DNA from: Candidatus Hydrogenedentota bacterium
Lineage (GTDB): Bacteria > Hydrogenedentota > Hydrogenedentia > Hydrogenedentales > JAEUWI01
Direction: 5' to 3'
DNA: 64,000 nucleotides
Assembly (NCBI GenBank): GCA_016182605.1
Contig: JACPGE010000107.1
Location: forward strand, 1 to 64,000
The notes below the pieces were generated by a model, which saw nothing but the letters and a program-made list of their open reading frames with translations, did no database searches and was not told where the DNA came from. The translations under genes were made by a program, and so were the position numbers. Each line of letters opens with the position of its first letter. Positions within the stretch are counted from its first letter, which is position 1. Below are positions 1-64,000 of this stretch, piece after piece.

Positions 1-191
1 AATGCTTCGTAAAATCAAGCACAATAATTACATTTACATGGGTACATATAGCATCAAAATGCCGGGCCATTCCTTTGCAAACGCCTGTATCCATAGGGGT
101 GATAGAAGCGGGAAGCAATCAAATCGGGTATGAACTTCGGGCTAAGGAGCGCCGCAGGAAAACAACGTTAACTTGGAGACAGGAAGTATTT

Positions 192-1127
192 ATGAAGAAG
201 TTCGGTTTCACCCTCATCGAATTGCTCGTGGTCATTGCGATCATCGGCATCCTGGCAGCCATTTTGCTGCCCGCACTCGCCCGCGCACGCGAAGCTGCAC
301 GGCGCGCATCGTGCCAGAACAACCTCAAGCAGGTGGGCATCGTCCTCAAGATGTACTCGAATGAGTCGAAGGGCGAAAAGTTCCCCCCGAAGTCGCTGAG
401 CGCCGGCAATTTCATGTTCTCGGCCGCGGCAACCTACCCGGAATACCTGACCGACCTCAACGTGCTCTTCTGCCCCTCGGATTCCGAAGGCAACTTGGGC
501 GCGCTTACCGATGCGGGTGGTGACTGGGTCGATGCAAATGGCGGTATCGTTGTCGACATGCTCGACGGCGATCCGCGCGGCGGCATCTACGATCCCGATG
601 GCGGCACCCAGACCTCCGACCGTTCCTACATCTACCTCGGCTGGGCCATCCCGGACAACAGCTACATTGTGCCGATCAACCCCATGCTGACCTTCTACGT
701 CAGTGCGCAGTTGCTCCCCTACATCTCGGGCGACTACGATGTCGTGGCCGAAGAAGCCGACGCGGACCAGACGCTGGAGAACCACCCCGGCAACAGCGTC
801 ATCGCCGCCGGCACGGATCTGGACATCCGCCGTTTCCGTGAAGGTATCGAGCGTTTCTTCATCACCGACATCAACAACCCCGCAGGTTCCGCCATGGCCC
901 AGTCGACACTGGCCGTGATGTGGGACGTCACCGGCACGGACGTGAGCATTTTCAACCACGTTCCCGGCGGCAGCAACGTGCTGTACATGGACGGTCACGT
1001 GGAATTTGCCCGCTATGAAACCCGCGTCAACGTGGCCGCGGATGCTTCGGGCACCGAAACGGATCGTTTCCCGGTGAGCGCTGCGTGGGCGTTGATCGCT
1101 CAGGCCGCGCTGGAAACGGGCGTCTAA
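192..1127 (+). CDS. DUF1559 prepilin-like protein (copy 1)
   Basis: 311 residues. The N-terminus is a type IV pilin/pseudopilin signal: short basic leader, then [20 protein letters not shown], where prepilin peptidase would cut after the Gly and methylate the Phe. An [18 protein letters not shown] segment follows. Near the C-terminus are [14 protein letters not shown] and [14 protein letters not shown], the signature of the DUF1559 (SBP_bac_10) family common in Planctomycetes-like bacteria. The start at 192 is chosen because AGGAAG lies just upstream and the pilin signal begins there; an in-frame extension upstream lacks family similarity. It is probably an envelope-anchored pseudopilin; its exact role is not established for the family. 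A paralogue lies at 29124-30182. An intrinsic terminator follows the stop. Confidence 0.88.
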
Positions 1128-1153
1128 GCTTCCCCCTTCTTTCAATCCCCTTG

Positions 1154-1186
1154 GCCCCCCGCGTCATACGGCGCGGGGGGCTTTTT
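1154..1186 (+). terminator. Intrinsic terminator after the DUF1559 gene
   Basis: Ten-base perfect stem (1154-1163 with 1172-1181) and an 8-base loop, followed directly by a run of five T. It sits 26 bases after the DUF1559 stop and before the next gene, so the two genes are separate transcription units. Confidence 0.85.
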
Positions 1187-1283
1187 CGCGGGCGGTGCGC
1201 CGATTTTGGAAGCGGCCCGCTTTAGTCCTATACTGTCGCCCAACTTTGGGCAGCATCCGCGCAGAAGGACAGGAGCACGCAGC

Positions 1284-2456
1284 ATGAGTTCGACGCACTA
1301 TGGCGATTACCAGATCGGGTTATACATGCAGGGCCTCGTGGGCCTGAAGCCCGAACTGCCCCTGATCGCGGAGGAACTGGAGGCGCTCGCCAAAGCCAAG
1401 CTCGATCCGCGCGCGTACTGGTATGTGGCCGGTGGCGCGGGCCACGAGAACACCGTGCGGGCGAACCGTCAGGCCTTCGACCGGTGGCAGATCGTGCCGC
1501 GCATGCTGCGCGATGTGAGCGAACGCAATTACAGCACCACCGTCTTGCACACGGAGATGCGCGCGCCGCTTCTCCTCGCGCCCGTCGGCGTGCAGGAGAT
1601 CATCCATCCCGAAGCCGAGCGCGCCGTTGCCAGAGCGGCACGGGCCATGGGCATCCCCATGATCCTCTCCACCCTCTCGTCGACCCCCCTGGAAGAAGTG
1701 GCGGAACTGCTCGGCAACACCCCGCGCTGGTTTCAACTCTACTGGCCCGGCGAGCGCGACTTCACCAAGAGTCTCCTGCAGCGTGCGGAGGCGGCGGGCT
1801 ACGAGGCCATCGTGGTGACGCTCGACACCAAGCTGATGGGGTGGCGCGAGCATGACCTGCAAGAGGCCTACCTGCCCTTCCTCGAGGGCAAGGGCATCGC
1901 CAACTACACCTCGGATCCGGTCTTTCGCGCAAGCCTCGAAGAGCCGCCCGAGGCCAATCCCCAGGGCGCGGTTGCCCGCTGGGCCCAGCTCTACGCCGAT
2001 CCCAGCCAGACCTGGGAGGACCTCGTCTTCCTTCAAGACCATACCAGCCTTCCCATCATCCTGAAAGGCATTCTTCACCCGGATGACGCCGCCACAGCCG
2101 TCTTCCGGGGCGTGCAGGGGATCATCGTTTCCAATCACGGCGGCCGCCAGGTGGATGGCGCATTGGGCGCGCTCGACGCCCTGCCTGCCGTGGTCGACGC
2201 TGTGGGCGGACGCGTGCCCGTGCTCTTCGACAGCGGCATTCGCCACGGCGCCGATATGGTGAAGGCGCTCGCTCTCGGGGCAGACGCCGTGCTGCTGGGC
2301 AGGCCCTATATCTATGGCCTCGCGGCAGCGGGGGAGAGCGGGGTGCACCAGGTGATCCAGCGGCTGCTGGCGGAATTCGACGTGACCATGGCCCTCAGTG
2401 GCCTGTGCCGGCTTTCCGAATTGGACCGCGGGGTCCTGCAACCGGCGCCACGCTGA
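1284..2456 (+). CDS. Lactate 2-monooxygenase-like FMN-dependent alpha-hydroxy acid oxidase
   Basis: 390 residues, the usual length of the family. The FMN-dependent alpha-hydroxy acid dehydrogenase TIM barrel is visible throughout: YVAGGAGHE near the N-terminus, LAPVGVQE, FQLYWPGERD, ILKGILHPDDA, the active-site SNHGGRQ (His about 285), and the phosphate-binding VLFDSGIRHGADMVKALALG and LLGRPY. The N-terminal GDYQIGLYMQGLVG resembles mycobacterial lactate 2-monooxygenase more than glycolate oxidase, so oxidation of L-lactate or a close 2-hydroxy acid in the cytoplasm is likely. Substrate cannot be fixed from sequence. The start at 1284 has AGGAG nine bases upstream; an upstream TTG (1206) in the same frame is less likely. 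It converges with mnmE, with only 6 bases between stops. Confidence 0.85.
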   Translation: MSSTHYGDYQIGLYMQGLVGLKPELPLIAEELEALAKAKLDPRAYWYVAGGAGHENTVRANRQAFDRWQIVPRMLRDVSERNYSTTVLHTEMRAPLLLAPVGVQEIIHPEAERAVARAARAMGIPMILSTLSSTPLEEVAELLGNTPRWFQLYWPGERDFTKSLLQRAEAAGYEAIVVTLDTKLMGWREHDLQEAYLPFLEGKGIANYTSDPVFRASLEEPPEANPQGAVARWAQLYADPSQTWEDLVFLQDHTSLPIILKGILHPDDAATAVFRGVQGIIVSNHGGRQVDGALGALDALPAVVDAVGGRVPVLFDSGIRHGADMVKALALGADAVLLGRPYIYGLAAAGESGVHQVIQRLLAEFDVTMALSGLCRLSELDRGVLQPAPR

Positions 2457-2462
2457 GGCGGC

Positions 2463-3854
2463 TTACTTCCCGATGCAGAACGAATTGAAGATCGTTTCCA
2501 GGATGTCGTCGGGCGTGGTCTCGCCCGTGATCTCGCCAAGCGCCTGAAGCGCGTCCTGCAATTCGATCGCAAGAAACTCCGGCGACAGATCCGACGCGGC
2601 CAGCAACCGCTCCACACAGTCCATGGCGCGGCGCAGGCTGTCCTTCTGGTGCGCGCGCGTTATCATCGCCTGATCCGCGCTCACGTTCAGCCCGCCAAGA
2701 AGCAGTTTCTGAAGCGTCGCTTCAAGCCCGTCCAGCCCCGCGCCCGTCAAGGCGGACATCGCGCACACTGCGGTAAAGGGAATGCCCCAGTCCGGCGCGG
2801 TGCACTCCGGAGCCAGATCGCATTTGTTCAGCACCGCCACAACGGGCAATTCCTCGCGCGCGATCTCCCGGGCGAGATCCTGATCGTCCTGGGTGTACGG
2901 CACGCTGCCGTCGAGCACGAGCAGCACGAGATTCGCCATCTTCAGCGTGTCGCGCGCCAGCGTGACCCCCATGCGCTCCACCTCGTCCTCCGTATCGCGC
3001 ACGCCCGCCGTGTCCACCAGCCGCACGGGCACCCCCGCCAGCGTGATGGTCTCTTCGAGGCGATCGCGCGTGGTGCCGGCATGAACCGAAACAATGGCCC
3101 GCGCATCGCGCAGCAGCGCATTGAAGAGGCTCGATTTGCCCACGTTGGGGCGGCCCGCAATTGCCACCACCACGCCTTCGCGGTAGAGCCGGCCCGCTTC
3201 GCTCGTCGCGAGCAACTGGGCCATGGCGTCATGCGTGGCGGCGAGGCGGTCGAGCAGCGCCCGATCCACCAGTTCCGGCAGATCGTCTTCGGGAAAATCG
3301 ACCGCCGCTTCCAGGCGCGAAAGCGCAAACGCGAGTTCGTCTTTCAGGCCGTGGAGCCGCTGGGAAAGCGCCCCGCTCGCCGCCGCGTTCGCCGCCTGCA
3401 AACTCGCCCTCGTCCGGGCCTGGATCTGATCGATCACCGCTTCCGCCTGCACCAGATCGATGCGCCCGTTGAGGAAGGCGCGCAATGTGAACTCGCCCGG
3501 ATTCGCCAGGCGCGCGCCCTGCTCCAGCACGAGTTCCAGGATCGCGTTCAAGGGGCCCGCACCGCCGTGGCCGTTGATCTCCGCCACGTCTTCACAGGTG
3601 TAGCTGCGCGGACCGCGCATGAGATGGAGCAATACTTCGTCGATCACTTCGCCGGAAGGCGCGCAGAGGTGGCCGTGAAAGACCGCCTGATGCCGATCCT
3701 CGATCGACTTGCCCCGCGAAGAGCGGAACAGGACGCCCGCAATACGCAGCGCGTCCGGACCGCTCAAACGAACAATCCCCACGCCGCCCTCACCGGGCGG
3801 CGTGGAGATCGCCACAATCGTGTCGTCGTAATTAGTCGCTGACGGCCCCGGCAT
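2463..3854 (-). CDS. mnmE: tRNA modification GTPase MnmE
   Basis: 463 residues. With MnmG it installs the carboxymethylaminomethyl group at U34 of certain tRNAs. All parts are visible: an N-terminal tetrahydrofolate-binding domain (DDTIVAISTPPGEGGVGIVR), a helical domain, an inserted G domain with GRPNVGKSS (G1), GTTRDRLEE (G2), DTAG (G3) and NKCD (G4), and the diagnostic C-terminal FCIGK. The start is set at the second of two adjacent ATGs (3857/3854), just before the conserved N-terminus; the longer frame upstream reads through the jag tail. The gene overlaps the end of jag by 23 bases, implying translational coupling. It is the last gene of the rpmH-rnpA-yidD-yidC-jag-mnmE run. Confidence 0.96.
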   Translation of the reverse strand: MPGPSATNYDDTIVAISTPPGEGGVGIVRLSGPDALRIAGVLFRSSRGKSIEDRHQAVFHGHLCAPSGEVIDEVLLHLMRGPRSYTCEDVAEINGHGGAGPLNAILELVLEQGARLANPGEFTLRAFLNGRIDLVQAEAVIDQIQARTRASLQAANAAASGALSQRLHGLKDELAFALSRLEAAVDFPEDDLPELVDRALLDRLAATHDAMAQLLATSEAGRLYREGVVVAIAGRPNVGKSSLFNALLRDARAIVSVHAGTTRDRLEETITLAGVPVRLVDTAGVRDTEDEVERMGVTLARDTLKMANLVLLVLDGSVPYTQDDQDLAREIAREELPVVAVLNKCDLAPECTAPDWGIPFTAVCAMSALTGAGLDGLEATLQKLLLGGLNVSADQAMITRAHQKDSLRRAMDCVERLLAASDLSPEFLAIELQDALQALGEITGETTPDDILETIFNSFCIGK

Positions 3855-5343
3855 CATAGTCGCCCTGATGGTAGTGAGAGTACTGGCGGTTGCCGCCACC
3901 GCCGCCGCGGCCCCGTCCACCGCGGCGTCCGCGGCTGGAATGCTGCGGACGATCATTGGACTGATTCTTCGGGCTGATCACCACACTGCGGTAGAGCGAA
4001 TCGCCCAGGCTGAAGGTGCGGATCTCTTCGTCGTTCTGCAGCGTGAGATGGATGATACGCCGCTCCTGCGGGGAGAGGGGCTTCAGCCGCATGTTGCGGC
4101 CCGAGTCCTTCGCGCGCTGGGCCATGACCAACGCCATGTCTTCCAGCGATGCGCGCCGGCGATCCACATAGCCTTCCACGTCGACCACCAGACGCTCGCT
4201 GTTTTCTGCCACATCGTTGCGCGAAATCATGCGGTTGATCAGATACTGCAGCGCGTTGAGATTGCGCCCCTTGCGGCCAATGAGGAGTGCGCCGTCTTCC
4301 GATGCAATGTTGAGCCGCGCCGTGCCGTCGTCGGCCCGGCAAAACTCCGCCGTCGCTTCCATCCCCATCTTCCCAATAATCGCTTCCAGCATCGTCGCCG
4401 CTTCTTTGCCCAGCGCTTCGTCTATGGGCGCGCATTCCTGCATCTCGTCACGCGGCTCCCGTGCCATCGCTTCATTCACCGTAACATCGGCGTCCGCGCC
4501 CTCGGCCAGTATGGATTCCGGCTCTTCCCATTCGGGCAATTCCACCGTGCTCGCTTCCACTTCCGGCACGCGCACCCGCTCAGGGCGGCGGTTGCGATCG
4601 CGGCCGGGCCCACGCCCGCCTTCGCGATTGCCTTCGCGGTTCTGCGCGCGTCCTCCCTCGCGATTTTGGCTGCGTCCGCCTTCACGGTTCGCATCGGCAT
4701 TCGCATCGCGGTTGGTATCGCGATTGGCATCCCGGTTTGCGTCCCGATTGGGGCCACGATTCGCATCGCGGTTTGCATCCCGGTTGGTGTCACGATTCGC
4801 ATCCCGGTTCGTGTCACGGCCCCGGCCACGGCCCCGGCCCTGATTGCGGTCCTGGCCTTGATTACGGTCTTGACCCTGATTGCGGTCCTGACCCTGCTGC
4901 CGGTTCTGTTCCCCGCCCCGGCCCCGATCCGGACTCGCATCGCGGTCGCGTTGTGGCGCCGCGGGCGCCGCCTGGCTGCGCTCCCGGTTGTCCGTGCCAC
5001 GAGGGCGTTCCCCTTCACGTCCACCGCCGCCTTCACTGCTTCGCGGGCGATCGCCGCCCCGGCCCCGATCCTGGCCACCCCGGCGGTTGCGGCCGCGGTC
5101 ACTGCGGCGGCTCGCTTCTCCTTCGTGTTCGAAGTCGTCCCGTTGCGGGCGCGACGGTGTGTCAGGCAGGTTTTCCACCACAACCTTCACACGCACCGGG
5201 CGCACGCCAAAGCCAAAAAGTCCCTTGCTCCCTTCATCGAGAATCTCGATCTTGTCCACTTCATACATCTCGAGGCCCAATTCATCCAGTGCTTTCTGGA
5301 TGGCCTCCTCGCGCGTACGAGCACTTGCTTCCACTGCTCTCAT
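3832..5343 (-). CDS. jag: Jag/KhpB RNA-binding protein with a very long RDN-rich linker
   Basis: 503 residues, about twice the usual length. Residues 1-57 form a Jag_N domain (EEAIQKALDELGLE, KGLFGFG). Residues about 62-258 are a low-complexity linker rich in Arg, Asp, Asn and Gly, including three QGQDRN units (about 150-167) and about ten tetrapeptides of the NRDA/NRDT type (about 177-219). A KH domain with a GRKGRNL loop and an R3H domain (RRIIH, the R-xxx-H motif) follow. KhpB binds RNA and influences cell elongation and wall synthesis in other bacteria. The start ATG has GGGAG upstream. It lies 74 bases after yidC and overlaps mnmE. The linker may confer extra RNA affinity or condensate formation; that is inference. 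Confidence 0.93.
   Translation of the reverse strand: MRAVEASARTREEAIQKALDELGLEMYEVDKIEILDEGSKGLFGFGVRPVRVKVVVENLPDTPSRPQRDDFEHEGEASRRSDRGRNRRGGQDRGRGGDRPRSSEGGGGREGERPRGTDNRERSQAAPAAPQRDRDASPDRGRGGEQNRQQGQDRNQGQDRNQGQDRNQGRGRGRGRDTNRDANRDTNRDANRDANRGPNRDANRDANRDTNRDANADANREGGRSQNREGGRAQNREGNREGGRGPGRDRNRRPERVRVPEVEASTVELPEWEEPESILAEGADADVTVNEAMAREPRDEMQECAPIDEALGKEAATMLEAIIGKMGMEATAEFCRADDGTARLNIASEDGALLIGRKGRNLNALQYLINRMISRNDVAENSERLVVDVEGYVDRRRASLEDMALVMAQRAKDSGRNMRLKPLSPQERRIIHLTLQNDEEIRTFSLGDSLYRSVVISPKNQSNDRPQHSSRGRRGGRGRGGGGGNRQYSHYHQGDYDAGAVSD
4687..4815 (-). repeat. 12-bp tandem repeats coding for the Jag linker
   Basis: About ten degenerate 12-bp units, each encoding a tetrapeptide of the type Asn-Arg-Asp-Ala/Thr, in frame inside jag. 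Neighbouring sequence (about 4816-4902) holds three 18-bp units encoding QGQDRN. Synonymous and Ala/Thr differences between units indicate expansion followed by drift. Copy number probably varies between strains. Confidence 0.8.
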
Positions 5344-5417
5344 TCGTTGTTATCTCCCAGGGACTCTCCAAGTCCCGTCTTCGGGACCGTATCACGGCCC
5401 CTGATTCCGTGACCGCG

Positions 5418-7325
5418 TTATTTCCCCATACCCTTGGCCTTCGTATCGTCCTTGCGCGGCTTCTGTTTCTTGTCACGCCGGGCGTCGCGGGCAAGTTCCT
5501 TCTTCTTGGCCTGGGCAGCATCATAGAAATGCTTGGGGCGCTGAGCGGTCTTCTGTTGTGTCTTGGGTTTTGCCTTCATCTCGTTATCGCTGACGTGCAC
5601 AAATTTGTTCTGCACGATCCCCAGCAGCGTGCTGGTCAGAATGTACAGGTTCAGCCCGGAGGCCATGCTGTAACAGATAAAGCTGAAGAAGACGGGCATG
5701 ATCGTCATCATCATCTTTTGCTGCGGATTCTGAATCGGGCCGGCCTGCGGCGTGAGCTTGAAACTCAGCACCATCGCGCCCGCCATCAGAAACGGCAGCA
5801 CGTTGATCGCATCGATAGGATGCGACGAAAGCGGCATCGGTATCTCGAACGGCAGCGGGTAAAGCCGATCCGGCACCGACAGATCCGACATCCAGCCCAC
5901 GAAGGGCGCCTTCCGCAACTCCACCGCGGAGGCCAGCATGCGGTAGAGCGCAATGAACACCGGTATCTGAAGCAGCATCGGGAAGCAGCCCTTCAGCGGG
6001 TTGGCCCCATGCTCCGAATACAGCTCCATCAGCCGCTTGTTCATCTCCTGCTGATCGTCGCCAAACTCGGCCCGGATCTTTTCCATCTCCGGCCCGAGCT
6101 TCTGCATGCGCTTCATGTTCTTCATGCTCTTCAGCGTGAGCGGGAACATCACCGTGCGCACCAGAATCGTCAACAGGATAATTGCCACCCCGTAGTTCGC
6201 ATAGACCGAGTCGTGGAACCAGTTCAACAGGGTCAGCAGGAGCTTCGCAAAGAGGTCCATCCAGTTGAACATCGTAAAGAACTGAATGCTCTCTTCCAGC
6301 CCGGGCCAAGCCGCCTTCAGGGTGTCCAGGTGCGTCGATCCCACGTACAACTGGAAATCATGGGTGAAGGATTCTCCTGCCGGCACTTCCATGCGGGGCG
6401 CCCCCAGACCCATCCAGAACCGGTTCTTGGAGGCCGTGCCCTCGGCCCAGCCCATGCCTCCCTCGAATCCCGGCTTCAAAGCCACCAGAAAATAGGCGCT
6501 CCGTATGGCCATGAACTCTGGATTCCGGTTGAGATGGGAGTACGTTACCCCCTCCGCGGGCGGTTCCAGGCTCGCGGTCGTGATGTGTTCATTCACGTTC
6601 TCATGCCGCCAGAGGATCTGCTGATGGATCATCTGGTTGTTCTCGTCTTCCGACGTCACATCCGGACCCCAATACACCGAATAGGCCGGTTCGCGCGTGT
6701 CCAGCCCGAGCAACTGGGGCTCACTGCTCAGGTTGGTATACGCAACCTTCATGTCCAGCACGTAGGCATGCTCGGTCAGCGCGAAGCTCTTTACAATGCG
6801 CACCGTCCCCGGCACTTCCAGGGCAAACGACAGCGCCTTCGGATTGTCCTGCGGCAGCGGCGTCCAAAGCCGGTGATCCAGTTCATAGCCCAGATAGGCG
6901 TCGCTGAAACGGAGCCCAAGGGGGTAAATGGCGCGATCGGGCGTTTCACCTTCCACGGGCTTCGGCACGAGTTCCACCCGGTCATCGCCCGCGTCGTTCA
7001 GGATCACCGTGGCGCTCTTGAGGCGCGCCCCAAGACTCGTGAATTCCAGCCGCAGGTGGCTGTCCTCCAATACCGCCGTCTCCGCGGCGCCGGGATCGGC
7101 GGGCAGGGGCGGCAGTTCCGCCGCGATGGCCGCGGGGATCGGTGCGGCCTGGGGAGTGGGGGGGGCATCCAGCGGCGCGGCGCCGGTCACGCCGGGCTGG
7201 GGCGCCGGTTGGGGGGGCGCCGGCGGAAACATTTGCAGGTAGCCAAAAAACAGGGCGGTAAAAATTACGAGCGCAATTAACTGATTGCGTTGCAGATCGC
7301 GGTTGCGATTGTCGTTCAACAACAC
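5418..7325 (-). CDS. yidC: Membrane protein insertase YidC
   Basis: 635 residues. It inserts and folds inner-membrane proteins, alone or with SecYEG. The layout is that of a diderm YidC: an N-terminal membrane segment (residues about 14-32), a Pro/Ala-rich linker, a large periplasmic beta-supersandwich domain to about residue 350, then the conserved five-helix core. The core shows IILLTILVRTVMFPL with the hydrophilic-groove Arg, a cytoplasmic coiled hairpin (MKRMQKLGPEMEKIRAEF), NPLKGCFPMLLQIPVFIALY, and the last helix GLNLYILTSTLLG. A strongly basic cytoplasmic tail (about 60 residues, many Lys/Arg) ends the protein and would touch ribosomes. It follows yidD by 63 bases and precedes jag. Confidence 0.96.
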   Translation of the reverse strand: MLLNDNRNRDLQRNQLIALVIFTALFFGYLQMFPPAPPQPAPQPGVTGAAPLDAPPTPQAAPIPAAIAAELPPLPADPGAAETAVLEDSHLRLEFTSLGARLKSATVILNDAGDDRVELVPKPVEGETPDRAIYPLGLRFSDAYLGYELDHRLWTPLPQDNPKALSFALEVPGTVRIVKSFALTEHAYVLDMKVAYTNLSSEPQLLGLDTREPAYSVYWGPDVTSEDENNQMIHQQILWRHENVNEHITTASLEPPAEGVTYSHLNRNPEFMAIRSAYFLVALKPGFEGGMGWAEGTASKNRFWMGLGAPRMEVPAGESFTHDFQLYVGSTHLDTLKAAWPGLEESIQFFTMFNWMDLFAKLLLTLLNWFHDSVYANYGVAIILLTILVRTVMFPLTLKSMKNMKRMQKLGPEMEKIRAEFGDDQQEMNKRLMELYSEHGANPLKGCFPMLLQIPVFIALYRMLASAVELRKAPFVGWMSDLSVPDRLYPLPFEIPMPLSSHPIDAINVLPFLMAGAMVLSFKLTPQAGPIQNPQQKMMMTIMPVFFSFICYSMASGLNLYILTSTLLGIVQNKFVHVSDNEMKAKPKTQQKTAQRPKHFYDAAQAKKKELARDARRDKKQKPRKDDTKAKGMGK

Positions 7326-7388
7326 GGCTCACTCCTTGACGCAGGGCCAGGCATGCGTCACTTGCCTTGTGTTGATGAACCGTCGTAG

Positions 7389-7610
7389 CTAGCGCGGGAG
7401 CGGGGGCACCGGATCGAAGCCGCCTTTGCACAGGGGCTGACATCGCAGCAGCCGCCAAAGGCTTAATGCACTGCCCTTCATCAGTCCGTGAACCTCGAGC
7501 GCTTCTATCGCATAGTGGGAACAAGAGGGGTGAAACCGGCAATTCTGACCGAGCACCGGCGAAAGGTACCGCTGGTAGATCCGAATCAACGTGATGCAGG
7601 CATTACGCAT
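7389..7610 (-). CDS. yidD: Membrane protein insertion efficiency factor YidD
   Basis: 73 residues from the ATG at 7610. The family signature is complete: [31 protein letters not shown] and [16 protein letters not shown]. YidD is a small membrane-associated protein that helps YidC-dependent insertion. Its start overlaps the end of rnpA by 8 bases. An in-frame extension upstream to 7664 is possible but would read through rnpA and lies outside the conserved region. Confidence 0.93.
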
Positions 7611-7998
7611 GTAATAGTCCGCCCCGCCTCCACATCGACTGCACGGCTTCCACGCATTCGGCATAGCTCAAAGCTGCACTGGCCGGACGCGCGACGATCA
7701 CCATGGCCCCGCTCTTCTGAAACTGCGTTTTATGCGTCCGGTAGCACTCGCGTAAATACCGTTTAAGGCGATTGCGAATGACTGCGTTGCCTACCTTTCG
7801 CGAAACAGCCAGGCCCATGGCACACCCCTGTTCGTCCCGGGGGGCCAAATAGCAGATGAAATGCTTTCCTACGACTTTCTCACCCAGTGTAAATACGTGT
7901 TTAAATTCGGCTTTTCGGGTGAGCCGGTCTGCTTTTATGTAGCGGTATTGGCCCCGCACAACAGGTTCATCAACTTTCCACGTGGGGATTTCCCACAC
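7603..7998 (-). CDS. rnpA: Ribonuclease P protein component
   Basis: 131 residues from a GTG start at 7998. It is the protein subunit of RNase P, which matures tRNA 5' ends. The conserved centre is present: [32 protein letters not shown] (the RNR motif; given here only as landmarks within residues about 60-85) and MVIVARP. It starts 7 bases after the rpmH stop, the classical rpmH-rnpA pair, and overlaps yidD. Confidence 0.93.
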
Positions 7999-8005
7999 TA
8001 AAAAA

Positions 8006-8140
8006 TTACGGGCACAGGTTCTTGCGGCCCTTGCGGCGGCGCGCGTTCAACACAATGCGGCCACCCTTCGTCGCCATGCGCGCACGGAAACCATGGGTGC
8101 GTTTACGCCGCGTATTCGACGGTTGATAGGTACGTTTCAC
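8006..8140 (-). CDS. rpmH: 50S ribosomal protein L34
   Basis: 44 residues from a GTG start. Translation of the minus strand begins [20 protein letters not shown] and continues with the invariant [20 protein letters not shown], ending NLCP. AAGGAG lies 8 bases upstream (8149-8154), which supports the GTG start. It is the first gene of the minus-strand run. In many bacteria dnaA precedes rpmH; here the upstream gene is an SDR on the same strand. Confidence 0.97.
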
Positions 8141-8247
8141 GCTTCAAACTCCTTCAATTGCAGTCAGAGAACAATTACACCGAAGCTGGCGGATCTGCCT
8201 GATGCCGGCCGCTCTACGGTGGCTAAAAACACGGTGCCCAGTCACTT

Positions 8248-8277
8248 AGGATACGCCATCGCATCCTGAAAAATCAA
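8248..8277 (-). promoter_or_regulatory. Candidate rpmH operon promoter
   Basis: Reading the minus strand, TTGATT (8277-8272) is separated by 18 bases from TATCCT (8253-8248), about 110 bases before the rpmH start. The 221-base gap between rpmH and the SDR gene shows no DnaA-box cluster and no other gene. Confidence 0.4.
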
Positions 8278-8361
8278 CCCAAACGGAAGCCCAAGGGCAT
8301 TCCGCTACCCCCTGATGCGATGCTGGGAGAACCGATCCTAACAAAATTTCCCACAGCCGCG

Positions 8362-9213
8362 CTACTTTTGCTCCCCCGCGTTCGTCGCGCCCCGCTTCAA
8401 CTGTTCCACTTTCTCCAGCCGGCCCCGCGTCGCCAGGCGCAATACCGTGCGCAACGTGCGCGGAAAATGCCGCCCCAGCCACACCGTGGCCTTCCCGTGG
8501 CCAGTAACGACAAACTCCGGTTTGCGACGGTGGATGGCGCGCACGATCTGCCTCGCCGCCCGCTCCGCAGGCATGACGATCCAGGCCGGCGCCGGATCCG
8601 GGTTCTCCGTCAATGCCCCCTGGTTGTTAATACTGCGCAATTCGCTTGCAACAAGCCCCGGGTTGATACACGTCACCGAGACCCCCATGTCCGCCAGATC
8701 ATAATAGATCGACTCCAGCAAACCGACCACCGCAAACTTGCTCGCGGTATACGGGCCCGAGGCCGGCAAACCCACCCGCCCCATCACACTCCCCACGGCG
8801 GCGAAGCGCCCCTGGCTCGCCCGGAGATCGGGCAGAAAGGTATACAGGGTTTCGAGCACCCCAAAAACGTTCGTCTCAAACTGCCGCCGGAAATCCTCCA
8901 CCTCCAGCTTGCTCACCACGCCGCTCACGCCGAAGCCCGCATTGGCGAATACAACATCGATCTTGCCCCACGCGCCCAGGATCCGCTCCCGGGCCGCTTC
9001 GAGTTCCGCGCGCCGGGTCACATCGCAGGTGCACGCGATCACCCGGCCACCGGCCGCCGTCAGTTCGGCTTTCATTCCCTCCAGGCGATCCACGCGCCGG
9101 GCCAGCAAGGCCACCGAAGCGCCCTGACGCACACACTCCCGCGCGACAGTCGCACCAATACCGGCCGAGGCGCCGGTGATCACCACCACCTTGCCTTCGA
9201 AACATCCTGCCAT
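8362..9213 (-). CDS. Short-chain dehydrogenase/reductase
   Basis: 283 residues. Classical SDR: the NAD(P) motif VVITGASAGIGA at the N-terminus, a DVT acidic step, FANAGFG (the NAG motif), and the catalytic Ser (GSVMGRVG) followed by Tyr and Lys in PYTASKFAVVG. INPGLVASE follows. The Arg-rich segment after the first strand (LLARRVDRLE) favours NADP. The C-terminal extension is basic (HFPRTLRTVLRLATRGR) and may sit on the membrane. The start at 9213 has GGAGGA upstream. Substrate is unknown. It is an isolated gene, divergent from wecB. Confidence 0.85.
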   Translation of the reverse strand: MAGCFEGKVVVITGASAGIGATVARECVRQGASVALLARRVDRLEGMKAELTAAGGRVIACTCDVTRRAELEAARERILGAWGKIDVVFANAGFGVSGVVSKLEVEDFRRQFETNVFGVLETLYTFLPDLRASQGRFAAVGSVMGRVGLPASGPYTASKFAVVGLLESIYYDLADMGVSVTCINPGLVASELRSINNQGALTENPDPAPAWIVMPAERAARQIVRAIHRRKPEFVVTGHGKATVWLGRHFPRTLRTVLRLATRGRLEKVEQLKRGATNAGEQK

Positions 9214-9240
9214 GGAAGCATTCCTCCAAAATGTCATCGG

Positions 9241-9267
9241 TCCCTTTGGTCCTTGGAGTCCTTGGAA
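9241..9267. repeat. Three 9-bp tandem units
   Basis: Three consecutive units of the type TCCYTTGGR (TCCCTTTGG, TCCTTGGAG, TCCTTGGAA) in the 252-base gap between the divergent SDR and wecB genes. Function is unknown. No other gene is seen in the gap. Confidence 0.5.
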
Positions 9268-9465
9268 TACACTTGCCCGTCTCTCCACGATGCTAGCCTG
9301 CCCGCCCCAACAAAAGCCAATTTGAACGCCTCTGCCCACCCCGTTAGAATTGGCCTCGGTACAGGGCGTTTTCAGGGGAATTGGGTGAGCCTTCACATCA
9401 CACGATCGGCAGGAATGGCATGCTAAACGACGGCGCACGGGCGGCAGGATAAGAAGGGGGCCCGT

Positions 9466-10581
9466 GTGCATATACTCGTTATTCTAGGCACCCGCCCCGA
9501 GGCCATCAAGATGGCGCCCGTTATCGGCGCCCTGAGGAGGGACACCGCGTTTCGCGTCTCCGTCTGCCTTACCGCCCAGCACCGGGAACTCCTCGACCAG
9601 GTCATTCAGACTTTCGGCCTCTCCATCGATTTCGATCTCGACCTCATGCGGCCCAATCAAAGCATCTACGATGTGACGGGCAGCGTGCTGCTTGGCCTGA
9701 AACCGGTGTTGGAGCAGGCGCGGCCCGATGCCGTGCTGGTCCACGGCGATACGACCACCTCCTTCGCGGGGGCCCTGGCGGCCTTTTACCAGCAGATTCC
9801 CGTGGGCCACGTGGAGGCCGGGCTGCGCACCCGCAACCCGTATCAGCCCTTTCCCGAGGAGATGAACCGCCGATTGGCCGATGCCCTGAGCACCTACCAC
9901 TATGCGGCGACGGAGAGCGCCCGGAGCAACCTGCTCCAGGAATCCATTCCTGCCGAACATATTTTGGTCACCGGCAACACCGTCATCGACGCACTGCTGG
10001 ACGTGGCCAACCGGGACTACGCGTTCACCGATCCCTTCCTGGATCGCTTGGGCAACGACAGGCGTCTGCTTCTCGTCACCGCCCACCGCCGCGAAAGTTT
10101 TGGACCGCCCTTCCAGGAAATGTGCACTGCCATCCGCGATCTCGCGCGGGCAAACCCCGATTTGGAGGTGGTCTATCCGGTCCACCCCAACCCCAACGTG
10201 CGCAAGACGGTCCGTGAAGTGCTCGCGGGTGAAGAGCGCGTCCACCTCATCGATCCACTGGACTATGTGCCGTTTGTCCACCTGCTGAAAAAGGCGCATC
10301 TCGTGCTCACCGATTCCGGCGGCATTCAGGAAGAAGCGCCCTCCCTCGGCAAGCCCGTGCTCGTTATGCGCGAAGTTACCGAGCGCCCCGAGGCCATTGA
10401 AGCAGGCACCGCACTGCTCGTCGGCACGCAGTACAAACGTATCTTGGATACCGTGCAAGATCTCCTGGACGACGGAGCGGCCTACGCCCGTATCGCGCAG
10501 GTGGCCAACCCCTATGGCGACGGCCAAGCCAGCGCCCGCATCGTGGCGCATCTCAAACTGGTGAAAGGATCCCGTGCATGA
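9466..10581 (+). CDS. wecB: UDP-N-acetylglucosamine 2-epimerase (non-hydrolysing)
   Basis: 371 residues from a GTG start with AAGGGGG upstream. It converts UDP-GlcNAc to UDP-ManNAc. Landmarks are LGTRPEAIKMAPV at the N-terminus, HGDTTTSFAGALAAFY, VGHVEAGLRT, PEEMNRRLAD, TGNTVIDAL, TAHRRESFG and SGGIQEEAPSLGKPVLVMR. It overlaps wecC by the four bases ATGA, so the two are translationally coupled and act in sequence towards UDP-ManNAcA for surface polysaccharide. Confidence 0.93.
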   Translation: MHILVILGTRPEAIKMAPVIGALRRDTAFRVSVCLTAQHRELLDQVIQTFGLSIDFDLDLMRPNQSIYDVTGSVLLGLKPVLEQARPDAVLVHGDTTTSFAGALAAFYQQIPVGHVEAGLRTRNPYQPFPEEMNRRLADALSTYHYAATESARSNLLQESIPAEHILVTGNTVIDALLDVANRDYAFTDPFLDRLGNDRRLLLVTAHRRESFGPPFQEMCTAIRDLARANPDLEVVYPVHPNPNVRKTVREVLAGEERVHLIDPLDYVPFVHLLKKAHLVLTDSGGIQEEAPSLGKPVLVMREVTERPEAIEAGTALLVGTQYKRILDTVQDLLDDGAAYARIAQVANPYGDGQASARIVAHLKLVKGSRA

Positions 10582-11837
10582 ACACGGTTTGTGTGATGGG
10601 TCTGGGCTATATCGGTCTGCCCACGGCGAGCGTGCTCGCCACGAACGGCTTTCAGGTGCTCGGCGTCGACGTGAACCCCAGCGTGGTGGACACGGTGAAC
10701 CAGGGCAACATCCACATTGAAGAGCCCGGCCTGCACACCATCGTGCGCGCGGCCATCCAGTCGGGCAACCTGCGCGCCGCCACGAAGCCCGAATGCTGCG
10801 ACGTCTACATCATCGCCGTGCCCACACCGCTCACGGAAGACAAGCGCGCGAACATGGACTACGTGCGCGCGGCCACGGAAGAGATTGTGCCGCTGCTGAA
10901 GCCGGGCGCATTGATCGTTCTCGAGTCCACCTCGCCCCCGGGCACCTGCCGCGATCTCTTGCAGCCCATCCTCGCGCAATCCGGGCTCACCCTGGGCAAG
11001 GATCTTTTTCTGGCCCACTGCCCGGAGCGCGTTCTTCCCGGGCGCATCCTGAAGGAGTTCATCGCGAACGACCGCGTTGTCGGCGGCTTCGATGAAGAGA
11101 GCGCGCGGCGCGCCCGCGACCTCTACGCCACCTTTGTCGAAGGCGACATCCTACTCACCGGCATGACCACTGCGGAACTGGTGAAGGTCCTCGAAAACAC
11201 CTATCGCGACGTAAACATTGCCCTCGCGAACGAGACCGCGATTCTCTGCGAGGCGCTCCAGGTCGACTTCGCCGAGGTGGCCCGCCTGGCCAACCGGCAT
11301 CCCCGGGTGAATGTGCACATGGCGGGTCCGGGCGTGGGGGGGCACTGCATATCCGTGGATCCCTGGTTTCTCGTGGAAGCCTTTCCGGAGGAAACGCGTC
11401 TCATTCGCACCGCGCGCGCGCGCAACGACGGCATGCCTGCCCACGTAGTGAAGACCATCCAGGAATTGGTGGCCGGTGTGGAGGCCCCGAAGATCGCCGT
11501 GCTCGGTCTGGCCTTCAAGGGCAACGTGGACGACATGCGCGAGAGCCCTTCCGCGCGCGTGATCGAACTGCTGCATGCCGAAGGTATCGCCCTTGCCGCG
11601 CACGACCCCTACGTGAAACACAGCCCCATCGAACTGCACAGTCTCGAAGACTGCTTCAAGGATGCCGATTGTCTCGCGGTGCTCACCGACCACAACGACT
11701 ACAAGTACATCAACCCCCGCCAGGTGGCCAAACTCATGCGCCGCCGCGTGCTCTACGACACGCGGAACATACTCGATCACAACGACTGGTGCGACGCCGG
11801 GTTTCAGGTGCGCGTGCTCGGCTCGGGGAAGTGCTGA
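10578..11837 (+). CDS. wecC: UDP-N-acetyl-D-mannosamine dehydrogenase
   Basis: 419 residues. It oxidises UDP-ManNAc twice with NAD to UDP-ManNAcA. It has the Rossmann motif MGLGYIGLPTASVLA, IIAVPTPL, ESTSPPGTC, CPERVLPG, the substrate loop and the catalytic Cys in GVGGHCISVDPWF (about Cys257), and the C-terminal AVLGLAFKGNVDDMRESPS. The WecC assignment rather than a UDP-glucose dehydrogenase rests on the wecB partner and the CISVDPWF form. The rest of an ECA-type or capsule cluster is absent from the window. Confidence 0.92.
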   Translation: MNTVCVMGLGYIGLPTASVLATNGFQVLGVDVNPSVVDTVNQGNIHIEEPGLHTIVRAAIQSGNLRAATKPECCDVYIIAVPTPLTEDKRANMDYVRAATEEIVPLLKPGALIVLESTSPPGTCRDLLQPILAQSGLTLGKDLFLAHCPERVLPGRILKEFIANDRVVGGFDEESARRARDLYATFVEGDILLTGMTTAELVKVLENTYRDVNIALANETAILCEALQVDFAEVARLANRHPRVNVHMAGPGVGGHCISVDPWFLVEAFPEETRLIRTARARNDGMPAHVVKTIQELVAGVEAPKIAVLGLAFKGNVDDMRESPSARVIELLHAEGIALAAHDPYVKHSPIELHSLEDCFKDADCLAVLTDHNDYKYINPRQVAKLMRRRVLYDTRNILDHNDWCDAGFQVRVLGSGKC

Positions 11838-11884
11838 AGCAGCCCTGTTTCTGATCGTTGACCCGCGTCGCGCGGCCCCGCTTG

Positions 11885-12574
11885 TCAGGATACATCCCGC
11901 AACAGCGCCACCACCTCCGCATACGTTTTCAGCGCTGCTTCGCCCTTCGCGCTGAGCGCATAGACGCCGCGTTCAATCCGTTGAAACCACCCGTAGTGAT
12001 CGTCATACACGATCGATTGCGTTCGCGCGCTGGCGCCGCGTTCGCGCAGTTGCTTGGGCGTGGCGGGCCCAATCTCCTGCAAGATCGACGCAATCAACAA
12101 CGCCTCTTCGCGGTACGCCGTGACGTGCGGCACGCGGGTGCTGCCGCCGTTGTTGGCGCTGCTCTTGCGGTTGTGCAATTCCTCCAGCAGCGCGCGCTGT
12201 GCCTTCTTCTGCTGGCGGCGCTGGAAAGGCGTGGGCAGGAGCACGACACGCACACGGGGAGGCTTGCCCTCCGTGACCGTGAGGAGCCCCAGTTCCAGGC
12301 GCCGCAAGAGGTGCTGCATGCGCCGCCACTGCTTCTGGTTCTTTGGCAACGCGCTCTCCGGCACGCCGAGGTAAACCGTGCCACCAAGCTTTTGGCGCTG
12401 CACGGACTGAAGGATCAGGTCCAGCGACAGCCGCAACTTCAACTCCACAATCAGGTGCGCGCCGTCCTTTGCGGCGGCGATGTCGCAGGCCTTCACCTCG
12501 CCGCGAACGGTGTAGCCCTGCGCTTCGAGGAAATCGCGAATGGGCGCGTAAAGTGCGGCTTCGCGGTTCAGCAT
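11885..12574 (-). CDS. DUF2161 PD-(D/E)XK-fold protein
   Basis: 229 residues. The N-terminal half carries the restriction-nuclease-like core of DUF2161: LYAPIRDFLEAQGY, then GEVKACDIAA and IVELKLRLSLDLILQSVQRQ, in which Asp and the E-x-K pair match a PD-(D/E)XK site. The C-terminal half (about 130-229) is helical and resembles a winged helix (TPKQLRERGAS, YGWFQRIERGVYALSAKGE). The family is annotated as putative phosphodiesterase/nuclease, and its substrate is unknown. It converges with wecC. Confidence 0.75.
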   Translation of the reverse strand: MLNREAALYAPIRDFLEAQGYTVRGEVKACDIAAAKDGAHLIVELKLRLSLDLILQSVQRQKLGGTVYLGVPESALPKNQKQWRRMQHLLRRLELGLLTVTEGKPPRVRVVLLPTPFQRRQQKKAQRALLEELHNRKSSANNGGSTRVPHVTAYREEALLIASILQEIGPATPKQLRERGASARTQSIVYDDHYGWFQRIERGVYALSAKGEAALKTYAEVVALLRDVS

Positions 12575-12722
12575 GGAGTGCGGCGGCGAGAAGTGTGGAT
12601 TTGCGGAGACACGGATAGTTCGCCAATCGCGACAGCTTTCAGGAAAAGAGTCGCAAGCTCATTTATTCCTCTTCGAAGACAAGGCCGGCAAAAGTCCTGA
12701 AAGGAATTCTCGTGCCCACCGT

Positions 12723-12776
12723 CCTCCGTGGGAATGCATATAAAATTCACGTGCAATTTACGCATTCCCATGGAGG
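12723..12776. repeat. Nested inverted repeat
   Basis: A 15-base arm (12723-12737) is complementary to 12762-12776 at 14 of 15 positions, the mismatch being a possible G-U pair. The 24-base loop is AT-rich and centres on CACGTG flanked by AATT tracts. There is no T-run on either side, so it does not look like a terminator. Confidence 0.7.
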
Positions 12777-12853
12777 AGAGATTATCCTAGCGCGGCCGTT
12801 GGCCACAAGCAAAGGTTTCAGGAGGATCTCACGCAAGGGCGCAAATGAACCAC

Positions 12854-12895
12854 TTGCACCAATTTTTATAAAGTGATATATATTGGTTGGTATGG
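12854..12895 (+). promoter_or_regulatory. Promoter of the secreted protein gene (box a, divergent)
   Basis: TTGCAC (12854-12859), 17 bases, TATATA (12877-12882). The block AACCACTTGCACC around the -35 closely matches AACCACTTGACC at 19888-19900 and 30568-30578. GGTAT lies at 12889-12893, off the spacing used at the other sites, so membership in the box family is weak. The predicted leader is about 95 bases. Confidence 0.55.
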
Positions 12896-12986
12896 AAAGC
12901 GGGTTGTTCTCGGGATTTTTGCTTGCTGCTTCGTTTGCAGCCAGCAGGATTGGTCCGGGCCCCCGCGTCACATGGGAGCGGCAACA

Positions 12987-13658
12987 ATGCGGATGCTTGT
13001 GATGGTACTGGCCCTGCTAATTGCAGGCGGGGTTGGCGCCCAACGGCTTGAGGTGATGGAGTCCGAGACGCCGGAAGGGAAATTTGTACTGCGGTGGGGC
13101 GCGCCCATCGGGTGGAGTTCGAACCATGGCGATGTGTGCGGAGATGCGAATGATGAGGACCCGACGCTGGCGCTGATCCACGCTGGGGTGCCTGCGGGTG
13201 TCCAGCGGATCGCCTTCAGCGGGAAGGTGAATGTGGAGGGCCTGGACCCGGCACTGAAACTGGCGCCGGGGCTCTTCACGTTGCAGTTCAATCCTACGGC
13301 GCTGGGTATGGCCGCGACCCGGGAGTTCGCGGGAGGCGGGAAGGGGTGGCAGAGTTTTTCGCTGGAGGGCGCCGTGACGAAGGAGACGGCGGCGTGGCTG
13401 TTGATCCCGGTCTTCAAGATCCGGTTGAAAACCGGGCCGGATGACAGCCTGGCGCCGAATGCGGACGATCACAGCCGGGTCTTAATCGACGATGTGCAAG
13501 TGAGCTTTGACGGCAAGCCGCAACTGAGCAATGGCGGTTTCGAGAACGGCAAGCTGGAGGAGGTCTTCGCCGATTTCATGGGCCTGAAGGCGTGGCGTGG
13601 CACGGACTGCGTCGATCGGAAGATCGTGTCCGCGGCGACGGGTGCGGCGGAGAAATAG
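12987..13658 (+). CDS. Secreted protein of unknown function
   Basis: 223 residues. A clear Sec signal peptide opens the protein (MRMLVMVLALLIAGGVGAQ, cleavage likely after Gly-Ala). The mature part is beta-rich, with RIAFSGKVNVEG, LTLQF-like strands, VLIDDVQVSFDG and LSNGGFENG. The last two resemble the strands and loop of carbohydrate-binding jelly rolls (CBM4/9/22-like), but I cannot assign a family. The start at 12987 is favoured by GGGAG 8 bases upstream; earlier in-frame Mets would spoil the signal peptide. It is monocistronic and converges with the aldolase gene. Confidence 0.6.
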   Translation: MRMLVMVLALLIAGGVGAQRLEVMESETPEGKFVLRWGAPIGWSSNHGDVCGDANDEDPTLALIHAGVPAGVQRIAFSGKVNVEGLDPALKLAPGLFTLQFNPTALGMAATREFAGGGKGWQSFSLEGAVTKETAAWLLIPVFKIRLKTGPDDSLAPNADDHSRVLIDDVQVSFDGKPQLSNGGFENGKLEEVFADFMGLKAWRGTDCVDRKIVSAATGAAEK

Positions 13659-13703
13659 TCCGCCTCTTCGCCCGATCATTCATAGGCGCGCACGCGGCGT
13701 CAT

Positions 13704-14627
13704 TCATGCGTTGATGCGTTCGTTCGTCAGGATGCTGCGCTTGCCGGCGACTTCAATGTCGTTTGACAGGTAGTCGAAGGTGCGATGGTAGACCGCTTCC
13801 TGCGCCGCCACAACGGTCCCGGCTTCACGGAAGGCGCTTTCGTAGGCTTGGCGAATCTCGGTGCCGACATTGATTTTTGCGATGCCCCGTTTCATCGCTT
13901 CGCGCAGGTATTCCTTGCGGATGCCGGTGCCGCCATGCAGCACGAGCGGCAAGTCCGTGGCCCGGCTCAGCTTCTCAAGGTGATCCAGGTTGAGGCGGGC
14001 CTCCACTTTCTTCGCGTCGCGCTGGGCTCCGGAGACCGCGCCGTGTATGTTTCCAATGGCCACGGAGAGCCAATCGCATCCGGTCTCTGTGGAGAAGCGG
14101 GCGGCCTCGTCTATATCGGTGAAGCCTTTTCCACTGGTGTACAGTTCCTCGTAGGGCGGGAGCGGCCCGCTCTCGTGTCCCAATACGGCGCCAAGTTCCG
14201 CCTCGCAGGGCACACCGGCGGCATGGGCAATCTGCACGGCCAGCGAAGTAGCGGCGATGTTCTCCTCGAGGCTCAGGCGCGAGGCGTCGACCATGACCGA
14301 GTCGAAGCCGAGGGCGATAGCCTCCTGGATGATGGGCAAATAGTCCACGTAGATGTCGTCCTCGTCGACGACCGGGACGTGATCGAGATGCAGGCGCACG
14401 TGATTCGCGCCGGCGTATTTCTTGAACTCCGTGGCGATTGGTCCGGGCCCTTTCGCCTCGAACTTGTACCATTCCAGACGCGCAGATTCGATGAACGCAA
14501 CGGCATCCGCGTCGACGATGGCCTGAATGACGGGCTGCATCATGGGCAGGTACGGAATGTTGAACGCGGGAATGGCCAATCCGCCGGCCCGGGCGCGATC
14601 GATCAGTTGCTTACTGGTGGTTTCCAT
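13704..14627 (-). CDS. Class II (zinc) ketose-bisphosphate aldolase family protein
   Basis: 307 residues. It belongs to the fructose-bisphosphate/tagatose-bisphosphate aldolase class II fold: IPAFNIPYLPMMQPVIQA, HLDH zinc-site segment (about 79-82), FDSVMVDAS, VEAELGAV-type strand (CEAELGAVLGHE), a zinc His in IGNIHG, LVLHGGTGI and KINVGTEIRQAY. It would cleave a phosphorylated ketose to dihydroxyacetone phosphate and an aldehyde. It is the last gene of the sulfatase-kinase-isomerase-aldolase operon and overlaps the isomerase by 17 bases. The natural substrate is therefore likely the kinase product rather than fructose bisphosphate; that is inference. Confidence 0.85.
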   Translation of the reverse strand: METTSKQLIDRARAGGLAIPAFNIPYLPMMQPVIQAIVDADAVAFIESARLEWYKFEAKGPGPIATEFKKYAGANHVRLHLDHVPVVDEDDIYVDYLPIIQEAIALGFDSVMVDASRLSLEENIAATSLAVQIAHAAGVPCEAELGAVLGHESGPLPPYEELYTSGKGFTDIDEAARFSTETGCDWLSVAIGNIHGAVSGAQRDAKKVEARLNLDHLEKLSRATDLPLVLHGGTGIRKEYLREAMKRGIAKINVGTEIRQAYESAFREAGTVVAAQEAVYHRTFDYLSNDIEVAGKRSILTNERINA

Positions 14628-16044
14628 TGCGGGTCCTTTGCGGCGTTGCCACGTCGAAATTGAGGTAGGTGGAGAGGGCTTCCTGGAGCGGCGGCTGCAC
14701 GTGCCCGGGGGTGATGTTTACGTGATGGCGGTGGCCGGTCTTTCCGATGTAGAGGAAGACCTCCTCCATATTGGGTATCTCGGCCACCCCCGCCACGCCG
14801 AAGAAATTCTTGTCGATGGGATCGCGGGTGACCTTGCCCTCGCCCAGATAGAACTTCAGCACGCCATCATCGGTAAGCATGTTGCTGAAGGTCATGTCCA
14901 TGGGCGCAATGCGGCCGACGTTGGGCCCGTAGGAACGATCGGGACCGAGAACGGTCTTGAGGATCTCGTGGTCGACGATCTGGCCGAGCCCGTCCATCAT
15001 GGAGGGGGGCAGCGGTCCGCAATGAAAGAGGATGCACTTGTCTTGCGCGTCGCCATAGTTGTTGTTCCAATCGAGGCAGGCCGCGGGGCTCGCGGAAGCG
15101 AGGCTGAGCGCATGCATGGCGACGGCACTGCCAACGTCGACCTCACAGGCGGCCTGGATACAGCGCTCGTTCAGTTCGCCCATGACGAGGCAGGGGGAGA
15201 TGCCGAGTTCTTCTTGCAGCTCGATCCAGCAGCGCAGGGCGAGCGCGCTGAGTTTGTACTCGTCGACGATCTCATCAACAATGACGCCCAGTTTGGCGAT
15301 GTTTTGGAAGGCCCAATCGGGCGCGCGTTTCCAATCGGAGAGATGGCGGAGCTTTTCGGCCTTGTCCTTGAAGGGCGCGGCCGCGGTGTCGATCGCCTTC
15401 ACGCGGGAGATGACACTGGACAGGTCGAGGGTCTCGACGGAGATGCCGTGTTTTTGCAGGGCGAGTTCATCGATGCGCACGGTCTTGAAGGCGGTGGTGC
15501 GCGCGCCGATGGCGCCGAGCACGAAGCGGCGCATGCCGTGAACGATGCGGCACACGCCGTCGAAATAGGCCACGTTCTCCCGGAACGCCGGTGTGGCGGG
15601 GTGGACGACGTGGGGTTTCAAGGCGGTGAATTGCACGCCATACTGCTTGAAGACGTCCATGATGGAAAACTTGCCGCAGAATGCGTCGCGGCGGTGCTCG
15701 GGGCCCATGTTGTGCAGTTCGTCGGGATAGGCCTGGATAAGGATGGGGACGCCGGCCTCGCGCAACGCGGCCACGGCGCCGGTTTCATCGCCAAAGTTGG
15801 GCAGCGAGAGGATCACACCGTGGAACGCTCCCCGCCGATCGCGGAGAAAGCGCGCGTATTGCTCGCCTTCCTCTGGCGTTTCGATGGCGCCGTGCTTCGT
15901 GGCCGCCTCTGGCATAAGCAACACCGTGTGCCCCATCGATTCCAGGACATTAACGAGTTCCTTGCGTGCCGTCTCCTGATGCGCGGCGGGAAAAAAGCCC
16001 CGGTTGGCGAAACACAGTGCGAAGGTCGATTTGCCGGTTTCCAT
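14611..16044 (-). CDS. L-fucose/L-arabinose isomerase-fold sugar isomerase
   Basis: 477 residues. It shows the three-domain layout of the fucose isomerase-like family. The N-terminus ALCFANRGFFPAA and a domain with GVILSLPNFGDETG and AYPDELHNMG (about residues 95-120) come first. A central metal-site region follows with LALRCWIELQEELGISPCLVMG-type sequence (Glu and Asp ligands) and CEVDVG. The C-terminal lobe carries CILFHCGPLP. It would interconvert an aldose and a ketose in the cytoplasm. The canonical FucI is about 590 residues, so this is a shorter relative; exact sugar unknown. It starts 25 bases after the kinase stop and overlaps the aldolase. Confidence 0.8.
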   Translation of the reverse strand: METGKSTFALCFANRGFFPAAHQETARKELVNVLESMGHTVLLMPEAATKHGAIETPEEGEQYARFLRDRRGAFHGVILSLPNFGDETGAVAALREAGVPILIQAYPDELHNMGPEHRRDAFCGKFSIMDVFKQYGVQFTALKPHVVHPATPAFRENVAYFDGVCRIVHGMRRFVLGAIGARTTAFKTVRIDELALQKHGISVETLDLSSVISRVKAIDTAAAPFKDKAEKLRHLSDWKRAPDWAFQNIAKLGVIVDEIVDEYKLSALALRCWIELQEELGISPCLVMGELNERCIQAACEVDVGSAVAMHALSLASASPAACLDWNNNYGDAQDKCILFHCGPLPPSMMDGLGQIVDHEILKTVLGPDRSYGPNVGRIAPMDMTFSNMLTDDGVLKFYLGEGKVTRDPIDKNFFGVAGVAEIPNMEEVFLYIGKTGHRHHVNITPGHVQPPLQEALSTYLNFDVATPQRTRNGNHQ

Positions 16045-16068
16045 GTGCTGGTCGCTCCCTTGAAAGAT

Positions 16069-17622
16069 TTAGCCGCCGGATCCGCCAGGCGCGGGCGCCG
16101 GGCGGTAGGTCCAGGACGGTGCATGGGTGTGTATGAAATCGCCCACAAGCGGCCACAGCGCTTTGTAGGCATGGAGACGTTCGGCATAGTGCTGCGCGCG
16201 GCCAGGATCGGGAAGCAGCTCGCCGGAGGGCCGCACGACGGTGTGCACGCCCTCTTCGAGGCTGGCATAAACTCCCGCGGCGTGGCCGGCCACGATCGCC
16301 ACACCGAGTGCGCCCGCTTCCGGCTGTTGCAGCCGGCGGATGGGGCGGTTGAAGATGTCGGCGTAAAGTTGCAGCCAGAGGGTGGATCGGCTTCCCCCGC
16401 CCACGGCGCGGAGTTCGTCGATGGCGATCCCGATCTCGGGAAGTCCGGCGAGGCTCTCTTGCAGGCTGAAGGCGATGCCTTCGAGGATGCCCTTAAGCAA
16501 TTCGCCGCGATGGGTCTCCAGCCGGAGCCCGATGATCACGGCGCGGGAATCGGCAATGAAGTGCGGGGCGCCGGTGCCGGTGAAGTGCGGCAGACACAGC
16601 ACGCTGGAGGGGTCTCGGGGCATCTCCGCAAGCAGTTGCTCGTAAACTTCGCCGCCCTCCACAAGGGCGCGTTCGTGGGCTTCGCGCGCACAGACGTTGC
16701 GGAACCACTGCATGATGGAACCGCCTGGATTGTAGATGAAGGAAACGAACTGGCCGGGGGCGGCGGCATGTTCGAGATTCAGACCGCGCGCGCGGAACAA
16801 GCCGGGGCCGGGCCGTGTGTGGAAGGTGGGCACGATGATGTGGAAGGTGCCCATGCCGAGCATGGCCTGGCCATCGGCGAGGACGCCCGCGCCCAGCGCA
16901 TTGGCGCATTGATCGTGGGCGCCGGCGATCAGGAGCGTTTCCGGCGGTAGATGGAGTTCATGCGCCATCGCGGGAGCCACGCTGCCAATCACCGTTCCCG
17001 TGGGAATGGGCATTGCAAACTTTTCGGGGTCGAGCGCGGCATGCGCGAAGATGCGTTCAGACCAGGCCTCGCGGTTCACATCGAAGAGGAGCGAGCGATT
17101 GACCAGGGAATAGTCGACCCGTGCCTCGCCGCCGAGCATGTAGGGCACAAAACTGCCCCAGTGGAGAAACTTGTGGGTGGCGCGATAGAGGTCCGGCTGG
17201 CGATCGCGGATCCACATGAGTTTCGTGAGGCTGTAGTGATTGCCGAGCACGTTGCCAGTGATAGTGTACCACTCCTCCTCCGGAATCGCGGCGCGGAGCA
17301 ATTCGAGATAGTCCGCACCGCGCACATCATCACTCAACAACGAGGGCCCCAGGATCCTCCGGTCTTTCGAAACGGGCACCATCGCCTCGCCGAGCGATGC
17401 GACCGCCAGCGCCAGGATCGGATCGCGGCCCTGCTTCGATGCGGCGGCGGCGATGACCTCCTTCACCTTGTGCCAGACCTCGTGCGCGTCCAGTTCGGAC
17501 CAGCCGTCGCGGGGGCGCTGAACGGCGTACTCGCGGTAGGCCGAGGCGATGACGCCGCCCTCCGCATCAAAGAGGACGGCCTTGCAGCCGGTTGTGCCCA
17601 CATCCACGCCCAGAATACTCAT
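16069..17622 (-). CDS. FGGY-family carbohydrate kinase
   Basis: 517 residues. It has the ASKHA-fold ATPase with GVDVGTTGCKAVLFD (phosphate 1), WGSFVPYMLGG, the catalytic Asp in GAHDQCANALGAG, and AVGGGSRSTLWLQLYADIF (adenosine motif) near the C-terminus. It is closest by eye to xylulokinase/fuculokinase-type members. It phosphorylates a ketose or polyol. It is in operon with the upstream sulfatase (70-base gap) and the downstream isomerase and aldolase, so its substrate is likely the isomerase product. The tail (PAPAPGGSGG) is low complexity. Confidence 0.87.
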   Translation of the reverse strand: MSILGVDVGTTGCKAVLFDAEGGVIASAYREYAVQRPRDGWSELDAHEVWHKVKEVIAAAASKQGRDPILALAVASLGEAMVPVSKDRRILGPSLLSDDVRGADYLELLRAAIPEEEWYTITGNVLGNHYSLTKLMWIRDRQPDLYRATHKFLHWGSFVPYMLGGEARVDYSLVNRSLLFDVNREAWSERIFAHAALDPEKFAMPIPTGTVIGSVAPAMAHELHLPPETLLIAGAHDQCANALGAGVLADGQAMLGMGTFHIIVPTFHTRPGPGLFRARGLNLEHAAAPGQFVSFIYNPGGSIMQWFRNVCAREAHERALVEGGEVYEQLLAEMPRDPSSVLCLPHFTGTGAPHFIADSRAVIIGLRLETHRGELLKGILEGIAFSLQESLAGLPEIGIAIDELRAVGGGSRSTLWLQLYADIFNRPIRRLQQPEAGALGVAIVAGHAAGVYASLEEGVHTVVRPSGELLPDPGRAQHYAERLHAYKALWPLVGDFIHTHAPSWTYRPAPAPGGSGG

Positions 17623-17691
17623 TGCGGCGACTGCCTCCCGGCGTTGTTGAAGCCCGAAACACTTGGGCGTGTTCTGGCGTGTCTGGATCCG

Positions 17692-19347
17692 TTATTGCGC
17701 ATCTGCCGCCGCGCGTTTCTCTTGATTCAGCCGGTACGTGGGCAGCAGATCCTCCCAATCTTTCACGGCGTGGCTGTCCGCCCACTGGTGATAGCCAGCG
17801 CTCAATTCGCGGACCTTTTCGGGCATGCTGGAGGCCAGGTTATGGAGTTCCACGGGGTCGGCCGTCATGTCGTAGAGTTCCCATTCGTTGGAGGCCCACG
17901 TCACCTCGTCGAGCGAGAGGTGCATGCCCCAGTTGGATTTGCAGGAGACCAGTTTCCACCGGCCTGCGCGCACGGCACGGTTGCCTTCATGCTCCCAATA
18001 GAGCGGGGCGCGCCGTTCCAGGCGATCGCCGCGAAGGATCGGCAGCAGCGACTGGCCTTCGAACGGCGGAATGGCCTGGCCGCCGAAGGTCTCGGGATAG
18101 TGCGCGCCCGCGGCCTCCACACAGGTGGCCATGAGGTCGATGACGTGTCCCACGTCGTCCACCAGCGTACCGTGAAGCCGCTCTGGTATGACCGCGGGCC
18201 AGCGCACGATGCAGGGGGTGCGAATGCCGCCTTCGTGGGCCCAGCGCTTGTAGAGGCGAAACGGCGTGTTGCTCGCATTGGCCCATGGCGCATCGACCGT
18301 GTGAAACGATGTCTCCGGCCCCGGGGGCACATCGGGCGTGAGGTGAAGCGGCTCCGGTGTGCCGCCATTGTCGGAGAGAAAGAGGATAAGCGTGTTGGCT
18401 TCCTTGCCGGAAGCGTGAACGGCATCGAGCACCCGGCCGATATTTTGATCCATGCTGTCGATCATGGCGGCATAGACCGCCATGCTGAGATCCCAGCTAT
18501 CCTTGTTTTCTACTTCTTCCCAGGGCGGCACGGCGCCGTCGCGCGGACTCAAGGCGAGGCTGTCATCGAAAATGCCGAGTTCTTTTTGACGATTCAGGCG
18601 GTGCTGACGCAGCGCGTCCCATCCGTCCATATACTTTCCGCGGTATTTCTCGATGCCGGCCGCCCGGGCTTGCAAGGGGAAATGCGGCGCGGTATAGGCG
18701 AGGTAAAGGAAGTAGGGCTTGTCCTGTTGCGTGGCGGACCGGATGTATTCGATGGCGTGCCCGGAGAGGGCCTCGGTAAGGTAGTAGTCGCCGGGCTCTT
18801 GCTCAATCAGGTCGTTGTTCCGCGCGAGCATGGAGAACGGCCCCACCTTGAAGAAGTTCGCGGCGCCGTGCACGATGCCGTAGAAATCGTCGAAGCCGCG
18901 ATCATGGGGCCAGGAGCCGCGCTCCATCGCCACATGCCACTTGCCCGACATGAAGGTTTGATAGCCCGCGGGCTTCAGGACCTCCGCAATGGTGACGCAA
19001 CTGCGGTTCAGCGCGCCGGTGTAGCCCGGCTCGCCATAATTGAACTCCCGGTCGGCCATGTGCCCCACGCCGGTCTGGTGGGGGTAAAGCCCGGTCAGGA
19101 GCGCCGCGCGGGACGGGCAGCAACGCGATGCGTTGTAGAATTGGCGGAAGCGAATGCCGCCGTTGGCCAGGCGATCGAGGTTGGGAGTGTCGACCTCACT
19201 GCCATAACAGCCGATATCGGAGTAGCCAAGATCATCGGCGAGGATCACGATGATATTGGGCCGATCCGCGGCATGCACCGGGAGCGCGGCGAGGCCAAGC
19301 AATGCGGCGGCGCAAAGTGTTTGCAGCACGAGAATAGAAAGATACAT
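17692..19347 (-). CDS. Secreted arylsulfatase-type sulfatase (S1 family)
   Basis: 551 residues from the ATG at 19347. A signal peptide (ILVLQTLCAAALLGLAALP, ending VHAA) precedes the alkaline-phosphatase-like fold. The metal site is NIIVILADDLGYSDIGCYGS. The formylglycine motif is CCPSR (Cys about 76 converted by a formylglycine-generating enzyme not in this window). LFLSDNGG-type (LILFLSDNGGTPEP), GHxxD-like and LVSCKSNWG segments follow. It removes sulfate esters, probably from a polysaccharide or oligosaccharide in the periplasm or outside. It is the first gene of a four-gene minus operon with kinase, isomerase and aldolase. The Shine-Dalgarno is weak, and an in-frame upstream start (19455) would hide the signal peptide. 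Confidence 0.9.
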   Translation of the reverse strand: MYLSILVLQTLCAAALLGLAALPVHAADRPNIIVILADDLGYSDIGCYGSEVDTPNLDRLANGGIRFRQFYNASRCCPSRAALLTGLYPHQTGVGHMADREFNYGEPGYTGALNRSCVTIAEVLKPAGYQTFMSGKWHVAMERGSWPHDRGFDDFYGIVHGAANFFKVGPFSMLARNNDLIEQEPGDYYLTEALSGHAIEYIRSATQQDKPYFLYLAYTAPHFPLQARAAGIEKYRGKYMDGWDALRQHRLNRQKELGIFDDSLALSPRDGAVPPWEEVENKDSWDLSMAVYAAMIDSMDQNIGRVLDAVHASGKEANTLILFLSDNGGTPEPLHLTPDVPPGPETSFHTVDAPWANASNTPFRLYKRWAHEGGIRTPCIVRWPAVIPERLHGTLVDDVGHVIDLMATCVEAAGAHYPETFGGQAIPPFEGQSLLPILRGDRLERRAPLYWEHEGNRAVRAGRWKLVSCKSNWGMHLSLDEVTWASNEWELYDMTADPVELHNLASSMPEKVRELSAGYHQWADSHAVKDWEDLLPTYRLNQEKRAAADAQ

Positions 19348-19632
19348 CGGCAATTTTAGCCTTTTTTTGCCGCGAAGGAGCGCCTTGCGCGTAACCTTTG
19401 CGCCGTTTTCGGTGTAAATTGGCCGGCTTGGATCGTTTGCAGCCGGGCCGGACAATTAGGGATCGTAGTTTTGTCCACGGCGCCCACCGCAGCCCGTTAT
19501 TATTCCATAAGTCTATTGATTTAAGCCAGTTAACTATAGACGATGGAGCGCAGACGAAGTGAAGTGGCGTTCCTGTTGTCCATGCGGCGGTGCAATTCCG
19601 AGCGTCCGCCGGCAAACACTTAATCCAAAAGC

Positions 19633-19661
19633 ATGATAATGGTATTAATTAGTTTTGTCAA
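19633..19661 (-). promoter_or_regulatory. Sulfatase operon promoter with box b in the spacer
   Basis: On the minus strand TTGACA (19661-19656), 17 bases, TATCAT (19638-19633): close to the sigma-70 consensus. The 14-mer TAATGGTATTAATT (19637-19650, plus strand) fills most of the spacer, where a bound repressor would block polymerase. The same 14-mer recurs exactly at 19912-19925. Confidence 0.7.
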
Positions 19662-19893
19662 GGCCTGGCGCGAAGAGGGCAAGACGGAGGCAGGCACGGG
19701 AACGGTGACGCGAGAAAAGGCGGCAAACCTGGCCGGGATCGAGCAGGCAGGAATGAAACGATATGCGGGATGGATTGACGTTCAGGGAGGCATGGCCTCA
19801 TAATGGCGGTGGCGATTGGGATCGCTGCCGGGACGAGGGCTTGGAAGACGGCTTTGGGCCGGGGAAAATTTTGGGGACCCATTCGCGAACCAC

Positions 19894-19925
19894 TTGACCC
19901 AAAGTTTAAATTAATGGTATTAATT
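19894..19925 (+). promoter_or_regulatory. Regulator gene promoter overlapped by box c
   Basis: TTGACC (19894-19899), 18 bases, TATTAA (19918-19923). The box TAATGGTATTAATT (19912-19925) covers the -10 and ends one base before the first possible start codon of the regulator, an arrangement typical of autoregulation. The predicted transcription start falls at or next to the ATG pair at 19927/19930, so the mRNA may be leaderless or the real start may be the ATG at 19948. Confidence 0.65.
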
Positions 19926-19926
19926 A

Positions 19927-20919
19927 ATGATGACAAAAAAGCGATCCATGCATGCTCAGGCGATCCAACAACTTATCGAGCGGATGCCGGGGCGGAAACT
20001 GCCGGCAGAACGGGAGATGGCGGTCCAATTTGGCATCAGCCGGACCAAGTTGCGGGCGATCCTGGCAGAGTTTGAGACGGAAGGCCTGGTGGAGCGCCAT
20101 CAAGGAAGCGGCACCTATGCGGTGGACGCCGCGAGCACCCGCATCGAGACGCTCGCCATTCTCATCGACAAGAATCTGAAGCTGGGAGACGATCCGTTCT
20201 TCACCTACTTCGTGGAAAAACTGCAACACACCTTGCAGGAAAACCGGATACGTGCCGTGATCGAACGCATCGATCCCCTGACGAAGCCGATCGTGTTTGA
20301 AGATGCGGTGATCACGCTGGGGCTGGCCGGCGCGAATGTGGTGAAGCGGTGGCAGAAATCGGATCCGCCGCTGGCCGGCATGTGGATCAACGACACGCCG
20401 CGTCCCGGTGCGCGGGTGAGCCTGTTTCAACTGGAAAACAGCGACGCGGGAAAAGATGCCGCGCGCCGGATCCTGATGAAGGAACTCTGCTTCGCGTATT
20501 TGATTGGCCGCTCTTCCATTCCGGATTGGAGCGATCGCGTTGCGGGCGCGCAAGCCATACTCGAAAGCGCGGGCGTGCAATCGGAGATCATCGATTGCGG
20601 GATGAACTATGCGGCGGGCCTGGAACTCGGCCACAACCTGCGCCAGCCTGCCAACCACGATAAATTTGGCATCATCGCGGCCAACGACTGGCTTGCCCTG
20701 GGCCTGCGCACGGGCTTGTCCGATCGCGGCGATGAAACGCTTGCACGCGCGCCCATCGTCAGCTTTGACGGGTTGACCGTGGCCTCCTCCCCCCGCCTGG
20801 GCATTGAATCGCTGACCATCCCCGTGGAAGAGATTGCGGAAGATGTGTTGGTCGAATTGCGCCGGTTGCGGCGCTTCCCCTCTTCCTCGGGCCGGGTCGT
20901 ACGCTACCGGCTGACCTGA
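19927..20919 (+). CDS. GntR-type transcription regulator with LacI-type sugar-sensor domain
   Basis: 330 residues. Residues about 8-70 form a GntR winged helix: IQQLIERMPGRKLPAEREMA, FGISRTKLRAILAEFETEG, LVERHQGSGTYAV. Residues about 75-330 resemble the periplasmic-binding-protein-like sensor of LacI/AraR proteins, with ILIDKNLKLGDDPFF, an AAREIL-like helix (AARRILMKEL), FGIIAANDWLALGL and APIVSFDG. AraR of Bacillus has this domain pairing. It probably represses the sugar genes around it and is released by a sugar or sugar phosphate; ligand unknown. It diverges from the sulfatase operon and converges with the AraC gene. Three start codons (19927, 19930, 19948) are possible; none has a clear ribosome site. 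Confidence 0.85.
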   Translation: MMTKKRSMHAQAIQQLIERMPGRKLPAEREMAVQFGISRTKLRAILAEFETEGLVERHQGSGTYAVDAASTRIETLAILIDKNLKLGDDPFFTYFVEKLQHTLQENRIRAVIERIDPLTKPIVFEDAVITLGLAGANVVKRWQKSDPPLAGMWINDTPRPGARVSLFQLENSDAGKDAARRILMKELCFAYLIGRSSIPDWSDRVAGAQAILESAGVQSEIIDCGMNYAAGLELGHNLRQPANHDKFGIIAANDWLALGLRTGLSDRGDETLARAPIVSFDGLTVASSPRLGIESLTIPVEEIAEDVLVELRRLRRFPSSSGRVVRYRLT

Positions 20920-20934
20920 TCGCGGGCCGTTGGC

Positions 20935-21804
20935 TTACAGGCCGCGCCAGTCTTTCCGGAAAGGCAGCGGGCTCTGGCCTTTTACTTTCTTGAAGGCCTT
21001 CGAAAAATGCAGCGGATCCTCAAAGCCCACACGCCGCGCGATCTCACCCACCGAAAGACTGGATGTCCGCAACAGTTCTCCCGCGCGATCCATTTTGTAG
21101 CCCGCCACGAATTGGGCGGGGGACATGCCATAGTGACGCATGAAGAGCCGCCGCACCGTGGCCAGTGAGCAGCGACCCACGCCAGCAAGCACCTCCAGCC
21201 GGATGCTCTCCCCCACACGCGCTTCGATGCAGGCCACCATGCGCTCGAGTTGGCCAGGCGCATCTTCATGGCGCACCCGCGCGCCCGTTGCACCGTCTCT
21301 CAGTTCCATCACCAGCGCCTCCGCCATGCCGCGGCAGAATTGCTCGTCCGGTCCACGCTCGACGAAGCGCATGGCAATGTATTCCGCAAGATGTTCCAGG
21401 GGTCTGCGCTGTTTGAAATGGCCGCAAAGCAGACCATTGAGAAAGGGAAGGTCCACATCGCGCCGGAAGGCCCGGTGGGCCAGGGGATGATCGGAGTGAT
21501 GTGCGACTTCGAAGACCGCCTCGACCCCGGGGTCGTGATACGGAAGCCAATGGATGGCGCCCACCAGAAGCGGGTCTTCCGGTTGCGGCCGGTAATCAAT
21601 CGCATGCGCCCAGGGCAGCACGGCGAAGCATCCCGGTTCGAAGGGGAGATCCTGACCGTTCACGCGGATGCTTCCGCGGCCCTGCCGGCACCATAGCAGC
21701 ATGCGGCTCTCCACCCGGGGATGACGGATGCGTTCGTGGGGCGCGAACTGCCACCAGTTCGCGTGCACAATTATGGGGCTCAACGGCGTGACGTTTTTTA
21801 ACAT
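20935..21804 (-). CDS. AraC-family transcription regulator
   Basis: 289 residues. The N-terminal half is a cupin-like sensor (LLWCRQGRGSIRVNGQ, LPFEPGCFAVLPW). The C-terminal hundred residues carry the two AraC helix-turn-helix motifs: LEVLAGVGRCSLATVRRLFM, and SVGEIARRVGFEDPLHFSKA with KKVKGQSPLPFRK. Such proteins usually activate sugar genes. It diverges from the PhyH gene at 21906 with a 101-base gap containing paired CCATGTT elements. No ribosome site is obvious before the ATG. Confidence 0.92.
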   Translation of the reverse strand: MLKNVTPLSPIIVHANWWQFAPHERIRHPRVESRMLLWCRQGRGSIRVNGQDLPFEPGCFAVLPWAHAIDYRPQPEDPLLVGAIHWLPYHDPGVEAVFEVAHHSDHPLAHRAFRRDVDLPFLNGLLCGHFKQRRPLEHLAEYIAMRFVERGPDEQFCRGMAEALVMELRDGATGARVRHEDAPGQLERMVACIEARVGESIRLEVLAGVGRCSLATVRRLFMRHYGMSPAQFVAGYKMDRAGELLRTSSLSVGEIARRVGFEDPLHFSKAFKKVKGQSPLPFRKDWRGL

Positions 21805-21811
21805 AAATTGG

Positions 21812-21827
21812 CCATGTTTTCCATGTT
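21812..21827 (+). promoter_or_regulatory. Paired CCATGTT direct repeat, candidate AraC site
   Basis: CCATGTT at 21812-21818 and again at 21821-21827, 9 bases apart, in the gap between the divergent araC-type gene and the dioxygenase gene. A possible -10 (TATGAT, 21847-21852) for the dioxygenase lies downstream. AraC/XylR proteins commonly bind direct repeats next to the -35; assignment is by position only. Confidence 0.3.
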
Positions 21828-21905
21828 CATTGAACTTATTTTACCGTATGATGGGTTCTTGGGCAAGACACAACGCCGCTGCGGACCGGCGAAGGAAGAC
21901 AGGCT

Positions 21906-22832
21906 ATGACTACGGCTACCGCTGGGTTTTTGGATGCGACTCCGCTCTTGGGGGATCCCGCTGCCTTACGTGCGCAGGCAGAGCAAGACGGCCTCCTATT
22001 CTTTAAAGGACTCCTGCCCCGGGATGCCGTGCTGGCGTTGCGCCTTCAGTTTCTCACGATCCTGGACCAGTACGGATTGCTCGATCGGGAAGCAGGGGTC
22101 GAGGCCGGGCTGGTAAATGCGGCGGCGGTGGAACGGATCGCCAAGGCCGATGTCACCTTCTGTGGCACGGGCGTTCCCTTCGACGTATACGCGAGCATTC
22201 AACGGCTGGAAGCCTTTCACCGGCTGGCGCACCACCCGCACTTGCTGCGCGTGTTTGAGACGCTCTTTGAGCGGCCCTTCTTCCCGCATCCGCGCAACAT
22301 CGCGCGCATCATGCTGCCGTCGCCGTTCAACACACCCACGCCGCCGCACCAGGATTTTCTGCATGTGCAGGGCACGACAGACACGTGGACAACGTGGGCG
22401 CCGATCGGGGACGTGCCGCGCGCGCTGGGCAGCCTCACGCTGATCCGGGGTTCTCACCGCAACGGACTCATGGACGTGAAAGAGGCCGAAGGCGCGGGCA
22501 ATCTGGAGACGTGGTTGTGCGGACCGTCGTTCGACTGGGTGGAAGGCGATTACGAAGCGGGAGACGCTGTAGTCTTCCACAGCTACACCGTGCACAAGGC
22601 GCTTCCCGCGAAGATCCGGGACCGGGTGCGCCTGTCGTGCGATTTCCGCTATCAGCCGCTGGAGCAGACGGTGGAGGAGAAATCGTTGCGGCCCCACTGC
22701 GACGTGCTGGAATGGGAAGAAATCTATGCGGGCTGGGAGCGGGATGACCTAAAGTATTACTGGCACCATCACGATCTGCGATACAGCCCGTGGGATGAAT
22801 CCATCCGCTGGCAGAAAGACAAAATCTGCTGA
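21906..22832 (+). CDS. Phytanoyl-CoA dioxygenase (PhyH) family protein 1
   Basis: 308 residues. Fe(II)/2-oxoglutarate dioxygenase of the PhyH type. The first iron ligands are in PPHQDFLHVQ (His148, Asp150). A distal His lies in HSYTVHKA (about His225 or His230), and the 2-oxoglutarate Arg is probably in RDRVRLSCDFRY. GAAGGAAG precedes the start. Cytoplasmic; it would hydroxylate a small molecule, but the substrate is unknown. It sits opposite the AraC gene and 64 bases before a hydrolase gene. A second, only distantly similar PhyH gene is at 25137. Confidence 0.82.
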   Translation: MTTATAGFLDATPLLGDPAALRAQAEQDGLLFFKGLLPRDAVLALRLQFLTILDQYGLLDREAGVEAGLVNAAAVERIAKADVTFCGTGVPFDVYASIQRLEAFHRLAHHPHLLRVFETLFERPFFPHPRNIARIMLPSPFNTPTPPHQDFLHVQGTTDTWTTWAPIGDVPRALGSLTLIRGSHRNGLMDVKEAEGAGNLETWLCGPSFDWVEGDYEAGDAVVFHSYTVHKALPAKIRDRVRLSCDFRYQPLEQTVEEKSLRPHCDVLEWEEIYAGWERDDLKYYWHHHDLRYSPWDESIRWQKDKIC

Positions 22833-22896
22833 TACCTTTCTCAGACCGCCGGCGGCCCGGCACAACCCTGGAGCGCGTGCAGACGCGGGAAATGCT

Positions 22897-23883
22897 ATGC
22901 AATTGCCTTGGACACGAACCGCAACGAAGTTCTTTGTTTCGGCCCTGATGTTTTCCCTCACGGCCATTCACACCGGATGCGGCGCCGATCAGGCGGCGCT
23001 CGATCCGTTCTTGCGCGGGCTAATGACGCCGTACTCCGATCTGAACGTGGAACTCGTTTCGATCCCGCCCAACGGCGTCCCCGCGTATGCGGTGTATCAG
23101 ACCGCGAAGAAGAACGACGTGAAGCCGGCGGTCATCGTGCTCCATGGCGGCGAGGCAGGCGATGCGGACAAGAACCAGCCCTTCACCTGGTACTGGCCGC
23201 AAGAGCTGGCGCGCCTGGGCTACTACGTCGTGTGTCCCGATGCGTGGGGATGCGGCGCGCATCCGGGTGTGGCGGACTTCAAAGCCATGACCGGCGCCAC
23301 ATTCTTCACGAAGCTCGCGCCACGGGTGCTCAACACGGCAGACGACAATCTGAAGATACTCGACTGGCTCCAGGAACAACCGGGAGTGGACGGTGAGAAG
23401 GTGGCCGTGATCGGCATCTCGGCGGGCGCGGTGACGACGCTTGCAACAGCCATGAAGAGCGATCGCTTTTCCACCTTTGTGGCGGTCTCGAGTTTGAGCG
23501 GCTTTCTCTCGAAGGACTGGGAGTCCTGCTGGCTCTACCAGTTGCAGGGCATCACGGACGTAAGTGCGCGATCGGAAGAAGAAGTGGCCGCAGTGAAATC
23601 CTTCGACGCCATCCACCATCTGGACGCCATCGCGCGGAAGCCGTTGTTGCTGGTGCATGGCGAAAGCGATCAACTGGCGCCGCCGCTCTTTGCCCAACGA
23701 CTCCACGAGAAGCTGTTGCCACTTTACGCGGAGCGCCCGGATGCCCTGCGCTACGCGGCGTTTGATGCCTATCCCATGCCAAAGCATCGCGCCCCGGAAA
23801 TGATTGAGCGCCTGGTAACCCACGCACCAAGCCCGGCCATGACCGCAGCGGTCATGGCGTGGCTGGAAAACCACCTCAAGTAA
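22897..23883 (+). CDS. Dienelactone-hydrolase-like alpha/beta hydrolase, putative lipoprotein
   Basis: 328 residues. A hydrophobic signal (FFVSALMFSLTAIHTGC) ends in a Cys (28) that could be lipidated, though His at -3 is not ideal. The alpha/beta-hydrolase core shows VIVLHGGEAG (oxyanion region), the nucleophile in GISAG (Ser about 175), Asp in VHGESDQLAP and His in MPKHRAPE. The substrate is unknown; carbohydrate acetyl esters or lactones would fit the context. The start at 22897 is chosen over an in-frame ATG at 22795 that would overlap the PhyH gene and bury the signal. Confidence 0.75.
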   Translation: MQLPWTRTATKFFVSALMFSLTAIHTGCGADQAALDPFLRGLMTPYSDLNVELVSIPPNGVPAYAVYQTAKKNDVKPAVIVLHGGEAGDADKNQPFTWYWPQELARLGYYVVCPDAWGCGAHPGVADFKAMTGATFFTKLAPRVLNTADDNLKILDWLQEQPGVDGEKVAVIGISAGAVTTLATAMKSDRFSTFVAVSSLSGFLSKDWESCWLYQLQGITDVSARSEEEVAAVKSFDAIHHLDAIARKPLLLVHGESDQLAPPLFAQRLHEKLLPLYAERPDALRYAAFDAYPMPKHRAPEMIERLVTHAPSPAMTAAVMAWLENHLK

Positions 23884-23936
23884 TTGCTGTGCAGTTGCTT
23901 GCACCCAGGAAGGCATATCACACCTTATAAATCCAT

Positions 23937-23967
23937 TTGACAAGTATAGGTTCTTTTGGTATTTTGC
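23937..23967 (+). promoter_or_regulatory. Promoter of the GHMP kinase-PhyH-GH51 operon (box f)
   Basis: TTGACA (23937-23942), 17 bases, TATTTT (23960-23965). GGTATT overlaps the -10 at the same distance from the -35 (21 bases) as in box h. The box itself is a poor match (TTTTGGTATTTTGC). The leader of about 95 bases holds a 7-bp hairpin (23986-24007). Confidence 0.6.
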
Positions 23968-24065
23968 AGAGAACCCGGATCCCTCCCTCGGACGCCACGA
24001 TCCGAGGCGCTTGGGACCGGCAAGGGACCGATACGGCGGTGCGAGCGCCGGTGCGAGGGCAGGCC

Positions 24066-25133
24066 ATGGGTGAACGAGACGGAGTGCGCTTCTTTGCGCG
24101 GGCTCCCGTGCGCATCGACTGTTCGGGGGGAGGCAGCGATGCACCGCCCTTCTGCACAGAGTACGGCGGGCACGTGGTGAACTTTGCCATCAATCACTAC
24201 GTGTACGCGTGTGTGGAGCCTCGCTGGGAAAGTGAAGCGGTGGAAATTACCAGCCACGATCTCGGCGAATCCGCGACGGCGCCCAACGCGCAGGCACTGG
24301 AGATGGGCGGCATGCTCAATCTCCTCAAGGGGGTGGTGCGGCGTTTGAATGCGCCCTTCGGGCTGCGGCTGACAACAGAATCGGACGTCTCTCCCGGGTG
24401 CGGACTGGGAGCATCCGGGGCGATGATGGTGGCCTGTCTCGCGGCGATGGATGCCGCGATGGGGACACGGCGCAGCCGTACGGCAACGGCGGCGCTGGCG
24501 AACGAGATAGAGCGCGACGATCTCGGGCTGTCCGGGGGCTGCCAGGACAGTTACGCGGCGGCGTGTGGCGGCATCAATTTCATCACCATACCAACCGACG
24601 GCCGCGTGCATTGCGAACCCATTCCGTTAAGCCCGGCGTCGCGCTTCACACTGGAGCAACACCTCTTGCTTGCGCATACGGGGGCGGTGCACCTGTCCTC
24701 CTCCATACACGACGATATCCGGGCGGACTATGCACTGCCTCAGAGTGCCACAAAAGACGCGATGCGCAAGCTCTCTTCGATCGCGGTTCAAATGCGCGCG
24801 GCACTGCTATCGGGCGAACTGGAACATTTCGCGGCGCTCATGAGCGGGAACTGGACCCAGCATAAACGATTGCACCCGAGTTGCGAAGGCGTCACGCTTC
24901 GGCGCTTTCATGAACAGATGGCGCCTTACGTGGCAGGGGCGAAGACCTGCGGCGCGGGCGGCGGCGGCTGTGTGGCCCTCTTCGCGAAAGAAGGCCAGCG
25001 CAACGCGATCAAGGCGGCCTGCCACCTCGTGGGCGCGGATCTGCTGCCTTTCTCCATTGACGATACCGGAGTTCAGACCTGGCGGGTATCGAGCATCACG
25101 CCAGCACCAATGACCCTCTCAAAAGGAAGATAA
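24066..25133 (+). CDS. GHMP-family sugar kinase
   Basis: 355 residues. GHMP kinase: N-terminal RAPVRIDCSGGGSDAPPF, the ATP loop PGCGLGASGAMMV, and the C-terminal GAGGGGCVALF. The RIDxxGGxxD N-terminus is shared with the heptose-7-phosphate kinase (HddA)/fucokinase-like branch that phosphorylates sugars at the anomeric position or position 7. It is the first gene of a set with a PhyH dioxygenase (3-base gap) and a GH51 enzyme, so a sugar released by this locus is the likely substrate. The ATG at 24066 has AGGGCAGG upstream; the longer frame to 23937 would start inside the promoter. Confidence 0.82.
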   Translation: MGERDGVRFFARAPVRIDCSGGGSDAPPFCTEYGGHVVNFAINHYVYACVEPRWESEAVEITSHDLGESATAPNAQALEMGGMLNLLKGVVRRLNAPFGLRLTTESDVSPGCGLGASGAMMVACLAAMDAAMGTRRSRTATAALANEIERDDLGLSGGCQDSYAAACGGINFITIPTDGRVHCEPIPLSPASRFTLEQHLLLAHTGAVHLSSSIHDDIRADYALPQSATKDAMRKLSSIAVQMRAALLSGELEHFAALMSGNWTQHKRLHPSCEGVTLRRFHEQMAPYVAGAKTCGAGGGGCVALFAKEGQRNAIKAACHLVGADLLPFSIDDTGVQTWRVSSITPAPMTLSKGR

Positions 25134-25136
25134 ATC

Positions 25137-25979
25137 ATGAATACAGCATTGGCGGCCGTTCCAGACCTCGCGGGAGACTACGCCTTGAGTGTGCCCACCA
25201 TAGAGCGCTTCCGCAGTCAGGGGCACGCGGTCTTGCGCGGGTGCGCCGGCCGCGAAGACGTGCTCGCGTACCGCGATTACATCGCGGGCGTGGTCGAGCG
25301 CCTGAAATATGAAGCGCGGGGCGGCGTGTACAACACGAAGCTCGAAGAGCGGGACACCTACCACAAGGCATTTGTGCAACTTGAAAATCTGTGGACCCAG
25401 GATGAAGGGGTAAAACGCTTCACCTTCGCGCGCCGCCTGGCAAAGATCGCCGCGGAACTGCTGGGGGTGGACGGGGTGCGTCTCTACCACGATCAGGCCC
25501 TGTTCAAAGAGGCAGGCGGCGGGCATACGCCCTGGCATCAGGATCAATACTATTGGCCCATCGACAATCCGAACACGGTGACCATGTGGATGGCCCTGGA
25601 TGATTGCCCGATCGAGATGGGCTCCCTCGTGTTCGCGGATGAATCCCATACGGCGGGCTCGCTCGCTTCCTTGGCGATTTCGGATGAGTCGGAACGCGTG
25701 TTCCGGGACGAGGTGATACGCCGCGGGCTGCCGTTGAGCATCAACGAGATGAACGCGGGCGACGCGACGTGGCACTACGGCTGGACCCTGCACAAGGCTC
25801 CGGGCAATATAACGAACCGCGAACGGCGCGCCATGACCATCATCTACGTGGCCGATGGCGCCCGCGTTTCCGAGTTCAAAACGGATCGCCACCCGCGGGA
25901 GGCTTCGAGATGGCTGCCGGGCCTGCAGCCGGGCGACCTGGTGGACTCAGCACTGAATCCCGTGCTCTACTCCAAATAA
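25137..25979 (+). CDS. Phytanoyl-CoA dioxygenase (PhyH) family protein 2
   Basis: 280 residues. It has the PhyH iron site HTPWHQDQYYWP (His134, Asp136) and the distal His in WHYGWTLHKAPGN (His219), followed by the 2-oxoglutarate Arg in NRERRAMTIIYV. AAAAGGAAG serves as ribosome site inside the end of the kinase gene, and the genes are 3 bases apart. Coupling to a sugar kinase suggests it oxidises a sugar-derived or ester-linked compound; the substrate is unknown. Confidence 0.85.
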   Translation: MNTALAAVPDLAGDYALSVPTIERFRSQGHAVLRGCAGREDVLAYRDYIAGVVERLKYEARGGVYNTKLEERDTYHKAFVQLENLWTQDEGVKRFTFARRLAKIAAELLGVDGVRLYHDQALFKEAGGGHTPWHQDQYYWPIDNPNTVTMWMALDDCPIEMGSLVFADESHTAGSLASLAISDESERVFRDEVIRRGLPLSINEMNAGDATWHYGWTLHKAPGNITNRERRAMTIIYVADGARVSEFKTDRHPREASRWLPGLQPGDLVDSALNPVLYSK

Positions 25980-26013
25980 TCCACGGCAGGCGGACGCAAA
26001 GGACGCGAAGCCC

Positions 26014-27561
26014 ATGAGAAAGATTTGTTGTGCCCTGTGCACGGGCGCACTGTTGCTGGTTTTCTTGTCCACCACAAGCGCCGGTGCAGACGCGATCCAG
26101 ATTCAGATCGCGCCGGAACAGGCAGGCCATGTGATTCATCCGAATCTCTACGGCCAATTTGCCGAGCACGTGGGCGCCTGCATCTACGATGGCCTCTGGG
26201 TGGGTCCGGACTCCGGGATACCCAACGACGATGGTCTGCGCCTGGACACGCTCGAAGCCTTGCGCGCGCTGGAGCTTCCCGTCGTGCGCTGGCCGGGCGG
26301 TTGCTTTGCGGACACCTATCATTGGCGCGATGGCGTGGGACCGCGCGCGGAGCGGCCGCATCGGATGACCACCTGGGGCGAATTGGAGAGCAATGCCTTC
26401 GGCACGGACGAGTTTCTGCGTTTCTGCAAGCTAATCGGAGCACAGCCCTATCTCTGCGTGAATGTGGGATCGGGCACCCCGGAGGAAGCGCGGGACTGGG
26501 TGGAGTACTGCAACGGGACCCTCGATACCCCCAACGTAAATCTGCGCAAGGCGAATGGACATGACGCGCCGTATGGAGTGCGTTATTGGGGCATCGGCAA
26601 CGAGAACTGGGGTTGCGGCGGGAGCATGCGTCCCGAGTTTTATGCCGATGAGTTCCGGCGCTTCGCCACCTTTGTTCATCAGGCGGCAGGGCCCGAGGCA
26701 GAAATCTTTGCGTGCGGCTCCTACATCACGCGCGGCGCGTGGGACGAGCGCTTCCTCGCGACGATGGAGGATGCGAAGCACCTGGTGGACTACCTGGCGG
26801 TGCACTACTACGCCAACCAGAGCGTGCCGTCCGCGGACTTTCCAGACGAGACCTATCACAAGTTGCTGGCCGGCAACGTGGGGGAACTGGAGGCCTGCCT
26901 GGAGCGCACGGTCAATCTGCTGAAAACGCACCGGCAGGGAAAGCATGAAATCAAGATCGCGCTGGACGAATGGGGCGCCTGGTTCTCGGATGCCACGCTG
27001 GAGAAGGGCTTCCGGCAGCAGAACACCATGCAGGACGCCCTCTTTGCAGCGGCGTGCTTCCATGTCTTCCACCGCTTCGGAGAGCAGTTGCTCATGTCGA
27101 ACATGGCGCAGACCGCCAATGTCTTGCAGGCGCTGGTGCTGACCGAGGGCGCGCAGTTCCATGTGACGCCCACCTATCACGTCTATGAGATGTTCAAACC
27201 GCACCGGGGTGGACAATACATACCCGTGGCCTTGGAAGGGACGACCGAGATCCAGGCGCCCGCTGGCGTGTCGCGGCCGGGACAGTCCGTGTCCGCGTCC
27301 CTTTCCGCGGGCGGTGGCGCCTTGTTCGTTTCCATGCTCAATCTGGAGATCGCACAGGCTGCCACGGTTGCACTCAACGTGCCCGGCGCCTGGAAGCCCG
27401 TGCGTATGCGCCGGCTGGCAACGGGCGATCTCCGCAGTCATAACACCTATGCCGCGCCAGATCGGGTAACGCCCGAGGAACTCCCCCTCCCCGATGCGGC
27501 GGCCCTGGCTTCGTTCAGCCTGCCGCCCCAATCCATAACCACGGTGCTGTTCGAGAAATAG
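26014..27561 (+). CDS. Secreted GH51 alpha-L-arabinofuranosidase
   Basis: 515 residues. The signal peptide (ALCTGALLLVFLSTTSAGA) is followed by the GH51 TIM barrel: LYGQFAEHVGACIYDGLW, VVRWPGGCFADTYHWRDGVG, the acid/base Glu197 in GIGNENWG and the nucleophile Glu319 in IALDEWGAW. The C-terminal jelly roll ends in SITTVLFEK. It releases terminal L-arabinofuranose from arabinan, arabinoxylan or arabinogalactan outside the cytoplasm. It follows the PhyH gene by 34 bases and is likely in the kinase operon. It converges with the symporter gene, 5 bases away. Confidence 0.93.
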   Translation: MRKICCALCTGALLLVFLSTTSAGADAIQIQIAPEQAGHVIHPNLYGQFAEHVGACIYDGLWVGPDSGIPNDDGLRLDTLEALRALELPVVRWPGGCFADTYHWRDGVGPRAERPHRMTTWGELESNAFGTDEFLRFCKLIGAQPYLCVNVGSGTPEEARDWVEYCNGTLDTPNVNLRKANGHDAPYGVRYWGIGNENWGCGGSMRPEFYADEFRRFATFVHQAAGPEAEIFACGSYITRGAWDERFLATMEDAKHLVDYLAVHYYANQSVPSADFPDETYHKLLAGNVGELEACLERTVNLLKTHRQGKHEIKIALDEWGAWFSDATLEKGFRQQNTMQDALFAAACFHVFHRFGEQLLMSNMAQTANVLQALVLTEGAQFHVTPTYHVYEMFKPHRGGQYIPVALEGTTEIQAPAGVSRPGQSVSASLSAGGGALFVSMLNLEIAQAATVALNVPGAWKPVRMRRLATGDLRSHNTYAAPDRVTPEELPLPDAAALASFSLPPQSITTVLFEK

Positions 27562-27566
27562 TCTTC

Positions 27567-28982
27567 TCAGTGCGGCGCCGCGAGCCGTGCTGCGCGGCGC
27601 CGTTCGAGCTCGACACGCGCCTCCCGCACCTGCTTTTCCCGCACGGGATACACGAGTGCAATGAGGGAGGCAATGCCCAGAGGCAAAAGCGGGGCAAAGG
27701 CCAGGATCATCCGCAGCCGGTACACCGTCTCCCCGGTCTGCATGGTGGCGGTTTCATCGAAGTGGGCGAAGTGCTGCAGGAGTTGCGCAAAGCCCCACAC
27801 GCCGATGGGCGCGGCCATCTTGATGCAGAAGAACATGACCGCGGAGTAGGAACCCTCGCGCCGCGCATTGGTGCGCAGCTCGTCCAGGTCGACGAGATCG
27901 GCCACCATGGCCTGCGCGTACATGGAGGTTCCGGTGAAACCGACGGCGACGGGTACATTGAACAAGAGGGTGAGATAGGGCGCCTCGGGCGTCAGCAAGT
28001 ACCAACTGAAGAGCGGGGAAACGCAGAAGATGGAAACGCAGAACAGCATGGCGCGCTCTTTGCCCACGCGCAGGCCAAGCCCCGCGAGGAGCGGCACGGC
28101 GGCCATGGCGGTGAGATTGAACGCCAGGCCTTGCAGCATGAGCAGGAGTCCCGCGGCCTGGGAATCGCCGCCATAGACATGGTGGATGATGATGTAATTG
28201 CTGGCCTGAAATCCCAAGAGGGTGCCGAGGATAACCATGAAGATCATGGCCGCGAGCAACCAGAAGGCAGGATTGTGGAAGGTGGCGCGGAGTCCCGCAA
28301 TGAAGGGGACGGATGGCTGTTTCTGGGCTTCGGCGCTCTCCCGGGTGCCCCAGTAGGTGAGCGCCATGCCCAGAAAGCCCAAAATGGCAAAGCTGATCCC
28401 AACGATGGCAAACCCGGTGCGGTGCCCGCCGAAAATTTCGAGGCCGGCAAGAAACCAGCAAGACGCCGCCAATATCGCCGCGATGCGGTTCATAAAGGAG
28501 CGGTAGGCGTTGAGCCGCGTGCGCTCGTGGTAATCCATGGAGAGTTCGGCGCCAAGGCCGCTGTAGGGCACCATGAAAAAGGTGTAGAAGGTGAAGTAAA
28601 GGAAGGCGAGAACGGCGAGGTACCAGAAATACCCGTTCGAACTTAGGCCGGGCGGCGCGGCGCACATGAACGCGAATACGATGGCAAAGAAGAGCCCGCC
28701 AACGAGAATATAGGGCCTCCGCCGGCCCCATCGGCCGCGGGTGTTGTCCGAGAGGTGGCCGACCATGGGGTCGAAGATTGCGTCCCAAAGACGGGTGACG
28801 AGAAAGGCATTGGCGATCCAGGTCGCGGGCACCATGAGGATCGTGTTGTAATAGAGGAAGAGGTAGTTATTCGTGACTTCTTCGAGGATTCCGGAGCCGA
28901 AACCGCCCGCGCCAAAGGAAAGCTTGGTCTTCCGGCTCAACATCTGGTGATCTTCGGGACGATCGAACTCGTTGCTGCCCAC
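27567..28982 (-). CDS. GPH-family (MelB-like) sugar:cation symporter
   Basis: 471 residues with about 12 membrane segments. It shows the family N-terminal region LSFGAGGFGSGILEEV and the cation/sugar-site helix with DAIFDPMVGHLSDNTRGRWGRR (given as landmarks around residues 67-90; Asp residues correspond to the MelB cation site). The C-terminal tail is basic. It imports oligosaccharides or glycosides with Na or H. The GTG at 28982 is preferred because GTGGAGG lies 7 bases upstream; an internal ATG at 28943 lacks a ribosome site. It lies downstream of a DUF1559 gene and a strong hairpin. Confidence 0.87.
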   Translation of the reverse strand: MGSNEFDRPEDHQMLSRKTKLSFGAGGFGSGILEEVTNNYLFLYYNTILMVPATWIANAFLVTRLWDAIFDPMVGHLSDNTRGRWGRRRPYILVGGLFFAIVFAFMCAAPPGLSSNGYFWYLAVLAFLYFTFYTFFMVPYSGLGAELSMDYHERTRLNAYRSFMNRIAAILAASCWFLAGLEIFGGHRTGFAIVGISFAILGFLGMALTYWGTRESAEAQKQPSVPFIAGLRATFHNPAFWLLAAMIFMVILGTLLGFQASNYIIIHHVYGGDSQAAGLLLMLQGLAFNLTAMAAVPLLAGLGLRVGKERAMLFCVSIFCVSPLFSWYLLTPEAPYLTLLFNVPVAVGFTGTSMYAQAMVADLVDLDELRTNARREGSYSAVMFFCIKMAAPIGVWGFAQLLQHFAHFDETATMQTGETVYRLRMILAFAPLLPLGIASLIALVYPVREKQVREARVELERRRAARLAAPH

Positions 28983-29041
28983 GCAGTGGCCTCCACAGTG
29001 CGGTTCCGCGTTGCCGATGGGGTAATGCCATGTTGCACAAA

Positions 29042-29069
29042 GCGGGGCCGGCCTCTTGGCCGGCCCCGC
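29042..29069 (-). terminator. Perfect 12-bp hairpin after the DUF1559 gene
   Basis: A GC-only stem (29042-29053 with 29058-29069) closed by a 4-base loop, about 55 bases after the stop of the minus-strand DUF1559 gene. On the minus strand only three T follow, so it is a strong hairpin with a weak U-tract. It separates DUF1559 from the symporter. Confidence 0.65.
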
Positions 29070-29123
29070 ATTACGTTCGTCATCGCCAGGACCATGATCG
29101 GCCCGATGGGCGTATTCTACTGC

Positions 29124-30182
29124 CTAGAACTGATTGATCGCATCGGGGCCGTTTCCGGTCCAGATGGCCATCCATTCGCCGGCAAGAATGCCCCAATTGC
29201 CGCCGCCCAGTCCAGCGTCGTCCTTCGCGCCCACGGGATAATCCGCAAAGAGCTTGATGAAGCTCACGTGACCATCGAGGTAGAGCACGTTGGCCCCGCC
29301 GGGGACATGGTTGAAGGTGTTCAGTCCGGTAACGGCGGTCACCGTGATGCCATCGGGGCCCAACTGCGCGCCCGTGGACCAGGAGTCCATCATGAGCGGA
29401 ATGGTGCTCTGTGCCGCGGCGCTTCCGGACGGGTTATTGATGTCCGTGATGAAGAAGCGCTCGATGCCTTCGCGCTGCCGGTAGACCACATCAAAGGGAC
29501 GATAGACGTCGTAGGGCGGTCCCGCTTCCACCGCACCGGAGATCACGGTGAAGAGCAAATCCGCGTAACCATGCCCGGACAGTTCCCCTGCGCTGACGTC
29601 GAAGTCGAGGTCGTGCACCGCGGTGCCTTCCAGCTTGTCCGCGAGGGTGTAGGTCTGGGTGCAATCGGCCGCAACGGTGTAGCGCTGGGTTCCGGGCGAA
29701 CCGAGAACGCCGGCCGCGAACCACGCCGCGCCGTTGCCCGCGAGGAAGGAGGCCCAGTCGGCCGCGGCCCACGCGAAGTAGAAGTAGTTGTCGGGATAGC
29801 CGAGCGCGGCGTTGTAGGTGCCCGCGTCGCAGTTGGCCACGACTTCCTGCATGTCCTCTTCCGTGCGCTTGCTTGCGGAGGAGGGGCAGAACTTCAGGTT
29901 GAAGTCGTTCCAGTATTCCGGATAGAGGGAGGCGGCATCAATACCGCCCGGGTTGGCCAGATAGCCCAGCGCCGGGGGGAACTTTTCGCCCTTCGATTCG
30001 TTCGAGTACATCTTCATGATGATGCCCCACTGCTTCAGGTTGTTCTGACAACTGGCGCGGCGGGCGGCTTCGCGCGCGCGGGCCAGGGCCGGCAGCAAAA
30101 TGGCAGCCAGAATACCGATGATCGCGATAACCACCAGCAGTTCGATTAGCGTGAATCCCTTTCGGGCTTGACACGTACGCAT
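29124..30182 (-). CDS. DUF1559 prepilin-like protein (copy 2)
   Basis: 352 residues. The pilin-type N-terminus is [20 protein letters not shown], with the processing Gly after a short basic leader, then the same [18 protein letters not shown] stretch as in copy 1. The C-terminal [14 protein letters not shown] and [14 protein letters not shown] are also shared, while residues about 75-240 differ almost completely. AAGGAGGT precedes the start. The role is not known beyond a pseudopilin-like envelope location. A box promoter (d) about 400 bases upstream faces it, linking it to the polysaccharide genes. Confidence 0.9.
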
Positions 30183-30572
30183 GTTGACCTCCTTACGAAG
30201 TTAAGTTTAGAAATCCAATTTCGAATTAAACAATGTATGCAGGGCGCCGAATTTCTTCGGCGGTGGAAAATTCAAGTTGTTCGTTCTCCTCTCTGGATCC
30301 CGCCCCCAACACGCCGGCATGGTGCAAACGTGGATCCCATTCCGCAGCCCGTATCAACCAAGGAAGCCGTGGCCCAGGGTCCCTTGGGATATGCTCTCCG
30401 CCCGAGCCTTCGCGCGATCAGCCACGGTACGTTAAGCAACCCACTTCCCCTTAATGCGCTTGTAATAAACATCGCAATCGGCCCATTCAGCTTGTGGTGT
30501 GACGACTGCGCCCAATTGAGCAGTCCCAACCCGTAGCCCGTCTCATTCACAGTGCACTGAACCTGCAACCAC

Positions 30573-30615
30573 TTGACCTAAAAAACAGGGTAATGATATC
30601 AATTGGACTTGTCAA
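30573..30615. promoter_or_regulatory. Face-to-face promoters sharing box d
   Basis: Plus strand: TTGACC (30573-30578), 18 bases, TATCAA (30597-30602). Minus strand: TTGACA (30615-30610), 17 bases, TACCCT (30592-30587). Both span the box TAATGATATCAATT (30591-30604), whose core TGATATCA is a perfect palindrome. The minus promoter faces the DUF1559 gene. Confidence 0.6.
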
Positions 30616-31066
30616 GATGTTTTTTCAGTTTTCTTGTCGCGGGGGAATCTTGCGCCCCTGCGTCCCCCAGCTCCAGACTTAGAATGCTAAGCCATAACAC
30701 TCTAGAAATAAATAAGTTACAGCTCAGATAGTAGCAGCGAATTCAGCCGGATCTCGGCGGAAACTCTAGTCTGCCAGGCCACTTCCCAAGAGCGTTTCGG
30801 ATGCCTGGAAAGATGCCAATTTGTTGTTCTGGCGAGTAAGTGGTACTTTTTCTGAGCAGGCAATCCCGATCCACGCCAACGGAAGCGAGTCCCTCCCAAG
30901 GCCCACTCCCGGATCCACTTTGTCTTTAACACATTACACTAAAACACGTTATGTGATATTAACCGATGCCGGGTGGGGGGAGTACTGCTGAAGAGGCGGT
31001 GCAAGGGCACGATCCAATCACTCGAAGATTCCCGTCAATGGTTTTCGACAGGAGAAAAAGAACCAA

Positions 31067-31098
31067 TTGACTCCATATCTTAATATATGGTATCAATC
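31067..31098 (+). promoter_or_regulatory. Promoter of the secreted TIM-barrel gene with box e
   Basis: TTGACT (31067-31072), 18 bases, TATCAA (31091-31096). The box ATATGGTATCAATC (31085-31098) covers the -10, with exactly the -35 to box spacing of boxes c and d. A leader of about 45 bases leads to the AAGGAG ribosome site. Confidence 0.65.
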
Positions 31099-31148
31099 AA
31101 TCTCGTTTTCGCGCGCTCATGCCGGGCACTATAGCAAGGAGATACCCA

Positions 31149-33239
31149 ATGCGTGGATTGATCGTGATGCTGTTACTGCTGTCTGTGGGACTATGGACAT
31201 CCGTCGGCGCCGGGCAATCCGCCGCGCCGGCATGGCTGCGCCAGCCGCAGACTTTTGGCATGCTGCCGCTTGTTCCGGAGGAGGCGCAAGAGATGGGAAT
31301 ATCGGTGAACGGCATCTGGGCAGGATTTGGGGGGGGGCACCCGATACTCACTTTTCCGCCGTTTGTGAAGCGCGTGGGCGAGGCGTTTGGCGAGGACGCC
31401 GATGCGTTTGTGCGGGCGAATCATGAAGCCGGGATGCAGGTGGTGTGTGGCATCAACGGTATCGAAGGGATGCAACTCGTCCGGGCGGGGATCGAAAACT
31501 GGGAAGCACTGAGCTGCCGGAATGCGGACGGGGAAAAGGTGCTCTGGGGAAATCCCGAGGAACAGTGTTATGTGATGTGCACGAACAATCCGGATTGGGT
31601 GGCGTGGGAGATTGACTATGGGAAGCGCGGCATCGATCTGGGGGCGGATGTGGTCTTGATCGATACGCCGCAGGGGCAGGCGATCGCAAATCTGTTTGTG
31701 CGGGCGGGCTTTTGCAGCGCGTGCATGAATACGTTTCACGCGTACCTCGCGAAGCGGTATACGGAAGACGAACTGAAGACGCGCTTCGGTCTGGAGACGT
31801 GGGACAACGCGGCGGTAGTGCAGCGGCTGCGCATGCCGGTGGCGGCGCCGGACGAGGCAATGACCTATACAAAGCGCATTGAACGTGAACCGTTGTTTGC
31901 GGAGTATCTTCATTGCATGGAGGCCGCGAGTTTCGAAACGCGCAAGACGCTGGTGGAGGCGCTTCGGGATCACGCAAAATCGAAGAACAGACGCATCGCC
32001 CTATCCACCAACGCATTCAATCTCGGCACCAACAATCCTTTTGGCTATTGGGTGCGCGGGCTGATGTTTGCCGATCTGGTGGATTTCTTCGCCTATGAAA
32101 ACAGCCATTGCCCCGCGGGGCTGCCCTTTCAGGAGGAGCCGCTTCCCCGTGGAAAATGGGCCGCCTACCACCGGCTGGCGTACGCGGTAAAAGGCGTGCG
32201 CTCCGCGGCGGTCGTGGGCGCGGGCGCGCTGGGCAAGACCTACTTCCCGATGCTCGCCTCGGGAAAGACAGTGAACGCGTGGATGGGCGTGCTGGCGGCG
32301 GAAGCCTACGCGGCCAACGGCGCCTATATCATGTATTACTTTGACGCGCCCGCAAACGCGCGGCAGAGCATGTGGGCGTCGAGTGAAGCCGTGGCGCGCT
32401 TTGTGCGGGGCCACGAGGAACTCTACACCGGCGCATTGCGCAGCGGTTCCAGCGTGGCCGTGTTGGTGCTCGCCAACGATCGGGGCCGATCCATTCCCGG
32501 CGTCTATCCTTCCTATCTTGGTTTTCTCCAGGCCTTCACCGAAGGCAACTACCCCGTCGATGTTCTCTTTGCCGGCGACGATCAATTCATGAAAGACCAG
32601 CTCAGCGCCGGCGATCTAAAACCCTACGACACCCTGATTGTGCCCTCCCCCATCGACCCGACACCGCGTCAGCAACGGATCCTTCGCGAGTTTCTTGCGG
32701 CGGGCGGGCGGCTCGTGTGCCAGGAGCCGGAACGAATGGGAATCGACAGTACGCTCGAACCCACTTCCATGCCTGGATTGCGCGGGGAAGCGAAACGGGG
32801 AAGTGGCGTGTTGAGCGTGCTCGGTGGCGAAGTGACACCCACCTCGATGGACGACGCCGCATCTCGCTATTTCGCGGAAGCGCAGGCGGCGGATCGCAGC
32901 GCGATCTTCGGGATCGCAGAATCCCTGGGGCTCAAATCGCTCTTGCCGGATCGGCAGGATGGAACGATCGCGGCCTTCCCCATCGCGCAACCCGAGTCGC
33001 ATCGCTACGTGGTGCATCTCGTCAACTACGATGTGGACCCCGATGCCGACGAAGTGAGGCCGGTGGAGACGCTGCGCGTGGCGCCGGCGCTTCCCGCCAA
33101 CTTCGGCACGGTGAAGAGCGTTGAACTGCATCTTCCAGAATCCGCGACGCCGCAAGCACTGGAATTTGCGGCAGACGGCACGGTGCATATTCCGCGGATC
33201 GGACTGCACGCCACGCTCGTGATTCAGGCCGCGGGATAA
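31149..33239 (+). CDS. Secreted putative glycoside hydrolase with C-terminal GATase-like domain
   Basis: 696 residues. A signal peptide (LIVMLLLLSVGLWTSVGAG) opens the protein. Residues about 30-400 look like a TIM barrel of the GH-A/GH42-like kind (GISVNGIWAGFGGGHP, GIDLGADVVLIDTPQGQ, ALSTNAFNLG, VDFFAYENSH). Residues about 420-560 resemble the glutamine-amidotransferase-like trimerisation domain of GH42 enzymes (SVAVLVLANDRGRS, YDTLIVPSPIDPTP, GRLVCQEPERMG), and a small beta domain ends it. Family membership is not secure and no catalytic Glu pair is proven. AAGGAG lies 7 bases before the ATG. It is under box e. Confidence 0.7.
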   Translation: MRGLIVMLLLLSVGLWTSVGAGQSAAPAWLRQPQTFGMLPLVPEEAQEMGISVNGIWAGFGGGHPILTFPPFVKRVGEAFGEDADAFVRANHEAGMQVVCGINGIEGMQLVRAGIENWEALSCRNADGEKVLWGNPEEQCYVMCTNNPDWVAWEIDYGKRGIDLGADVVLIDTPQGQAIANLFVRAGFCSACMNTFHAYLAKRYTEDELKTRFGLETWDNAAVVQRLRMPVAAPDEAMTYTKRIEREPLFAEYLHCMEAASFETRKTLVEALRDHAKSKNRRIALSTNAFNLGTNNPFGYWVRGLMFADLVDFFAYENSHCPAGLPFQEEPLPRGKWAAYHRLAYAVKGVRSAAVVGAGALGKTYFPMLASGKTVNAWMGVLAAEAYAANGAYIMYYFDAPANARQSMWASSEAVARFVRGHEELYTGALRSGSSVAVLVLANDRGRSIPGVYPSYLGFLQAFTEGNYPVDVLFAGDDQFMKDQLSAGDLKPYDTLIVPSPIDPTPRQQRILREFLAAGGRLVCQEPERMGIDSTLEPTSMPGLRGEAKRGSGVLSVLGGEVTPTSMDDAASRYFAEAQAADRSAIFGIAESLGLKSLLPDRQDGTIAAFPIAQPESHRYVVHLVNYDVDPDADEVRPVETLRVAPALPANFGTVKSVELHLPESATPQALEFAADGTVHIPRIGLHATLVIQAAG

Positions 33240-33274
33240 GTGAAAACGCGGTTGGGGCAGAGGAGCAGGCTGGA

Positions 33275-34195
33275 TTAATGAAGGGCGGGTGGATCGGTCA
33301 TGAGGGCGTGGAGACGCGCCAACCCCATCTGGGCCTCGTGCCGCAATCGCGCGATGAGTTCGGCGGCGGTGGGCACATCGCCGATCAGGCCCGCGCTTTG
33401 GCCCGCGCCGCGTGGCTGGAAACCGGGATTGCCCTGTGCGGGCGCGGTGAGATCCTGAAGGCTGCGCCCCGCGAGGAGGGCGGCATCTTCCGCGAGCACG
33501 CGCACGCGCGAATCCGGCGGCAGAATAACGATGGCGGTGTCCCCGTCCCCTGCGCGGCAGAGGGCTTCCTTGTAGGCATCGGCGGCGCGGCATTCGCGCA
33601 CGGCGATGAATCGCGAGCCCATCTCGATGCCTTCCGCGCCCAGGGCGAGTCCGGCGAGTATTCCGCGTCCATCGGCAATGCCCCCTGCGGCGAGGACGGG
33701 AATCTTGAGCGCGTCCACGACTTGGGGCACGAGCGCGAGGGTTCCCGAGTCGGCGCGTCCCACGTTGCCGCCGCCCTCCTGACCGACCGCGATGACGGCG
33801 TCCGCGCCGGCGCGCTCTGCATTACGCGCCTGACGCACCGACGAAACGAGGACGATTGCGGGAACGCGTCCGGCGATCGCTTCGATGTAGCGGGAAGGAT
33901 CGCCCCCCGTGAGGGTAAACGCCGCGCATCCTTCCGCGATGGCCACGCCGATGTATTGCGTGAAGTCGCGGGCATGCACGGGCAGGTTGACGCCGAAGGG
34001 TTTGGCGGTGAGGGCACGGGTGCGCCCGATCTCCCGCGCGAGATCCGCGGGCGTGGCGTGCATGGCGGCGGTCAGTTGTCCGAAGGCGCCCGCCTCAGAG
34101 ATGGGTCCGCAGAGTTCGGCATAGGCGAGTCCCCAGAGGCCGCCCTGCACGAGCGGAAAGTCGATGCGAAGCAGTTCCGTGATGCGCGTTTTCAA
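33275..34195 (-). CDS. Nitronate monooxygenase/FabK-like flavoprotein
   Basis: 306 residues from a TTG start at 34195. The FMN-binding TIM barrel of the NMO/FabK family is clear: DFPLVQGGLWGLAYAEL, KPFGVNLPV, VGQEGGGNVGR, VLAAGGIADGRGI, GAEGIEMGSRFIAVREC. The position usually held by the catalytic His in EAGGH is Asn here, so ordinary nitronate oxidation is doubtful. The TTG start has AGGG upstream and fits the family N-terminus; an ATG at 34288 would add 31 unlike residues. Convergent with the gene before it and divergent from the acyl-CoA ligase. Confidence 0.75.
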   Translation of the reverse strand: MKTRITELLRIDFPLVQGGLWGLAYAELCGPISEAGAFGQLTAAMHATPADLAREIGRTRALTAKPFGVNLPVHARDFTQYIGVAIAEGCAAFTLTGGDPSRYIEAIAGRVPAIVLVSSVRQARNAERAGADAVIAVGQEGGGNVGRADSGTLALVPQVVDALKIPVLAAGGIADGRGILAGLALGAEGIEMGSRFIAVRECRAADAYKEALCRAGDGDTAIVILPPDSRVRVLAEDAALLAGRSLQDLTAPAQGNPGFQPRGAGQSAGLIGDVPTAAELIARLRHEAQMGLARLHALMTDPPALH

Positions 34196-34286
34196 TCGGG
34201 TACCCTGGGCCGGATTGCGGCCAGCGTGCGCATCGTAGCAGAAGGCTCTGCCCGGGGGGTAGCCAAGAAAGGAAAGTTCCGGCCCC

Positions 34287-34385
34287 ATGAATGAGGTCTA
34301 CATCGTTGGCGTGGGCGCCAATGCGGGCGGTTTCTGGGGCCTCGAAGAGGCGGTGGCCTGTGTGACGATTTTAGAAGGACCATAA
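34287..34385 (+). CDS. Possible 32-residue peptide or gene remnant
   Basis: A short frame beginning MNEVYIVGVGANAGGFWG with AAGGAAAG about 13 bases upstream, ending 32 bases before the acyl-CoA ligase start. The first ten residues look like the opening strand of a Rossmann-type protein or thiolase, after which the similarity stops. It could be the stub of a deleted gene, a translated leader or chance. It is divergent from the NMO gene. Confidence 0.25.
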   Translation: MNEVYIVGVGANAGGFWGLEEAVACVTILEGP

Positions 34386-34417
34386 AGGCTGCTTGCGGCA
34401 GCAGAAAGGCGGCAACC

Positions 34418-35971
34418 ATGCGGGTCATCGACTATTTCGATCGGGGCGTGCTCCTGAATCCGGGCGGGATGTGTCTGCACGACTTGGAGCGGGGCTACAG
34501 TTATCTTGAGGTGCAGGAGCAAACGCACCGGATCGCAAACGGTCTCCTGGCTCAGGGCGTTTCCAGGGAATCCATCGTCGCGATCTACAGCCCCAACAGT
34601 GTCCGCGCGTTCGAATGCGTGCTGGGCGCCATGCGCGCCGGGGCAACGTGGCTGCCCGTGAATGTGCGCTACAGTCTGGAGGACAACCAGTACATCCTGG
34701 GCACCTACGACTGTTCGTGGCTCTTCTTTCACAGCAGCTTCGAAGAGGACGTGCGCAAGATGCGGGAACACCTGCCCCAGGTTAGGCACTTCATCTGCAT
34801 GGACCGGGCTTCCACACTGGGCCCGTCGTTCGATGCGTGGATCGCCCCCTTCCAGGCGCCCGCGCCATTGTTGCCCTATGCGGACGACGACATGGCCGTG
34901 CTTTTCACCTCCGGCGGCACGACGGGACGCCCCAAAGGCGTCATGCTCACGCACCGGAACCTCGGCGCCTTCTTCGCCAACTGGTATGCGCATGTGCACA
35001 GCGATGGCTTCCTGACGCACCTGGTGGCGGCGCCGATCACCCACGCGGCCGGCCTCATTTTGCTGGCGATGCTCGCGGGCGGCGCATCCAACGTGATCAT
35101 GCCGGGCGTGGAGGCCGACGCGCTCTTCGAGAACATCGAACGCTTCCAGGTGTCGATCCTGTATCTCCCCCCCGCGGCCATCTATAAGCTGCTTGCCCAT
35201 CCCGCCGTGGGCAAGGCGGACTTCTCCTCGCTGCAATATTTCATCTACGGCGCCGCGCCGATGAACCCCGACAAGCTGCGTGAAGCCATCGAAGTCTTTG
35301 GCCCGGTCATGCAACAAATCTATGGGCAGGCGGAAACCACCGCGCCGTGCACGTGTCTCTCAAAGGCCGATCACTTCCCCAGGGACGGGGCGAACGCCGC
35401 AAAGCGCCTGTGGAGTTGCGGCCGGCCGGTGCTCACGAATCTCGTGTGCATCATGGACGACGACGGGCGGATTCTGAAGGCCGGCGAGATGGGCGAGATC
35501 GTCGTGCGCGGAAGCAACGTGATGCGGGGCTACTACAAGCATCCGGAGGAGACCGCGCGGGTCTCGGAGCACGGCTGGCATCACACGGGCGATGTGGGCT
35601 ATTGCGATGAAGAAGGCTTCTTCTATCTCGTCGATCGCAAGAAGGACATGATCGTCTCGGGGGGATTCAACGTCTATTCCGTCGAGGTCGAGCAGGTGCT
35701 GTTGGCGCATCCCGCCGTGCTCGACGGCGTCGTGATCGGGGTGCCCGATGCCACGTGGGGCGAGGCGATCAAGGCCGTGGTGGAGCTAAAACCGGATGTG
35801 GATTTCGACGCCGCGGAAGTGCTGGCCTTTTGCCGGGAGCGTCTTGGCGGGGTGAAGACTCCCAAGAGTGTGGATGTGTGGGAACAGATCCCGCGCAGCC
35901 CGGCCGGGAAATTGCTGAAGCGGGACGTTCGTTCGAAGTATTGGCAGGACCAGGAGCGAATGATTCACTGA
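34418..35971 (+). CDS. Acyl-CoA synthetase (AMP-forming)
   Basis: 517 residues. ANL-superfamily adenylate-forming ligase: the P-loop LFTSGGTTGRPKGVML, the aromatic motif QIYGQAET, GWHHTGDVGY (core Asp), VDRKKDMIVSGGFNVYS (hinge) and the catalytic Lys in SPAGKLLKRDV. It activates a carboxylic acid, probably a fatty or aromatic acid, with ATP and CoA. Chain-length preference is not visible. It stands alone apart from the short frame in front of it. Confidence 0.9.
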   Translation: MRVIDYFDRGVLLNPGGMCLHDLERGYSYLEVQEQTHRIANGLLAQGVSRESIVAIYSPNSVRAFECVLGAMRAGATWLPVNVRYSLEDNQYILGTYDCSWLFFHSSFEEDVRKMREHLPQVRHFICMDRASTLGPSFDAWIAPFQAPAPLLPYADDDMAVLFTSGGTTGRPKGVMLTHRNLGAFFANWYAHVHSDGFLTHLVAAPITHAAGLILLAMLAGGASNVIMPGVEADALFENIERFQVSILYLPPAAIYKLLAHPAVGKADFSSLQYFIYGAAPMNPDKLREAIEVFGPVMQQIYGQAETTAPCTCLSKADHFPRDGANAAKRLWSCGRPVLTNLVCIMDDDGRILKAGEMGEIVVRGSNVMRGYYKHPEETARVSEHGWHHTGDVGYCDEEGFFYLVDRKKDMIVSGGFNVYSVEVEQVLLAHPAVLDGVVIGVPDATWGEAIKAVVELKPDVDFDAAEVLAFCRERLGGVKTPKSVDVWEQIPRSPAGKLLKRDVRSKYWQDQERMIH

Positions 35972-36441
35972 ATGGCGCACCTCGGAAGCGCATGAGACTC
36001 GCAATCCATTAGACTAGTTTTATGACCAATTGGTATTATTTGAAAATTGGGACACTTCACACGATACAACGCGCCTGGAGATAGTCTGTATGAGAATCTG
36101 AACATTGCAGCAGCCTCTTTCGACAGCACATCTTAGTGCACAACTTCTTTTTGTACAATAGCTTATGATATAGTATTGTCTTCCCGTAGTCCCACCTCCG
36201 GAAGACACATCTAATTGACCTCCATAGAACTCACCGGTATCCAGGCACCGAAAAGTTCTTGACGAATTAGACCTTTTTGCGTATAGTGGTTTATTGTGGT
36301 TATGGTGCGGCGCGTGGCTGCCGGGCTGGGTTTTGCACGAGGAACGGCTGAGGGCTTTGGCTAGGCCCCCGCAGTGAATATTCCGTTTCGCAACTGGCTT
36401 CGGGTGACCCACGAAATGTACCGCCACAGGAGGACTGGGCT
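35972..36441. other. Leader region of the giant secreted protein gene
   Basis: 470 bases of lower GC. It contains a weak box (g, AATTGGTATTATTT at 36028-36041), a degenerate promoter-like pair TTGTAC/TATTGT (36151-36179) whose arms ACAATA/TATTGT form an inverted repeat, and a good promoter at 36259-36287. No gene is supported. Confidence 0.55.
36259..36287 (+). promoter_or_regulatory. Promoter of the giant secreted protein gene
   Basis: TTGACG (36259-36264), 17 bases, TATAGT (36282-36287). The predicted start lies about 150 bases before the ATG at 36442, which has AGGAGG 8 bases upstream. Confidence 0.65.
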
Positions 36442-39400
36442 ATGAAGCGGTGTACGTGCAGGTTTCTTCGTTTGCATTTCCTTGGCGTGCTGGTGGGCCT
36501 GATGGCCGGATTGCTGCCCTGTTTGACGGCGCGGGCAGCCGAAGAATTCATGGAAGTGGGGGTGGTGGAAGATGTCCACAACACGTGGAGCACAGTGCGG
36601 CTTGTCAATCGCTACCTGCGGCCTGTGGTCGTGGCGACCCCGAACTACAGTTCCTCGTCCGCGCCGGTCTGCGTGCGGCTGCGCGTGCCGGACTCAGCCG
36701 AGTGCAACGGCAGCAAGGATTACTTCGAGATTCGCGTGGACGATGCGGGCGGCACGACGCCGAGCGGCATCGACGTGCACTACCTCGTGGTGGAGGAGGG
36801 ATTCTACAATAGCGAAGACCACGGCGTGACGATGGAGGCGGTGCGGATGACGTCGACCGTAACGGATCACGATGGGTCGTGGACGGGCGCCGCACTTTCC
36901 TTTAGCAACACCTACGAGAATCCGGTGGTTGTGGGCAGTGTGCAAACCTACAACGACGCCGACTTTTCTTTCTTCTGGTGCCGGGGCGCGAATCAGGGCG
37001 ACCCTCCCGGGGCGACGCTGCGGGTGGGCAAGCACGTCGGGGAAGATTCCGACACGACGCGCAGCAACGAAGACTTGGGCTATGTCGTGATTGAAGAGGG
37101 ATCGGGAACGGTAGAAGGCATAGACTACACGGCGGAACTTGGCGGCAACAGCATTCAGGGCGTGGGCAGCTCGCCACCCTACAACTATTCCCTGACGGGC
37201 CTCTCCAGTGCGAGCGTGGCCGTGGCCACGCAGGCGGGCGTAAACGATGCGAACGGCGGCTGGGCGGTGCTCTATGGGGCGACGCCCCTGAGCACGTCCA
37301 CCCTGGCCCTCGCGATAGACGAAGATCAGGCGGGCGACTCGGAACGGAGCCATTCCGCGGAAGAAGTGGGCTACATCGTCTTTCAACAGAGTGTGCCCGA
37401 ATACACGTTGACGCTCAACGCGACTTCGGGCGGTACCGTGGCCGGCGTGCCCTCGGGCTCCACCTTCGATTCGGGCGACGTCGTGGAAGTAACGGCCACG
37501 CCCAACTCCGGCTATGAGTTTACCCACTGGTCGGGCAATGCGTATGGCACCTTGAATCCATTGAGTACCGCCATGATCCGCAGCAAGACGATCACGGCGA
37601 ACTTCGCGCTCACCACCTATGACCTGGAAACGAGCACCACGGGCCTGGGCTCGATCGGCCGGAGCGCGAACCCGCCCTACAGCAGCGGCGCAAATGTGAC
37701 CCTGACGGCCAATCCCACGTCCGGCTGGGAATTCCTCCGCTGGAGCGGCGATGCCTCGGGAAGCACCAATCCCAAAGTGATTACCATGAACGACGACTTG
37801 TCGGTTTCTGCGGAATTCCGGCGCCTCGTCGGTTCCAACGAACTCACCAATCCCGGCTTTGAAGACGGCACCTTGAACGAAACCGCCGCCGACAAATATC
37901 CTTTCGCCGGTGCCTGGCTCGGGCCCGCGTGCGGCAGCGGCGCCATCTCGGCGTCCACAAGCACCGCATACAACGGCAGCACCTACAGCCTGAAACACGG
38001 CCCCATAGGGTATGAGGCCGGTGCGGACAGCAACTGCGGCACCACGGGCGACAACGGCCCGGCACAGGTCAAGATCTGGAATGATTGTTCGGCCAACGTT
38101 TCAGCGGGCGCGACGAAGGTAACCTTCTCCGGCTACACTGAGGCGTCCGGCCTGCAATCGGGCAAATCGGTCAGCCCCATCCTCTTCTTCATGAACAGCT
38201 CCTACGGCTACACGGGCATGGCGACTGGATCGGCCATTGCCGGCGGGACCTCAGGCTGGCAGTCGTTCACCGTGACCGCAACCCTCCCCGCCACCACGGC
38301 AATCGTCGCGTGTATCCTGGAGATCACAAACTCCTCCGCGGGCGCGACCGGTTCGGTGTACTACGACGACCTGCGGGTGCAGTACGACAAAACCACCACA
38401 CGGACGCTGAGCCTGAGCGGCAGCAACGGCTCGATCGTGCCGAACTACAATGCGCCGTATTACGATGGCGATGTCGTGTCGCTTACGGCCGTCCCGAATG
38501 CGAACTACACCTTCACTTCCTGGAGCGGCGATCTGAGCGGCTCCACGAATCCTTCCAACATCACGCTCAACGCCAACAAGAGCGTGACCGCCAGCTTCAC
38601 ACAGAAGACGGCCCGCCCGTTCTACATGGGTTTCCAGAAGTTCCCCTATGACATCAGCCCGGGCGCCCAGGAAGAAACCCTGGCACTCGTGCAAGAGCAC
38701 GCGGACATCGTGAGCATGCACATCGAAAATGGCGTGCCCTGGCAGGAGGCCTATGATGAAACCACCTATCCCGCCGCAGTGACCGATGAACTGGAACTGC
38801 TGAGGGACGGGCTGGAAGAGGGCACCGAAGTGGTGCTCGCGCCGGTGTGTTTCAGCGGCAACCGGCGTCACATCGCGGGTTATTGGGGCGGGGAGATGGC
38901 CTATCCCTGGAACACGCGGGACTTCGGGGACACGGAAGTCCGGGAAGCCTACGTCAACTGGGCGCTCTACCTGATCGACTTCTTCGATCCGATTTACTTC
39001 GCGCATGGCGTGGAATGCGGCGGCTACCTGGCCTTCCGCACGGAAGCGGAGTGGGATGAGTTCGTGGGCTTCTGCGATTACGTGGAGAATGCCATCCACG
39101 CGGTTCACCCCACGCTTCCCATTGGCGTGTCCGTTGCGCTGGGCAACTGGGAGTCCCAGCAGATGCGGCAACTGCGGGAATTCCTTCCCGACGTGCTGCC
39201 CTACGTCGATTTTGTGGGATGCAGTTCCTACCCGTATTTCGCGTACAACACGGGTGTGGCCAAGGCCGGCGATCCGCAGTATCTGCCGATCAATTGGCTG
39301 ACCCAGTTGCAGCAGCTTGCCGGTCCGGGCAAGGGCATTGCGGTGCTGGAGAGCAGCCTGATCGCGGAAGACTGGGACCTCTATCTGGAATGCATCGAAA

Positions 39401-40128
39401 CAACCGTGACCGTGGAGGCTTCCGAAGCGCTACAGGAGGACTACGTCGAGAAGCTCATTGACGAATCCGATGAACTGAACATGGAGTTCCTCATCTGGTT
39501 CAATATCGCCGACTATGACGCGTTCTTCTACAACGCCTACGCGGAAATTCAGGGCACGAGCCTCTGGCGCGACACGGGCCTGCACGACGGCGATCTCCTG
39601 CCGCGCTCAGGCCTGACCGTGTGGGACGACGCGCTCGACCGGCCGCTGTCGCTGGGCAGCGGCGGCGGAGCGCGCACGACGCTGTGGTACGACGGCTACG
39701 AGTACGGCACGACCGCAAACACGCCCGCCCTCATTCAGTCTCTGGGCGGGTACCTCAGCGTCTCCAGTGGCGTCTCGCTCGCCAACGGCGTGAGCTGGAC
39801 CGGCGACAACTCGATCCGCTTTCCGAACAACGAGAGCTGGGTCCTGGCGAAGAGCACCGCGGGTTACGAGAACATCACCGTGAGCTACCGCCGCAAGACG
39901 GTGGGCTTCTCCGGCAACGACACGTTCGTGGCCGGGTGGTACGACGGAACCAACTGGAACGTCATCGAAGTGCCCACGGGCACCTACGATTGGACCGAGA
40001 AGACGGTAACACTCCCGTCAGGCGCCAACAACAACGCCAACTTCGCCTTGATCGTCTACCCCACGAATACGGAGGCGGGAGATTTCGCTTACGTCGACTT
40101 CGTATCCATCGAGGCAGATGAACAGTAA
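36442..40128 (+). CDS. Giant secreted modular protein, putative glycoside hydrolase
   Basis: 1228 residues. After a signal peptide (ending LTARA) come three similar modules of about 100 residues (to about 315), each closing with a strand like VHYLVVEEG, LGYVVIEEG or VGYIVFQQ. Two InlB-type B-repeats follow (SGYEFTHWSGNAYG; SGWEFLRWSGDASG), a jelly-roll binding-like domain (NPGFEDG ... VYYDDLRV) and a third B-repeat (NYTFTSWSGDLSG, about 650-718). Residues about 720-1070 look like a TIM barrel (VSMHIENGVPW, FFDPIYFAHGVECGG, GIAVLESSLIAEDW), then another jelly roll ends the protein. No sorting tail is seen. It may bind and cut an external polysaccharide; the enzymatic family is not identified. 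It is followed by a strong hairpin. Confidence 0.7.
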   Translation: MKRCTCRFLRLHFLGVLVGLMAGLLPCLTARAAEEFMEVGVVEDVHNTWSTVRLVNRYLRPVVVATPNYSSSSAPVCVRLRVPDSAECNGSKDYFEIRVDDAGGTTPSGIDVHYLVVEEGFYNSEDHGVTMEAVRMTSTVTDHDGSWTGAALSFSNTYENPVVVGSVQTYNDADFSFFWCRGANQGDPPGATLRVGKHVGEDSDTTRSNEDLGYVVIEEGSGTVEGIDYTAELGGNSIQGVGSSPPYNYSLTGLSSASVAVATQAGVNDANGGWAVLYGATPLSTSTLALAIDEDQAGDSERSHSAEEVGYIVFQQSVPEYTLTLNATSGGTVAGVPSGSTFDSGDVVEVTATPNSGYEFTHWSGNAYGTLNPLSTAMIRSKTITANFALTTYDLETSTTGLGSIGRSANPPYSSGANVTLTANPTSGWEFLRWSGDASGSTNPKVITMNDDLSVSAEFRRLVGSNELTNPGFEDGTLNETAADKYPFAGAWLGPACGSGAISASTSTAYNGSTYSLKHGPIGYEAGADSNCGTTGDNGPAQVKIWNDCSANVSAGATKVTFSGYTEASGLQSGKSVSPILFFMNSSYGYTGMATGSAIAGGTSGWQSFTVTATLPATTAIVACILEITNSSAGATGSVYYDDLRVQYDKTTTRTLSLSGSNGSIVPNYNAPYYDGDVVSLTAVPNANYTFTSWSGDLSGSTNPSNITLNANKSVTASFTQKTARPFYMGFQKFPYDISPGAQEETLALVQEHADIVSMHIENGVPWQEAYDETTYPAAVTDELELLRDGLEEGTEVVLAPVCFSGNRRHIAGYWGGEMAYPWNTRDFGDTEVREAYVNWALYLIDFFDPIYFAHGVECGGYLAFRTEAEWDEFVGFCDYVENAIHAVHPTLPIGVSVALGNWESQQMRQLREFLPDVLPYVDFVGCSSYPYFAYNTGVAKAGDPQYLPINWLTQLQQLAGPGKGIAVLESSLIAEDWDLYLECIETTVTVEASEALQEDYVEKLIDESDELNMEFLIWFNIADYDAFFYNAYAEIQGTSLWRDTGLHDGDLLPRSGLTVWDDALDRPLSLGSGGGARTTLWYDGYEYGTTANTPALIQSLGGYLSVSSGVSLANGVSWTGDNSIRFPNNESWVLAKSTAGYENITVSYRRKTVGFSGNDTFVAGWYDGTNWNVIEVPTGTYDWTEKTVTLPSGANNNANFALIVYPTNTEAGDFAYVDFVSIEADEQ

Positions 40129-40152
40129 CCCATAATCACAAGCAACAGGATC

Positions 40153-40184
40153 GAGGGGCCACGCGGATCGTCGCGTGGCCCCTC
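40153..40184 (+). terminator. Perfect 13-bp hairpin without T-run
   Basis: A 13-base stem (40153-40165 with 40172-40184) with a 6-base loop, 25 bases after the stop of the giant gene and 80 before the GH78 start. No T-run follows, so it may be a Rho-type or mRNA-stabilising hairpin. TTATCATTAAG, loosely like the box, lies just after it at 40193-40203. Confidence 0.5.
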
Positions 40185-40265
40185 GCCACGAGGTTATCAT
40201 TAAGGGGCGCGCATTCCCGCGCGCCCGTGTCCAATTGAAGTTCACCAAGTACAGCCGGAGAGTTC

Positions 40266-43200
40266 ATGCTCGTTCCCCATTTTCTGCGCACCGAAGGCTC
40301 GACCCACCCACACGGGCTCAGCCAGCCCCAACCCCGCCTGAGCTGGGGGCTTGCAACGCGCGATCCGGCGCAGCGCCAGACCGCGTACCAAATCCAGGTG
40401 GCCGCATCAGAAAGAGATCTTCGCGAAGGCGCGCCGCTCCTCTGGGACAGCGGCAAGATTCCGTCGGCAGAAACGTCGCATATTCCCTTTGAAGGCACGG
40501 CGCTGCGATCGCGCCAACGGTGTTTCTGGCATGTCCGTGTGTGGGATGCCAACGATGCCGTCTCCCCCTACAGCGATCCCGCCATGTGGAGCATGGGCCT
40601 GCTCGAAGCCGCCGATTGGCGGGCCGCCTGGGTGGGCAATACGGCGGTTTCTCCGCCACTCCCCGGCGATTCGCGGGTGGAAACGCTCCGGAATGCGCCC
40701 TGGCACAGATTCAATGGGGAGGATCTTCAGGAGAGCGGAACGCAGCTTCGTTATGACTTTCACTGGGATGCCCAGAAATGCAGGGGGCCGCAACTGTGGC
40801 TGTCGAGCACGAACCCGGTAGAGTTGACCGTAAATGGGAAAAAACCGGACACCAACGCGGGTCAATCCGCTCCCCTGCGCGAGGTGGCCGCGTGGCGCCT
40901 GGATGCGCTCCTTCATGATGGACGTAATCCAATCGAGATGCGGATCCGGCCCCTGGAGGGGCCCGCCTATCTGCGCGGCGCACTGCTTTGGGAGGAGGTA
41001 TCGGGGAAACCGCACTTCGCTCCCGTCGACGCATCGTGGTTTGACGGGCCGGGCACCCGCGCCGCCACTGTGACAAACGGACTGGAGATTGCCCATCCGC
41101 GTGACCTCCAGGCCTGCCCCCTATTTGTAAAAGAATTCACCTGCGCGGAGATTCCTGAACGCGCGGCGCTTTACATCAGCGCGTTGGGTATCCACGAGGT
41201 TACCCTGAACGGGGAAGCCATAAGCGCCGATCTTTTCCGGCCCGGCTGGACGGACTACGCGCGGCGTTTGCACTATGATGCGTACGATGTGGCGCCGCTG
41301 ATCCGGAAGGGCGCGAACGCGTTGCGGGTAACGCTTGCCGGGGGCTGGTGCCTGGGCTATCTGGGCTGGGAATTCGCGCATGAAGTCTATGCCCGGCAAA
41401 GCGCTTTTATTTTACAGCTTGAACTGAGCGATGCGACGGGTCTTCGCCGCATTTGCAGCGATGAAACCTGGCGGACGGGCTTTGGCAACCTGCTCCGCGC
41501 GGATCTCTATCACGGCTGCCGCTACGTGCATGGCCGTGTTTCGCAGCGGTGGGACGCGTTCGTGGGGGGATCGCGCGCGTGGCCGCAGGCCTCCGTGATT
41601 CCGGTGAAGAGGCCCGTTCTCGCGCACCAAGCCTACGAACCGGCGCGGCGCATTGCCGAGTTGCCGCCCGTATCCATTGCTGCTTCGCGGCATGGCGCTT
41701 GGATCGTGGATTTCGGCCAGAACATCGCGGGGTGGGCGGAACTGCTCATCACGCCGGATTGCGGCGATGTGGTGACGCTACGCTACGCCGAAGTGCTCTC
41801 CGAAGACCAGGAACTCTTCACCCGCAGCCTGCGCAGCGCCTGTGCGGAAGACGTCTTTCACGGACGCGTGGACGAAGCGGTATGGTTTGCGCCGCAATTC
41901 ACCTTTCATGGTTTCCGTTATGTCGAGATTGCGGGATACGGCGGCCAGCCCGAGTCAGGCGCTATTCGCGCGGTGCTGTGCAGCTCGGACCTGCGCTCCA
42001 GCTCCGAGTTCGATTGCGGCGTGCCCGCGTTGAATCGCCTGGTGGAGAATACGCGCTGGAGCCAGCGCGGCAATTTCCTGGAAGTGCCCACCGACTGCCC
42101 GCAACGCGACGAGCGGCTGGGCTGGTTGGGCGATGCGCAGGTATTCGCAGGCGCCGCCATGTTCAACATGGACTGCGAAGCCTTCTTCGAAAAATGGGTG
42201 AACGATCTCCGGGACGCGCAATCCGAAGCGGGCGCCTTTCCCGACGTGGCCCCGCGCGCCACCTACCCCAAGGACGGGGCCCCCGCCTGGGGAGACGCCG
42301 GGGTGATCATTCCGTGGAAGATGTACTGCTGCTACGGTGACGCGGGCGTGTTGCGCCGGCACTACGACGGGATGCGCCGCTGGGTGGACTTCATCCATGA
42401 AGGCAATCCGGATCTGCTGCGGGTGAAGCGGGTGGGCGCAAACTACGGCGATTGGGTGAGCCAGGACGCACGCACACCAAAGGAACTCGTAGCGACGGCC
42501 TATTTCTCTTACGTCACAAAGCTGCTCGCACGTATTGCGGCCGTTTGCGGCGACCGTGCATCAGCCGCCCACTACTGCCAACTCGCGCGCGCGATCGATC
42601 AGGCCTTCCGCACCCGCTTCGTCGACGCCCAGGGCGCGTTGATTCCCGGCACCCAGACGGCTTATGCGCTGGCCGTGAACTTCCGCCTGCTCACGCCGGC
42701 ACAGATGCAGGCCGTGCGCGCACCTTTCGAAAACGCGCTCGCCGAACGGGACCATCTCCTGTCCACCGGCTTTCTCGGCACGCCCGCACTGCTGCCTGCC
42801 CTGGACGCGGCGGGTCTGGCACACCGTGCCGTGGACCTCCTGCTCTCGGATCGGTGTCCGTCGTGGCTCTACCCCATCACGCATGGCGCCACCACCATCT
42901 GGGAACGGTGGGACGCACGCACGAAAGATGGGAGTTTCTTCGATGACGAAATGCTCTCCTTCAATCACTATGCCTTCGGTGCGGTCTGCGAGTGGATCTA
43001 CCGGCGCATCGGCGGCATCAGCTATGACCCCGGTGCGCCCGGCTTCCGGCATATCCGCATCACACCGTTATTGAGTGAAAGGATCGGGCGCGCACGTTTT
43101 CAGTACGACTCCATACGCGGTCCGATCGGTGTGCGCTGGGAGCGAAGCGGCGGCAGCGTACAGATTGAAGTGAGCACACCGCCGAACACGCGATGCACCG

Positions 43201-43433
43201 CCGCACTGCCGTTGAATCCAGGTTCCCTGTTGCTCAATGGGGAGATCGCGTCCGCGCGTTCACCAGACGCGGGACAACGGATAGACACCGGCGCTTGCGG
43301 TGTGGAAGTGCATCTGGAACCCGGTTACCACGTGTTTGAAGGGGAGATCGGCGAAGCGGGGGACGTGTGGCGCCCTTTCACGGACTTCGCGGATGTGGAA
43401 GATATCGAAACGGGCCTGGACTCACAACCCTGA
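40266..43433 (+). CDS. GH78 alpha-L-rhamnosidase
   Basis: 1055 residues. The layout is that of bacterial rhamnosidases: an N-terminal fibronectin-like domain (PRLSWGLATRDPAQRQTAYQ), the rhamnosidase N domain (ALYISALGIHEVTLNGEAIS), a concanavalin-like domain (WIVDFGQNIAGWAELLI), the (alpha/alpha)6 catalytic domain with VPTDCPQRDERLGWLGDAQ (acidic site residues) and HGATTIWERWDA, then a C-terminal beta domain (YDSIRGPIGVRWER). There is no signal peptide, so it acts on imported oligosaccharides. GGAGAG precedes the start, and the GH38 gene follows by 13 bases. Confidence 0.93.
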   Translation: MLVPHFLRTEGSTHPHGLSQPQPRLSWGLATRDPAQRQTAYQIQVAASERDLREGAPLLWDSGKIPSAETSHIPFEGTALRSRQRCFWHVRVWDANDAVSPYSDPAMWSMGLLEAADWRAAWVGNTAVSPPLPGDSRVETLRNAPWHRFNGEDLQESGTQLRYDFHWDAQKCRGPQLWLSSTNPVELTVNGKKPDTNAGQSAPLREVAAWRLDALLHDGRNPIEMRIRPLEGPAYLRGALLWEEVSGKPHFAPVDASWFDGPGTRAATVTNGLEIAHPRDLQACPLFVKEFTCAEIPERAALYISALGIHEVTLNGEAISADLFRPGWTDYARRLHYDAYDVAPLIRKGANALRVTLAGGWCLGYLGWEFAHEVYARQSAFILQLELSDATGLRRICSDETWRTGFGNLLRADLYHGCRYVHGRVSQRWDAFVGGSRAWPQASVIPVKRPVLAHQAYEPARRIAELPPVSIAASRHGAWIVDFGQNIAGWAELLITPDCGDVVTLRYAEVLSEDQELFTRSLRSACAEDVFHGRVDEAVWFAPQFTFHGFRYVEIAGYGGQPESGAIRAVLCSSDLRSSSEFDCGVPALNRLVENTRWSQRGNFLEVPTDCPQRDERLGWLGDAQVFAGAAMFNMDCEAFFEKWVNDLRDAQSEAGAFPDVAPRATYPKDGAPAWGDAGVIIPWKMYCCYGDAGVLRRHYDGMRRWVDFIHEGNPDLLRVKRVGANYGDWVSQDARTPKELVATAYFSYVTKLLARIAAVCGDRASAAHYCQLARAIDQAFRTRFVDAQGALIPGTQTAYALAVNFRLLTPAQMQAVRAPFENALAERDHLLSTGFLGTPALLPALDAAGLAHRAVDLLLSDRCPSWLYPITHGATTIWERWDARTKDGSFFDDEMLSFNHYAFGAVCEWIYRRIGGISYDPGAPGFRHIRITPLLSERIGRARFQYDSIRGPIGVRWERSGGSVQIEVSTPPNTRCTAALPLNPGSLLLNGEIASARSPDAGQRIDTGACGVEVHLEPGYHVFEGEIGEAGDVWRPFTDFADVEDIETGLDSQP

Positions 43434-43446
43434 TTGAAAGTGTCAC

Positions 43447-45918
43447 ATGAAAGAACTGCATCTCCTCTGCAACGCCCACCTCGATCCCGTTTGGCTGTGG
43501 AATTGGGAAGAAGGCGCCGGCGAGGCGGTGGCCACCTTCCGCGTCGCAGCCGATCTGTGCGAACAGTTTCCCGTGCTGATCTTCAACCACAACGAATCGC
43601 TCCTTTACCGCTGGGTGGAAGAGTATGAGCCCGCGCTCTTCGCATGTATTCAACGCCTCGTGGAGGCGGGGCGCTGGCACATCATGGGCGGATGGTATCT
43701 CCAGCCTGACTGCAACCTGCCCAGCGGCGAGGCCATGGTGCGGCAAGTGCTTCACGGACGGCGCTACTTCGCGGAGAAGTTCGGGGCGCGGCCGCGCACG
43801 GCGATCAACTTCGATTCCTTCGGCCACAGCCGCGGCCTGGTGCAGATTCTGACCCAGGCAGGCTTTGACAGCTACATCCACACCCGCCCTTCCGCCACGG
43901 AGTTCGCCTATCCCGCGGAGGAATACCGCTGGACCGGATTCGACGGCTCAGCACTGAAAGTGCACCACGAAATCGCTTACAGCACGCGCAAGGGCAAGGC
44001 CGTGGAAAAGATCGCGGCGTGGCTGGACGATCACGCGCCCGGAACGCGCGGACTCCTGCTCTGGGGTATCGGCAATCATGGCGGTGGGCCCTCACGCGAG
44101 GACCTGGAGCGCATTGCGCGGTTTATGCAGGAGCGAGGGGAGGATCGCATCGTCCATTCGACGCCGGAGCGTTTTTTCGATAGTGTGGACCGTGCGGCAC
44201 TCCCGGAAACCGCCACGAGTCTGCGTCCGTGCTTTACCGGCTGCTACACGTCGCAGGCGCGGATCAAACAGCGCTACCGCGCCCTGGAAAACGAATTGCT
44301 CCTCGCGGAGAAGATGGCATCGCATGCGGCGCTGGCCGCATTGATGGCCTATCCCAAACAGGCGTTGCGGGAGGCGTGCGAGGACATGCTCTTCGCGCAG
44401 TTTCATGACATCCTGGCGGGCTCGTCCATCCAGCCGGCCGAGGAGGCCAGTCTGCGGCAGTTGGAACATGGGCTGGAGATCCTGTCGCGAGTGAAGGCCC
44501 GGGCCTTCTTTGCGCTTGCGGCGGGAGAGCGTGCCGCGGGCGAAGGCGAGATCCCTCTGCTCGTCTACAACCCGCATCCCTTTGCGCTTCAACGCACAAT
44601 CGACATGGAGTTTACACTGGAGGATGTGTACCTGGATGGCGAGTATTTCGAGCCCGTGCTCTTTCAGGATGGCGTGGAGATCCCGTCTCAATGCGAGCGC
44701 GAAGCCTGCAACCTGCCCATCGAATTCAGGAAACGCGTGGTCTTTCTGGCCGCATTGAAACCGGCCCAGATGAATCGCATCGACTGCCGCCTGATCCCGC
44801 GAAACGGACCGCCTGCGCCTCCAGCCACAATTCAGAACGAACTCATAACAGTCGCCACACCCCATGCCACCCTCTCAATCGGTGTGCACACCGGCCTGGT
44901 GGAGGCCTACGAGGTTGATGGGACGTCCTGCCTTGCGCCCGGCTCCTTTATGCCCGTGGTGCTGAACGATGTGGATGACCCCTGGGGCCTGGAGATTCAC
45001 CGCTTCGAGGAAGAAGGCGAATCTTTTCAGATCATGAGCCCGGAGCAGGTTCAGGCTGCGACGTGTTTGCCGGAGCCCCTCCGCGATGCCGTGCGCATTA
45101 TTGAAGACGGTCCGGTGCGTACCGTTGTGGAAGCGTTGTTTCAATACGGCGCCTCCGTCATCTGCCAGCGCTATCTGATCTCGAAGCATTCCGCGGAGTT
45201 CGGCGTGGAGACGCGGGTTTATTGGAGCGAGCAGCACAAGATGCTCAAGCTTCAGGCGCTCACCACCCTGCCGGAGGGCGATCTCTTCGGGCAAACCCTT
45301 TACGGCACGGAGCAGTTGCCTTCCGACGGCGCCGAGAACGTGGCCCACCGCTGGATCGCCGTGCTAGACCATGCCACGGACCGCGCCTTGACCGTGATCA
45401 ACGACGGCACCTACGGCCTGGATTTCAACCGGGGAAGGCTGCGCCTCTCGCTCCTGCGTTCCTCCGGATATGCGGCCATGCCCTTTCAGGGGAGGCGTGC
45501 CATGCCTGCGGATCGCTTCTCGCCGCGGATCGATCAGGGCGAGCGCGTCTTTCGCTTCTGGGTCAACGCGGGGCCGCGCCCGGCGCGGATGGAGCGGGTC
45601 CACGGCGAATCCCAAGCGCACAATGAAACGCCCATGGCACTGGCCTACTTCCCTCCTGGCTCCTGGCCGGTGGCGGGCATCAATGCAACGATCGACAAGC
45701 ACGCCATACAACTCACGGCGTTCAAGCAGGCGGAGGACCGCGACGACTGCTTCATCCTCCGGCTCTTCGAAGCCACGGGGACGCCACAGAGCGCAACGCT
45801 GCGCCTCCACGGATTCAATCTGGCGCGGGACCTGCGCTTCAACGCCTTCGAGATCAAGTCGCTCCAACTCGACACCCTGACCGGCGCCCTGCGGGAATGC
45901 ACCCTGCTCGAAGAATAG
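43447..45918 (+). CDS. GH38 alpha-mannosidase
   Basis: 823 residues. It has the GH38 zinc site NAHLDPVWLW (His11, Asp13), GGWYLQPDCNLPSGE, and the nucleophile Asp123 in NFDSFGHSRG. The middle domain (FAQFHDILAGSSIQPAEE) and C-terminal beta domains are complete. There is no signal peptide, so it is cytoplasmic. It hydrolyses terminal alpha-mannosides or, as some GH38 members do, related sugars. It is in operon with GH78, indicating stepwise cleavage of an imported mixed oligosaccharide. It converges with the GH51 gene, 9 bases apart. Confidence 0.92.
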   Translation: MKELHLLCNAHLDPVWLWNWEEGAGEAVATFRVAADLCEQFPVLIFNHNESLLYRWVEEYEPALFACIQRLVEAGRWHIMGGWYLQPDCNLPSGEAMVRQVLHGRRYFAEKFGARPRTAINFDSFGHSRGLVQILTQAGFDSYIHTRPSATEFAYPAEEYRWTGFDGSALKVHHEIAYSTRKGKAVEKIAAWLDDHAPGTRGLLLWGIGNHGGGPSREDLERIARFMQERGEDRIVHSTPERFFDSVDRAALPETATSLRPCFTGCYTSQARIKQRYRALENELLLAEKMASHAALAALMAYPKQALREACEDMLFAQFHDILAGSSIQPAEEASLRQLEHGLEILSRVKARAFFALAAGERAAGEGEIPLLVYNPHPFALQRTIDMEFTLEDVYLDGEYFEPVLFQDGVEIPSQCEREACNLPIEFRKRVVFLAALKPAQMNRIDCRLIPRNGPPAPPATIQNELITVATPHATLSIGVHTGLVEAYEVDGTSCLAPGSFMPVVLNDVDDPWGLEIHRFEEEGESFQIMSPEQVQAATCLPEPLRDAVRIIEDGPVRTVVEALFQYGASVICQRYLISKHSAEFGVETRVYWSEQHKMLKLQALTTLPEGDLFGQTLYGTEQLPSDGAENVAHRWIAVLDHATDRALTVINDGTYGLDFNRGRLRLSLLRSSGYAAMPFQGRRAMPADRFSPRIDQGERVFRFWVNAGPRPARMERVHGESQAHNETPMALAYFPPGSWPVAGINATIDKHAIQLTAFKQAEDRDDCFILRLFEATGTPQSATLRLHGFNLARDLRFNAFEIKSLQLDTLTGALRECTLLEE

Positions 45919-45927
45919 CCGCGCGAA

Positions 45928-47502
45928 TCAGGCCTCGAGTTCCACCTGAACCACGACCAGGCTGAGCGCGGGCGCTTCCACCACGAGCACCTCTTTCGAA
46001 AGGAAGGCCTTGCCTTCGCAGGGCACAACGGCGCCGGGCGATTCCCACGTGTTCGCGGCATGGGGATCGTCCCCGGAAAGCTCCTGCACGCCGAGGATGC
46101 GCTTGATCTTGCCGCCGCCGATCTCGATGTCCGAGATCACGGCCCTCTCGGTATCGCGGTTCACGAGAAAAATGCTGGCCTGATCGCAGGCATCGGTGAC
46201 AGTCGCCGCCACGTCAAGCACGGGAACGTGTTCCTTGTTGCCGGCCTTGTAGGATCTACACCGGACATGACAGGAAAGGGCGGTGCCACCGGCTGCCTGC
46301 GAGTAAAGAAGGAAAGGATAGTAGATGCTTTGCGCGAGCACCCCGTTTTTCCGGGTGAGCACGGGCGCGATGACATTGACCACCTGCGCAATGCACGCGA
46401 TCTTCACGATATCCGCGTTGCGTATGAAGCTGCTCAGGTACTGGGCCACGACCAGCGCGTCTTCCAGATTGTATTGCTCTTCCAGCAGGGGCGGCGCTTC
46501 GCTCCACCATTGCTCCGCGGATTTCTCATCGCGGTACCACACATTCCATTCATCGAAGGCCACGTAGATGGGCTTCTTGCTTTTCTTTTTGGCCTGAACA
46601 AAACGAATGAGCGCGCGATAGTCTTCCAGCATCTCGTCGATGACCACGCCTTCCGCCAGAAACTGACGGGTGTCCCGCATGGGATTTTTGCTGTAGTGGT
46701 GCGCGGAGACGTAGTCCACAAGGCTCCAGCATTCTTCGAGCACCGCCTGATCCCAGGTCATATACGTGGACATCGCGGGCACGGTGGAGCCGCACAGAAC
46801 CACTTCGATGCTGGGGTCGAGGCCCTTCATGAGCTGCGCGGATTCGTAGGCGCGGCGCGCGTAGACCGAAGCCGGGCAGTGCCCCGCCTGCCAGGGGCCG
46901 TCCATTTCGTTGCCAAGGCCCCACAGGCGGATGCCATACGGTTCGGGATGGCCATTCGCGGCGCGCTGATCGGACCAATAGGTCCCGGCCGGCAGGTTGC
47001 AGTACTCCAGCAGTTCCGCCGCGTCGCGGGCGTTGCCCGTTCCCAGATTCACCACCATCATCGGATCGGTCCCAAGCGCGCGGCACCAGGCAACGAATTC
47101 ATCCACGCCGAACCGATTCGATTCGAGCGTCTTCCACGCAAAATCCGGCCGCACTCGCCGCTGCTCCCGCGGGCCAATGCCGTCGCGCCAATCGTAGTTG
47201 CTCACAAAATTGCCGCCGGGATAGCGCACTGCGGCCATGTGCAGCGGCTTCAGGAGATCCAGCACGTCTTTGCGAAATCCCGCCGCGTCGCTCAACGCAT
47301 TCCCTGGATCGAAGAGGCCGCCATAGACTACCCGGCCAATGTGCTCGGCAAATCCGGAGAATATTCTCCGGTCCACTTTGCCGGCCGTGCGTCTGAGGTC
47401 CAGATGCACCATCGCGTCGCTTCGCTTCCGGTGATTTCCCTCCCGGGCAAAGTCTTGGGCGGGCGCGGCACTGGTAGTTGGTTGGACGATCAACTCTGAC
47501 AT
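45928..47502 (-). CDS. Cytoplasmic GH51 alpha-L-arabinofuranosidase
   Basis: 524 residues. GH51 barrel with SGFAEHIGRVVYGGLFDP, VRYPGGNFVSNYDWRDGIG, acid/base Glu199 in GLGNEMDG and nucleophile Glu318 in VAFDEWNVWY. It lacks a signal peptide and resembles the classical intracellular AbfA group, unlike the two secreted copies in the window. The ATG at 47502 has AGGAG 11 bases upstream; the conserved part begins near residue 31, so a start at 47412 is also possible. Its promoter (box h) lies about 320 bases upstream. Confidence 0.93.
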   Translation of the reverse strand: MSELIVQPTTSAAPAQDFAREGNHRKRSDAMVHLDLRRTAGKVDRRIFSGFAEHIGRVVYGGLFDPGNALSDAAGFRKDVLDLLKPLHMAAVRYPGGNFVSNYDWRDGIGPREQRRVRPDFAWKTLESNRFGVDEFVAWCRALGTDPMMVVNLGTGNARDAAELLEYCNLPAGTYWSDQRAANGHPEPYGIRLWGLGNEMDGPWQAGHCPASVYARRAYESAQLMKGLDPSIEVVLCGSTVPAMSTYMTWDQAVLEECWSLVDYVSAHHYSKNPMRDTRQFLAEGVVIDEMLEDYRALIRFVQAKKKSKKPIYVAFDEWNVWYRDEKSAEQWWSEAPPLLEEQYNLEDALVVAQYLSSFIRNADIVKIACIAQVVNVIAPVLTRKNGVLAQSIYYPFLLYSQAAGGTALSCHVRCRSYKAGNKEHVPVLDVAATVTDACDQASIFLVNRDTERAVISDIEIGGGKIKRILGVQELSGDDPHAANTWESPGAVVPCEGKAFLSKEVLVVEAPALSLVVVQVELEA

Positions 47503-48091
47503 TGTAGGGGTGTTCTCCTGTTTCGGTCGGCGGAAAAGATCGCAGGCAGCCCAAGGGATGTATTCACGAACTCCGCCAGAAGCAAGATCGGACGCACGCT
47601 AGATTCGGCGGGCACTGCGGGCGTGAGCGGGGTGAAGTGGCGCACTGGAAAGCCTGGGATCGGCATCGAATTCTCCGCAGTTGAAGCTCGTAGAGGCAAG
47701 GTACTGCCGGTTTCGAGCCCTGCTTGATTCTCCACGAGGAAAATACAATCGCAAACCATTTTGTTTCAAGCACTTAGCTATTCGAAACACCTTTAAGGAG
47801 CCGTCCCGCAGGGCTGGACTACTTAATACCATTATAACGATCTGGGGTCAAGTTGTCAATTTAAACCGTGGCCGGAAGCCACTCCGATTCGGAACGCCCC
47901 GAAGTCTTCACCCGAAATGGCGCGTGCTCCCTAAAGTCTCGGGAAAGTTTCGCTTACGGCGTACCAGAACCCGCCGGCGAACGCACATAGCGCCGCTGCG
48001 GGGCGGCATACCTACCGGAAAGTACAGCCGCGCCAGGGCGAAAAAAAAGAGACCAATTGCGAAATTCAGGAACATGATCGAAGATCGGGCG
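47503..48091. other. Long leader of the intracellular GH51 gene
   Basis: 589 bases. Promoter and box h lie at 47821-47859 on the minus strand; the leader to the GH51 start is about 320 bases, with only short unsupported frames. The remainder (47860-48091) follows the stop of the next GH51 gene and shows no clear terminator. Confidence 0.55.
47821..47859 (-). promoter_or_regulatory. Consensus promoter with box h
   Basis: On the minus strand TTGACA (47859-47854), exactly 17 bases, TATAAT (47836-47831): a perfect sigma-70 promoter. The box TAATGGTATTAAGT begins inside the -10 and extends to 47821. A promoter this strong would need repression, which fits an operator at the -10 and start site. 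Confidence 0.8.
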
Positions 48092-50329
48092 TCATTTGGG
48101 TGTCTGCGGCGCGGGCGCAACGCCCGTTTTGAAGCGGAGCCGGGTGAGCGAATGCTTCGGAAACGTGTGGAGCAGGACGGCATCGGACTCAAGCGGGATG
48201 CTGGACGTCTCAATCCGCACCCGATCGGGCCTGGCGAAGGCGTTGCGCGCCAAGACCGAGTCCGCAGTCAATACGGCCACCTCAACGGAATTGCCGGCCA
48301 CGCCACGAAGGGCAATCCTGCACGAAACCGGCGCCTCCAGGTTTCTGTTTACGACAAACAATTCGGCCTCGCCATTTTCGAAAATGCGGGCAGACGCATC
48401 CAGTTCGGGAACGTGGCGGGTTGCATCATGAGGGCGCAACGGCTCGACCTTGAAACTATCGCACACGGTGCGCACCTCCACCGCACGGCAGCGCTCCCGT
48501 GTGGCGTAGAGCTGCATCATCAATCCGCAGGGAGAAACGTGCAGCGCGTCCCGGCGGATGCCGATCTCGCCCACGGCATAGGCATAGAGCAGGGTCTTGT
48601 TGGCCAGGGCAAAATCGGCGGGCCGGCGCTGCATCAGATTCATGATCGTGGCCTCGCCCAGGGCGCTGCGCAGCATCTCCAGCGATCCATCCAGCCCGAT
48701 GCCTGCGGGGTCCGCCTCCTTGCTCACTTCAATCTCCGTCAGATTGCTTTCGTTCTGTGCCCACGTGGCCCATTCGTCCAGGGCGATGGGGATGTGTTTG
48801 CCTGCCGGCGCGAGGCTGCGGACCAGTTCCTGCAAACGGTCCAGGCGCTCTTCGAGAGCCAGGGCCGGCGCCATGCACAGTTGGTTCACGTGTTCCCTCG
48901 ATTGCGCCTTCTCCACGCCGCCGGGATCGTAGAAATGAATGGAGATCAGGTCCACCTGATCGCCCGCTTCCTCCATCAGGCCGCGGGTCCAGTCGTGGAA
49001 GTAGCGAAGCAGTTGCCATTGCTCCGGGTCCCGCTGCGCGCGCGCGGCTTCCTCCGCCGCAAGATCGAAACAGCCCACGGCCACCAGTCGAATGCCGGGA
49101 TCGACCGCGCGCATGGCTTCGGCGAAGCGGCGGAATCCCCGCCCATAGTCGCGGCCACTGGTGCTGCCAAACTCGTTCGGCAAATAGATCTCGTTGCCCA
49201 CGTTCCAATACCGGACATTAAACGGCTCGGGATGGCCGTGTTGTGTGCGCAAACGGCCGCCGGGGGTGCTGGCCGCACCGTTGCAGTATTCCACCCAGGC
49301 CGCGGCCTGCTCCGCGGTGCCCGTGCCGTAGTTCACGCAAAGATAGGGCTCGGCGCGCAGGCGGCGGCAGAGGTGAATGAATTCATCGGTGCCCACGTCG
49401 TTCGGCGTGAAACTCTTCCACGCGCGGTTGTAGGTGACCGGGCGCCGATCGACGGGTCCAATCCCGTCGCGCCAGTCGTAGTCATCCGCGAAGCAGCCGC
49501 CCGGCCAGCGGAGTATCGTGGGCATGATCTGATTCGTGAGTTCGATCACATCCTTGCGGAATCCGCCATCGTCCTTGCCGTCTTCCGTAAGGCTCAGCGA
49601 ATCGATCCACACCGTCCCCGGCTCGCGGATGCAAACCAGGAAGCGTCCGTCCTCAACGGTCCGCATGGGAGTCAAGAGACGCTCGACCACGACCCAATCC
49701 CTGCCCTGCGGCGCAATCGTTGTTTCCGCAGCCAGTGCATCCGCCGCCGTTCCCAGGCCCACATGCACGGACACAGGATCGTTGCCCTGCCGGATCGCGA
49801 GCCGGACCCGGTAAGTTGTGCCAGCCTTGAAGCGAAAAGGGTAAGGCACGCGCTTCAACGGCGTGAGGTGTTTCAGCACGGGCTGAAACCCGGACTGCCA
49901 GACACCCGCGGGACCTGCGGCCGCATCGAGCAGGGTAAGGCGCTGCGCAAAGGGCGCACTGAAATGGACGTTCTTGTCGAGCGCGAGCGTAACGGCCGTG
50001 TCTTGCGTCAGGGGCGTCCAGCCTGCGCCAGTGCCCGATCGCAACACAATCAGTTTGTCCGTCTCCCCGGATTCGTCGATGCCGAACTTCCGGTTGAAGA
50101 GCCATTCATTGGACACGCCCCCTTCGAAGCTGGTCAGGGTCATCTCGGTGAAGTGTCCGAAGAGGAGGGGCGATATCTCCGCGCCCGCGCTGGCCAGATC
50201 AACCTGTATTTCCGCCACGGTGTGTGTTTCCTGTTCTTGTGCGGCGCTTTCATGCTGTGCCATCCCGGGCAGCAACGCGAACCACAGGCACAACGGCCCC
50301 CTGCGCCACGTATTACTCCCGCGCGACAT
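48092..50329 (-). CDS. Secreted multidomain GH51 arabinofuranosidase-like enzyme
   Basis: 745 residues, longer than usual. A short hydrophobic N-terminus (LCLWFALLPGMAQ) may be a signal peptide. Residues about 50-250 hold the GH51 opening strand (LLFGHFTEM) with an inserted jelly-roll like CBM4/9 (FKAGTTYRVRLAIRQG, GTVWIDSLSLTEDG). The barrel continues with ILRWPGGCFADDYDWRDGIG, acid/base Glu380 in NVGNE and a nucleophile Glu in IALDEWATW. This form resembles plant and Bacteroidetes-type GH51 enzymes. It overlaps the preceding AKR gene by 17 bases, so the two are coupled. Confidence 0.88.
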   Translation of the reverse strand: MSRGSNTWRRGPLCLWFALLPGMAQHESAAQEQETHTVAEIQVDLASAGAEISPLLFGHFTEMTLTSFEGGVSNEWLFNRKFGIDESGETDKLIVLRSGTGAGWTPLTQDTAVTLALDKNVHFSAPFAQRLTLLDAAAGPAGVWQSGFQPVLKHLTPLKRVPYPFRFKAGTTYRVRLAIRQGNDPVSVHVGLGTAADALAAETTIAPQGRDWVVVERLLTPMRTVEDGRFLVCIREPGTVWIDSLSLTEDGKDDGGFRKDVIELTNQIMPTILRWPGGCFADDYDWRDGIGPVDRRPVTYNRAWKSFTPNDVGTDEFIHLCRRLRAEPYLCVNYGTGTAEQAAAWVEYCNGAASTPGGRLRTQHGHPEPFNVRYWNVGNEIYLPNEFGSTSGRDYGRGFRRFAEAMRAVDPGIRLVAVGCFDLAAEEAARAQRDPEQWQLLRYFHDWTRGLMEEAGDQVDLISIHFYDPGGVEKAQSREHVNQLCMAPALALEERLDRLQELVRSLAPAGKHIPIALDEWATWAQNESNLTEIEVSKEADPAGIGLDGSLEMLRSALGEATIMNLMQRRPADFALANKTLLYAYAVGEIGIRRDALHVSPCGLMMQLYATRERCRAVEVRTVCDSFKVEPLRPHDATRHVPELDASARIFENGEAELFVVNRNLEAPVSCRIALRGVAGNSVEVAVLTADSVLARNAFARPDRVRIETSSIPLESDAVLLHTFPKHSLTRLRFKTGVAPAPQTPK

Positions 50330-51281
50330 GGTCCAGCTCTTCCTGCGTGAGCATCAGCCCGGCGGCGCCCATGGCCTCCGTTGCGCGCGCCGCGTTGCCC
50401 GTGCCGATGATGGGCGTGACCGGATTGGGCCGCCGAAGCAGCCACGCCAGCGCAATCTGGCTGGCGCTACACGAATGCGCCTCCGCCACGCCAATGCACG
50501 CAAGCAGCCGCCGGCGGTTCTCCGCCGAATCGAACAGCGCGCCGTGCGGTGCGTCGCCACAAAAGCCTCCCTGCGCCCAATCCACATTGGCCGCGCCAAA
50601 CCAGCCCCCGGCCTGTGCCGTGTACGCCACCAACGGAAATCCACCCGCGCGATGCCACGCAAGGTCCTCCGCATTCGCATACCGCATCCCAGGCAGGGGC
50701 GGTTCCGGGCGGGGATAGCGCGCACAGGCATAGCCAATCTGGCTGGCCACCGGCGCCGGCAGGTGCTGCGCCCTCGCGTAGTCCAGCGCCGCCTGAATCC
50801 GCGACGGCTGCCAGTTGGAAAATCCATAAGTGCGGAAGTGCCCTTCCTCCAGCAGCCGCGTCATCGAGTCGACGATAGCCCCCACGCTCATCTGCTCGTT
50901 GTCGCGATGCAGCCAATACAGGTCCACGCTGTCGAGTTGAAGCCGCTCCAGACTCTCGTGCAGATCGCGCCGTAGTTCCTCATAGCCGCATCGACCGGGC
51001 GCGGATAGATCGCTCATCGGCGGGCAGCCGCCTTTCGTGGCCACAATGAAGCGCCCCCGGGACGGCTGCGTGCGCAACCAGCGCCCAAGGAGACGCTCGC
51101 TGGCACCGTCCCTGCCCGGAATCCAGGCCCCATAGATATGGGCCGTGTCCAAATAATTCCCGCCTGCCCCCGCATAGGCGTCGAGCACGGCGAAACTGGC
51201 CTCTTCGGAGACTTCCGCGCCGAAAGATGCGGTACCCAGGCAGATACGGGAAGGGGTGAGAGCAATTCCTGGAATCAACAC
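50313..51281 (-). CDS. Aldo/keto reductase
   Basis: 322 residues from a GTG at 51281. It has the NAD(P)H-dependent AKR barrel: LGTASFG, NYLDTAHIYG (catalytic Asp and Tyr), VATKGG (Lys), LYWLHRDN (His), and the cofactor end TPIIGTGNAARATEA. It would reduce a sugar aldehyde or oxidise a sugar. Start is uncertain: no ATG fits and the frame stays open to a TTG at 51341. It overlaps the downstream GH51 gene by 17 bases and lies behind box i. Confidence 0.82.
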   Translation of the reverse strand: MLIPGIALTPSRICLGTASFGAEVSEEASFAVLDAYAGAGGNYLDTAHIYGAWIPGRDGASERLLGRWLRTQPSRGRFIVATKGGCPPMSDLSAPGRCGYEELRRDLHESLERLQLDSVDLYWLHRDNEQMSVGAIVDSMTRLLEEGHFRTYGFSNWQPSRIQAALDYARAQHLPAPVASQIGYACARYPRPEPPLPGMRYANAEDLAWHRAGGFPLVAYTAQAGGWFGAANVDWAQGGFCGDAPHGALFDSAENRRRLLACIGVAEAHSCSASQIALAWLLRRPNPVTPIIGTGNAARATEAMGAAGLMLTQEELDHVARE

Positions 51282-51435
51282 GGAATACCGATCCAAAGGG
51301 TATTTATGAGGCCACAAACCACCAATGCACACACGATACAAGCGCGGGCGTCAAGAGCGGCAGCACAGCGGTTGAGAGGGAGCCATCCAGAGCGAAGCAG
51401 CAGTCTCTGCCCGGCGCGCCCAACCTTATGTACCA

Positions 51436-51464
51436 AAACTAACATATTGTTATCAATTGGTCAA
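51436..51464 (-). promoter_or_regulatory. AKR-GH51 promoter with box i
   Basis: On the minus strand TTGACC (51464-51459), 17 bases, TAGTTT (51441-51436). The spacer holds TATTGTTATCAATT (51445-51458, plus strand), matching the box in all but three central or edge positions. Confidence 0.55.
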
Positions 51465-51594
51465 GCTTGGCGTGGGCGCGGGACGAGCGATGGCTGATAC
51501 GCGCTTGTCACGAGAATTATGCGGGCAACTGCATGTGCCGGAATCCCGCAAATAGGTGATTGCGGCAGCACATAAATTCCTATCTCTCTGTAAT

Positions 51595-51660
51595 CCACCC
51601 AAACTTCCCCCGCAGCCCACAAATTCCCCCCCAAGTTCCAGCAATTGACCCCGGGCCCAC
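51595..51660 (-). repeat. Minus-strand G-run array
   Basis: Read on the minus strand, runs of two to seven G recur about every 8-12 bases, separated by AATT/TTTGT-type bases. GAATTTGTGGG and TGGGTGGATTA closely match parts of the plus-strand array at 51799-51864, so the two arrays are inverted relative to each other. Confidence 0.55.
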
Positions 51661-51798
51661 CTCTTTTCTTGACAAGACAACCAGATTGTACATTTTTGTG
51701 CAGGTGGTAGTGTTTCCTTTGTGCGCATACCATATATTGTGGTCGATCTTCTAAGCCTCTGCCAGCAATGGAGAAAGAACGGTGGTTCTTGGTAGAAA

Positions 51799-51864
51799 TG
51801 GGTTGACTTTGGGGTGGATTGGTGGTAAATTGCGGGTAATTCAGGGGCAAATTTGTGGGATATC
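51799..51864 (+). repeat. 11-bp phased G-run array over the mraZ promoter, candidate MraZ sites
   Basis: Six consecutive 11-bp units: TGGGTTGACTT, TGGGGTGGATT, GGTGGTAAATT, GCGGGTAATTC, AGGGGCAAATT, TGTGGGATATC. They cover the -35, the spacer, the -10 and the start site of mraZ. MraZ is known to bind short direct repeats rich in GGG in its own promoter, so autoregulation is likely. Confidence 0.65.
51803..51831 (+). promoter_or_regulatory. mraZ/dcw promoter
   Basis: TTGACT (51803-51808), 17 bases, TAAATT (51826-51831), about 47 bases before the mraZ ATG. It lies wholly inside the phased G-run array. Confidence 0.65.
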
Positions 51865-51877
51865 GGAACCCTTAACC

Positions 51878-52357
51878 ATGTACTACGGCGAAACACAGAC
51901 CGCACTAGACGACAAAGGCCGTCTCAATGTGCCGATCCATTTTCGCAAGGTCATGGAAGACAATGATCACGAGACCTGGTTTCTCACCAGGGGCTTCGAC
52001 GGCGCCATTTTCCTGTTCAACCTCCAGAAATGGCAGTCTCTGGTGGATTCAGGGCAGGAATTCTCGCCGCTCGACCCCCGCATGCTGGATTTCCGGCGGC
52101 TTTTCCTTGGCAGTGTGGCCAAGGTGAAGCGCGACAAAGCCGGTCGCCTCGCCATCCCATCCTATTTGCGGGAATACGCCGGTATTGATCGGGATGCGGT
52201 GCTTTTGGGTGTGGAAGACCATCTGGAGCTCTGGAGCAAGACCAATTGGGTCGCCTTCCAGCAGCAACAAATGGCGCAATATAAAGCCATGGCCGGCGAT
52301 CTGTTCCGGTCAGGCAAGGTAGGCAACGAAGGAGACGCGCGGGATGCTAAGCATTGA
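51878..52357 (+). CDS. mraZ: Transcriptional regulator MraZ
   Basis: 159 residues from the ATG at 51878. It has two SpoVT-AbrB-like halves: YYGETQTALDDKGRLNVPIHF and KVKRDKAGRLAIPSYLREYAG, each with the DxxGR-I/VP signature. MraZ forms oligomeric rings, binds repeats in the dcw promoter and usually represses the cluster. It opens the dcw cluster here. The ribosome site is weak (GGAA). The frame upstream to 51782 is open but precedes the promoter. Confidence 0.96.
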   Translation: MYYGETQTALDDKGRLNVPIHFRKVMEDNDHETWFLTRGFDGAIFLFNLQKWQSLVDSGQEFSPLDPRMLDFRRLFLGSVAKVKRDKAGRLAIPSYLREYAGIDRDAVLLGVEDHLELWSKTNWVAFQQQQMAQYKAMAGDLFRSGKVGNEGDARDAKH

Positions 52358-52694
52358 TCGGTTGGAAACGGGTGCGGTCACAGTACTGCGCCTCTCGGGT
52401 GACATTGACGAAAACGGGATGAATGACCTGCGTACAGCCCTCATGAGCTGCATTCAGGATCATCGCTGCAACGTGGTGGTCAACCTGAAAGACGTAAAGT
52501 TCGTGTCCTACATGGGCGTCGGCGTCCTCGTGGAGCGGCTGCGTCAGCTCCGTTCCCACAAGGGCGACATGAAGCTCACCGGCGTGAACCTGTACACCGA
52601 ACGCCTCTTCCGCATGGTCGGCGTCACCAACGTCTTCGCGACCTATGCCACGGAAGATCAGGCGATCCGCCACTATCAGGAAGTCGCCGCCTAA
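52344..52694 (+). CDS. STAS-domain anti-sigma factor antagonist
   Basis: 116 residues, a single STAS domain: VTVLRLSGDIDENGMNDLR, CNVVVNLKDVKFVSYMGVG (phosphorylatable Ser in VSYMG) and LYTERLFRMVG. Such proteins bind anti-sigma kinases or act in partner-switching modules. GAAGGAG precedes the start, which overlaps mraZ by 14 bases. Its insertion between mraZ and rsmH is unusual. The cognate anti-sigma factor or kinase is not in the window. Confidence 0.88.
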   Translation: MLSIDRLETGAVTVLRLSGDIDENGMNDLRTALMSCIQDHRCNVVVNLKDVKFVSYMGVGVLVERLRQLRSHKGDMKLTGVNLYTERLFRMVGVTNVFATYATEDQAIRHYQEVAA

Positions 52695-52762
52695 CCGTGG
52701 TTCCCGTGGGTGGGCCCGGCACTTTGGCGCGTCGCGCGTCCCGGGCCTGAAGGGTGTCTTCG

Positions 52763-53701
52763 GTGAATATGCCGCTCCATATCCCCGTGCTGGCAGAGCC
52801 GGTCCTGCATTGGCTCTCGCCGGATCCCGAAGGCATTTATGTCGATTGTACTGCGGGCGCTGGCGGTCACAGCGCCCTTATTGCGGCCCGTTTAACCACG
52901 GGGCGCCTGCTTGCGCTGGATCGCGACCCCGTGGCTGTGGACATGGCCGCGCGGCGCTTGGCGCCGTATCCGTGTGCACAGGTCGTGCAGCACCGTTACA
53001 GCGCGCTACAGGAGATTCTGGAAGACAGAGGCATTGCCATGGTGGATGGAATCTTGATAGACGCGGGCTGCAGCAGCATGCAGCTCGACGCGCCCGGGCG
53101 GGGCTTCTCCTTTCAATCCGAAGGGCCGCTCGACATGCGCATGGATCCCACCCGCGGTCTGCCCGCACACGCCTTTCTCGCCACGCTCAGCCAGCACGAA
53201 CTCGCCGATCTTCTCCGCCGTTTTGGCGATGTCTCCAACGCGGGCCGGATCGCGGCCGCCATTGCAGCGCGCGCGAAAGCGGGCGCCCTCCAGACCACGA
53301 CCGATCTCCGCCAGGCCGTCTCCGAGGCCCTGCCTTTCGTCAACGGCATGCCCGACGAAGTGCGCACGGTATTCCAGGCCATACGCATCGCCGTAAATGA
53401 AGAACTCGAAGAACTCCACCTCGCCCTCACACGCGCTCTCGCGCTGCTCAAGCCCGGTGGCCGCCTGGTCACCATCGCCTTTCACTCTGGCGAAGACCGC
53501 GTGCAAAAGGAAGTCTACAAAGCTGCGTCACGCCGCCGCCTCGATCGTCACCCCGATGGCCGCACTAAGACCGTATGGCCGCCCATCATCCGCATTTTGA
53601 CCCCGAGCCCGGTACTGCCCACACCGGAAGAAATTGCAGCCAATCCGCGCGCGAAAAGCGCCAAGCTTCGCGCTGTAGAGAAGCTGCCCGCACAGGAGTA
53701 G
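52763..53701 (+). CDS. rsmH: 16S rRNA (cytosine-1402-N4)-methyltransferase
   Basis: 312 residues. SAM-binding DCTAGAGGHSALIA, ILIDAGCSSMQLD, PLDMRMDP, AIRIAVNEELEEL, FHSGEDR (usually FHSLEDR) and the end ITPSP-like LTPSPVLPT identify RsmH/MraW. GTG at 52763 is preferred for its AAGGG spacing; GTG 52754 and ATG 52769 are in frame. The normal dcw order (mraZ, rsmH) is broken only by the STAS gene. Confidence 0.94.
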   Translation: MNMPLHIPVLAEPVLHWLSPDPEGIYVDCTAGAGGHSALIAARLTTGRLLALDRDPVAVDMAARRLAPYPCAQVVQHRYSALQEILEDRGIAMVDGILIDAGCSSMQLDAPGRGFSFQSEGPLDMRMDPTRGLPAHAFLATLSQHELADLLRRFGDVSNAGRIAAAIAARAKAGALQTTTDLRQAVSEALPFVNGMPDEVRTVFQAIRIAVNEELEELHLALTRALALLKPGGRLVTIAFHSGEDRVQKEVYKAASRRRLDRHPDGRTKTVWPPIIRILTPSPVLPTPEEIAANPRAKSAKLRAVEKLPAQE

Positions 53702-53707
53702 GAGCCC

Positions 53708-54319
53708 ATGAGAAAACTGGAACGCATCCGCCGCCGGCGCGCCCTCTGGGGCTGGATCAAATGGAGCCCGGTCCTCTTCATCCTTTTCAGTTTTCTCTTT
53801 GCGGACGTGTGGCTCAACATTGAAACGCGGCGGCACGACTATGCCTACATTGAATTGAACAGCGCCATTCGCGAAGTGCGCAAGGAGATCAAGGATCTCA
53901 AGCGCGATCGCGCCAGCCTCGAAACCTTCGATCAACTCGCCCAGGTCGCGCCCGATCTGGGCCTGCAAGAGCCCGAGCCGGATCAAATCGAGACCATCAC
54001 CTTCCGCGCGGAGCCTCTGCTCCCGAAAGAGCCCCTTTCTTCGATGATCACCGCGGAGGCGAAACCGGCGCCGGCCACCGCGATTGAAAACCGCATCGCC
54101 GCCGTCCTGGGCGACGTTGCCCAGCTACAGACCCGCTCAACCACGGTTGTGCAATGGCTGCGGGATCAGGTCAAAGAAAATCTCCCTACTTTGTCCGACA
54201 AGGTGGAACAGGCTCTCGCGCCCGCCCCGGCAGACGAGGCCACCGCCTCGGTGGCCGAAGCGGAACCGGAATCCGAAAGCCTCGACGAATCCATTCCGGA
54301 CCTGTTGGGGCATCTCTGA
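53708..54319 (+). CDS. ftsL: FtsL-like cell division protein with long C-terminal extension
   Basis: 203 residues, about twice the usual size. A basic cytoplasmic start (KLERIRRRRALWGWIK), one membrane helix (about 20-37) and a periplasmic coiled coil (NSAIREVRKEIKDLKRDRAS) with LGLQEPEPDQIETI match FtsL by position and form. Residues about 110-203 add a helical and then acidic Ala/Glu-rich tail. FtsL links FtsB and FtsQ to FtsWI. GGAGTAGGAG precedes the start, 6 bases after rsmH. Confidence 0.78.
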   Translation: MRKLERIRRRRALWGWIKWSPVLFILFSFLFADVWLNIETRRHDYAYIELNSAIREVRKEIKDLKRDRASLETFDQLAQVAPDLGLQEPEPDQIETITFRAEPLLPKEPLSSMITAEAKPAPATAIENRIAAVLGDVAQLQTRSTTVVQWLRDQVKENLPTLSDKVEQALAPAPADEATASVAEAEPESESLDESIPDLLGHL

Positions 54320-54356
54320 AATTATGCGGCCAGGGGACTGGTTTGGAAGAGGCACT

Positions 54357-56630
54357 ATGGCAGCACCAAAGAAATCCGGCAGGCATGCCGAAGAGCGCGC
54401 ACAGAAATTCGGCGGGCCGCCCCAGCCCGTAAACCGGAATCGCATCCGTTGGGTTGTCTACACCTTCGCCGCCATTTTCTGCGTCATCTCCCTTCGCCTC
54501 GTCTTCTTGCACCTCCGGCCGCGTGCGGAACTCACGAATGAAGAGCGCGTTCACGTTGGCTACAGCGAGATGCACCGCGGACGCGGCGAAATCTTCGATC
54601 GCAATGGCCTTCTTCTCGCCACCGAGAAGGAAGTCCCCTCGCTCTGGGCCGACACGCGCAAAGTAAAAAACGCCCCCGAACTCGCCAAACGCCTCTCTGC
54701 CGCCTTCGGCCTCGAAGAATCCAAAGTGCTTGCGCTGCTCACGGAAAAGTCGAAGTCGGGCGATCCCATGAAGTTTGTTTGGATCAAGCGCTGGATCAAT
54801 GCGATGCCCCTGGAGGAACTGGAGGCCTTCGTCAAGACGCTGGGCGAGGGTTTCGCCCTGAAAATGGAGTCCAGCCGTTACTACCCCCAGGGGGACACCG
54901 CCGCGCACGTGATCGGCTTTGTGAACCGCAGCGGGGATCCCTGGGAGGGGCTCGAACTCAATTTCGATCCCTGCCTGCGCGGCGTTTCCGGATTCTTTCG
55001 CGCGCGCAAAGACGGCAAGCAGCGCCTCCTCGAGTCCCTCACCCTCGAATACACCGCGCCCGCAGGTGGCGACATGGTGCAACTCACGCTCGACACCGCC
55101 ATTCAGCACACCCTCGAAGAAGCCATCGATCGCCGTATGGAGGAGTGCAAGGCCGTTGGCGGCATGGGCGTCGTCATGGATCCGCACACAGGGGCCATCC
55201 TCGCGCTCGCTACCCGCCCGGCCTTCAACGCCAACAACTATGAAGACTACCCCAAATCGCTCTGGAAAAACCGCGCGCTGCTTGAGATGTTCGAGCCGGG
55301 CTCCGCGTTCAAGATCGTTACTGCCGCCGCTGCCCTGGAACATGGCCTAATCACCCCCGATACCATGATCGACTGCGAGAACGGGCGCTACGCCCCCTAC
55401 AAACGGCGCATCATCAAAGACGTGCACAAGCTCGGAGTCGAGCCCTTCCGCCATTGTTTCGCCGAGTCCAGCAACATCGCCATGATCAAGATCGCCTCCC
55501 AGCTCGGCGAAGAGCGCCTCGATCAGTGGATCCGCCGTTTCGGCTTCGGCCAGCGCACGGCGCCCGACTTCAAGCACGAGACCGCCGGCGTGTACCGGCC
55601 CCGAAACGAGTGGTCCGGATTCTCCATGGGCTCCCTGCCGATGGGACAGGAAATCTCCGTCACGATTCTCCAACTCGCGCGGGCGTTTGGCGTTATCGCG
55701 AACGGTGGCTTCCTCGTCGATCCCTACGTGGTGGAGCGCGCCGTCAGTCAGGAGGGCGAAATCACCTACCAGCACGACATGTCGCACAAGACCCGGATTA
55801 TTTCCCCCGAAACCGCCGCCACCATGGTCGATTTGAGCTATGGGGTCGTCCTCGAAGGCACGGGAGACGACGCGGCCATTCCGGAATACCGCGTCGGCGG
55901 CAAAACAGGCACCGCGCAAATCGCGAGCAAGACCCGGCGGGGCTACGAAGAGGGCCATTACACCACCGTATTTGCGGGCTTTGCGCCCATTCGCGATCCG
56001 CGCCTCGTGTGCGTGATTGTCATTCAGGAGCCCATGATCAAGCTCCACTTTGGCGGCTATGTCTGCGGTCCCGTCTTTAAGGAAGTCATGCGCGACAGCC
56101 TGATCCGCCTCAATGTCCCCCTCGATCCCATGGAAGGCTACACGCCGCCCGAGCGGCCCGCACCCGATGCCGAAATGGACCCCGAGGATTCCGCGCCTGA
56201 AAATACCCTCTGGCTGGCCAACGCCTACGAGGAAGAATCGGCCGCGGAAGGTGACACGGCCGGCGCCATGGAACCCGTATCGAACGAACTTGGGGATGTG
56301 GACACCGTCGTGCCGCCCATCAATCCCAAAGAACTCGACAGTTCCCTCGAAATGCTCATGGAGCCCCTCGAGCCCCTGGAACTTGTCGCCGTGAACGAGG
56401 ATAGCACCTCTACACAGCCGCGGCTCCCCGATCTGGCCGGCATGACCCGCCAACAGGTCCAGGAATCGCTTCGCGCTTTTGGTATTCCCCTGGATCCCCT
56501 GGGCACCGGGTGGGCCGTCCAGCAGTTCCCTAAACCCGGCACCCCGCTCTCCCATATCAAGATCTGTAAAGTTCAATTTTCCACCGAAAAAGCAGTTCAT
56601 GAAGCACCTGAAGCCACTGTCACTCCCTGA
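54357..56630 (+). CDS. ftsI: Peptidoglycan transpeptidase FtsI (PBP3-like) with PASTA domain
   Basis: 757 residues. A cytoplasmic basic start and one membrane helix (about 25-45) precede the pedestal domain (GRGEIFDRNGLLLAT) and the penicillin-binding domain with SAFK (Ser about 316), SSN (AESSNIAMIK) and KTG (GGKTGTAQIA). An acidic linker of about 100 residues leads to a C-terminal PASTA domain (LPDLAGMTRQQVQESLRAFG). It cross-links septal peptidoglycan. The ATG at 54357 with GGAAGAGG is preferred to the ATG at 54324. It overlaps murE by 32 bases. Confidence 0.94.
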   Translation: MAAPKKSGRHAEERAQKFGGPPQPVNRNRIRWVVYTFAAIFCVISLRLVFLHLRPRAELTNEERVHVGYSEMHRGRGEIFDRNGLLLATEKEVPSLWADTRKVKNAPELAKRLSAAFGLEESKVLALLTEKSKSGDPMKFVWIKRWINAMPLEELEAFVKTLGEGFALKMESSRYYPQGDTAAHVIGFVNRSGDPWEGLELNFDPCLRGVSGFFRARKDGKQRLLESLTLEYTAPAGGDMVQLTLDTAIQHTLEEAIDRRMEECKAVGGMGVVMDPHTGAILALATRPAFNANNYEDYPKSLWKNRALLEMFEPGSAFKIVTAAAALEHGLITPDTMIDCENGRYAPYKRRIIKDVHKLGVEPFRHCFAESSNIAMIKIASQLGEERLDQWIRRFGFGQRTAPDFKHETAGVYRPRNEWSGFSMGSLPMGQEISVTILQLARAFGVIANGGFLVDPYVVERAVSQEGEITYQHDMSHKTRIISPETAATMVDLSYGVVLEGTGDDAAIPEYRVGGKTGTAQIASKTRRGYEEGHYTTVFAGFAPIRDPRLVCVIVIQEPMIKLHFGGYVCGPVFKEVMRDSLIRLNVPLDPMEGYTPPERPAPDAEMDPEDSAPENTLWLANAYEEESAAEGDTAGAMEPVSNELGDVDTVVPPINPKELDSSLEMLMEPLEPLELVAVNEDSTSTQPRLPDLAGMTRQQVQESLRAFGIPLDPLGTGWAVQQFPKPGTPLSHIKICKVQFSTEKAVHEAPEATVTP

Positions 56631-58086
56631 AGTGTGTTCCCTCCTCGGCGCGGCCTTGCAGACCGCGCCTGTGCCGTCTTTTGTTGATCATGTGACGGAA
56701 GATTCCCGCCGCGTCAGAAAGGGCAGTCTCTTCGTGGCGATGGAAGGCGGCCACGCCAATGGCTATGACTTTCTCGAAGCCGCCGCGGCCCAGGGCGCCT
56801 CCGCCTTTCTCGGCGCGAAGGAACTGCCCGGCCTGCTCTACGGCGTGCCCTACCTTCGCCACCCTCACCCGCGTCAGGCACTCGGCATTCTCGCCCACGC
56901 CCTCCGCGGCAATCCCACGCAGTCCATGGCCGTCACCGGTGTTACCGGCACCAACGGCAAATCCAGCACCGTCGCCCTGGCCACCGCCATCCTGCGGGCT
57001 GCCGGCCACCGCACCGGCCAATTCGGCACCCTTGGCTATAGCATTGGCGGAGAGACCCGCCCCGCGCCCCACACCACGCCCTTTGGCGAAACCCTTGCCG
57101 CCCTGTGTGCGGACGCCGCGGAAGCGGGCGCCACCCACATCGTGATGGAGACCAGTTCACACGCGCTCGATCAGGAGCGAGTCGCGGGGATCCAATTCAC
57201 CGTGGGGGCCTTCACCAATCTCACGCAAGACCACCTCGATTATCACGGCGGCATGGAGCGCTATTTCGCGGCCAAGGCCAAACTCTTTGAGCGTCTGCCC
57301 CAGGGCACGGGCGTCGCCGTTCTTAACCGGGGCGACGCCGCCTGGAAACAGCTTCGCGCGGCGACCACCGCGCGCGTCCTCACCTATGGCAAAGGCGGCG
57401 ACTGCCGCGCGGAGTCCCTTAAACTTGCGCTGGACGCAAGCGCCTTCAACCTCGCCACGCCCTGGGGTGAAGTTCCGGTGCGTATGCAGCTCATCGGCCG
57501 CCACAATGTGGAAAACGCCCTCTGCGCCGCCACCATCGCGGGCGCCCTCGACGTGAACCTGGATCGCATTGCACAGGCGCTCAGCACCTTTGAAACCGTT
57601 CCGGGACGTTTTGAACGGATCGACATGGGCCAGCCCTTCTCCGTGGTGGTGGATTACGCCCATACCGACGATGGCCTGAAGAATGTGCTCCAAACCGCGC
57701 GCGCCCTCTGCGACAAGCGCGTCATCACCGTTTTCGGCTGCGGCGGCGATCGGGATCGCGGGAAACGCCCCAAGATGGGCGCCGTCGCGGCTCAGCTCTC
57801 CGACTATTGCATCATCACTTCAGACAATCCGCGCACGGAGGATCCCTGCCGGATTCTCCTGGATGTTGAAGTGGGCGTGCAGCGCGAGGGCAAGGAAAAA
57901 CAGCAGGACTACGAAGTTATCGAATCGCGCGCCGAGGCCATTGCGCGCGCCCTGGATCTGGCCCGCCCCGGGGACATCGTGCTTATTGCGGGGAAAGGCC
58001 ATGAAGACTACCAGATTATCGGCACGGAGAAGTTTCACTTCGACGATCGGGAAGTCGCACGCGATCTGTTGAAGGACAAGTGCTGA
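56599..58086 (+). CDS. murE: UDP-MurNAc-tripeptide synthetase (meso-DAP type)
   Basis: 495 residues. Mur ligase with DSRRVRKGSLFVA at the N-terminus, the ATP loop GVTGTNGKSST, the carbamylated-Lys region, HNVENALCA and SDNPRTEDP. The DNPR motif is the mark of enzymes that add meso-diaminopimelate, so the wall is probably DAP-type. Start is inside the end of ftsI. MurF, which should add D-Ala-D-Ala next, is not encoded after it. Confidence 0.95.
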   Translation: MKHLKPLSLPEVCSLLGAALQTAPVPSFVDHVTEDSRRVRKGSLFVAMEGGHANGYDFLEAAAAQGASAFLGAKELPGLLYGVPYLRHPHPRQALGILAHALRGNPTQSMAVTGVTGTNGKSSTVALATAILRAAGHRTGQFGTLGYSIGGETRPAPHTTPFGETLAALCADAAEAGATHIVMETSSHALDQERVAGIQFTVGAFTNLTQDHLDYHGGMERYFAAKAKLFERLPQGTGVAVLNRGDAAWKQLRAATTARVLTYGKGGDCRAESLKLALDASAFNLATPWGEVPVRMQLIGRHNVENALCAATIAGALDVNLDRIAQALSTFETVPGRFERIDMGQPFSVVVDYAHTDDGLKNVLQTARALCDKRVITVFGCGGDRDRGKRPKMGAVAAQLSDYCIITSDNPRTEDPCRILLDVEVGVQREGKEKQQDYEVIESRAEAIARALDLARPGDIVLIAGKGHEDYQIIGTEKFHFDDREVARDLLKDKC

Positions 58087-58472
58087 TGGCAGGCGCATCC
58101 GCTCAACGCGTTCAGGCCGGGGTGAGTGGCCGTCCCCTGCGCGCTCTTGGCAGGCGCGCCGCTTCGGGGCCCCGGCACAGCGAAAAGCGCGAAATCCCCG
58201 CTGCCGGCACGCCGGGCGAAAGCGCCCGCGGGCACAATCCCCGTTGTTTGCCCGTGCACGGCTGCATGCTGCTCGCGCAGAACCCCCAGGCCTGTGCTAT
58301 GATCGGGCCGGTCACAGCGCCGGATTTTCCCGCCGGCGCGCGCCCCATCTGCAATGCTCCGGCGGGCGCTTTTTCCCGCGGCGCACCCGCCACATTGGGC
58401 CCGTCAAACCCCGGTGCGCGTTCCGGCGCGCCGCTGAATCAACGCCCCCACATGGAAAACGAAGGATAAGGA
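58087..58472. other. GC-rich gap where murF is normally found
   Basis: 386 bases between murE and mraY. A frame of 129 codons is open (58080-58469) but its sequence is low in structure, Pro/Ala/Arg/Gly-rich, and has no Mur ligase motif. A possible -10 (TGCTATGAT, 58295-58303) is followed by the hairpin at 58329-58366. Confidence 0.6.
58329..58374 (+). terminator. Terminator- or attenuator-like hairpin before mraY
   Basis: CCCGCCGG (58329-58336) pairs perfectly with CCGGCGGG (58359-58366); a run of five T follows at 58370-58374. The 22-base loop could fold further. It lies inside the dcw cluster about 100 bases before mraY. Confidence 0.45.
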
Positions 58473-59942
58473 ATGTTCTATTACCTGGCCGTTGCGTTGA
58501 TTCCGCGGATCAGCGCGCTGAATGTGCTGACCTACCACACTGTGCGTGCGGGAGGCGCCGCATTGACCGGCTTTATCCTTTGCCTGATTCTGGGGCCGTG
58601 GGTCATCCGCCAGTTGCGCGCCCTCAAGGTGGGCCAGTTCATCAAGAAAGAGCATGTCGCCGATCTGCATGCCCTGCACAAGGGCAAGGCCGGCACCCCA
58701 ACCATGGGGGGCGTGCTCATCCTGCTCTCTACCACCCTCTCGCTCTTCCTGTGGAGCCCCATGGACAACCGCCTCCTGTGGGTCGCCCTCGGCGCGCTGC
58801 TCATGCTCGGCATCGTGGGGTTTCTCGACGACTTCATCAAGCTGCGCCGCAAACACAACGACGGCCTCAGCGCGCGCGCCAAATTCGCCGGCCAGATCCT
58901 CACCGGCGGTGTCATGGGGCTCTACCTGCTTTTCAACCCGATCACGGTCAATCCCACCTACCTCTTCGAGCGCGACATGACCGACTGGACGCCCATCGCC
59001 CGGGCCATTCGCGAGGCACAAACGCCCGCCACCGCGCGCATCTGGAACGCCCTGAACCCGCAGACGCAAACCATCTTTCGAGAGGCCGGCGCCGAGACGG
59101 GCTTTCACCAGTTCACCCAGCAGATCATGGTGCAGCAACTCAATGAACTCCTGGAAGACCCCACACTCTTCACCGCGGAACAGTGGGTCCCCGAAGCCGA
59201 TTCCGAAGCAGACGGGCTCTTGCGCCGGGGCCGCGAGAGCCTGAGCACCCGGGAACTCCTGCGGTTGAACCGGCTCTTTCTCGAACACGCCATCCCGGAT
59301 CAGTTCACGGCCACACCCGCCAATCTCCACACCCGCGTTGGCGTGCCCGGTTTCAAAAGCTGGCTTATTCCGCTGGGACCGCTGTACGTTTTCTTCGTCA
59401 TCTTCATCATCGTCAGCATCTCCAACGCCGTCAACCTGACCGATGGCCTGGACGGGCTCGCCGCAGGCGCCTCCGTGGTCTCCATCGCCGCCTTCGCCGC
59501 CATCGCATACGTCGTCAGCCGCGCGGACTGGTCCAGCTATCTCTATCTCATGTACGTGCCGGAGGCCAGCGAACTCTTCGTCTTCGGCGCCGCACTCCTC
59601 GGCACAGGCCTGGGTTTCCTCTGGTACAACGCGCACCCCGCTGAGGTCTTCATGGGAGACACCGGTTCCCTTGCACTCGGCGGCGCCATCGGCACCATGG
59701 CCATCCTCACCAAGCAGGAACTCCTGCTGCCGATCATCGCCGGACTCTTCGTCATGGAAGCCGCCAGCGTCGTCATCCAGGTGGCCTCCTTCAAACTGAC
59801 CGGCAAGCGTGTTTTTCGCATGGCCCCCCTGCACCATCACTTCGAACTGCTCGGCTGGTCCGAAACCAAAGTCACCATGCGCTTCTGGATCATCGCCTTC
59901 CTTTTTGCCATTATGAGTCTCGGAACCCTGAAGCTGCGCTGA
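58473..59942 (+). CDS. mraY: Phospho-MurNAc-pentapeptide transferase MraY with a large loop insertion
   Basis: 489 residues against about 360 usually. It transfers phospho-MurNAc-pentapeptide to undecaprenyl phosphate to make lipid I. The active site is intact: [26 protein letters not shown] (Asp119, Asp120), [14 protein letters not shown] (Asp about 324), [12 protein letters not shown] and [12 protein letters not shown]. Residues about 160-290, between the fourth and fifth conserved helices and predicted periplasmic, form an extra hydrophilic, mostly helical segment (for example [20 protein letters not shown]). Downstream murD starts 1 base after the stop. Confidence 0.95.
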
Positions 59943-59943
59943 T

Positions 59944-61320
59944 ATGCTGGACAACCTCAACAACAAAAAGATCACCATCGCGGGCACGGGGCGTTCCGCC
60001 CGGGCTGCGCTCGATCTCGTTCAGGCACGCGGCGCACGCCCCTTTGTCAGCGACGCCGAACCCATTCCAGAGGCTTTCCGCCAAGAACTGGATCGATGCG
60101 GCATCCCCTGGGAAGATCGGGGCCACTCCCCCGCGAAATTCGCCCAAGCCGGTCTCGTCGTACTCAGTCCAGGCGTGCCATTGCGTCAGCCGGCTATCGA
60201 GGCCGCCCTCGCCGCAGGTGTGCCGGTCATCGGCGAACTGGAATTGGCCTCGTGGTATTGTGCCAAACCCATCCTGGCCATCACCGGCACCAACGGCAAA
60301 ACCACGGCCACCCAGCTCCTGCATCACCTCGTGCAGGCCTGTGGCATGCGCTCCATGCTCGTGGGCAACAACGACACGCCCTTCTGCTCCGTCGTCGACG
60401 CACTCGCACAGGTGGACTACGTCGTCGCGGAAGTCAGCAGTTACCAGCTTGAAACCATTCTCCATTTCCGGCCTCACGTGGCCGCCGTGCTGAACATTAC
60501 CCCCGATCATCTGGCGCGTCATGGCACACTGGAAGGCTATGCCGAGGCCAAGGCCCGGATCTTCATGAACCAGACTGCGGCGGACTTTGCCGTGCTCAAT
60601 GGCGACGATGCGCGCGTCGCGGCCCTGCCGCTGCCCGCGGGCGCAGCACGGCGCACCTTCTCGCAGCGATCAGGCGCCCAGGTTGATATCACCCTGCGCG
60701 GCACGGAACTCTTCGACAGTTACGATCGCCGTCTTGGAGATCTCTCTGGCGTGCAACTTCCCGGTGCGCACAACCGCGAGAATATTCTGGCGGTAGTCGC
60801 GATGATGGAGTGTCTCGGCTTCGCGCCGGAATCCTACTGGCCCGCGCTGTGCAGCTTTCCCGGCGTGGAACACCGCCTCGAGCGCGCCGGCGACTGCAAT
60901 GGCGTGCGCATCATCAACGATTCGAAATCGACCAACGTGGACAGTCTCCGCGTGGCGCTGGAGAGTTTTCCAGAACCCATCGTGCTCATCGCCGGGGGCG
61001 TGGGGAAGGGGGCGCCGTATGAGCCGCTCCTCCCGCTTGTCAAAGATAGTGTGAGGGCGCTCGTCGCCATTGGCAGTGATGGACCGCGTCTTCAACGCGC
61101 CTTTGGCGGGGTCACGGCGGTGCACGCCGCGGATTCCATGGCTGCGGCGGTCGACTTGGCAATTTCACTGGCCCGGCCGGGCGATGTCGTGCTGCTCTCT
61201 CCGGCATGCGCCAGTTTCGACTGGTACGAAAATTTCGAGGCGCGCGGGCGGGATTTCAAAGCCTGTGCCCAGATGGCAATAAATCGATTGACCGCGGCGC
61301 CGGTATCTCAACCAGGATGA
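59944..61320 (+). CDS. murD: UDP-MurNAc-L-alanine:D-glutamate ligase
   Basis: 458 residues. MurD: KITIAGTGRSARAA, VLSPGVPL, the ATP loop ITGTNGKTTATQL, VAEVSSYQLETI, NITPDHLARHG and VRIINDSKSTNVDS. It adds D-Glu to UDP-MurNAc-L-Ala. It begins 1 base after mraY and ends in ATGA shared with a possible ftsW start. Confidence 0.96.
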   Translation: MLDNLNNKKITIAGTGRSARAALDLVQARGARPFVSDAEPIPEAFRQELDRCGIPWEDRGHSPAKFAQAGLVVLSPGVPLRQPAIEAALAAGVPVIGELELASWYCAKPILAITGTNGKTTATQLLHHLVQACGMRSMLVGNNDTPFCSVVDALAQVDYVVAEVSSYQLETILHFRPHVAAVLNITPDHLARHGTLEGYAEAKARIFMNQTAADFAVLNGDDARVAALPLPAGAARRTFSQRSGAQVDITLRGTELFDSYDRRLGDLSGVQLPGAHNRENILAVVAMMECLGFAPESYWPALCSFPGVEHRLERAGDCNGVRIINDSKSTNVDSLRVALESFPEPIVLIAGGVGKGAPYEPLLPLVKDSVRALVAIGSDGPRLQRAFGGVTAVHAADSMAAAVDLAISLARPGDVVLLSPACASFDWYENFEARGRDFKACAQMAINRLTAAPVSQPG

Positions 61321-61331
61321 GGGCAAGCAAA

Positions 61332-62465
61332 ATGGCCAAGGGAAATATTGTCGTGCAACAGGAAACCACCCTGCTCACGACCATCATCGTGGCGCTGGTG
61401 CTCTTCGGCCTCCTCATGGTCTACAGCACCAGCGGCATTGACCCGTCTGACGCGGGCAATATGAGAAGCCAGGCCAAGGCCGCGCTTATTGGCTGCTGCA
61501 TCATGTTCATCGCCGCCCGCTTCGACTACCATAACTTCGAGCGGAAATGGCTTTTCAAGCCACTGGTCCTCGCAACGCTCGCGCTCCTTGTGCTCGTGCT
61601 CGTCCCAGGTATTGGCGTTGACGTGAATGGCGCGCGGCGCTGGATACGCCTGGCAGGGTTTCAGTTTCAACCCTCGGAACTTGCCAAGTTTGCCCTGATC
61701 ATGCTGCTCGCCGTGAAGCTTTCCCAGAACCGGGACGACGTCCGTACCTTCTGGAGGGGCTTCGTGCCCACCATGATCCTCGCGGCGCTTTTTGCCGGAC
61801 TCGTCGTGCTCGAAAACGACCTGGGCATCCCCTTCATGATGTTTGCCACGGCCTATATCATGCTCTTCGTCGCGGGCATGCCGTGGCGCTACGTCATCGC
61901 CGGCGTATTTCCCGTCGCCGGCGCCATCGTGGGGCTCATCCTGATCGCGCCCCACCGTATTGCCCGCCTCACCGGCTTCGTCGACCCCTTCGCGGATCGC
62001 GACGACAAGGGTTTTCAATTGATACAGTCTCTCACCGGATTTGCCCAAGGCGGCATCATGGGCCGCGGCGCGGGCGCAAGTGAACAGAAACTGAGTTATC
62101 TCTTCGCCGCCCACACCGATTTCATCTTTGCCGTCATCGGCGAAGAACTCGGGCTCTTGGGCACCCTCTCTGTCGCCGGCATCTTCCTCTGCTTTGGCGT
62201 GGCCGCTTTCCGCGTCGCTGCAAAAGCCCCCGATTGCCTCGGCATGCTCCTCGCTTCCGGCATTGGATTCCTCATCACCTTTCAGGGCGCCTTTATCATG
62301 GCCGTAAGCACCGGCTTACTGCCCACCAAGGGCCTGCCCTTGCCCTTCATCAGCTACGGCGGCACCGCTCTCATCATGTTCATGGGAATGGCCGGCGTCC
62401 TCCTCAACGTCAGTCTGCAATCCCAGCAACCGGAAAGCAGCCGAAAACTCGTGCCGGCTGCCTGA
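61332..62465 (+). CDS. ftsW: Septal peptidoglycan glycosyltransferase FtsW
   Basis: 377 residues, about ten membrane helices (SEDS family). Landmarks are LLMVYSTSG, GARRWIRLAGFQFQPSELAK, VLENDLGIP, GFQLIQSLTGFAQGGIMGRG, GEELGLLG and LPFISYGGTALI. It polymerises lipid II with FtsI. The ATG at 61332 has GAGGG upstream; the ATG at 61317, overlapping the murD stop, would add 5 residues. Confidence 0.95.
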   Translation: MAKGNIVVQQETTLLTTIIVALVLFGLLMVYSTSGIDPSDAGNMRSQAKAALIGCCIMFIAARFDYHNFERKWLFKPLVLATLALLVLVLVPGIGVDVNGARRWIRLAGFQFQPSELAKFALIMLLAVKLSQNRDDVRTFWRGFVPTMILAALFAGLVVLENDLGIPFMMFATAYIMLFVAGMPWRYVIAGVFPVAGAIVGLILIAPHRIARLTGFVDPFADRDDKGFQLIQSLTGFAQGGIMGRGAGASEQKLSYLFAAHTDFIFAVIGEELGLLGTLSVAGIFLCFGVAAFRVAAKAPDCLGMLLASGIGFLITFQGAFIMAVSTGLLPTKGLPLPFISYGGTALIMFMGMAGVLLNVSLQSQQPESSRKLVPAA

Positions 62466-62485
62466 ATGCCGGAGGGGAGCATTCC

Positions 62486-63595
62486 ATGCGTGTAATCATT
62501 ACGGGCGGCGGCACCGGGGGGCACACCTCGCCCGGGCTCGCCATTCTCGAAGAACTTGAGGCCCGAGACCCCGATCTGCGCTTCCACTGGCTTGGAAAAT
62601 CCAACAGCTACGAATCCAGGTTGTGCGCACGCCGGCATATCCCCTTCCGGAGCATTCCGGTGGCGCCCTGGCCCCGCAAGAACAAGCTCAAGCGCGCGGC
62701 CGTCCTCGTTCAACTTGCCCTCGGCGCTATCCGCTCCTGGATGTATCTTCGCAAGTTGCGTCCGCATGCCGTCATCGGCGTAGGGGGCTATGTCTCCCTC
62801 CCGCTCATGTGGACTGCCCAGCGCATGGGACTGCCCACCTACGTCCACGAACAGAACAAACGCATGGGCATGGCAAACCGGGTGCTTGCACCCCGGGCAA
62901 CCCGCGTCTTCCTCAGCTATCCCGGCACCCATGGTGATTTCCCGGGAGAGCGGGCGCTCCTCGTGGGCAATCCCGTACGCGCCGGCTTCTTCACGCCCCC
63001 GCCCAAACACGAAGCGCGCCACAGCCTCGCTTTCGCCGAAGACGGCCCGCTTGTCTTCTTTTGCGGCGGAAGTCAGGGGGCTGCCTCGATGAATGAGGCC
63101 GTCGGCGGCGCATTGACCAGACTGATCGAGCATGGCATTCATGTCCTTTGGATGACCGGCCCGGCCCACGTTGAATCCTGCCGCAATCGCGCACGCGCCT
63201 ATCCAGACTCCCAGGTTCAGGTAGTGCCCTTCGTCGAGAACATGGTCGAGGCCTGTGCTGCCGCAGACTTGCTCGTCATGCGCGCGGGGGCCTCCACCAT
63301 CGCCGAAATCGCCGCCCTGGGGCAGGCGGCTCTCCTCGTGCCGTATCCCCACGCGACCGACGGCCACCAGCTTGAAAACGCACAGGCCCTGGCGGCGGCC
63401 GGCGCGGCACTCGTGTTGGAAGAAGTTGCATTGAATTCATCGAGCTTGGCCGCCGCCATCGATGGCCTTCTTGGAAATCCCGATCGACTCCGCGCCATGG
63501 GAGCCGCCGCACGCGCCCTTGCCCACCCCAACGCCGCCGGCCAGATCGTCGAACAGCTCCTCATGGATACCTTTGGGCGCGCCTCCTCCGCGTGA
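62486..63595 (+). CDS. murG: Lipid II synthase MurG
   Basis: 369 residues. GT-B transferase with ITGGGTGGHTSPGLAI, VIGVGGYVSLP, YVHEQNKRMGMANRVL, FCGGSQGAASMN and RAGASTIAEIAALG, plus YPHATDGHQLENA. It adds GlcNAc to lipid I on the inner face of the membrane. GGAGGGGAG precedes the start. It is the last gene of the cluster visible; murC, murB, ftsQ, ftsA and ftsZ do not follow directly. Confidence 0.96.
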   Translation: MRVIITGGGTGGHTSPGLAILEELEARDPDLRFHWLGKSNSYESRLCARRHIPFRSIPVAPWPRKNKLKRAAVLVQLALGAIRSWMYLRKLRPHAVIGVGGYVSLPLMWTAQRMGLPTYVHEQNKRMGMANRVLAPRATRVFLSYPGTHGDFPGERALLVGNPVRAGFFTPPPKHEARHSLAFAEDGPLVFFCGGSQGAASMNEAVGGALTRLIEHGIHVLWMTGPAHVESCRNRARAYPDSQVQVVPFVENMVEACAAADLLVMRAGASTIAEIAALGQAALLVPYPHATDGHQLENAQALAAAGAALVLEEVALNSSSLAAAIDGLLGNPDRLRAMGAAARALAHPNAAGQIVEQLLMDTFGRASSA

Positions 63596-63622
63596 GCGCA
63601 TTCCTCGCCCCCATGAAATACT

Positions 63623-63651
63623 TTTGAATATCGTTTGGGCATGTGTATAAT
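63623..63651 (+). promoter_or_regulatory. Promoter after murG
   Basis: TTGAAT (63624-63629), 16 bases, TATAAT (63646-63651), about 30 bases before the start of the last gene. It shows that the dcw transcript ends or is joined by a new unit here. Confidence 0.65.
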
Positions 63652-63681
63652 GCGGCACACTTGTAGACGAAAGGGGCAAAC

Positions 63682-64000
63682 TTGGGACTCGTATCCTCGT
63701 TGGTCAAGTCCAACTCGCTGCACATCCAGGGCGATTACTTTGTGGTCGAATTGGCGCAGCTCAAGGCAGGCGTGACGTGCACTTTCGATCTCTACTTGGG
63801 CCTGAAGGCAGGGGGCGCTCCCGTGCTCTACCGGACCGCGGATCTGGACTTCACCGAATTCGAAAAAAGCCGCCTCCTTGAACGGGGGATCGATCGGGTC
63901 CTTGTGCCGCTCAAACAGCGGAACACCTACCAGCGCTACCTCGAGAAACACATGGGTTCGCTGCTCAAGGACCCCGCCATCAGCACCGAGGAAAAGTCTG
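63682..64000 (+). CDS. N-terminal part of an uncharacterised protein, possibly an HD-GYP-type regulator
   Basis: 106 codons are visible before the window ends, from a TTG start with AAGGGG upstream. It begins MGLVSSLVKSNSLHIQGDYF and continues with CTFDLYLGLKAGGAPVLYRT, LDFTEFEKSRLLERGIDRVL and QRYLEKHMGSLLKDP. The pattern resembles the N-terminal domain seen before HD-GYP cyclic-di-GMP phosphodiesterases, but the catalytic part is outside the window. It has its own promoter. Confidence 0.4.
   Translation, partial: MGLVSSLVKSNSLHIQGDYFVVELAQLKAGVTCTFDLYLGLKAGGAPVLYRTADLDFTEFEKSRLLERGIDRVLVPLKQRNTYQRYLEKHMGSLLKDPAISTEEKS

Follow-up and report, generated by a model that had tools for sequence, protein, structure and literature searches.

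Methylated sugars are common decorations on plant, algal and microbial glycans. In the cited literature, as far as it was available to us, bacterial demethylation of free methyl sugars is described solely for a marine cytochrome P450 with its redox partners (PMC10033563). The P450 demethylates 6-O-methyl-D-galactose, and the loci of these porphyran users encode the CYP, redox partners, an esterase and an alcohol dehydrogenase (ADH) of the FoADH/ZoADH type; knocking out ZoADH leads to poor growth on 6-O-methyl-galactose, a CYP knockout is likewise impaired, and the ADH is rejected as a formaldehyde dehydrogenase because that role was tested there and excluded (PMC10033563). PhyH-family enzymes that O-demethylate ribose are also known, namely the 2'-O-methyl nucleoside demethylases PHYHD1/FJS (PMC12709175). 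We found no report, in the parts of the literature available, that ties PhyH to polysaccharide utilisation, GHMP kinases, galactokinases, sugar demethylation or methylated sugars.

The locus described here lies in a 64,000-nucleotide stretch of Hydrogenedentota DNA, referred to as the window, and comprises genes for a GHMP kinase, a PhyH dioxygenase (PhyH2) and a GH51 enzyme (Table 1). The initial annotation described these as consecutive genes of one transcript with a second PhyH gene, PhyH1, opposite an AraC gene; the order and common direction hold, with gaps of 3 and 34 bases, as does the divergent arrangement, in which 101 bases separate the two starts.

Table 1. Features of the kinase–PhyH2–GH51 locus, in window coordinates.
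Feature	Position	Strand	Evidence
AraC-family regulator, divergent from PhyH1	20935..21804	-	profile match
PhyH1, PhyH dioxygenase of another subfamily, PtlH-like	21906..22832	+	PF05721 profile
alpha/beta-hydrolase lipoprotein, DLH/esterase-like	about 22897..23883	+	start by eye; in-frame ORF from 22891
sigma-70-like promoter TTGACA-17-TATTTT, TG before second hexamer	23937..23965	+	10/12 matches, consensus match only
GHMP sugar kinase, HddA/fucokinase-like, 355 aa	24066..25133	+	PF00288, NCBIfam HddA, GHMP motifs
PhyH2, Fe(II)/2-oxoglutarate dioxygenase, 280 aa	25137..25979	+	PF05721, invariant H134, D136, H219, R230
secreted GH51 alpha-L-arabinofuranosidase-like enzyme (predicted)	26014..27561	+	PF06964; signal peptide by eye
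GPH/MFS_2 sugar symporter, convergent with GH51	27567..28982	-	profile match

A single transcript for the three genes is likely, given that the promoter-like sequence just 5' of the kinase is the sole plus-strand sigma-70-like site between 21700 and 27700 and that the only plus-strand terminator-like sites in that interval (26619 and 27309) fall inside the GH51 gene. By itself the promoter-like site counts for little, since shuffled sequences average 1.3 promoter-like sites against 2 in the scan. The lipoprotein gene, which the initial annotation leaves out, sits between PhyH1 and the kinase, and the lipoprotein and PhyH1 probably form a separate upstream unit. PhyH1 (50.4 bits against PF05721) has PtlH as its nearest solved relative and belongs to a different subfamily from PhyH2, so one common substrate should not be assumed. 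Five genes in the whole genome exceed the PF05721 cut-off, which makes the occurrence of two of them in less than 4 kb a non-trivial observation. The wider surroundings are catabolic, with GH51, the GPH symporter, an isomerase, an FGGY kinase, an aldolase, GH78 and GH38. We rejected a classical arabinose operon because the FGGY kinase is XylB-like but scores too low for that family (264.7 bits; cut-off 380), and because the isomerase is no more than SftI/FucI-like.

PhyH2 exceeds the PF05721 cut-off clearly (85.6 bits; cut-off 22), and the four residues in Table 1 are invariant among 39 aligned PhyH2 sequences; we take H134, D136 and H219 to be the HxD...H iron triad and R230 the 2-oxoglutarate-binding arginine. 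Of the alignment A2 columns conserved in 90% or more of the other 38 sequences, just 3 differ in the window copy. Its predicted model (pLDDT 94.9) adopts the double-stranded beta-helix fold (against SnoK, Z 29.2, rmsd 2.5, 242 aligned) and best matches SnoK/SnoN and MysH, then EvdO2/AviO1 and PHYHD1. SnoK/SnoN and the orthosomycin oxygenases (5epa, 5ep9, 4xac; Z 29.2, 28.6, 22.6) are the nearest structures, but they are antibiotic biosynthesis enzymes only 20–24% identical to PhyH2. With PHYHD1/FJS, PhyH2 shares the PF05721 fold and ligands, whereas the sugar-ring O-demethylation shown for those enzymes is only proposed here (PMC12709175). The family may also stand apart from PHYHD1/FJS in sequence, as its A1 profile scores closer to SnoK (78 bits) and MysH than to PHYHD1 (34 bits); its neighbours are sugar kinases and glycosidases rather than nucleoside genes.

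The kinase matches PF00288 at 55.5 bits and contains PGCGLGAS, GGCQDSYAAACGG and GAGGGG, which we take to be GHMP motifs. Its best NCBIfam and PDB match is HddA, the D-glycero-D-manno-heptose 7-phosphate kinase, with which it shares the GHMP fold and motifs; yet at 148 bits it falls far below the equivalog cut-off of 600, and no adjoining heptose genes were seen. We found no close kin, and a single-protein scan of named genomes gave no relative. More distant relatives occur in 10 of 40 Sumerlaeota genomes (31–37% identity), with no PhyH within the flanks examined, and in seven plasmid records (29–35%).

The GH51 gene exceeds the cut-off of PF06964 Alpha-L-AF_C (116.5 bits; cut-off 27) and falls below that of NCBIfam ArfA (219.5 of 625); its product is predicted to be secreted and to act on an arabinofuranosidase substrate. 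The co-occurrence of PhyH with GH51 that the initial annotation had proposed checking did not materialise: at E 1e-5, relatives of the window's GH51 proteins occur in 0 of 80 PhyH2 loci, taken with flanks of as much as 10 kb on either side, and in none of the phylum loci examined, so we rejected the two as a conserved pair. In locus L168 (order of G068), PhyH2, SSS, an ADH and an esterase are followed by a truncated protein, which by eye resembled a GH51 N-terminus; because Pfam found only CBM_4_9 and blastp against the window's GH51 proteins was empty, it is not counted as a GH51 case.

The relatives of PhyH2 are more informative about a possible substrate. By tblastn we confirmed 578 across many phyla and kept 80 for locus analysis; open reading frames supplied the L135 PhyH2, as well as some esterases, where the gene caller had missed them, the tally of neighbours left out proteins of <200 or >800 residues, and domain scans covered chosen neighbours. 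The tree omits L172 (same genome as L119) and rows of <180 residues. Relatives in Sphingobacteriales, Chitinophagales, Cytophagales and Acidobacteriota adjoin an ADH and an esterase, both of which have marine counterparts in the loci of the sugar-demethylating P450. The ADH at L094 scores 525 and 505 bits against FoADH/ZoADH (8h2a/8h2b; next best 187), and the L168 copy 443 bits. Among 350 sampled genomes, 27 carry this ADH, and a PhyH2 relative is present in 26 of them versus 41 of the 323 others (Fisher p = 5e-20, which exaggerates independence because the 350 genomes share kinship). The two genes lie within 7 kb in 17 of the 27, where random placement would give about 0.07, and an esterase adjoins the ADH in all 28 loci. 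This link to the methyl-sugar ADH–esterase pair holds for the relatives and not for the window copy.

No P450 was seen beside the ADH in Sphingobacteriales among the 25 of 88 Pfam families listed, and two Cytophagales plasmids show a swap. Microscilla pSD15 carries an FAD reductase, a 2Fe-2S protein, a P450, AraC, ADH, a hydrolase and two fucosidases, and Emticicia pEMTOL04 carries AraC, PhyH, ADH, a hydrolase and a fucosidase piece; the ADHs are 68% and the AraCs 35% identical, and a single PhyH stands in for P450, ferredoxin and reductase. PhyH2 relatives share the ADH, the esterase, the AraC type and the sugar-locus setting with the porphyran-user module (PMC10033563), but the oxygenase is a 2-oxoglutarate enzyme of the PhyH family instead of a P450 with redox partners, and the window has no such ADH.

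Kinases form a further theme. A galactokinase-like GHMP gene lies immediately upstream of PhyH2, after URO-D, at L085, L086, L115, L119/L172 and L167, and L142 reads GalK-GalT-GalM-SSS-PhyH2-GH2 (GH2 by Pfam; GalT, GalM and SSS named by reading). Galactokinases adjoin PhyH2 relatives in Acidobacteriota and Flavihumibacter; a GHMP kinase adjoining PhyH2 recurs in two other lineages, and on the tree the GHMP label changes three times.

The reading we favour, with a probability of about 0.52, makes PhyH2 a single-component, Fe(II)- and 2-oxoglutarate-dependent enzyme that O-demethylates a methylated sugar, and has the kinase take the freed sugar. GH51 and the other hydrolases of the locus would free sugars outside the cell or in the envelope, and the neighbouring symporter would import them. 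PhyH2 would then oxidise the O-methyl group, releasing formaldehyde and leaving the unmodified sugar, and the GHMP kinase would phosphorylate C1 of the demethylated sugar, much as fucokinase and galactokinase do with theirs. The data show the gene order, the protein families, the conserved iron and 2-oxoglutarate ligands, the predicted fold and the linkage of the relatives; the reaction itself, its place before the kinase, its retention in the divergent window copy and the substrate are inferred. O-methyl-sugar demethylation, which the initial annotation had offered as an example, is supported in kind, as relatives adjoin the ADH–esterase pair, galactokinases and glycoside hydrolases and as PhyH-family ribose O-demethylases are known (PMC12709175); the GH51 half of that interpretation is weakened, by the test that the initial annotation itself set, as the PhyH2 loci compared showed no GH51.

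Several observations count against a demethylase. The window's genome has no FoADH/ZoADH-type ADH at 1e-20, and genome G390 has the ADH without PhyH2. In the tree, the window PhyH2 has a long branch (1.04) next to the copies from Sumerlaeota, whose neighbours are a flavoprotein and SucC rather than sugar genes, and the PhyH2 loci examined in its own phylum contain neither GHMP nor GH51. Among the relatives, 43 of 79 lack a co-directional neighbour within 220 bases. The window kinase, moreover, is HddA-like, not a galactokinase, and no close kin of it turned up.

PhyH2 might instead oxidise the sugar in another way, by C-hydroxylation, epimerisation or ring closure, before the kinase activates the altered product. 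The solved structures closest to it, both in sequence and in fold, are those of SnoK and SnoN, a carbocyclase and an epimerase, with EvdO2/AviO1 also listed; SnoK/SnoN and the orthosomycin oxygenases are reported to perform such reactions, and sugar-type neighbours are equally compatible with them. We nevertheless regard this as unlikely, as it leaves unexplained why the PhyH2 family takes the place of a P450 demethylase while the adjoining dehydrogenase, esterase and type of AraC stay the same. The resemblance of the kinase to HddA also fits a role in biosynthesis, in which the kinase and PhyH2 would together produce an activated, modified sugar destined for a surface glycan or a small molecule, with GH51 a mere neighbour, and relatives of the kinase in the window's phylum, 35% identical, lie in apparent nucleotide-sugar or surface-polysaccharide clusters (proteins named by reading). 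However, neither a nucleotidyltransferase nor an isomerase accompanies the pair, and the surroundings are catabolic, which makes this quite improbable.

Action on an aromatic decoration, a methoxy-aromatic or a hydroxycinnamate as the initial annotation suggested, rather than on the sugar itself, appears highly improbable. Ferulic acid esterases are among the solved relatives of the L094 esterase, and FoADH/ZoADH favour aromatic aldehydes (PMC10033563), but loss of either the ADH or the CYP impairs growth on 6-O-methyl-galactose, a sugar devoid of any aromatic group (PMC10033563), and galactokinase neighbours indicate a sugar product. There is at most a slight chance that the three genes share no pathway and are packed together by accident in a gene-dense sugar locus. 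An HddA-like GHMP kinase with PhyH2 and GH51 was not found again in the phylum loci, the 80 PhyH2 loci or the Sumerlaeota flanks, and the kinase scan was empty; against chance stand the short gaps behind one promoter-like site and the GHMP kinases beside PhyH2 in two other lineages.

Because PhyH2 relatives occupy the place of the sugar-demethylating P450, the demethylase reading suggests a second, simpler route for methylated sugars. We propose tentatively, at somewhat less than even odds, that PhyH2 represents a widespread, unnamed family of one-gene 2-oxoglutarate sugar O-demethylases that replaces the marine three-part P450 in many non-marine bacteria and feeds GHMP kinases, with the window copy a divergent member in an arabinose/deoxysugar-type locus. 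If true, a single soluble 2-oxoglutarate enzyme would explain the use of methylated sugars by other bacteria, hundreds of genes labelled merely 'phytanoyl-CoA dioxygenase' would gain a function, and the role of the required ADH could be studied in another system besides the marine one.

The gene order proposed in the initial annotation, a kinase, a dioxygenase and an arabinofuranosidase packed closely on one strand, is borne out: the HddA-like GHMP kinase, PhyH2 and the GH51 enzyme are all encoded on the plus strand, separated by 3 and 34 bases. Because a sigma-70-like site precedes the kinase, these three genes are probably transcribed as a unit of their own, with PhyH1 and the neighbouring hydrolase forming another. 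The crowding of three GH51, one GH78 and one GH38 enzyme into 25 kb suggests that the target is a complex glycan from plants or algae. The minus-strand gene set is of the ketose-phosphate type of catabolism, with an aldolase, isomerase and FGGY kinase that all score under the NCBIfam equivalog cut-offs.

Features of the window discussed in the text
Feature	Position	Strand	Remark
Pseudopilin-like proteins (two)	75-1127; 29124-30182		secreted; recognized by eye from their starts
Class II aldolase, SftI/FucI-like isomerase, FGGY kinase, sulfatase	13704-19455	-
PhyH1	21906-22832	+
Alpha/beta-hydrolase lipoprotein	between PhyH1 and GHMP kinase	+
Sigma-70-like site	23937-23965		100 bases ahead of GHMP kinase
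GHMP kinase	24066-25133	+
PhyH2	25137-25979	+
GH51	26014-27561	+
GPH symporter, AraC regulator, GntR regulator	around the trio
706-aa protein in the sugar locus	31119-33239		glycosidase-type by reading; no Pfam family at 1e-5
Three GH51, one GH78, one GH38	26014-27561 (+), 45928-47502 (-), 48092-50329 (-), 40266-45918 (+)		inside 25 kb

The kinase carries GHMP motifs and is closest to HddA and fucokinase, scoring far below the HddA cut-off; its best relatives within the phylum (Hydrogenedentota) are 35% identical, in surroundings that look like surface-sugar clusters. PhyH2 retains the predicted iron and 2-oxoglutarate ligands in an alignment of relatives, and its structure model (pLDDT 94.9) matches, in order, SnoK, SnoN and MysH, then EvdO2 and PHYHD1. 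PhyH1 is closest to PtlH and belongs to a different subfamily. Two further genomes of the phylum encode relatives that are 59% (L058, genome G067) and 55% (L059, genome G042) identical to it; the L058 gene adjoins an apparent GH32-type enzyme and an apparent sulfatase.

As a trio, this arrangement is not conserved. PhyH2 relatives occur in 12 of 68 genomes of the phylum (at 1e-20), the close ones 41-54% identical, at scattered loci with neither kinase nor GH51 adjacent in the stretches read. The search of named genomes confirmed 578 relatives, of which 80 were kept for analysis; because none of these 80 loci has a GH51 gene in its flanks, the co-occurrence of PhyH with GH51 that the initial annotation had named as its check fails.

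Three other kinds of company recur: GHMP kinases, glycoside hydrolases with sugar transporters, and an alcohol dehydrogenase (ADH)-esterase pair. In Acidobacteriota, URO-D, a galactokinase-like GHMP kinase and PhyH2 follow one another at L085, L086, L115, L167 and L119/L172 (one genome), in most cases preceded by an SSS symporter gene (identified with phmmer at L167 and L172, and by eye at L086 and L115); the L085 protein clusters with the Acidobacteriota cassette copies on the PhyH2 tree. The cassette of L115 (Bryobacterales; 4167-8744) also includes a gene for MtaB (methanol-cobalamin methyltransferase, full length, 524 bits), which puts a methyl-transfer protein next to the proposed demethylase. 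Flavihumibacter L142 and L135 have a galactokinase gene about 5 kb upstream of PhyH2, in L142 within a galactose-type run with PhyH2 and GH2. GHMP company needs three changes on the tree, one being the window. GH2, GH5-like, GH13, GH20, GH92 and Sugar_tr were among the chosen neighbours scanned near PhyH2 relatives. At seven Mucilaginibacter loci (L073-L075, L084, L087, L088, L092), PhyH2 has a divergent AraC gene, followed by convergent EgtD-/EgtB-like genes (by eye; ergothioneine synthesis).

Most telling is the ADH-esterase pair, in which the esterase gene comes after that of a zinc alcohol dehydrogenase. The L094 ADH scores 525 bits against 8h2a and 505 against 8h2b, the next solved ADH reaching 187; these structures are FoADH and ZoADH, encoded in marine bacteria alongside an esterase and a P450 with its redox partners (PMC10033563). 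Zobellia lacking the ADH or the P450 is impaired on 6-O-methyl-D-galactose yet grows on galactose (PMC10033563, whose main text contains neither "dioxygenase" nor "phytanoyl"). Of 350 genomes from the order to which L094 belongs, 27 have the ADH, with an esterase adjoining it at all 28 loci (G340 included). A PhyH2 relative (1e-60) is encoded in 26 of these 27 genomes versus 41 of the 323 others; because the genomes are related, the p-value of this co-occurrence (5e-20) does not reflect independent events. In 17 of the 27 the two lie within 7 kb (0.07 expected at random), and ADH company requires at least four changes on the PhyH2 tree. These are sugar-use loci, as the 124 scanned ADH neighbours include alpha-amylase family (21), AraC (14), sugar MFS (12), LacI (8) and CBM20 (5) proteins.

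Two annotated Cytophagales plasmids display an exchange of oxygenases. Microscilla pSD15 carries an FAD oxidoreductase, a 2Fe-2S protein, a cytochrome P450 and AraC, then ADH and hydrolase, with two alpha-L-fucosidases further along; on Emticicia pEMTOL04, AraC is followed by PhyH, ADH, hydrolase and a fucosidase fragment. Over nearly their full length, the two ADHs share 68% identity and the two AraCs 35%. A single PhyH therefore takes the position that P450, ferredoxin and reductase occupy in pSD15. On a Catenovulum plasmid with ADH and hydrolase, neither oxygenase was found within 8 kb.

Evidence from outside the window thus makes the initial guess of O-methyl sugar demethylation, shorn of its GH51 link, the leading explanation for PhyH2, with a probability of about 0.5. 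Against it, 43 of 79 PhyH2 relatives stand alone, no ADH of this type was found in the window's draft genome (6.76 Mb), and the window PhyH2 sits on a long branch with Sumerlaeota copies whose neighbours are not sugar genes. The nearest relatives of the window PhyH2, L069 and L072 (Sumerlaeota), adjoin SucC (by eye and by Pfam, respectively), preceded in L069 by a fumarate-reductase-like flavoprotein, company that may hint at succinate handling. In favour of a kept function, the window protein deviates at only three of the columns that 90% or more of its relatives conserve. We found no published report of methyl-sugar demethylation by a PhyH enzyme in the open-access literature searched.

2-Oxoglutarate oxygenases are able to hydroxylate the carbon of an O-methyl group, which then departs as formaldehyde, and FJS, PHYHD1 and other PF05721 enzymes carry out this reaction on 2'-O-methyl nucleosides (PMC12709175). 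Demethylation by the PhyH2 family would follow the same course on free methylated sugars, the freed sugar then passing to a sugar-1-kinase. For the window, given its GH51, GH78 and isomerase-kinase-aldolase set, our guess at a possible substrate is a methylated pentose or deoxyhexose.

Follow-up and report, generated by a model that had tools for sequence, protein, structure and literature searches.

The mraZ operators of E. coli, Burkholderia cenocepacia, and Mollicutes consist of direct GTG-type repeats spaced at about 10 bp, located upstream of mraZ at its promoter (PMC7761207, PMC8475190). For example, in the E. coli operator three GTGGG boxes and one GGGGT follow each other in steps of 10 bp immediately downstream of the -10 element. 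NrdR operators of ribonucleotide reductase genes are composed of 16-bp palindromes that come in pairs, with a distance of three or four turns of the helix between them (PMC12051234, PMC9110341). NrdR proteins were reported to bind box pairs with spacers of 14-17 and 24-27 bp (PMC12051234), which correspond, with 16-bp boxes, to 30-33 and 40-43 bp from start to start. A single NrdR box has also been found to activate topA in P. aeruginosa (PMC4409342). How the supply of DNA precursors is coupled to bacterial division is an open question, and our literature search, in which texts naming both regulators were judged by title and abstract and subscription papers were mostly outside the scope, found no paper linking NrdR with MraZ or the dcw cluster.

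We analysed a stretch of 64,000 nucleotides (the window) from a Candidatus Hydrogenedentota bacterium, the genome of which comprises 6.76 Mb in 130 contigs. Here, an MraZ-family gene (PF02381) stands at the head of the dcw cluster directly after an array of G-rich boxes on the plus strand (the plus array), and is followed by a STAS-domain gene and then by rsmH as the start of the cluster. The MraZ residues D11/R15 and D86/R90 are invariant among the relatives. The elements located upstream of mraZ are collected in Table 1; a search of this upstream region against Rfam found no family. Considered together, the region is probably a composite control region of the dcw cluster, in which predicted MraZ and NrdR operators are combined with a putative inverted auxiliary MraZ operator. 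Its main point is the NrdR connection, which was absent from an earlier note made on this DNA from its letters.

Table 1. Positions of mraZ and of the elements located upstream of it in the window.
Feature	Position	Strand	Remark
MraZ-box array, inverted and less regular, chain of 7 boxes, several weak	51600..51663	-	score 21.2, P ~0.005
End of the minus-strand array aligning with the paired GTGGG-type boxes of the family; degenerate in the window	51649..51663	-	family alignment
Decayed partner position TTGTACATTTTTGTGC, not a called box	51686..51701	.	score -4.2
NrdR box ATACCATATATTGTGG, palindromic, between the arrays	51727..51742	.	score 18.1
Third element, TAAGCCTCTG-N6-ATGGAGAA-like	51752..51775	+	order consensus TAASYCCTTG-N6-AAGGAGAA
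MraZ-box direct-repeat array, predicted mraZ operator	51789..51859	+	top chain in the window, kept in the order
Sigma70-like mraZ promoter TTGACT-17-TAAATT, TG before -10	51803-51831	+	inside the plus array
mraZ, first gene of the dcw cluster	51878..52357	+	PF02381 match, 90.2 bits

The boxes of the plus array start at 51789 (weak), 51800, 51811, 51822, 51832, 51844, and 51855, with steps of 11, 11, 11, 10, 12, and 11 bp. The repeated G-rich units that the earlier note had described over the mraZ promoter are real: the mean spacing is 11 bp over the boxes at 51800-51859, and the G-runs of the core (51795-51862) recur most strongly at 11.2 bp, with a power matched by none of 3000 dinucleotide shuffles. 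An MraZ-box model trained on the plus arrays of the relatives, which learned a AATTGTGGTAAA-like box, ranks this array as the best chain in the window (score 54.2, with two further weak upstream boxes counted in). Because the same model picks the E. coli mraZ operator (score 35.2), the plus array can be tied to the MraZ operators that have been studied (PMC7761207, PMC8475190). It has direct GTG-type repeats about one helix turn apart at the promoter, and the layout with the promoter inside the array is the same in relatives. We consider the plus array almost certainly an MraZ operator on these sequence features. The earlier note had also described more copies and a slightly longer period than in E. 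coli. The array does have more boxes, but the plus arrays across the order (Hydrogenedentota) usually contain 5-6 boxes at ~10.4 bp per box, so the array is ordinary for its order. Within the last 110 bp before mraZ, the order-wide distances from GTGG to GTGG have their peaks at 10 (39), 11 (14), 21 (31), and 31 bp (18), and the family alignment reveals a 2-bp insertion that lengthens the period in the plus array of the window. Elsewhere in the window, a promoter-like TTGACG-17-TATAGT followed by GTGGTTTATTGTGGTTATGG (36259-36305; MraZ-box score 20.7) lies in front of the gene for a protein of 1228 aa that has divergent InlB B-repeat domains; this site is possibly a second MraZ target, or a product of chance.

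The second array that had been noticed on the opposite strand also stood up to analysis. Its G-runs are found on the minus strand at 51658, 51652, 51632, 51618, 51611, and 51600, and the model trained on the plus arrays gives it a score of 21.2 (P ~0.005 against shuffles), the second highest of all chains in the window (128 strand-kb scanned). The presence of words common to both arrays was likewise confirmed, CCCACAAATTCCCCCC / GGGGCAAATTTGTGGG being 88% and AATCCACCCAAA / TTGGGGTGGATT 92% complementary. The score alone is not decisive because the unrelated site at 36286 reaches 20.7. This near tie, together with the lower regularity of the minus array (best G-run period 10.3, P ~0.03 by period alone), is what one would expect if only the plus array were functional in ordinary MraZ autoregulation and the minus-strand G-runs were chance GC-rich words. 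We regard this explanation as unlikely, though it is the strongest of the alternatives, and the related genomes argue against it. Four of the five family members have paired GTGGG-type minus-strand boxes, aligned with each other at about -180 to -205 of mraZ; in the window, the G-runs continue past the aligned part, down to 51600. Across the order, the commonest distance within minus-strand GTGG pairs in the region from -600 to -110 of mraZ is 10 bp (n=14 vs ~1.4 per other spacing). Pairs at 10-11 bp occur at 0.64/kb between -500 and -110 and are nearly absent further up (0.02/kb beyond -500; Fisher P ~7e-7). Minus-strand chains at P<=0.05 were obtained in 18/56 genomes vs 10/102 control stretches with both strands pooled (Fisher P = 0.0006). 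The comparison with related genomes that the earlier note had proposed thus revealed a type of array that is not unique to the genome of the window. The minus array is beyond chance and enriched in the order, with a distance that varies between genomes and only two boxes aligned within the family. We favour the reading that it would serve as an auxiliary inverted MraZ operator, and the balance of this evidence tips slightly towards its being bound by MraZ.

NrdR is a dATP/ATP-sensing regulator of ribonucleotide reductase. Between the two arrays of the window lies a 16-bp palindrome of the NrdR consensus. When the 320-bp upstream region was shuffled 2000 times, no shuffle reached its score, and its position matches that of the boxes in relatives. 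The box model was hand-written from the NrdR consensus after palindromes had been noticed upstream of the mraZ genes of relatives, without any fitting to those palindromes. Offsets measured from the best single box showed a clear peak at 41 bp and none at 31 bp; we therefore searched for pairs with free spacing (20-65 bp, pair score >=18). NrdR-box pairs were found in 44 of the 58 mraZ upstream regions of the order, and in 40 of these regions the start-to-start distance was 30-32 or 40-43 bp. The genomes are mostly metagenome assemblies related by descent, so that these and the other genome counts are not independent. The controls gave 0/290 for shuffles and 0/103 for neighbouring control stretches; the region upstream of nrdR, used as a positive control, gave 23/30. 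The E. coli mraZ upstream region has no NrdR-box pair. The partner position in Table 1 is listed since it lies 41 bp upstream of the box, the commonest spacing in relatives. With that second box decayed, the two-box arrangement at three or four helix turns, present in 40/58 genomes of the order, is lost in the window, and NrdR control may be weakened in this genome because one good box is left. About a quarter of the genomes have no NrdR pair upstream of mraZ despite having nrdR. Outside the order, NrdR-box pairs were also observed upstream of mraZ in two genomes, one of them labelled Planctomycetota (L063 and L153; 31 and 33 bp apart).

Most of the genomes themselves contain the presumed regulator. 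We matched nrdR in 63 of the 69 genomes searched; comparing nrdR presence with box presence was uninformative as a test because nrdR is nearly universal. In the genome of the window, the gene after nrdR encodes a divergent ribonucleotide reductase that is NRDD-like and carries an ATP cone (L089 2350-5300, G000:C35), and a PF02867 search of this genome found no class I/II ribonucleotide reductase large subunit. This nrdR has its own predicted operator of the NrdR type, in which two boxes at a distance of 31 bp, the second of them weak, lie over a promoter of the TTGACA type. NrdR-type boxes also occur upstream of thyX in this genome (L082 4173 and 4495, G000:C114). Close to a TTGACT hexamer located about 350 bp before flagellar export genes, two palindromes resembling NrdR boxes were observed (L087 ~4541-4585, G000:C2). 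The palindromes upstream of mraZ could instead belong to another regulator with an NrdR-like site, given that the NrdR assignment comes from sequence and that the two boxes of relatives are often of unequal strength. However, the consensus and both NrdR-type spacings, of three and four helix turns, match, and nrdR itself has like boxes upstream of it in these genomes, which makes another regulator improbable. An NrdR operator upstream of mraZ in this order is very probable in our estimate.

The third conserved element, which lies between the arrays and was likewise absent from the earlier note, is located at about -122 of mraZ in 20/58 relatives (<=3 mismatches), with a gap that is nearly always 6. 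Within three mismatches, it was found in none of 50 control stretches, and it was absent from the other loci examined. Its placement upstream of -35 is one where an activator could touch RNA polymerase. An RNA hairpin in this element would be no more stable than in shuffles (z = -0.15).

We also considered whether NrdR and MraZ might act as one switch, a reading that draws on coelicolor (PMC9110341). The upstream minus array would be laid beside the plus array in an antiparallel manner, such that boxes of opposite strands would share one direction and both arms could be gripped by a single MraZ oligomer; the division cluster would then be kept off when nucleotides are in surplus. Such an arrangement is consistent with the inverted orientation and with the order of the elements, since 18 of the 20 genomes having both have the minus array further upstream than the best NrdR box. 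The earlier note had suggested that MraZ might bridge both arrays; three members of the family of the window have them 117-119 bp apart, but no coherent helical phase between them was found across the order (R = 0.12). The co-occurrence of the minus array with NrdR boxes is only suggestive (P = 0.08). We give this coupled action little credence.

Two further explanations concern the minus array and the G-runs. The earlier note had proposed that MraZ might control a minus-strand transcript, in which case the minus array would be the operator of a divergent promoter for a small RNA or for the aldo/keto reductase gene that is indeed divergent from mraZ in the window. Yet no sigma70-like minus-strand promoter reached the threshold near the arrays (best in the window, 6/12 matches), and the upstream neighbour and its orientation differ among relatives, being tandem in some that have the minus array. 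This proposal is very improbable, and the inverted auxiliary operator is favoured over a minus-strand transcript because GTGG pairs occur order-wide without promoters and beside differing genes. Also very improbable is a role of the G-runs as G-quadruplexes: the minus strand from 51632 down to 51598 fits the canonical motif (G7-N7-G3-N4-G5-N6-G3) and a G-quadruplex has been reported in the mraZ promoter of S. aureus (PMC11796246), but many arrays of relatives are built of GTGGT or GTGGA boxes with two Gs only, and the conserved feature is GTGG every ~10.4 bp rather than runs of three Gs.

We propose that MraZ, produced from the first dcw gene, would bind the helically phased GTGG boxes running through its own promoter and repress it, with the upstream minus-strand boxes as an auxiliary inverted operator. 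With NrdR sites just upstream, we predict that both the MraZ level and the supply of deoxynucleotides would influence dcw transcription. The NrdR sites lie upstream of the mraZ promoter and not over it, in contrast to ordinary repression by NrdR, which speaks against the proposal. A single site, as left in the window, could work and its effect could go in either direction, given the activation of topA through one box in P. aeruginosa (PMC4409342). The conserved NrdR pairs upstream of mraZ hint that nucleotide supply helps to set division-gene expression. If this is true, the NrdR pair at the dcw head would provide a direct and testable link between supply and division in a whole order, and MraZ, the signal of which is poorly understood, would gain a partner regulator. 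The inverted MraZ array would add a second, less certain layer.

Compared with the described systems, the locus resembles the mraZ operators of E. coli, Burkholderia cenocepacia, and Mollicutes in having direct GTG-type repeats spaced at about 10 bp at the mraZ promoter. Unlike in E. coli, where the boxes lie only downstream of the -10 element, they are more numerous in the window and also fill the spacer between -35 and -10, and an inverted array, absent in E. coli, is added upstream. The 16-bp palindromes, paired at three or four helix turns in relatives, resemble the NrdR operators of ribonucleotide reductase genes. In contrast to those operators, they are located upstream of mraZ and the dcw cluster, above the promoter, and one box is decayed in the window. 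The window thus shares with topA of P. aeruginosa a single NrdR box at a gene other than ribonucleotide reductase, whereas the predicted target here is the dcw cluster.
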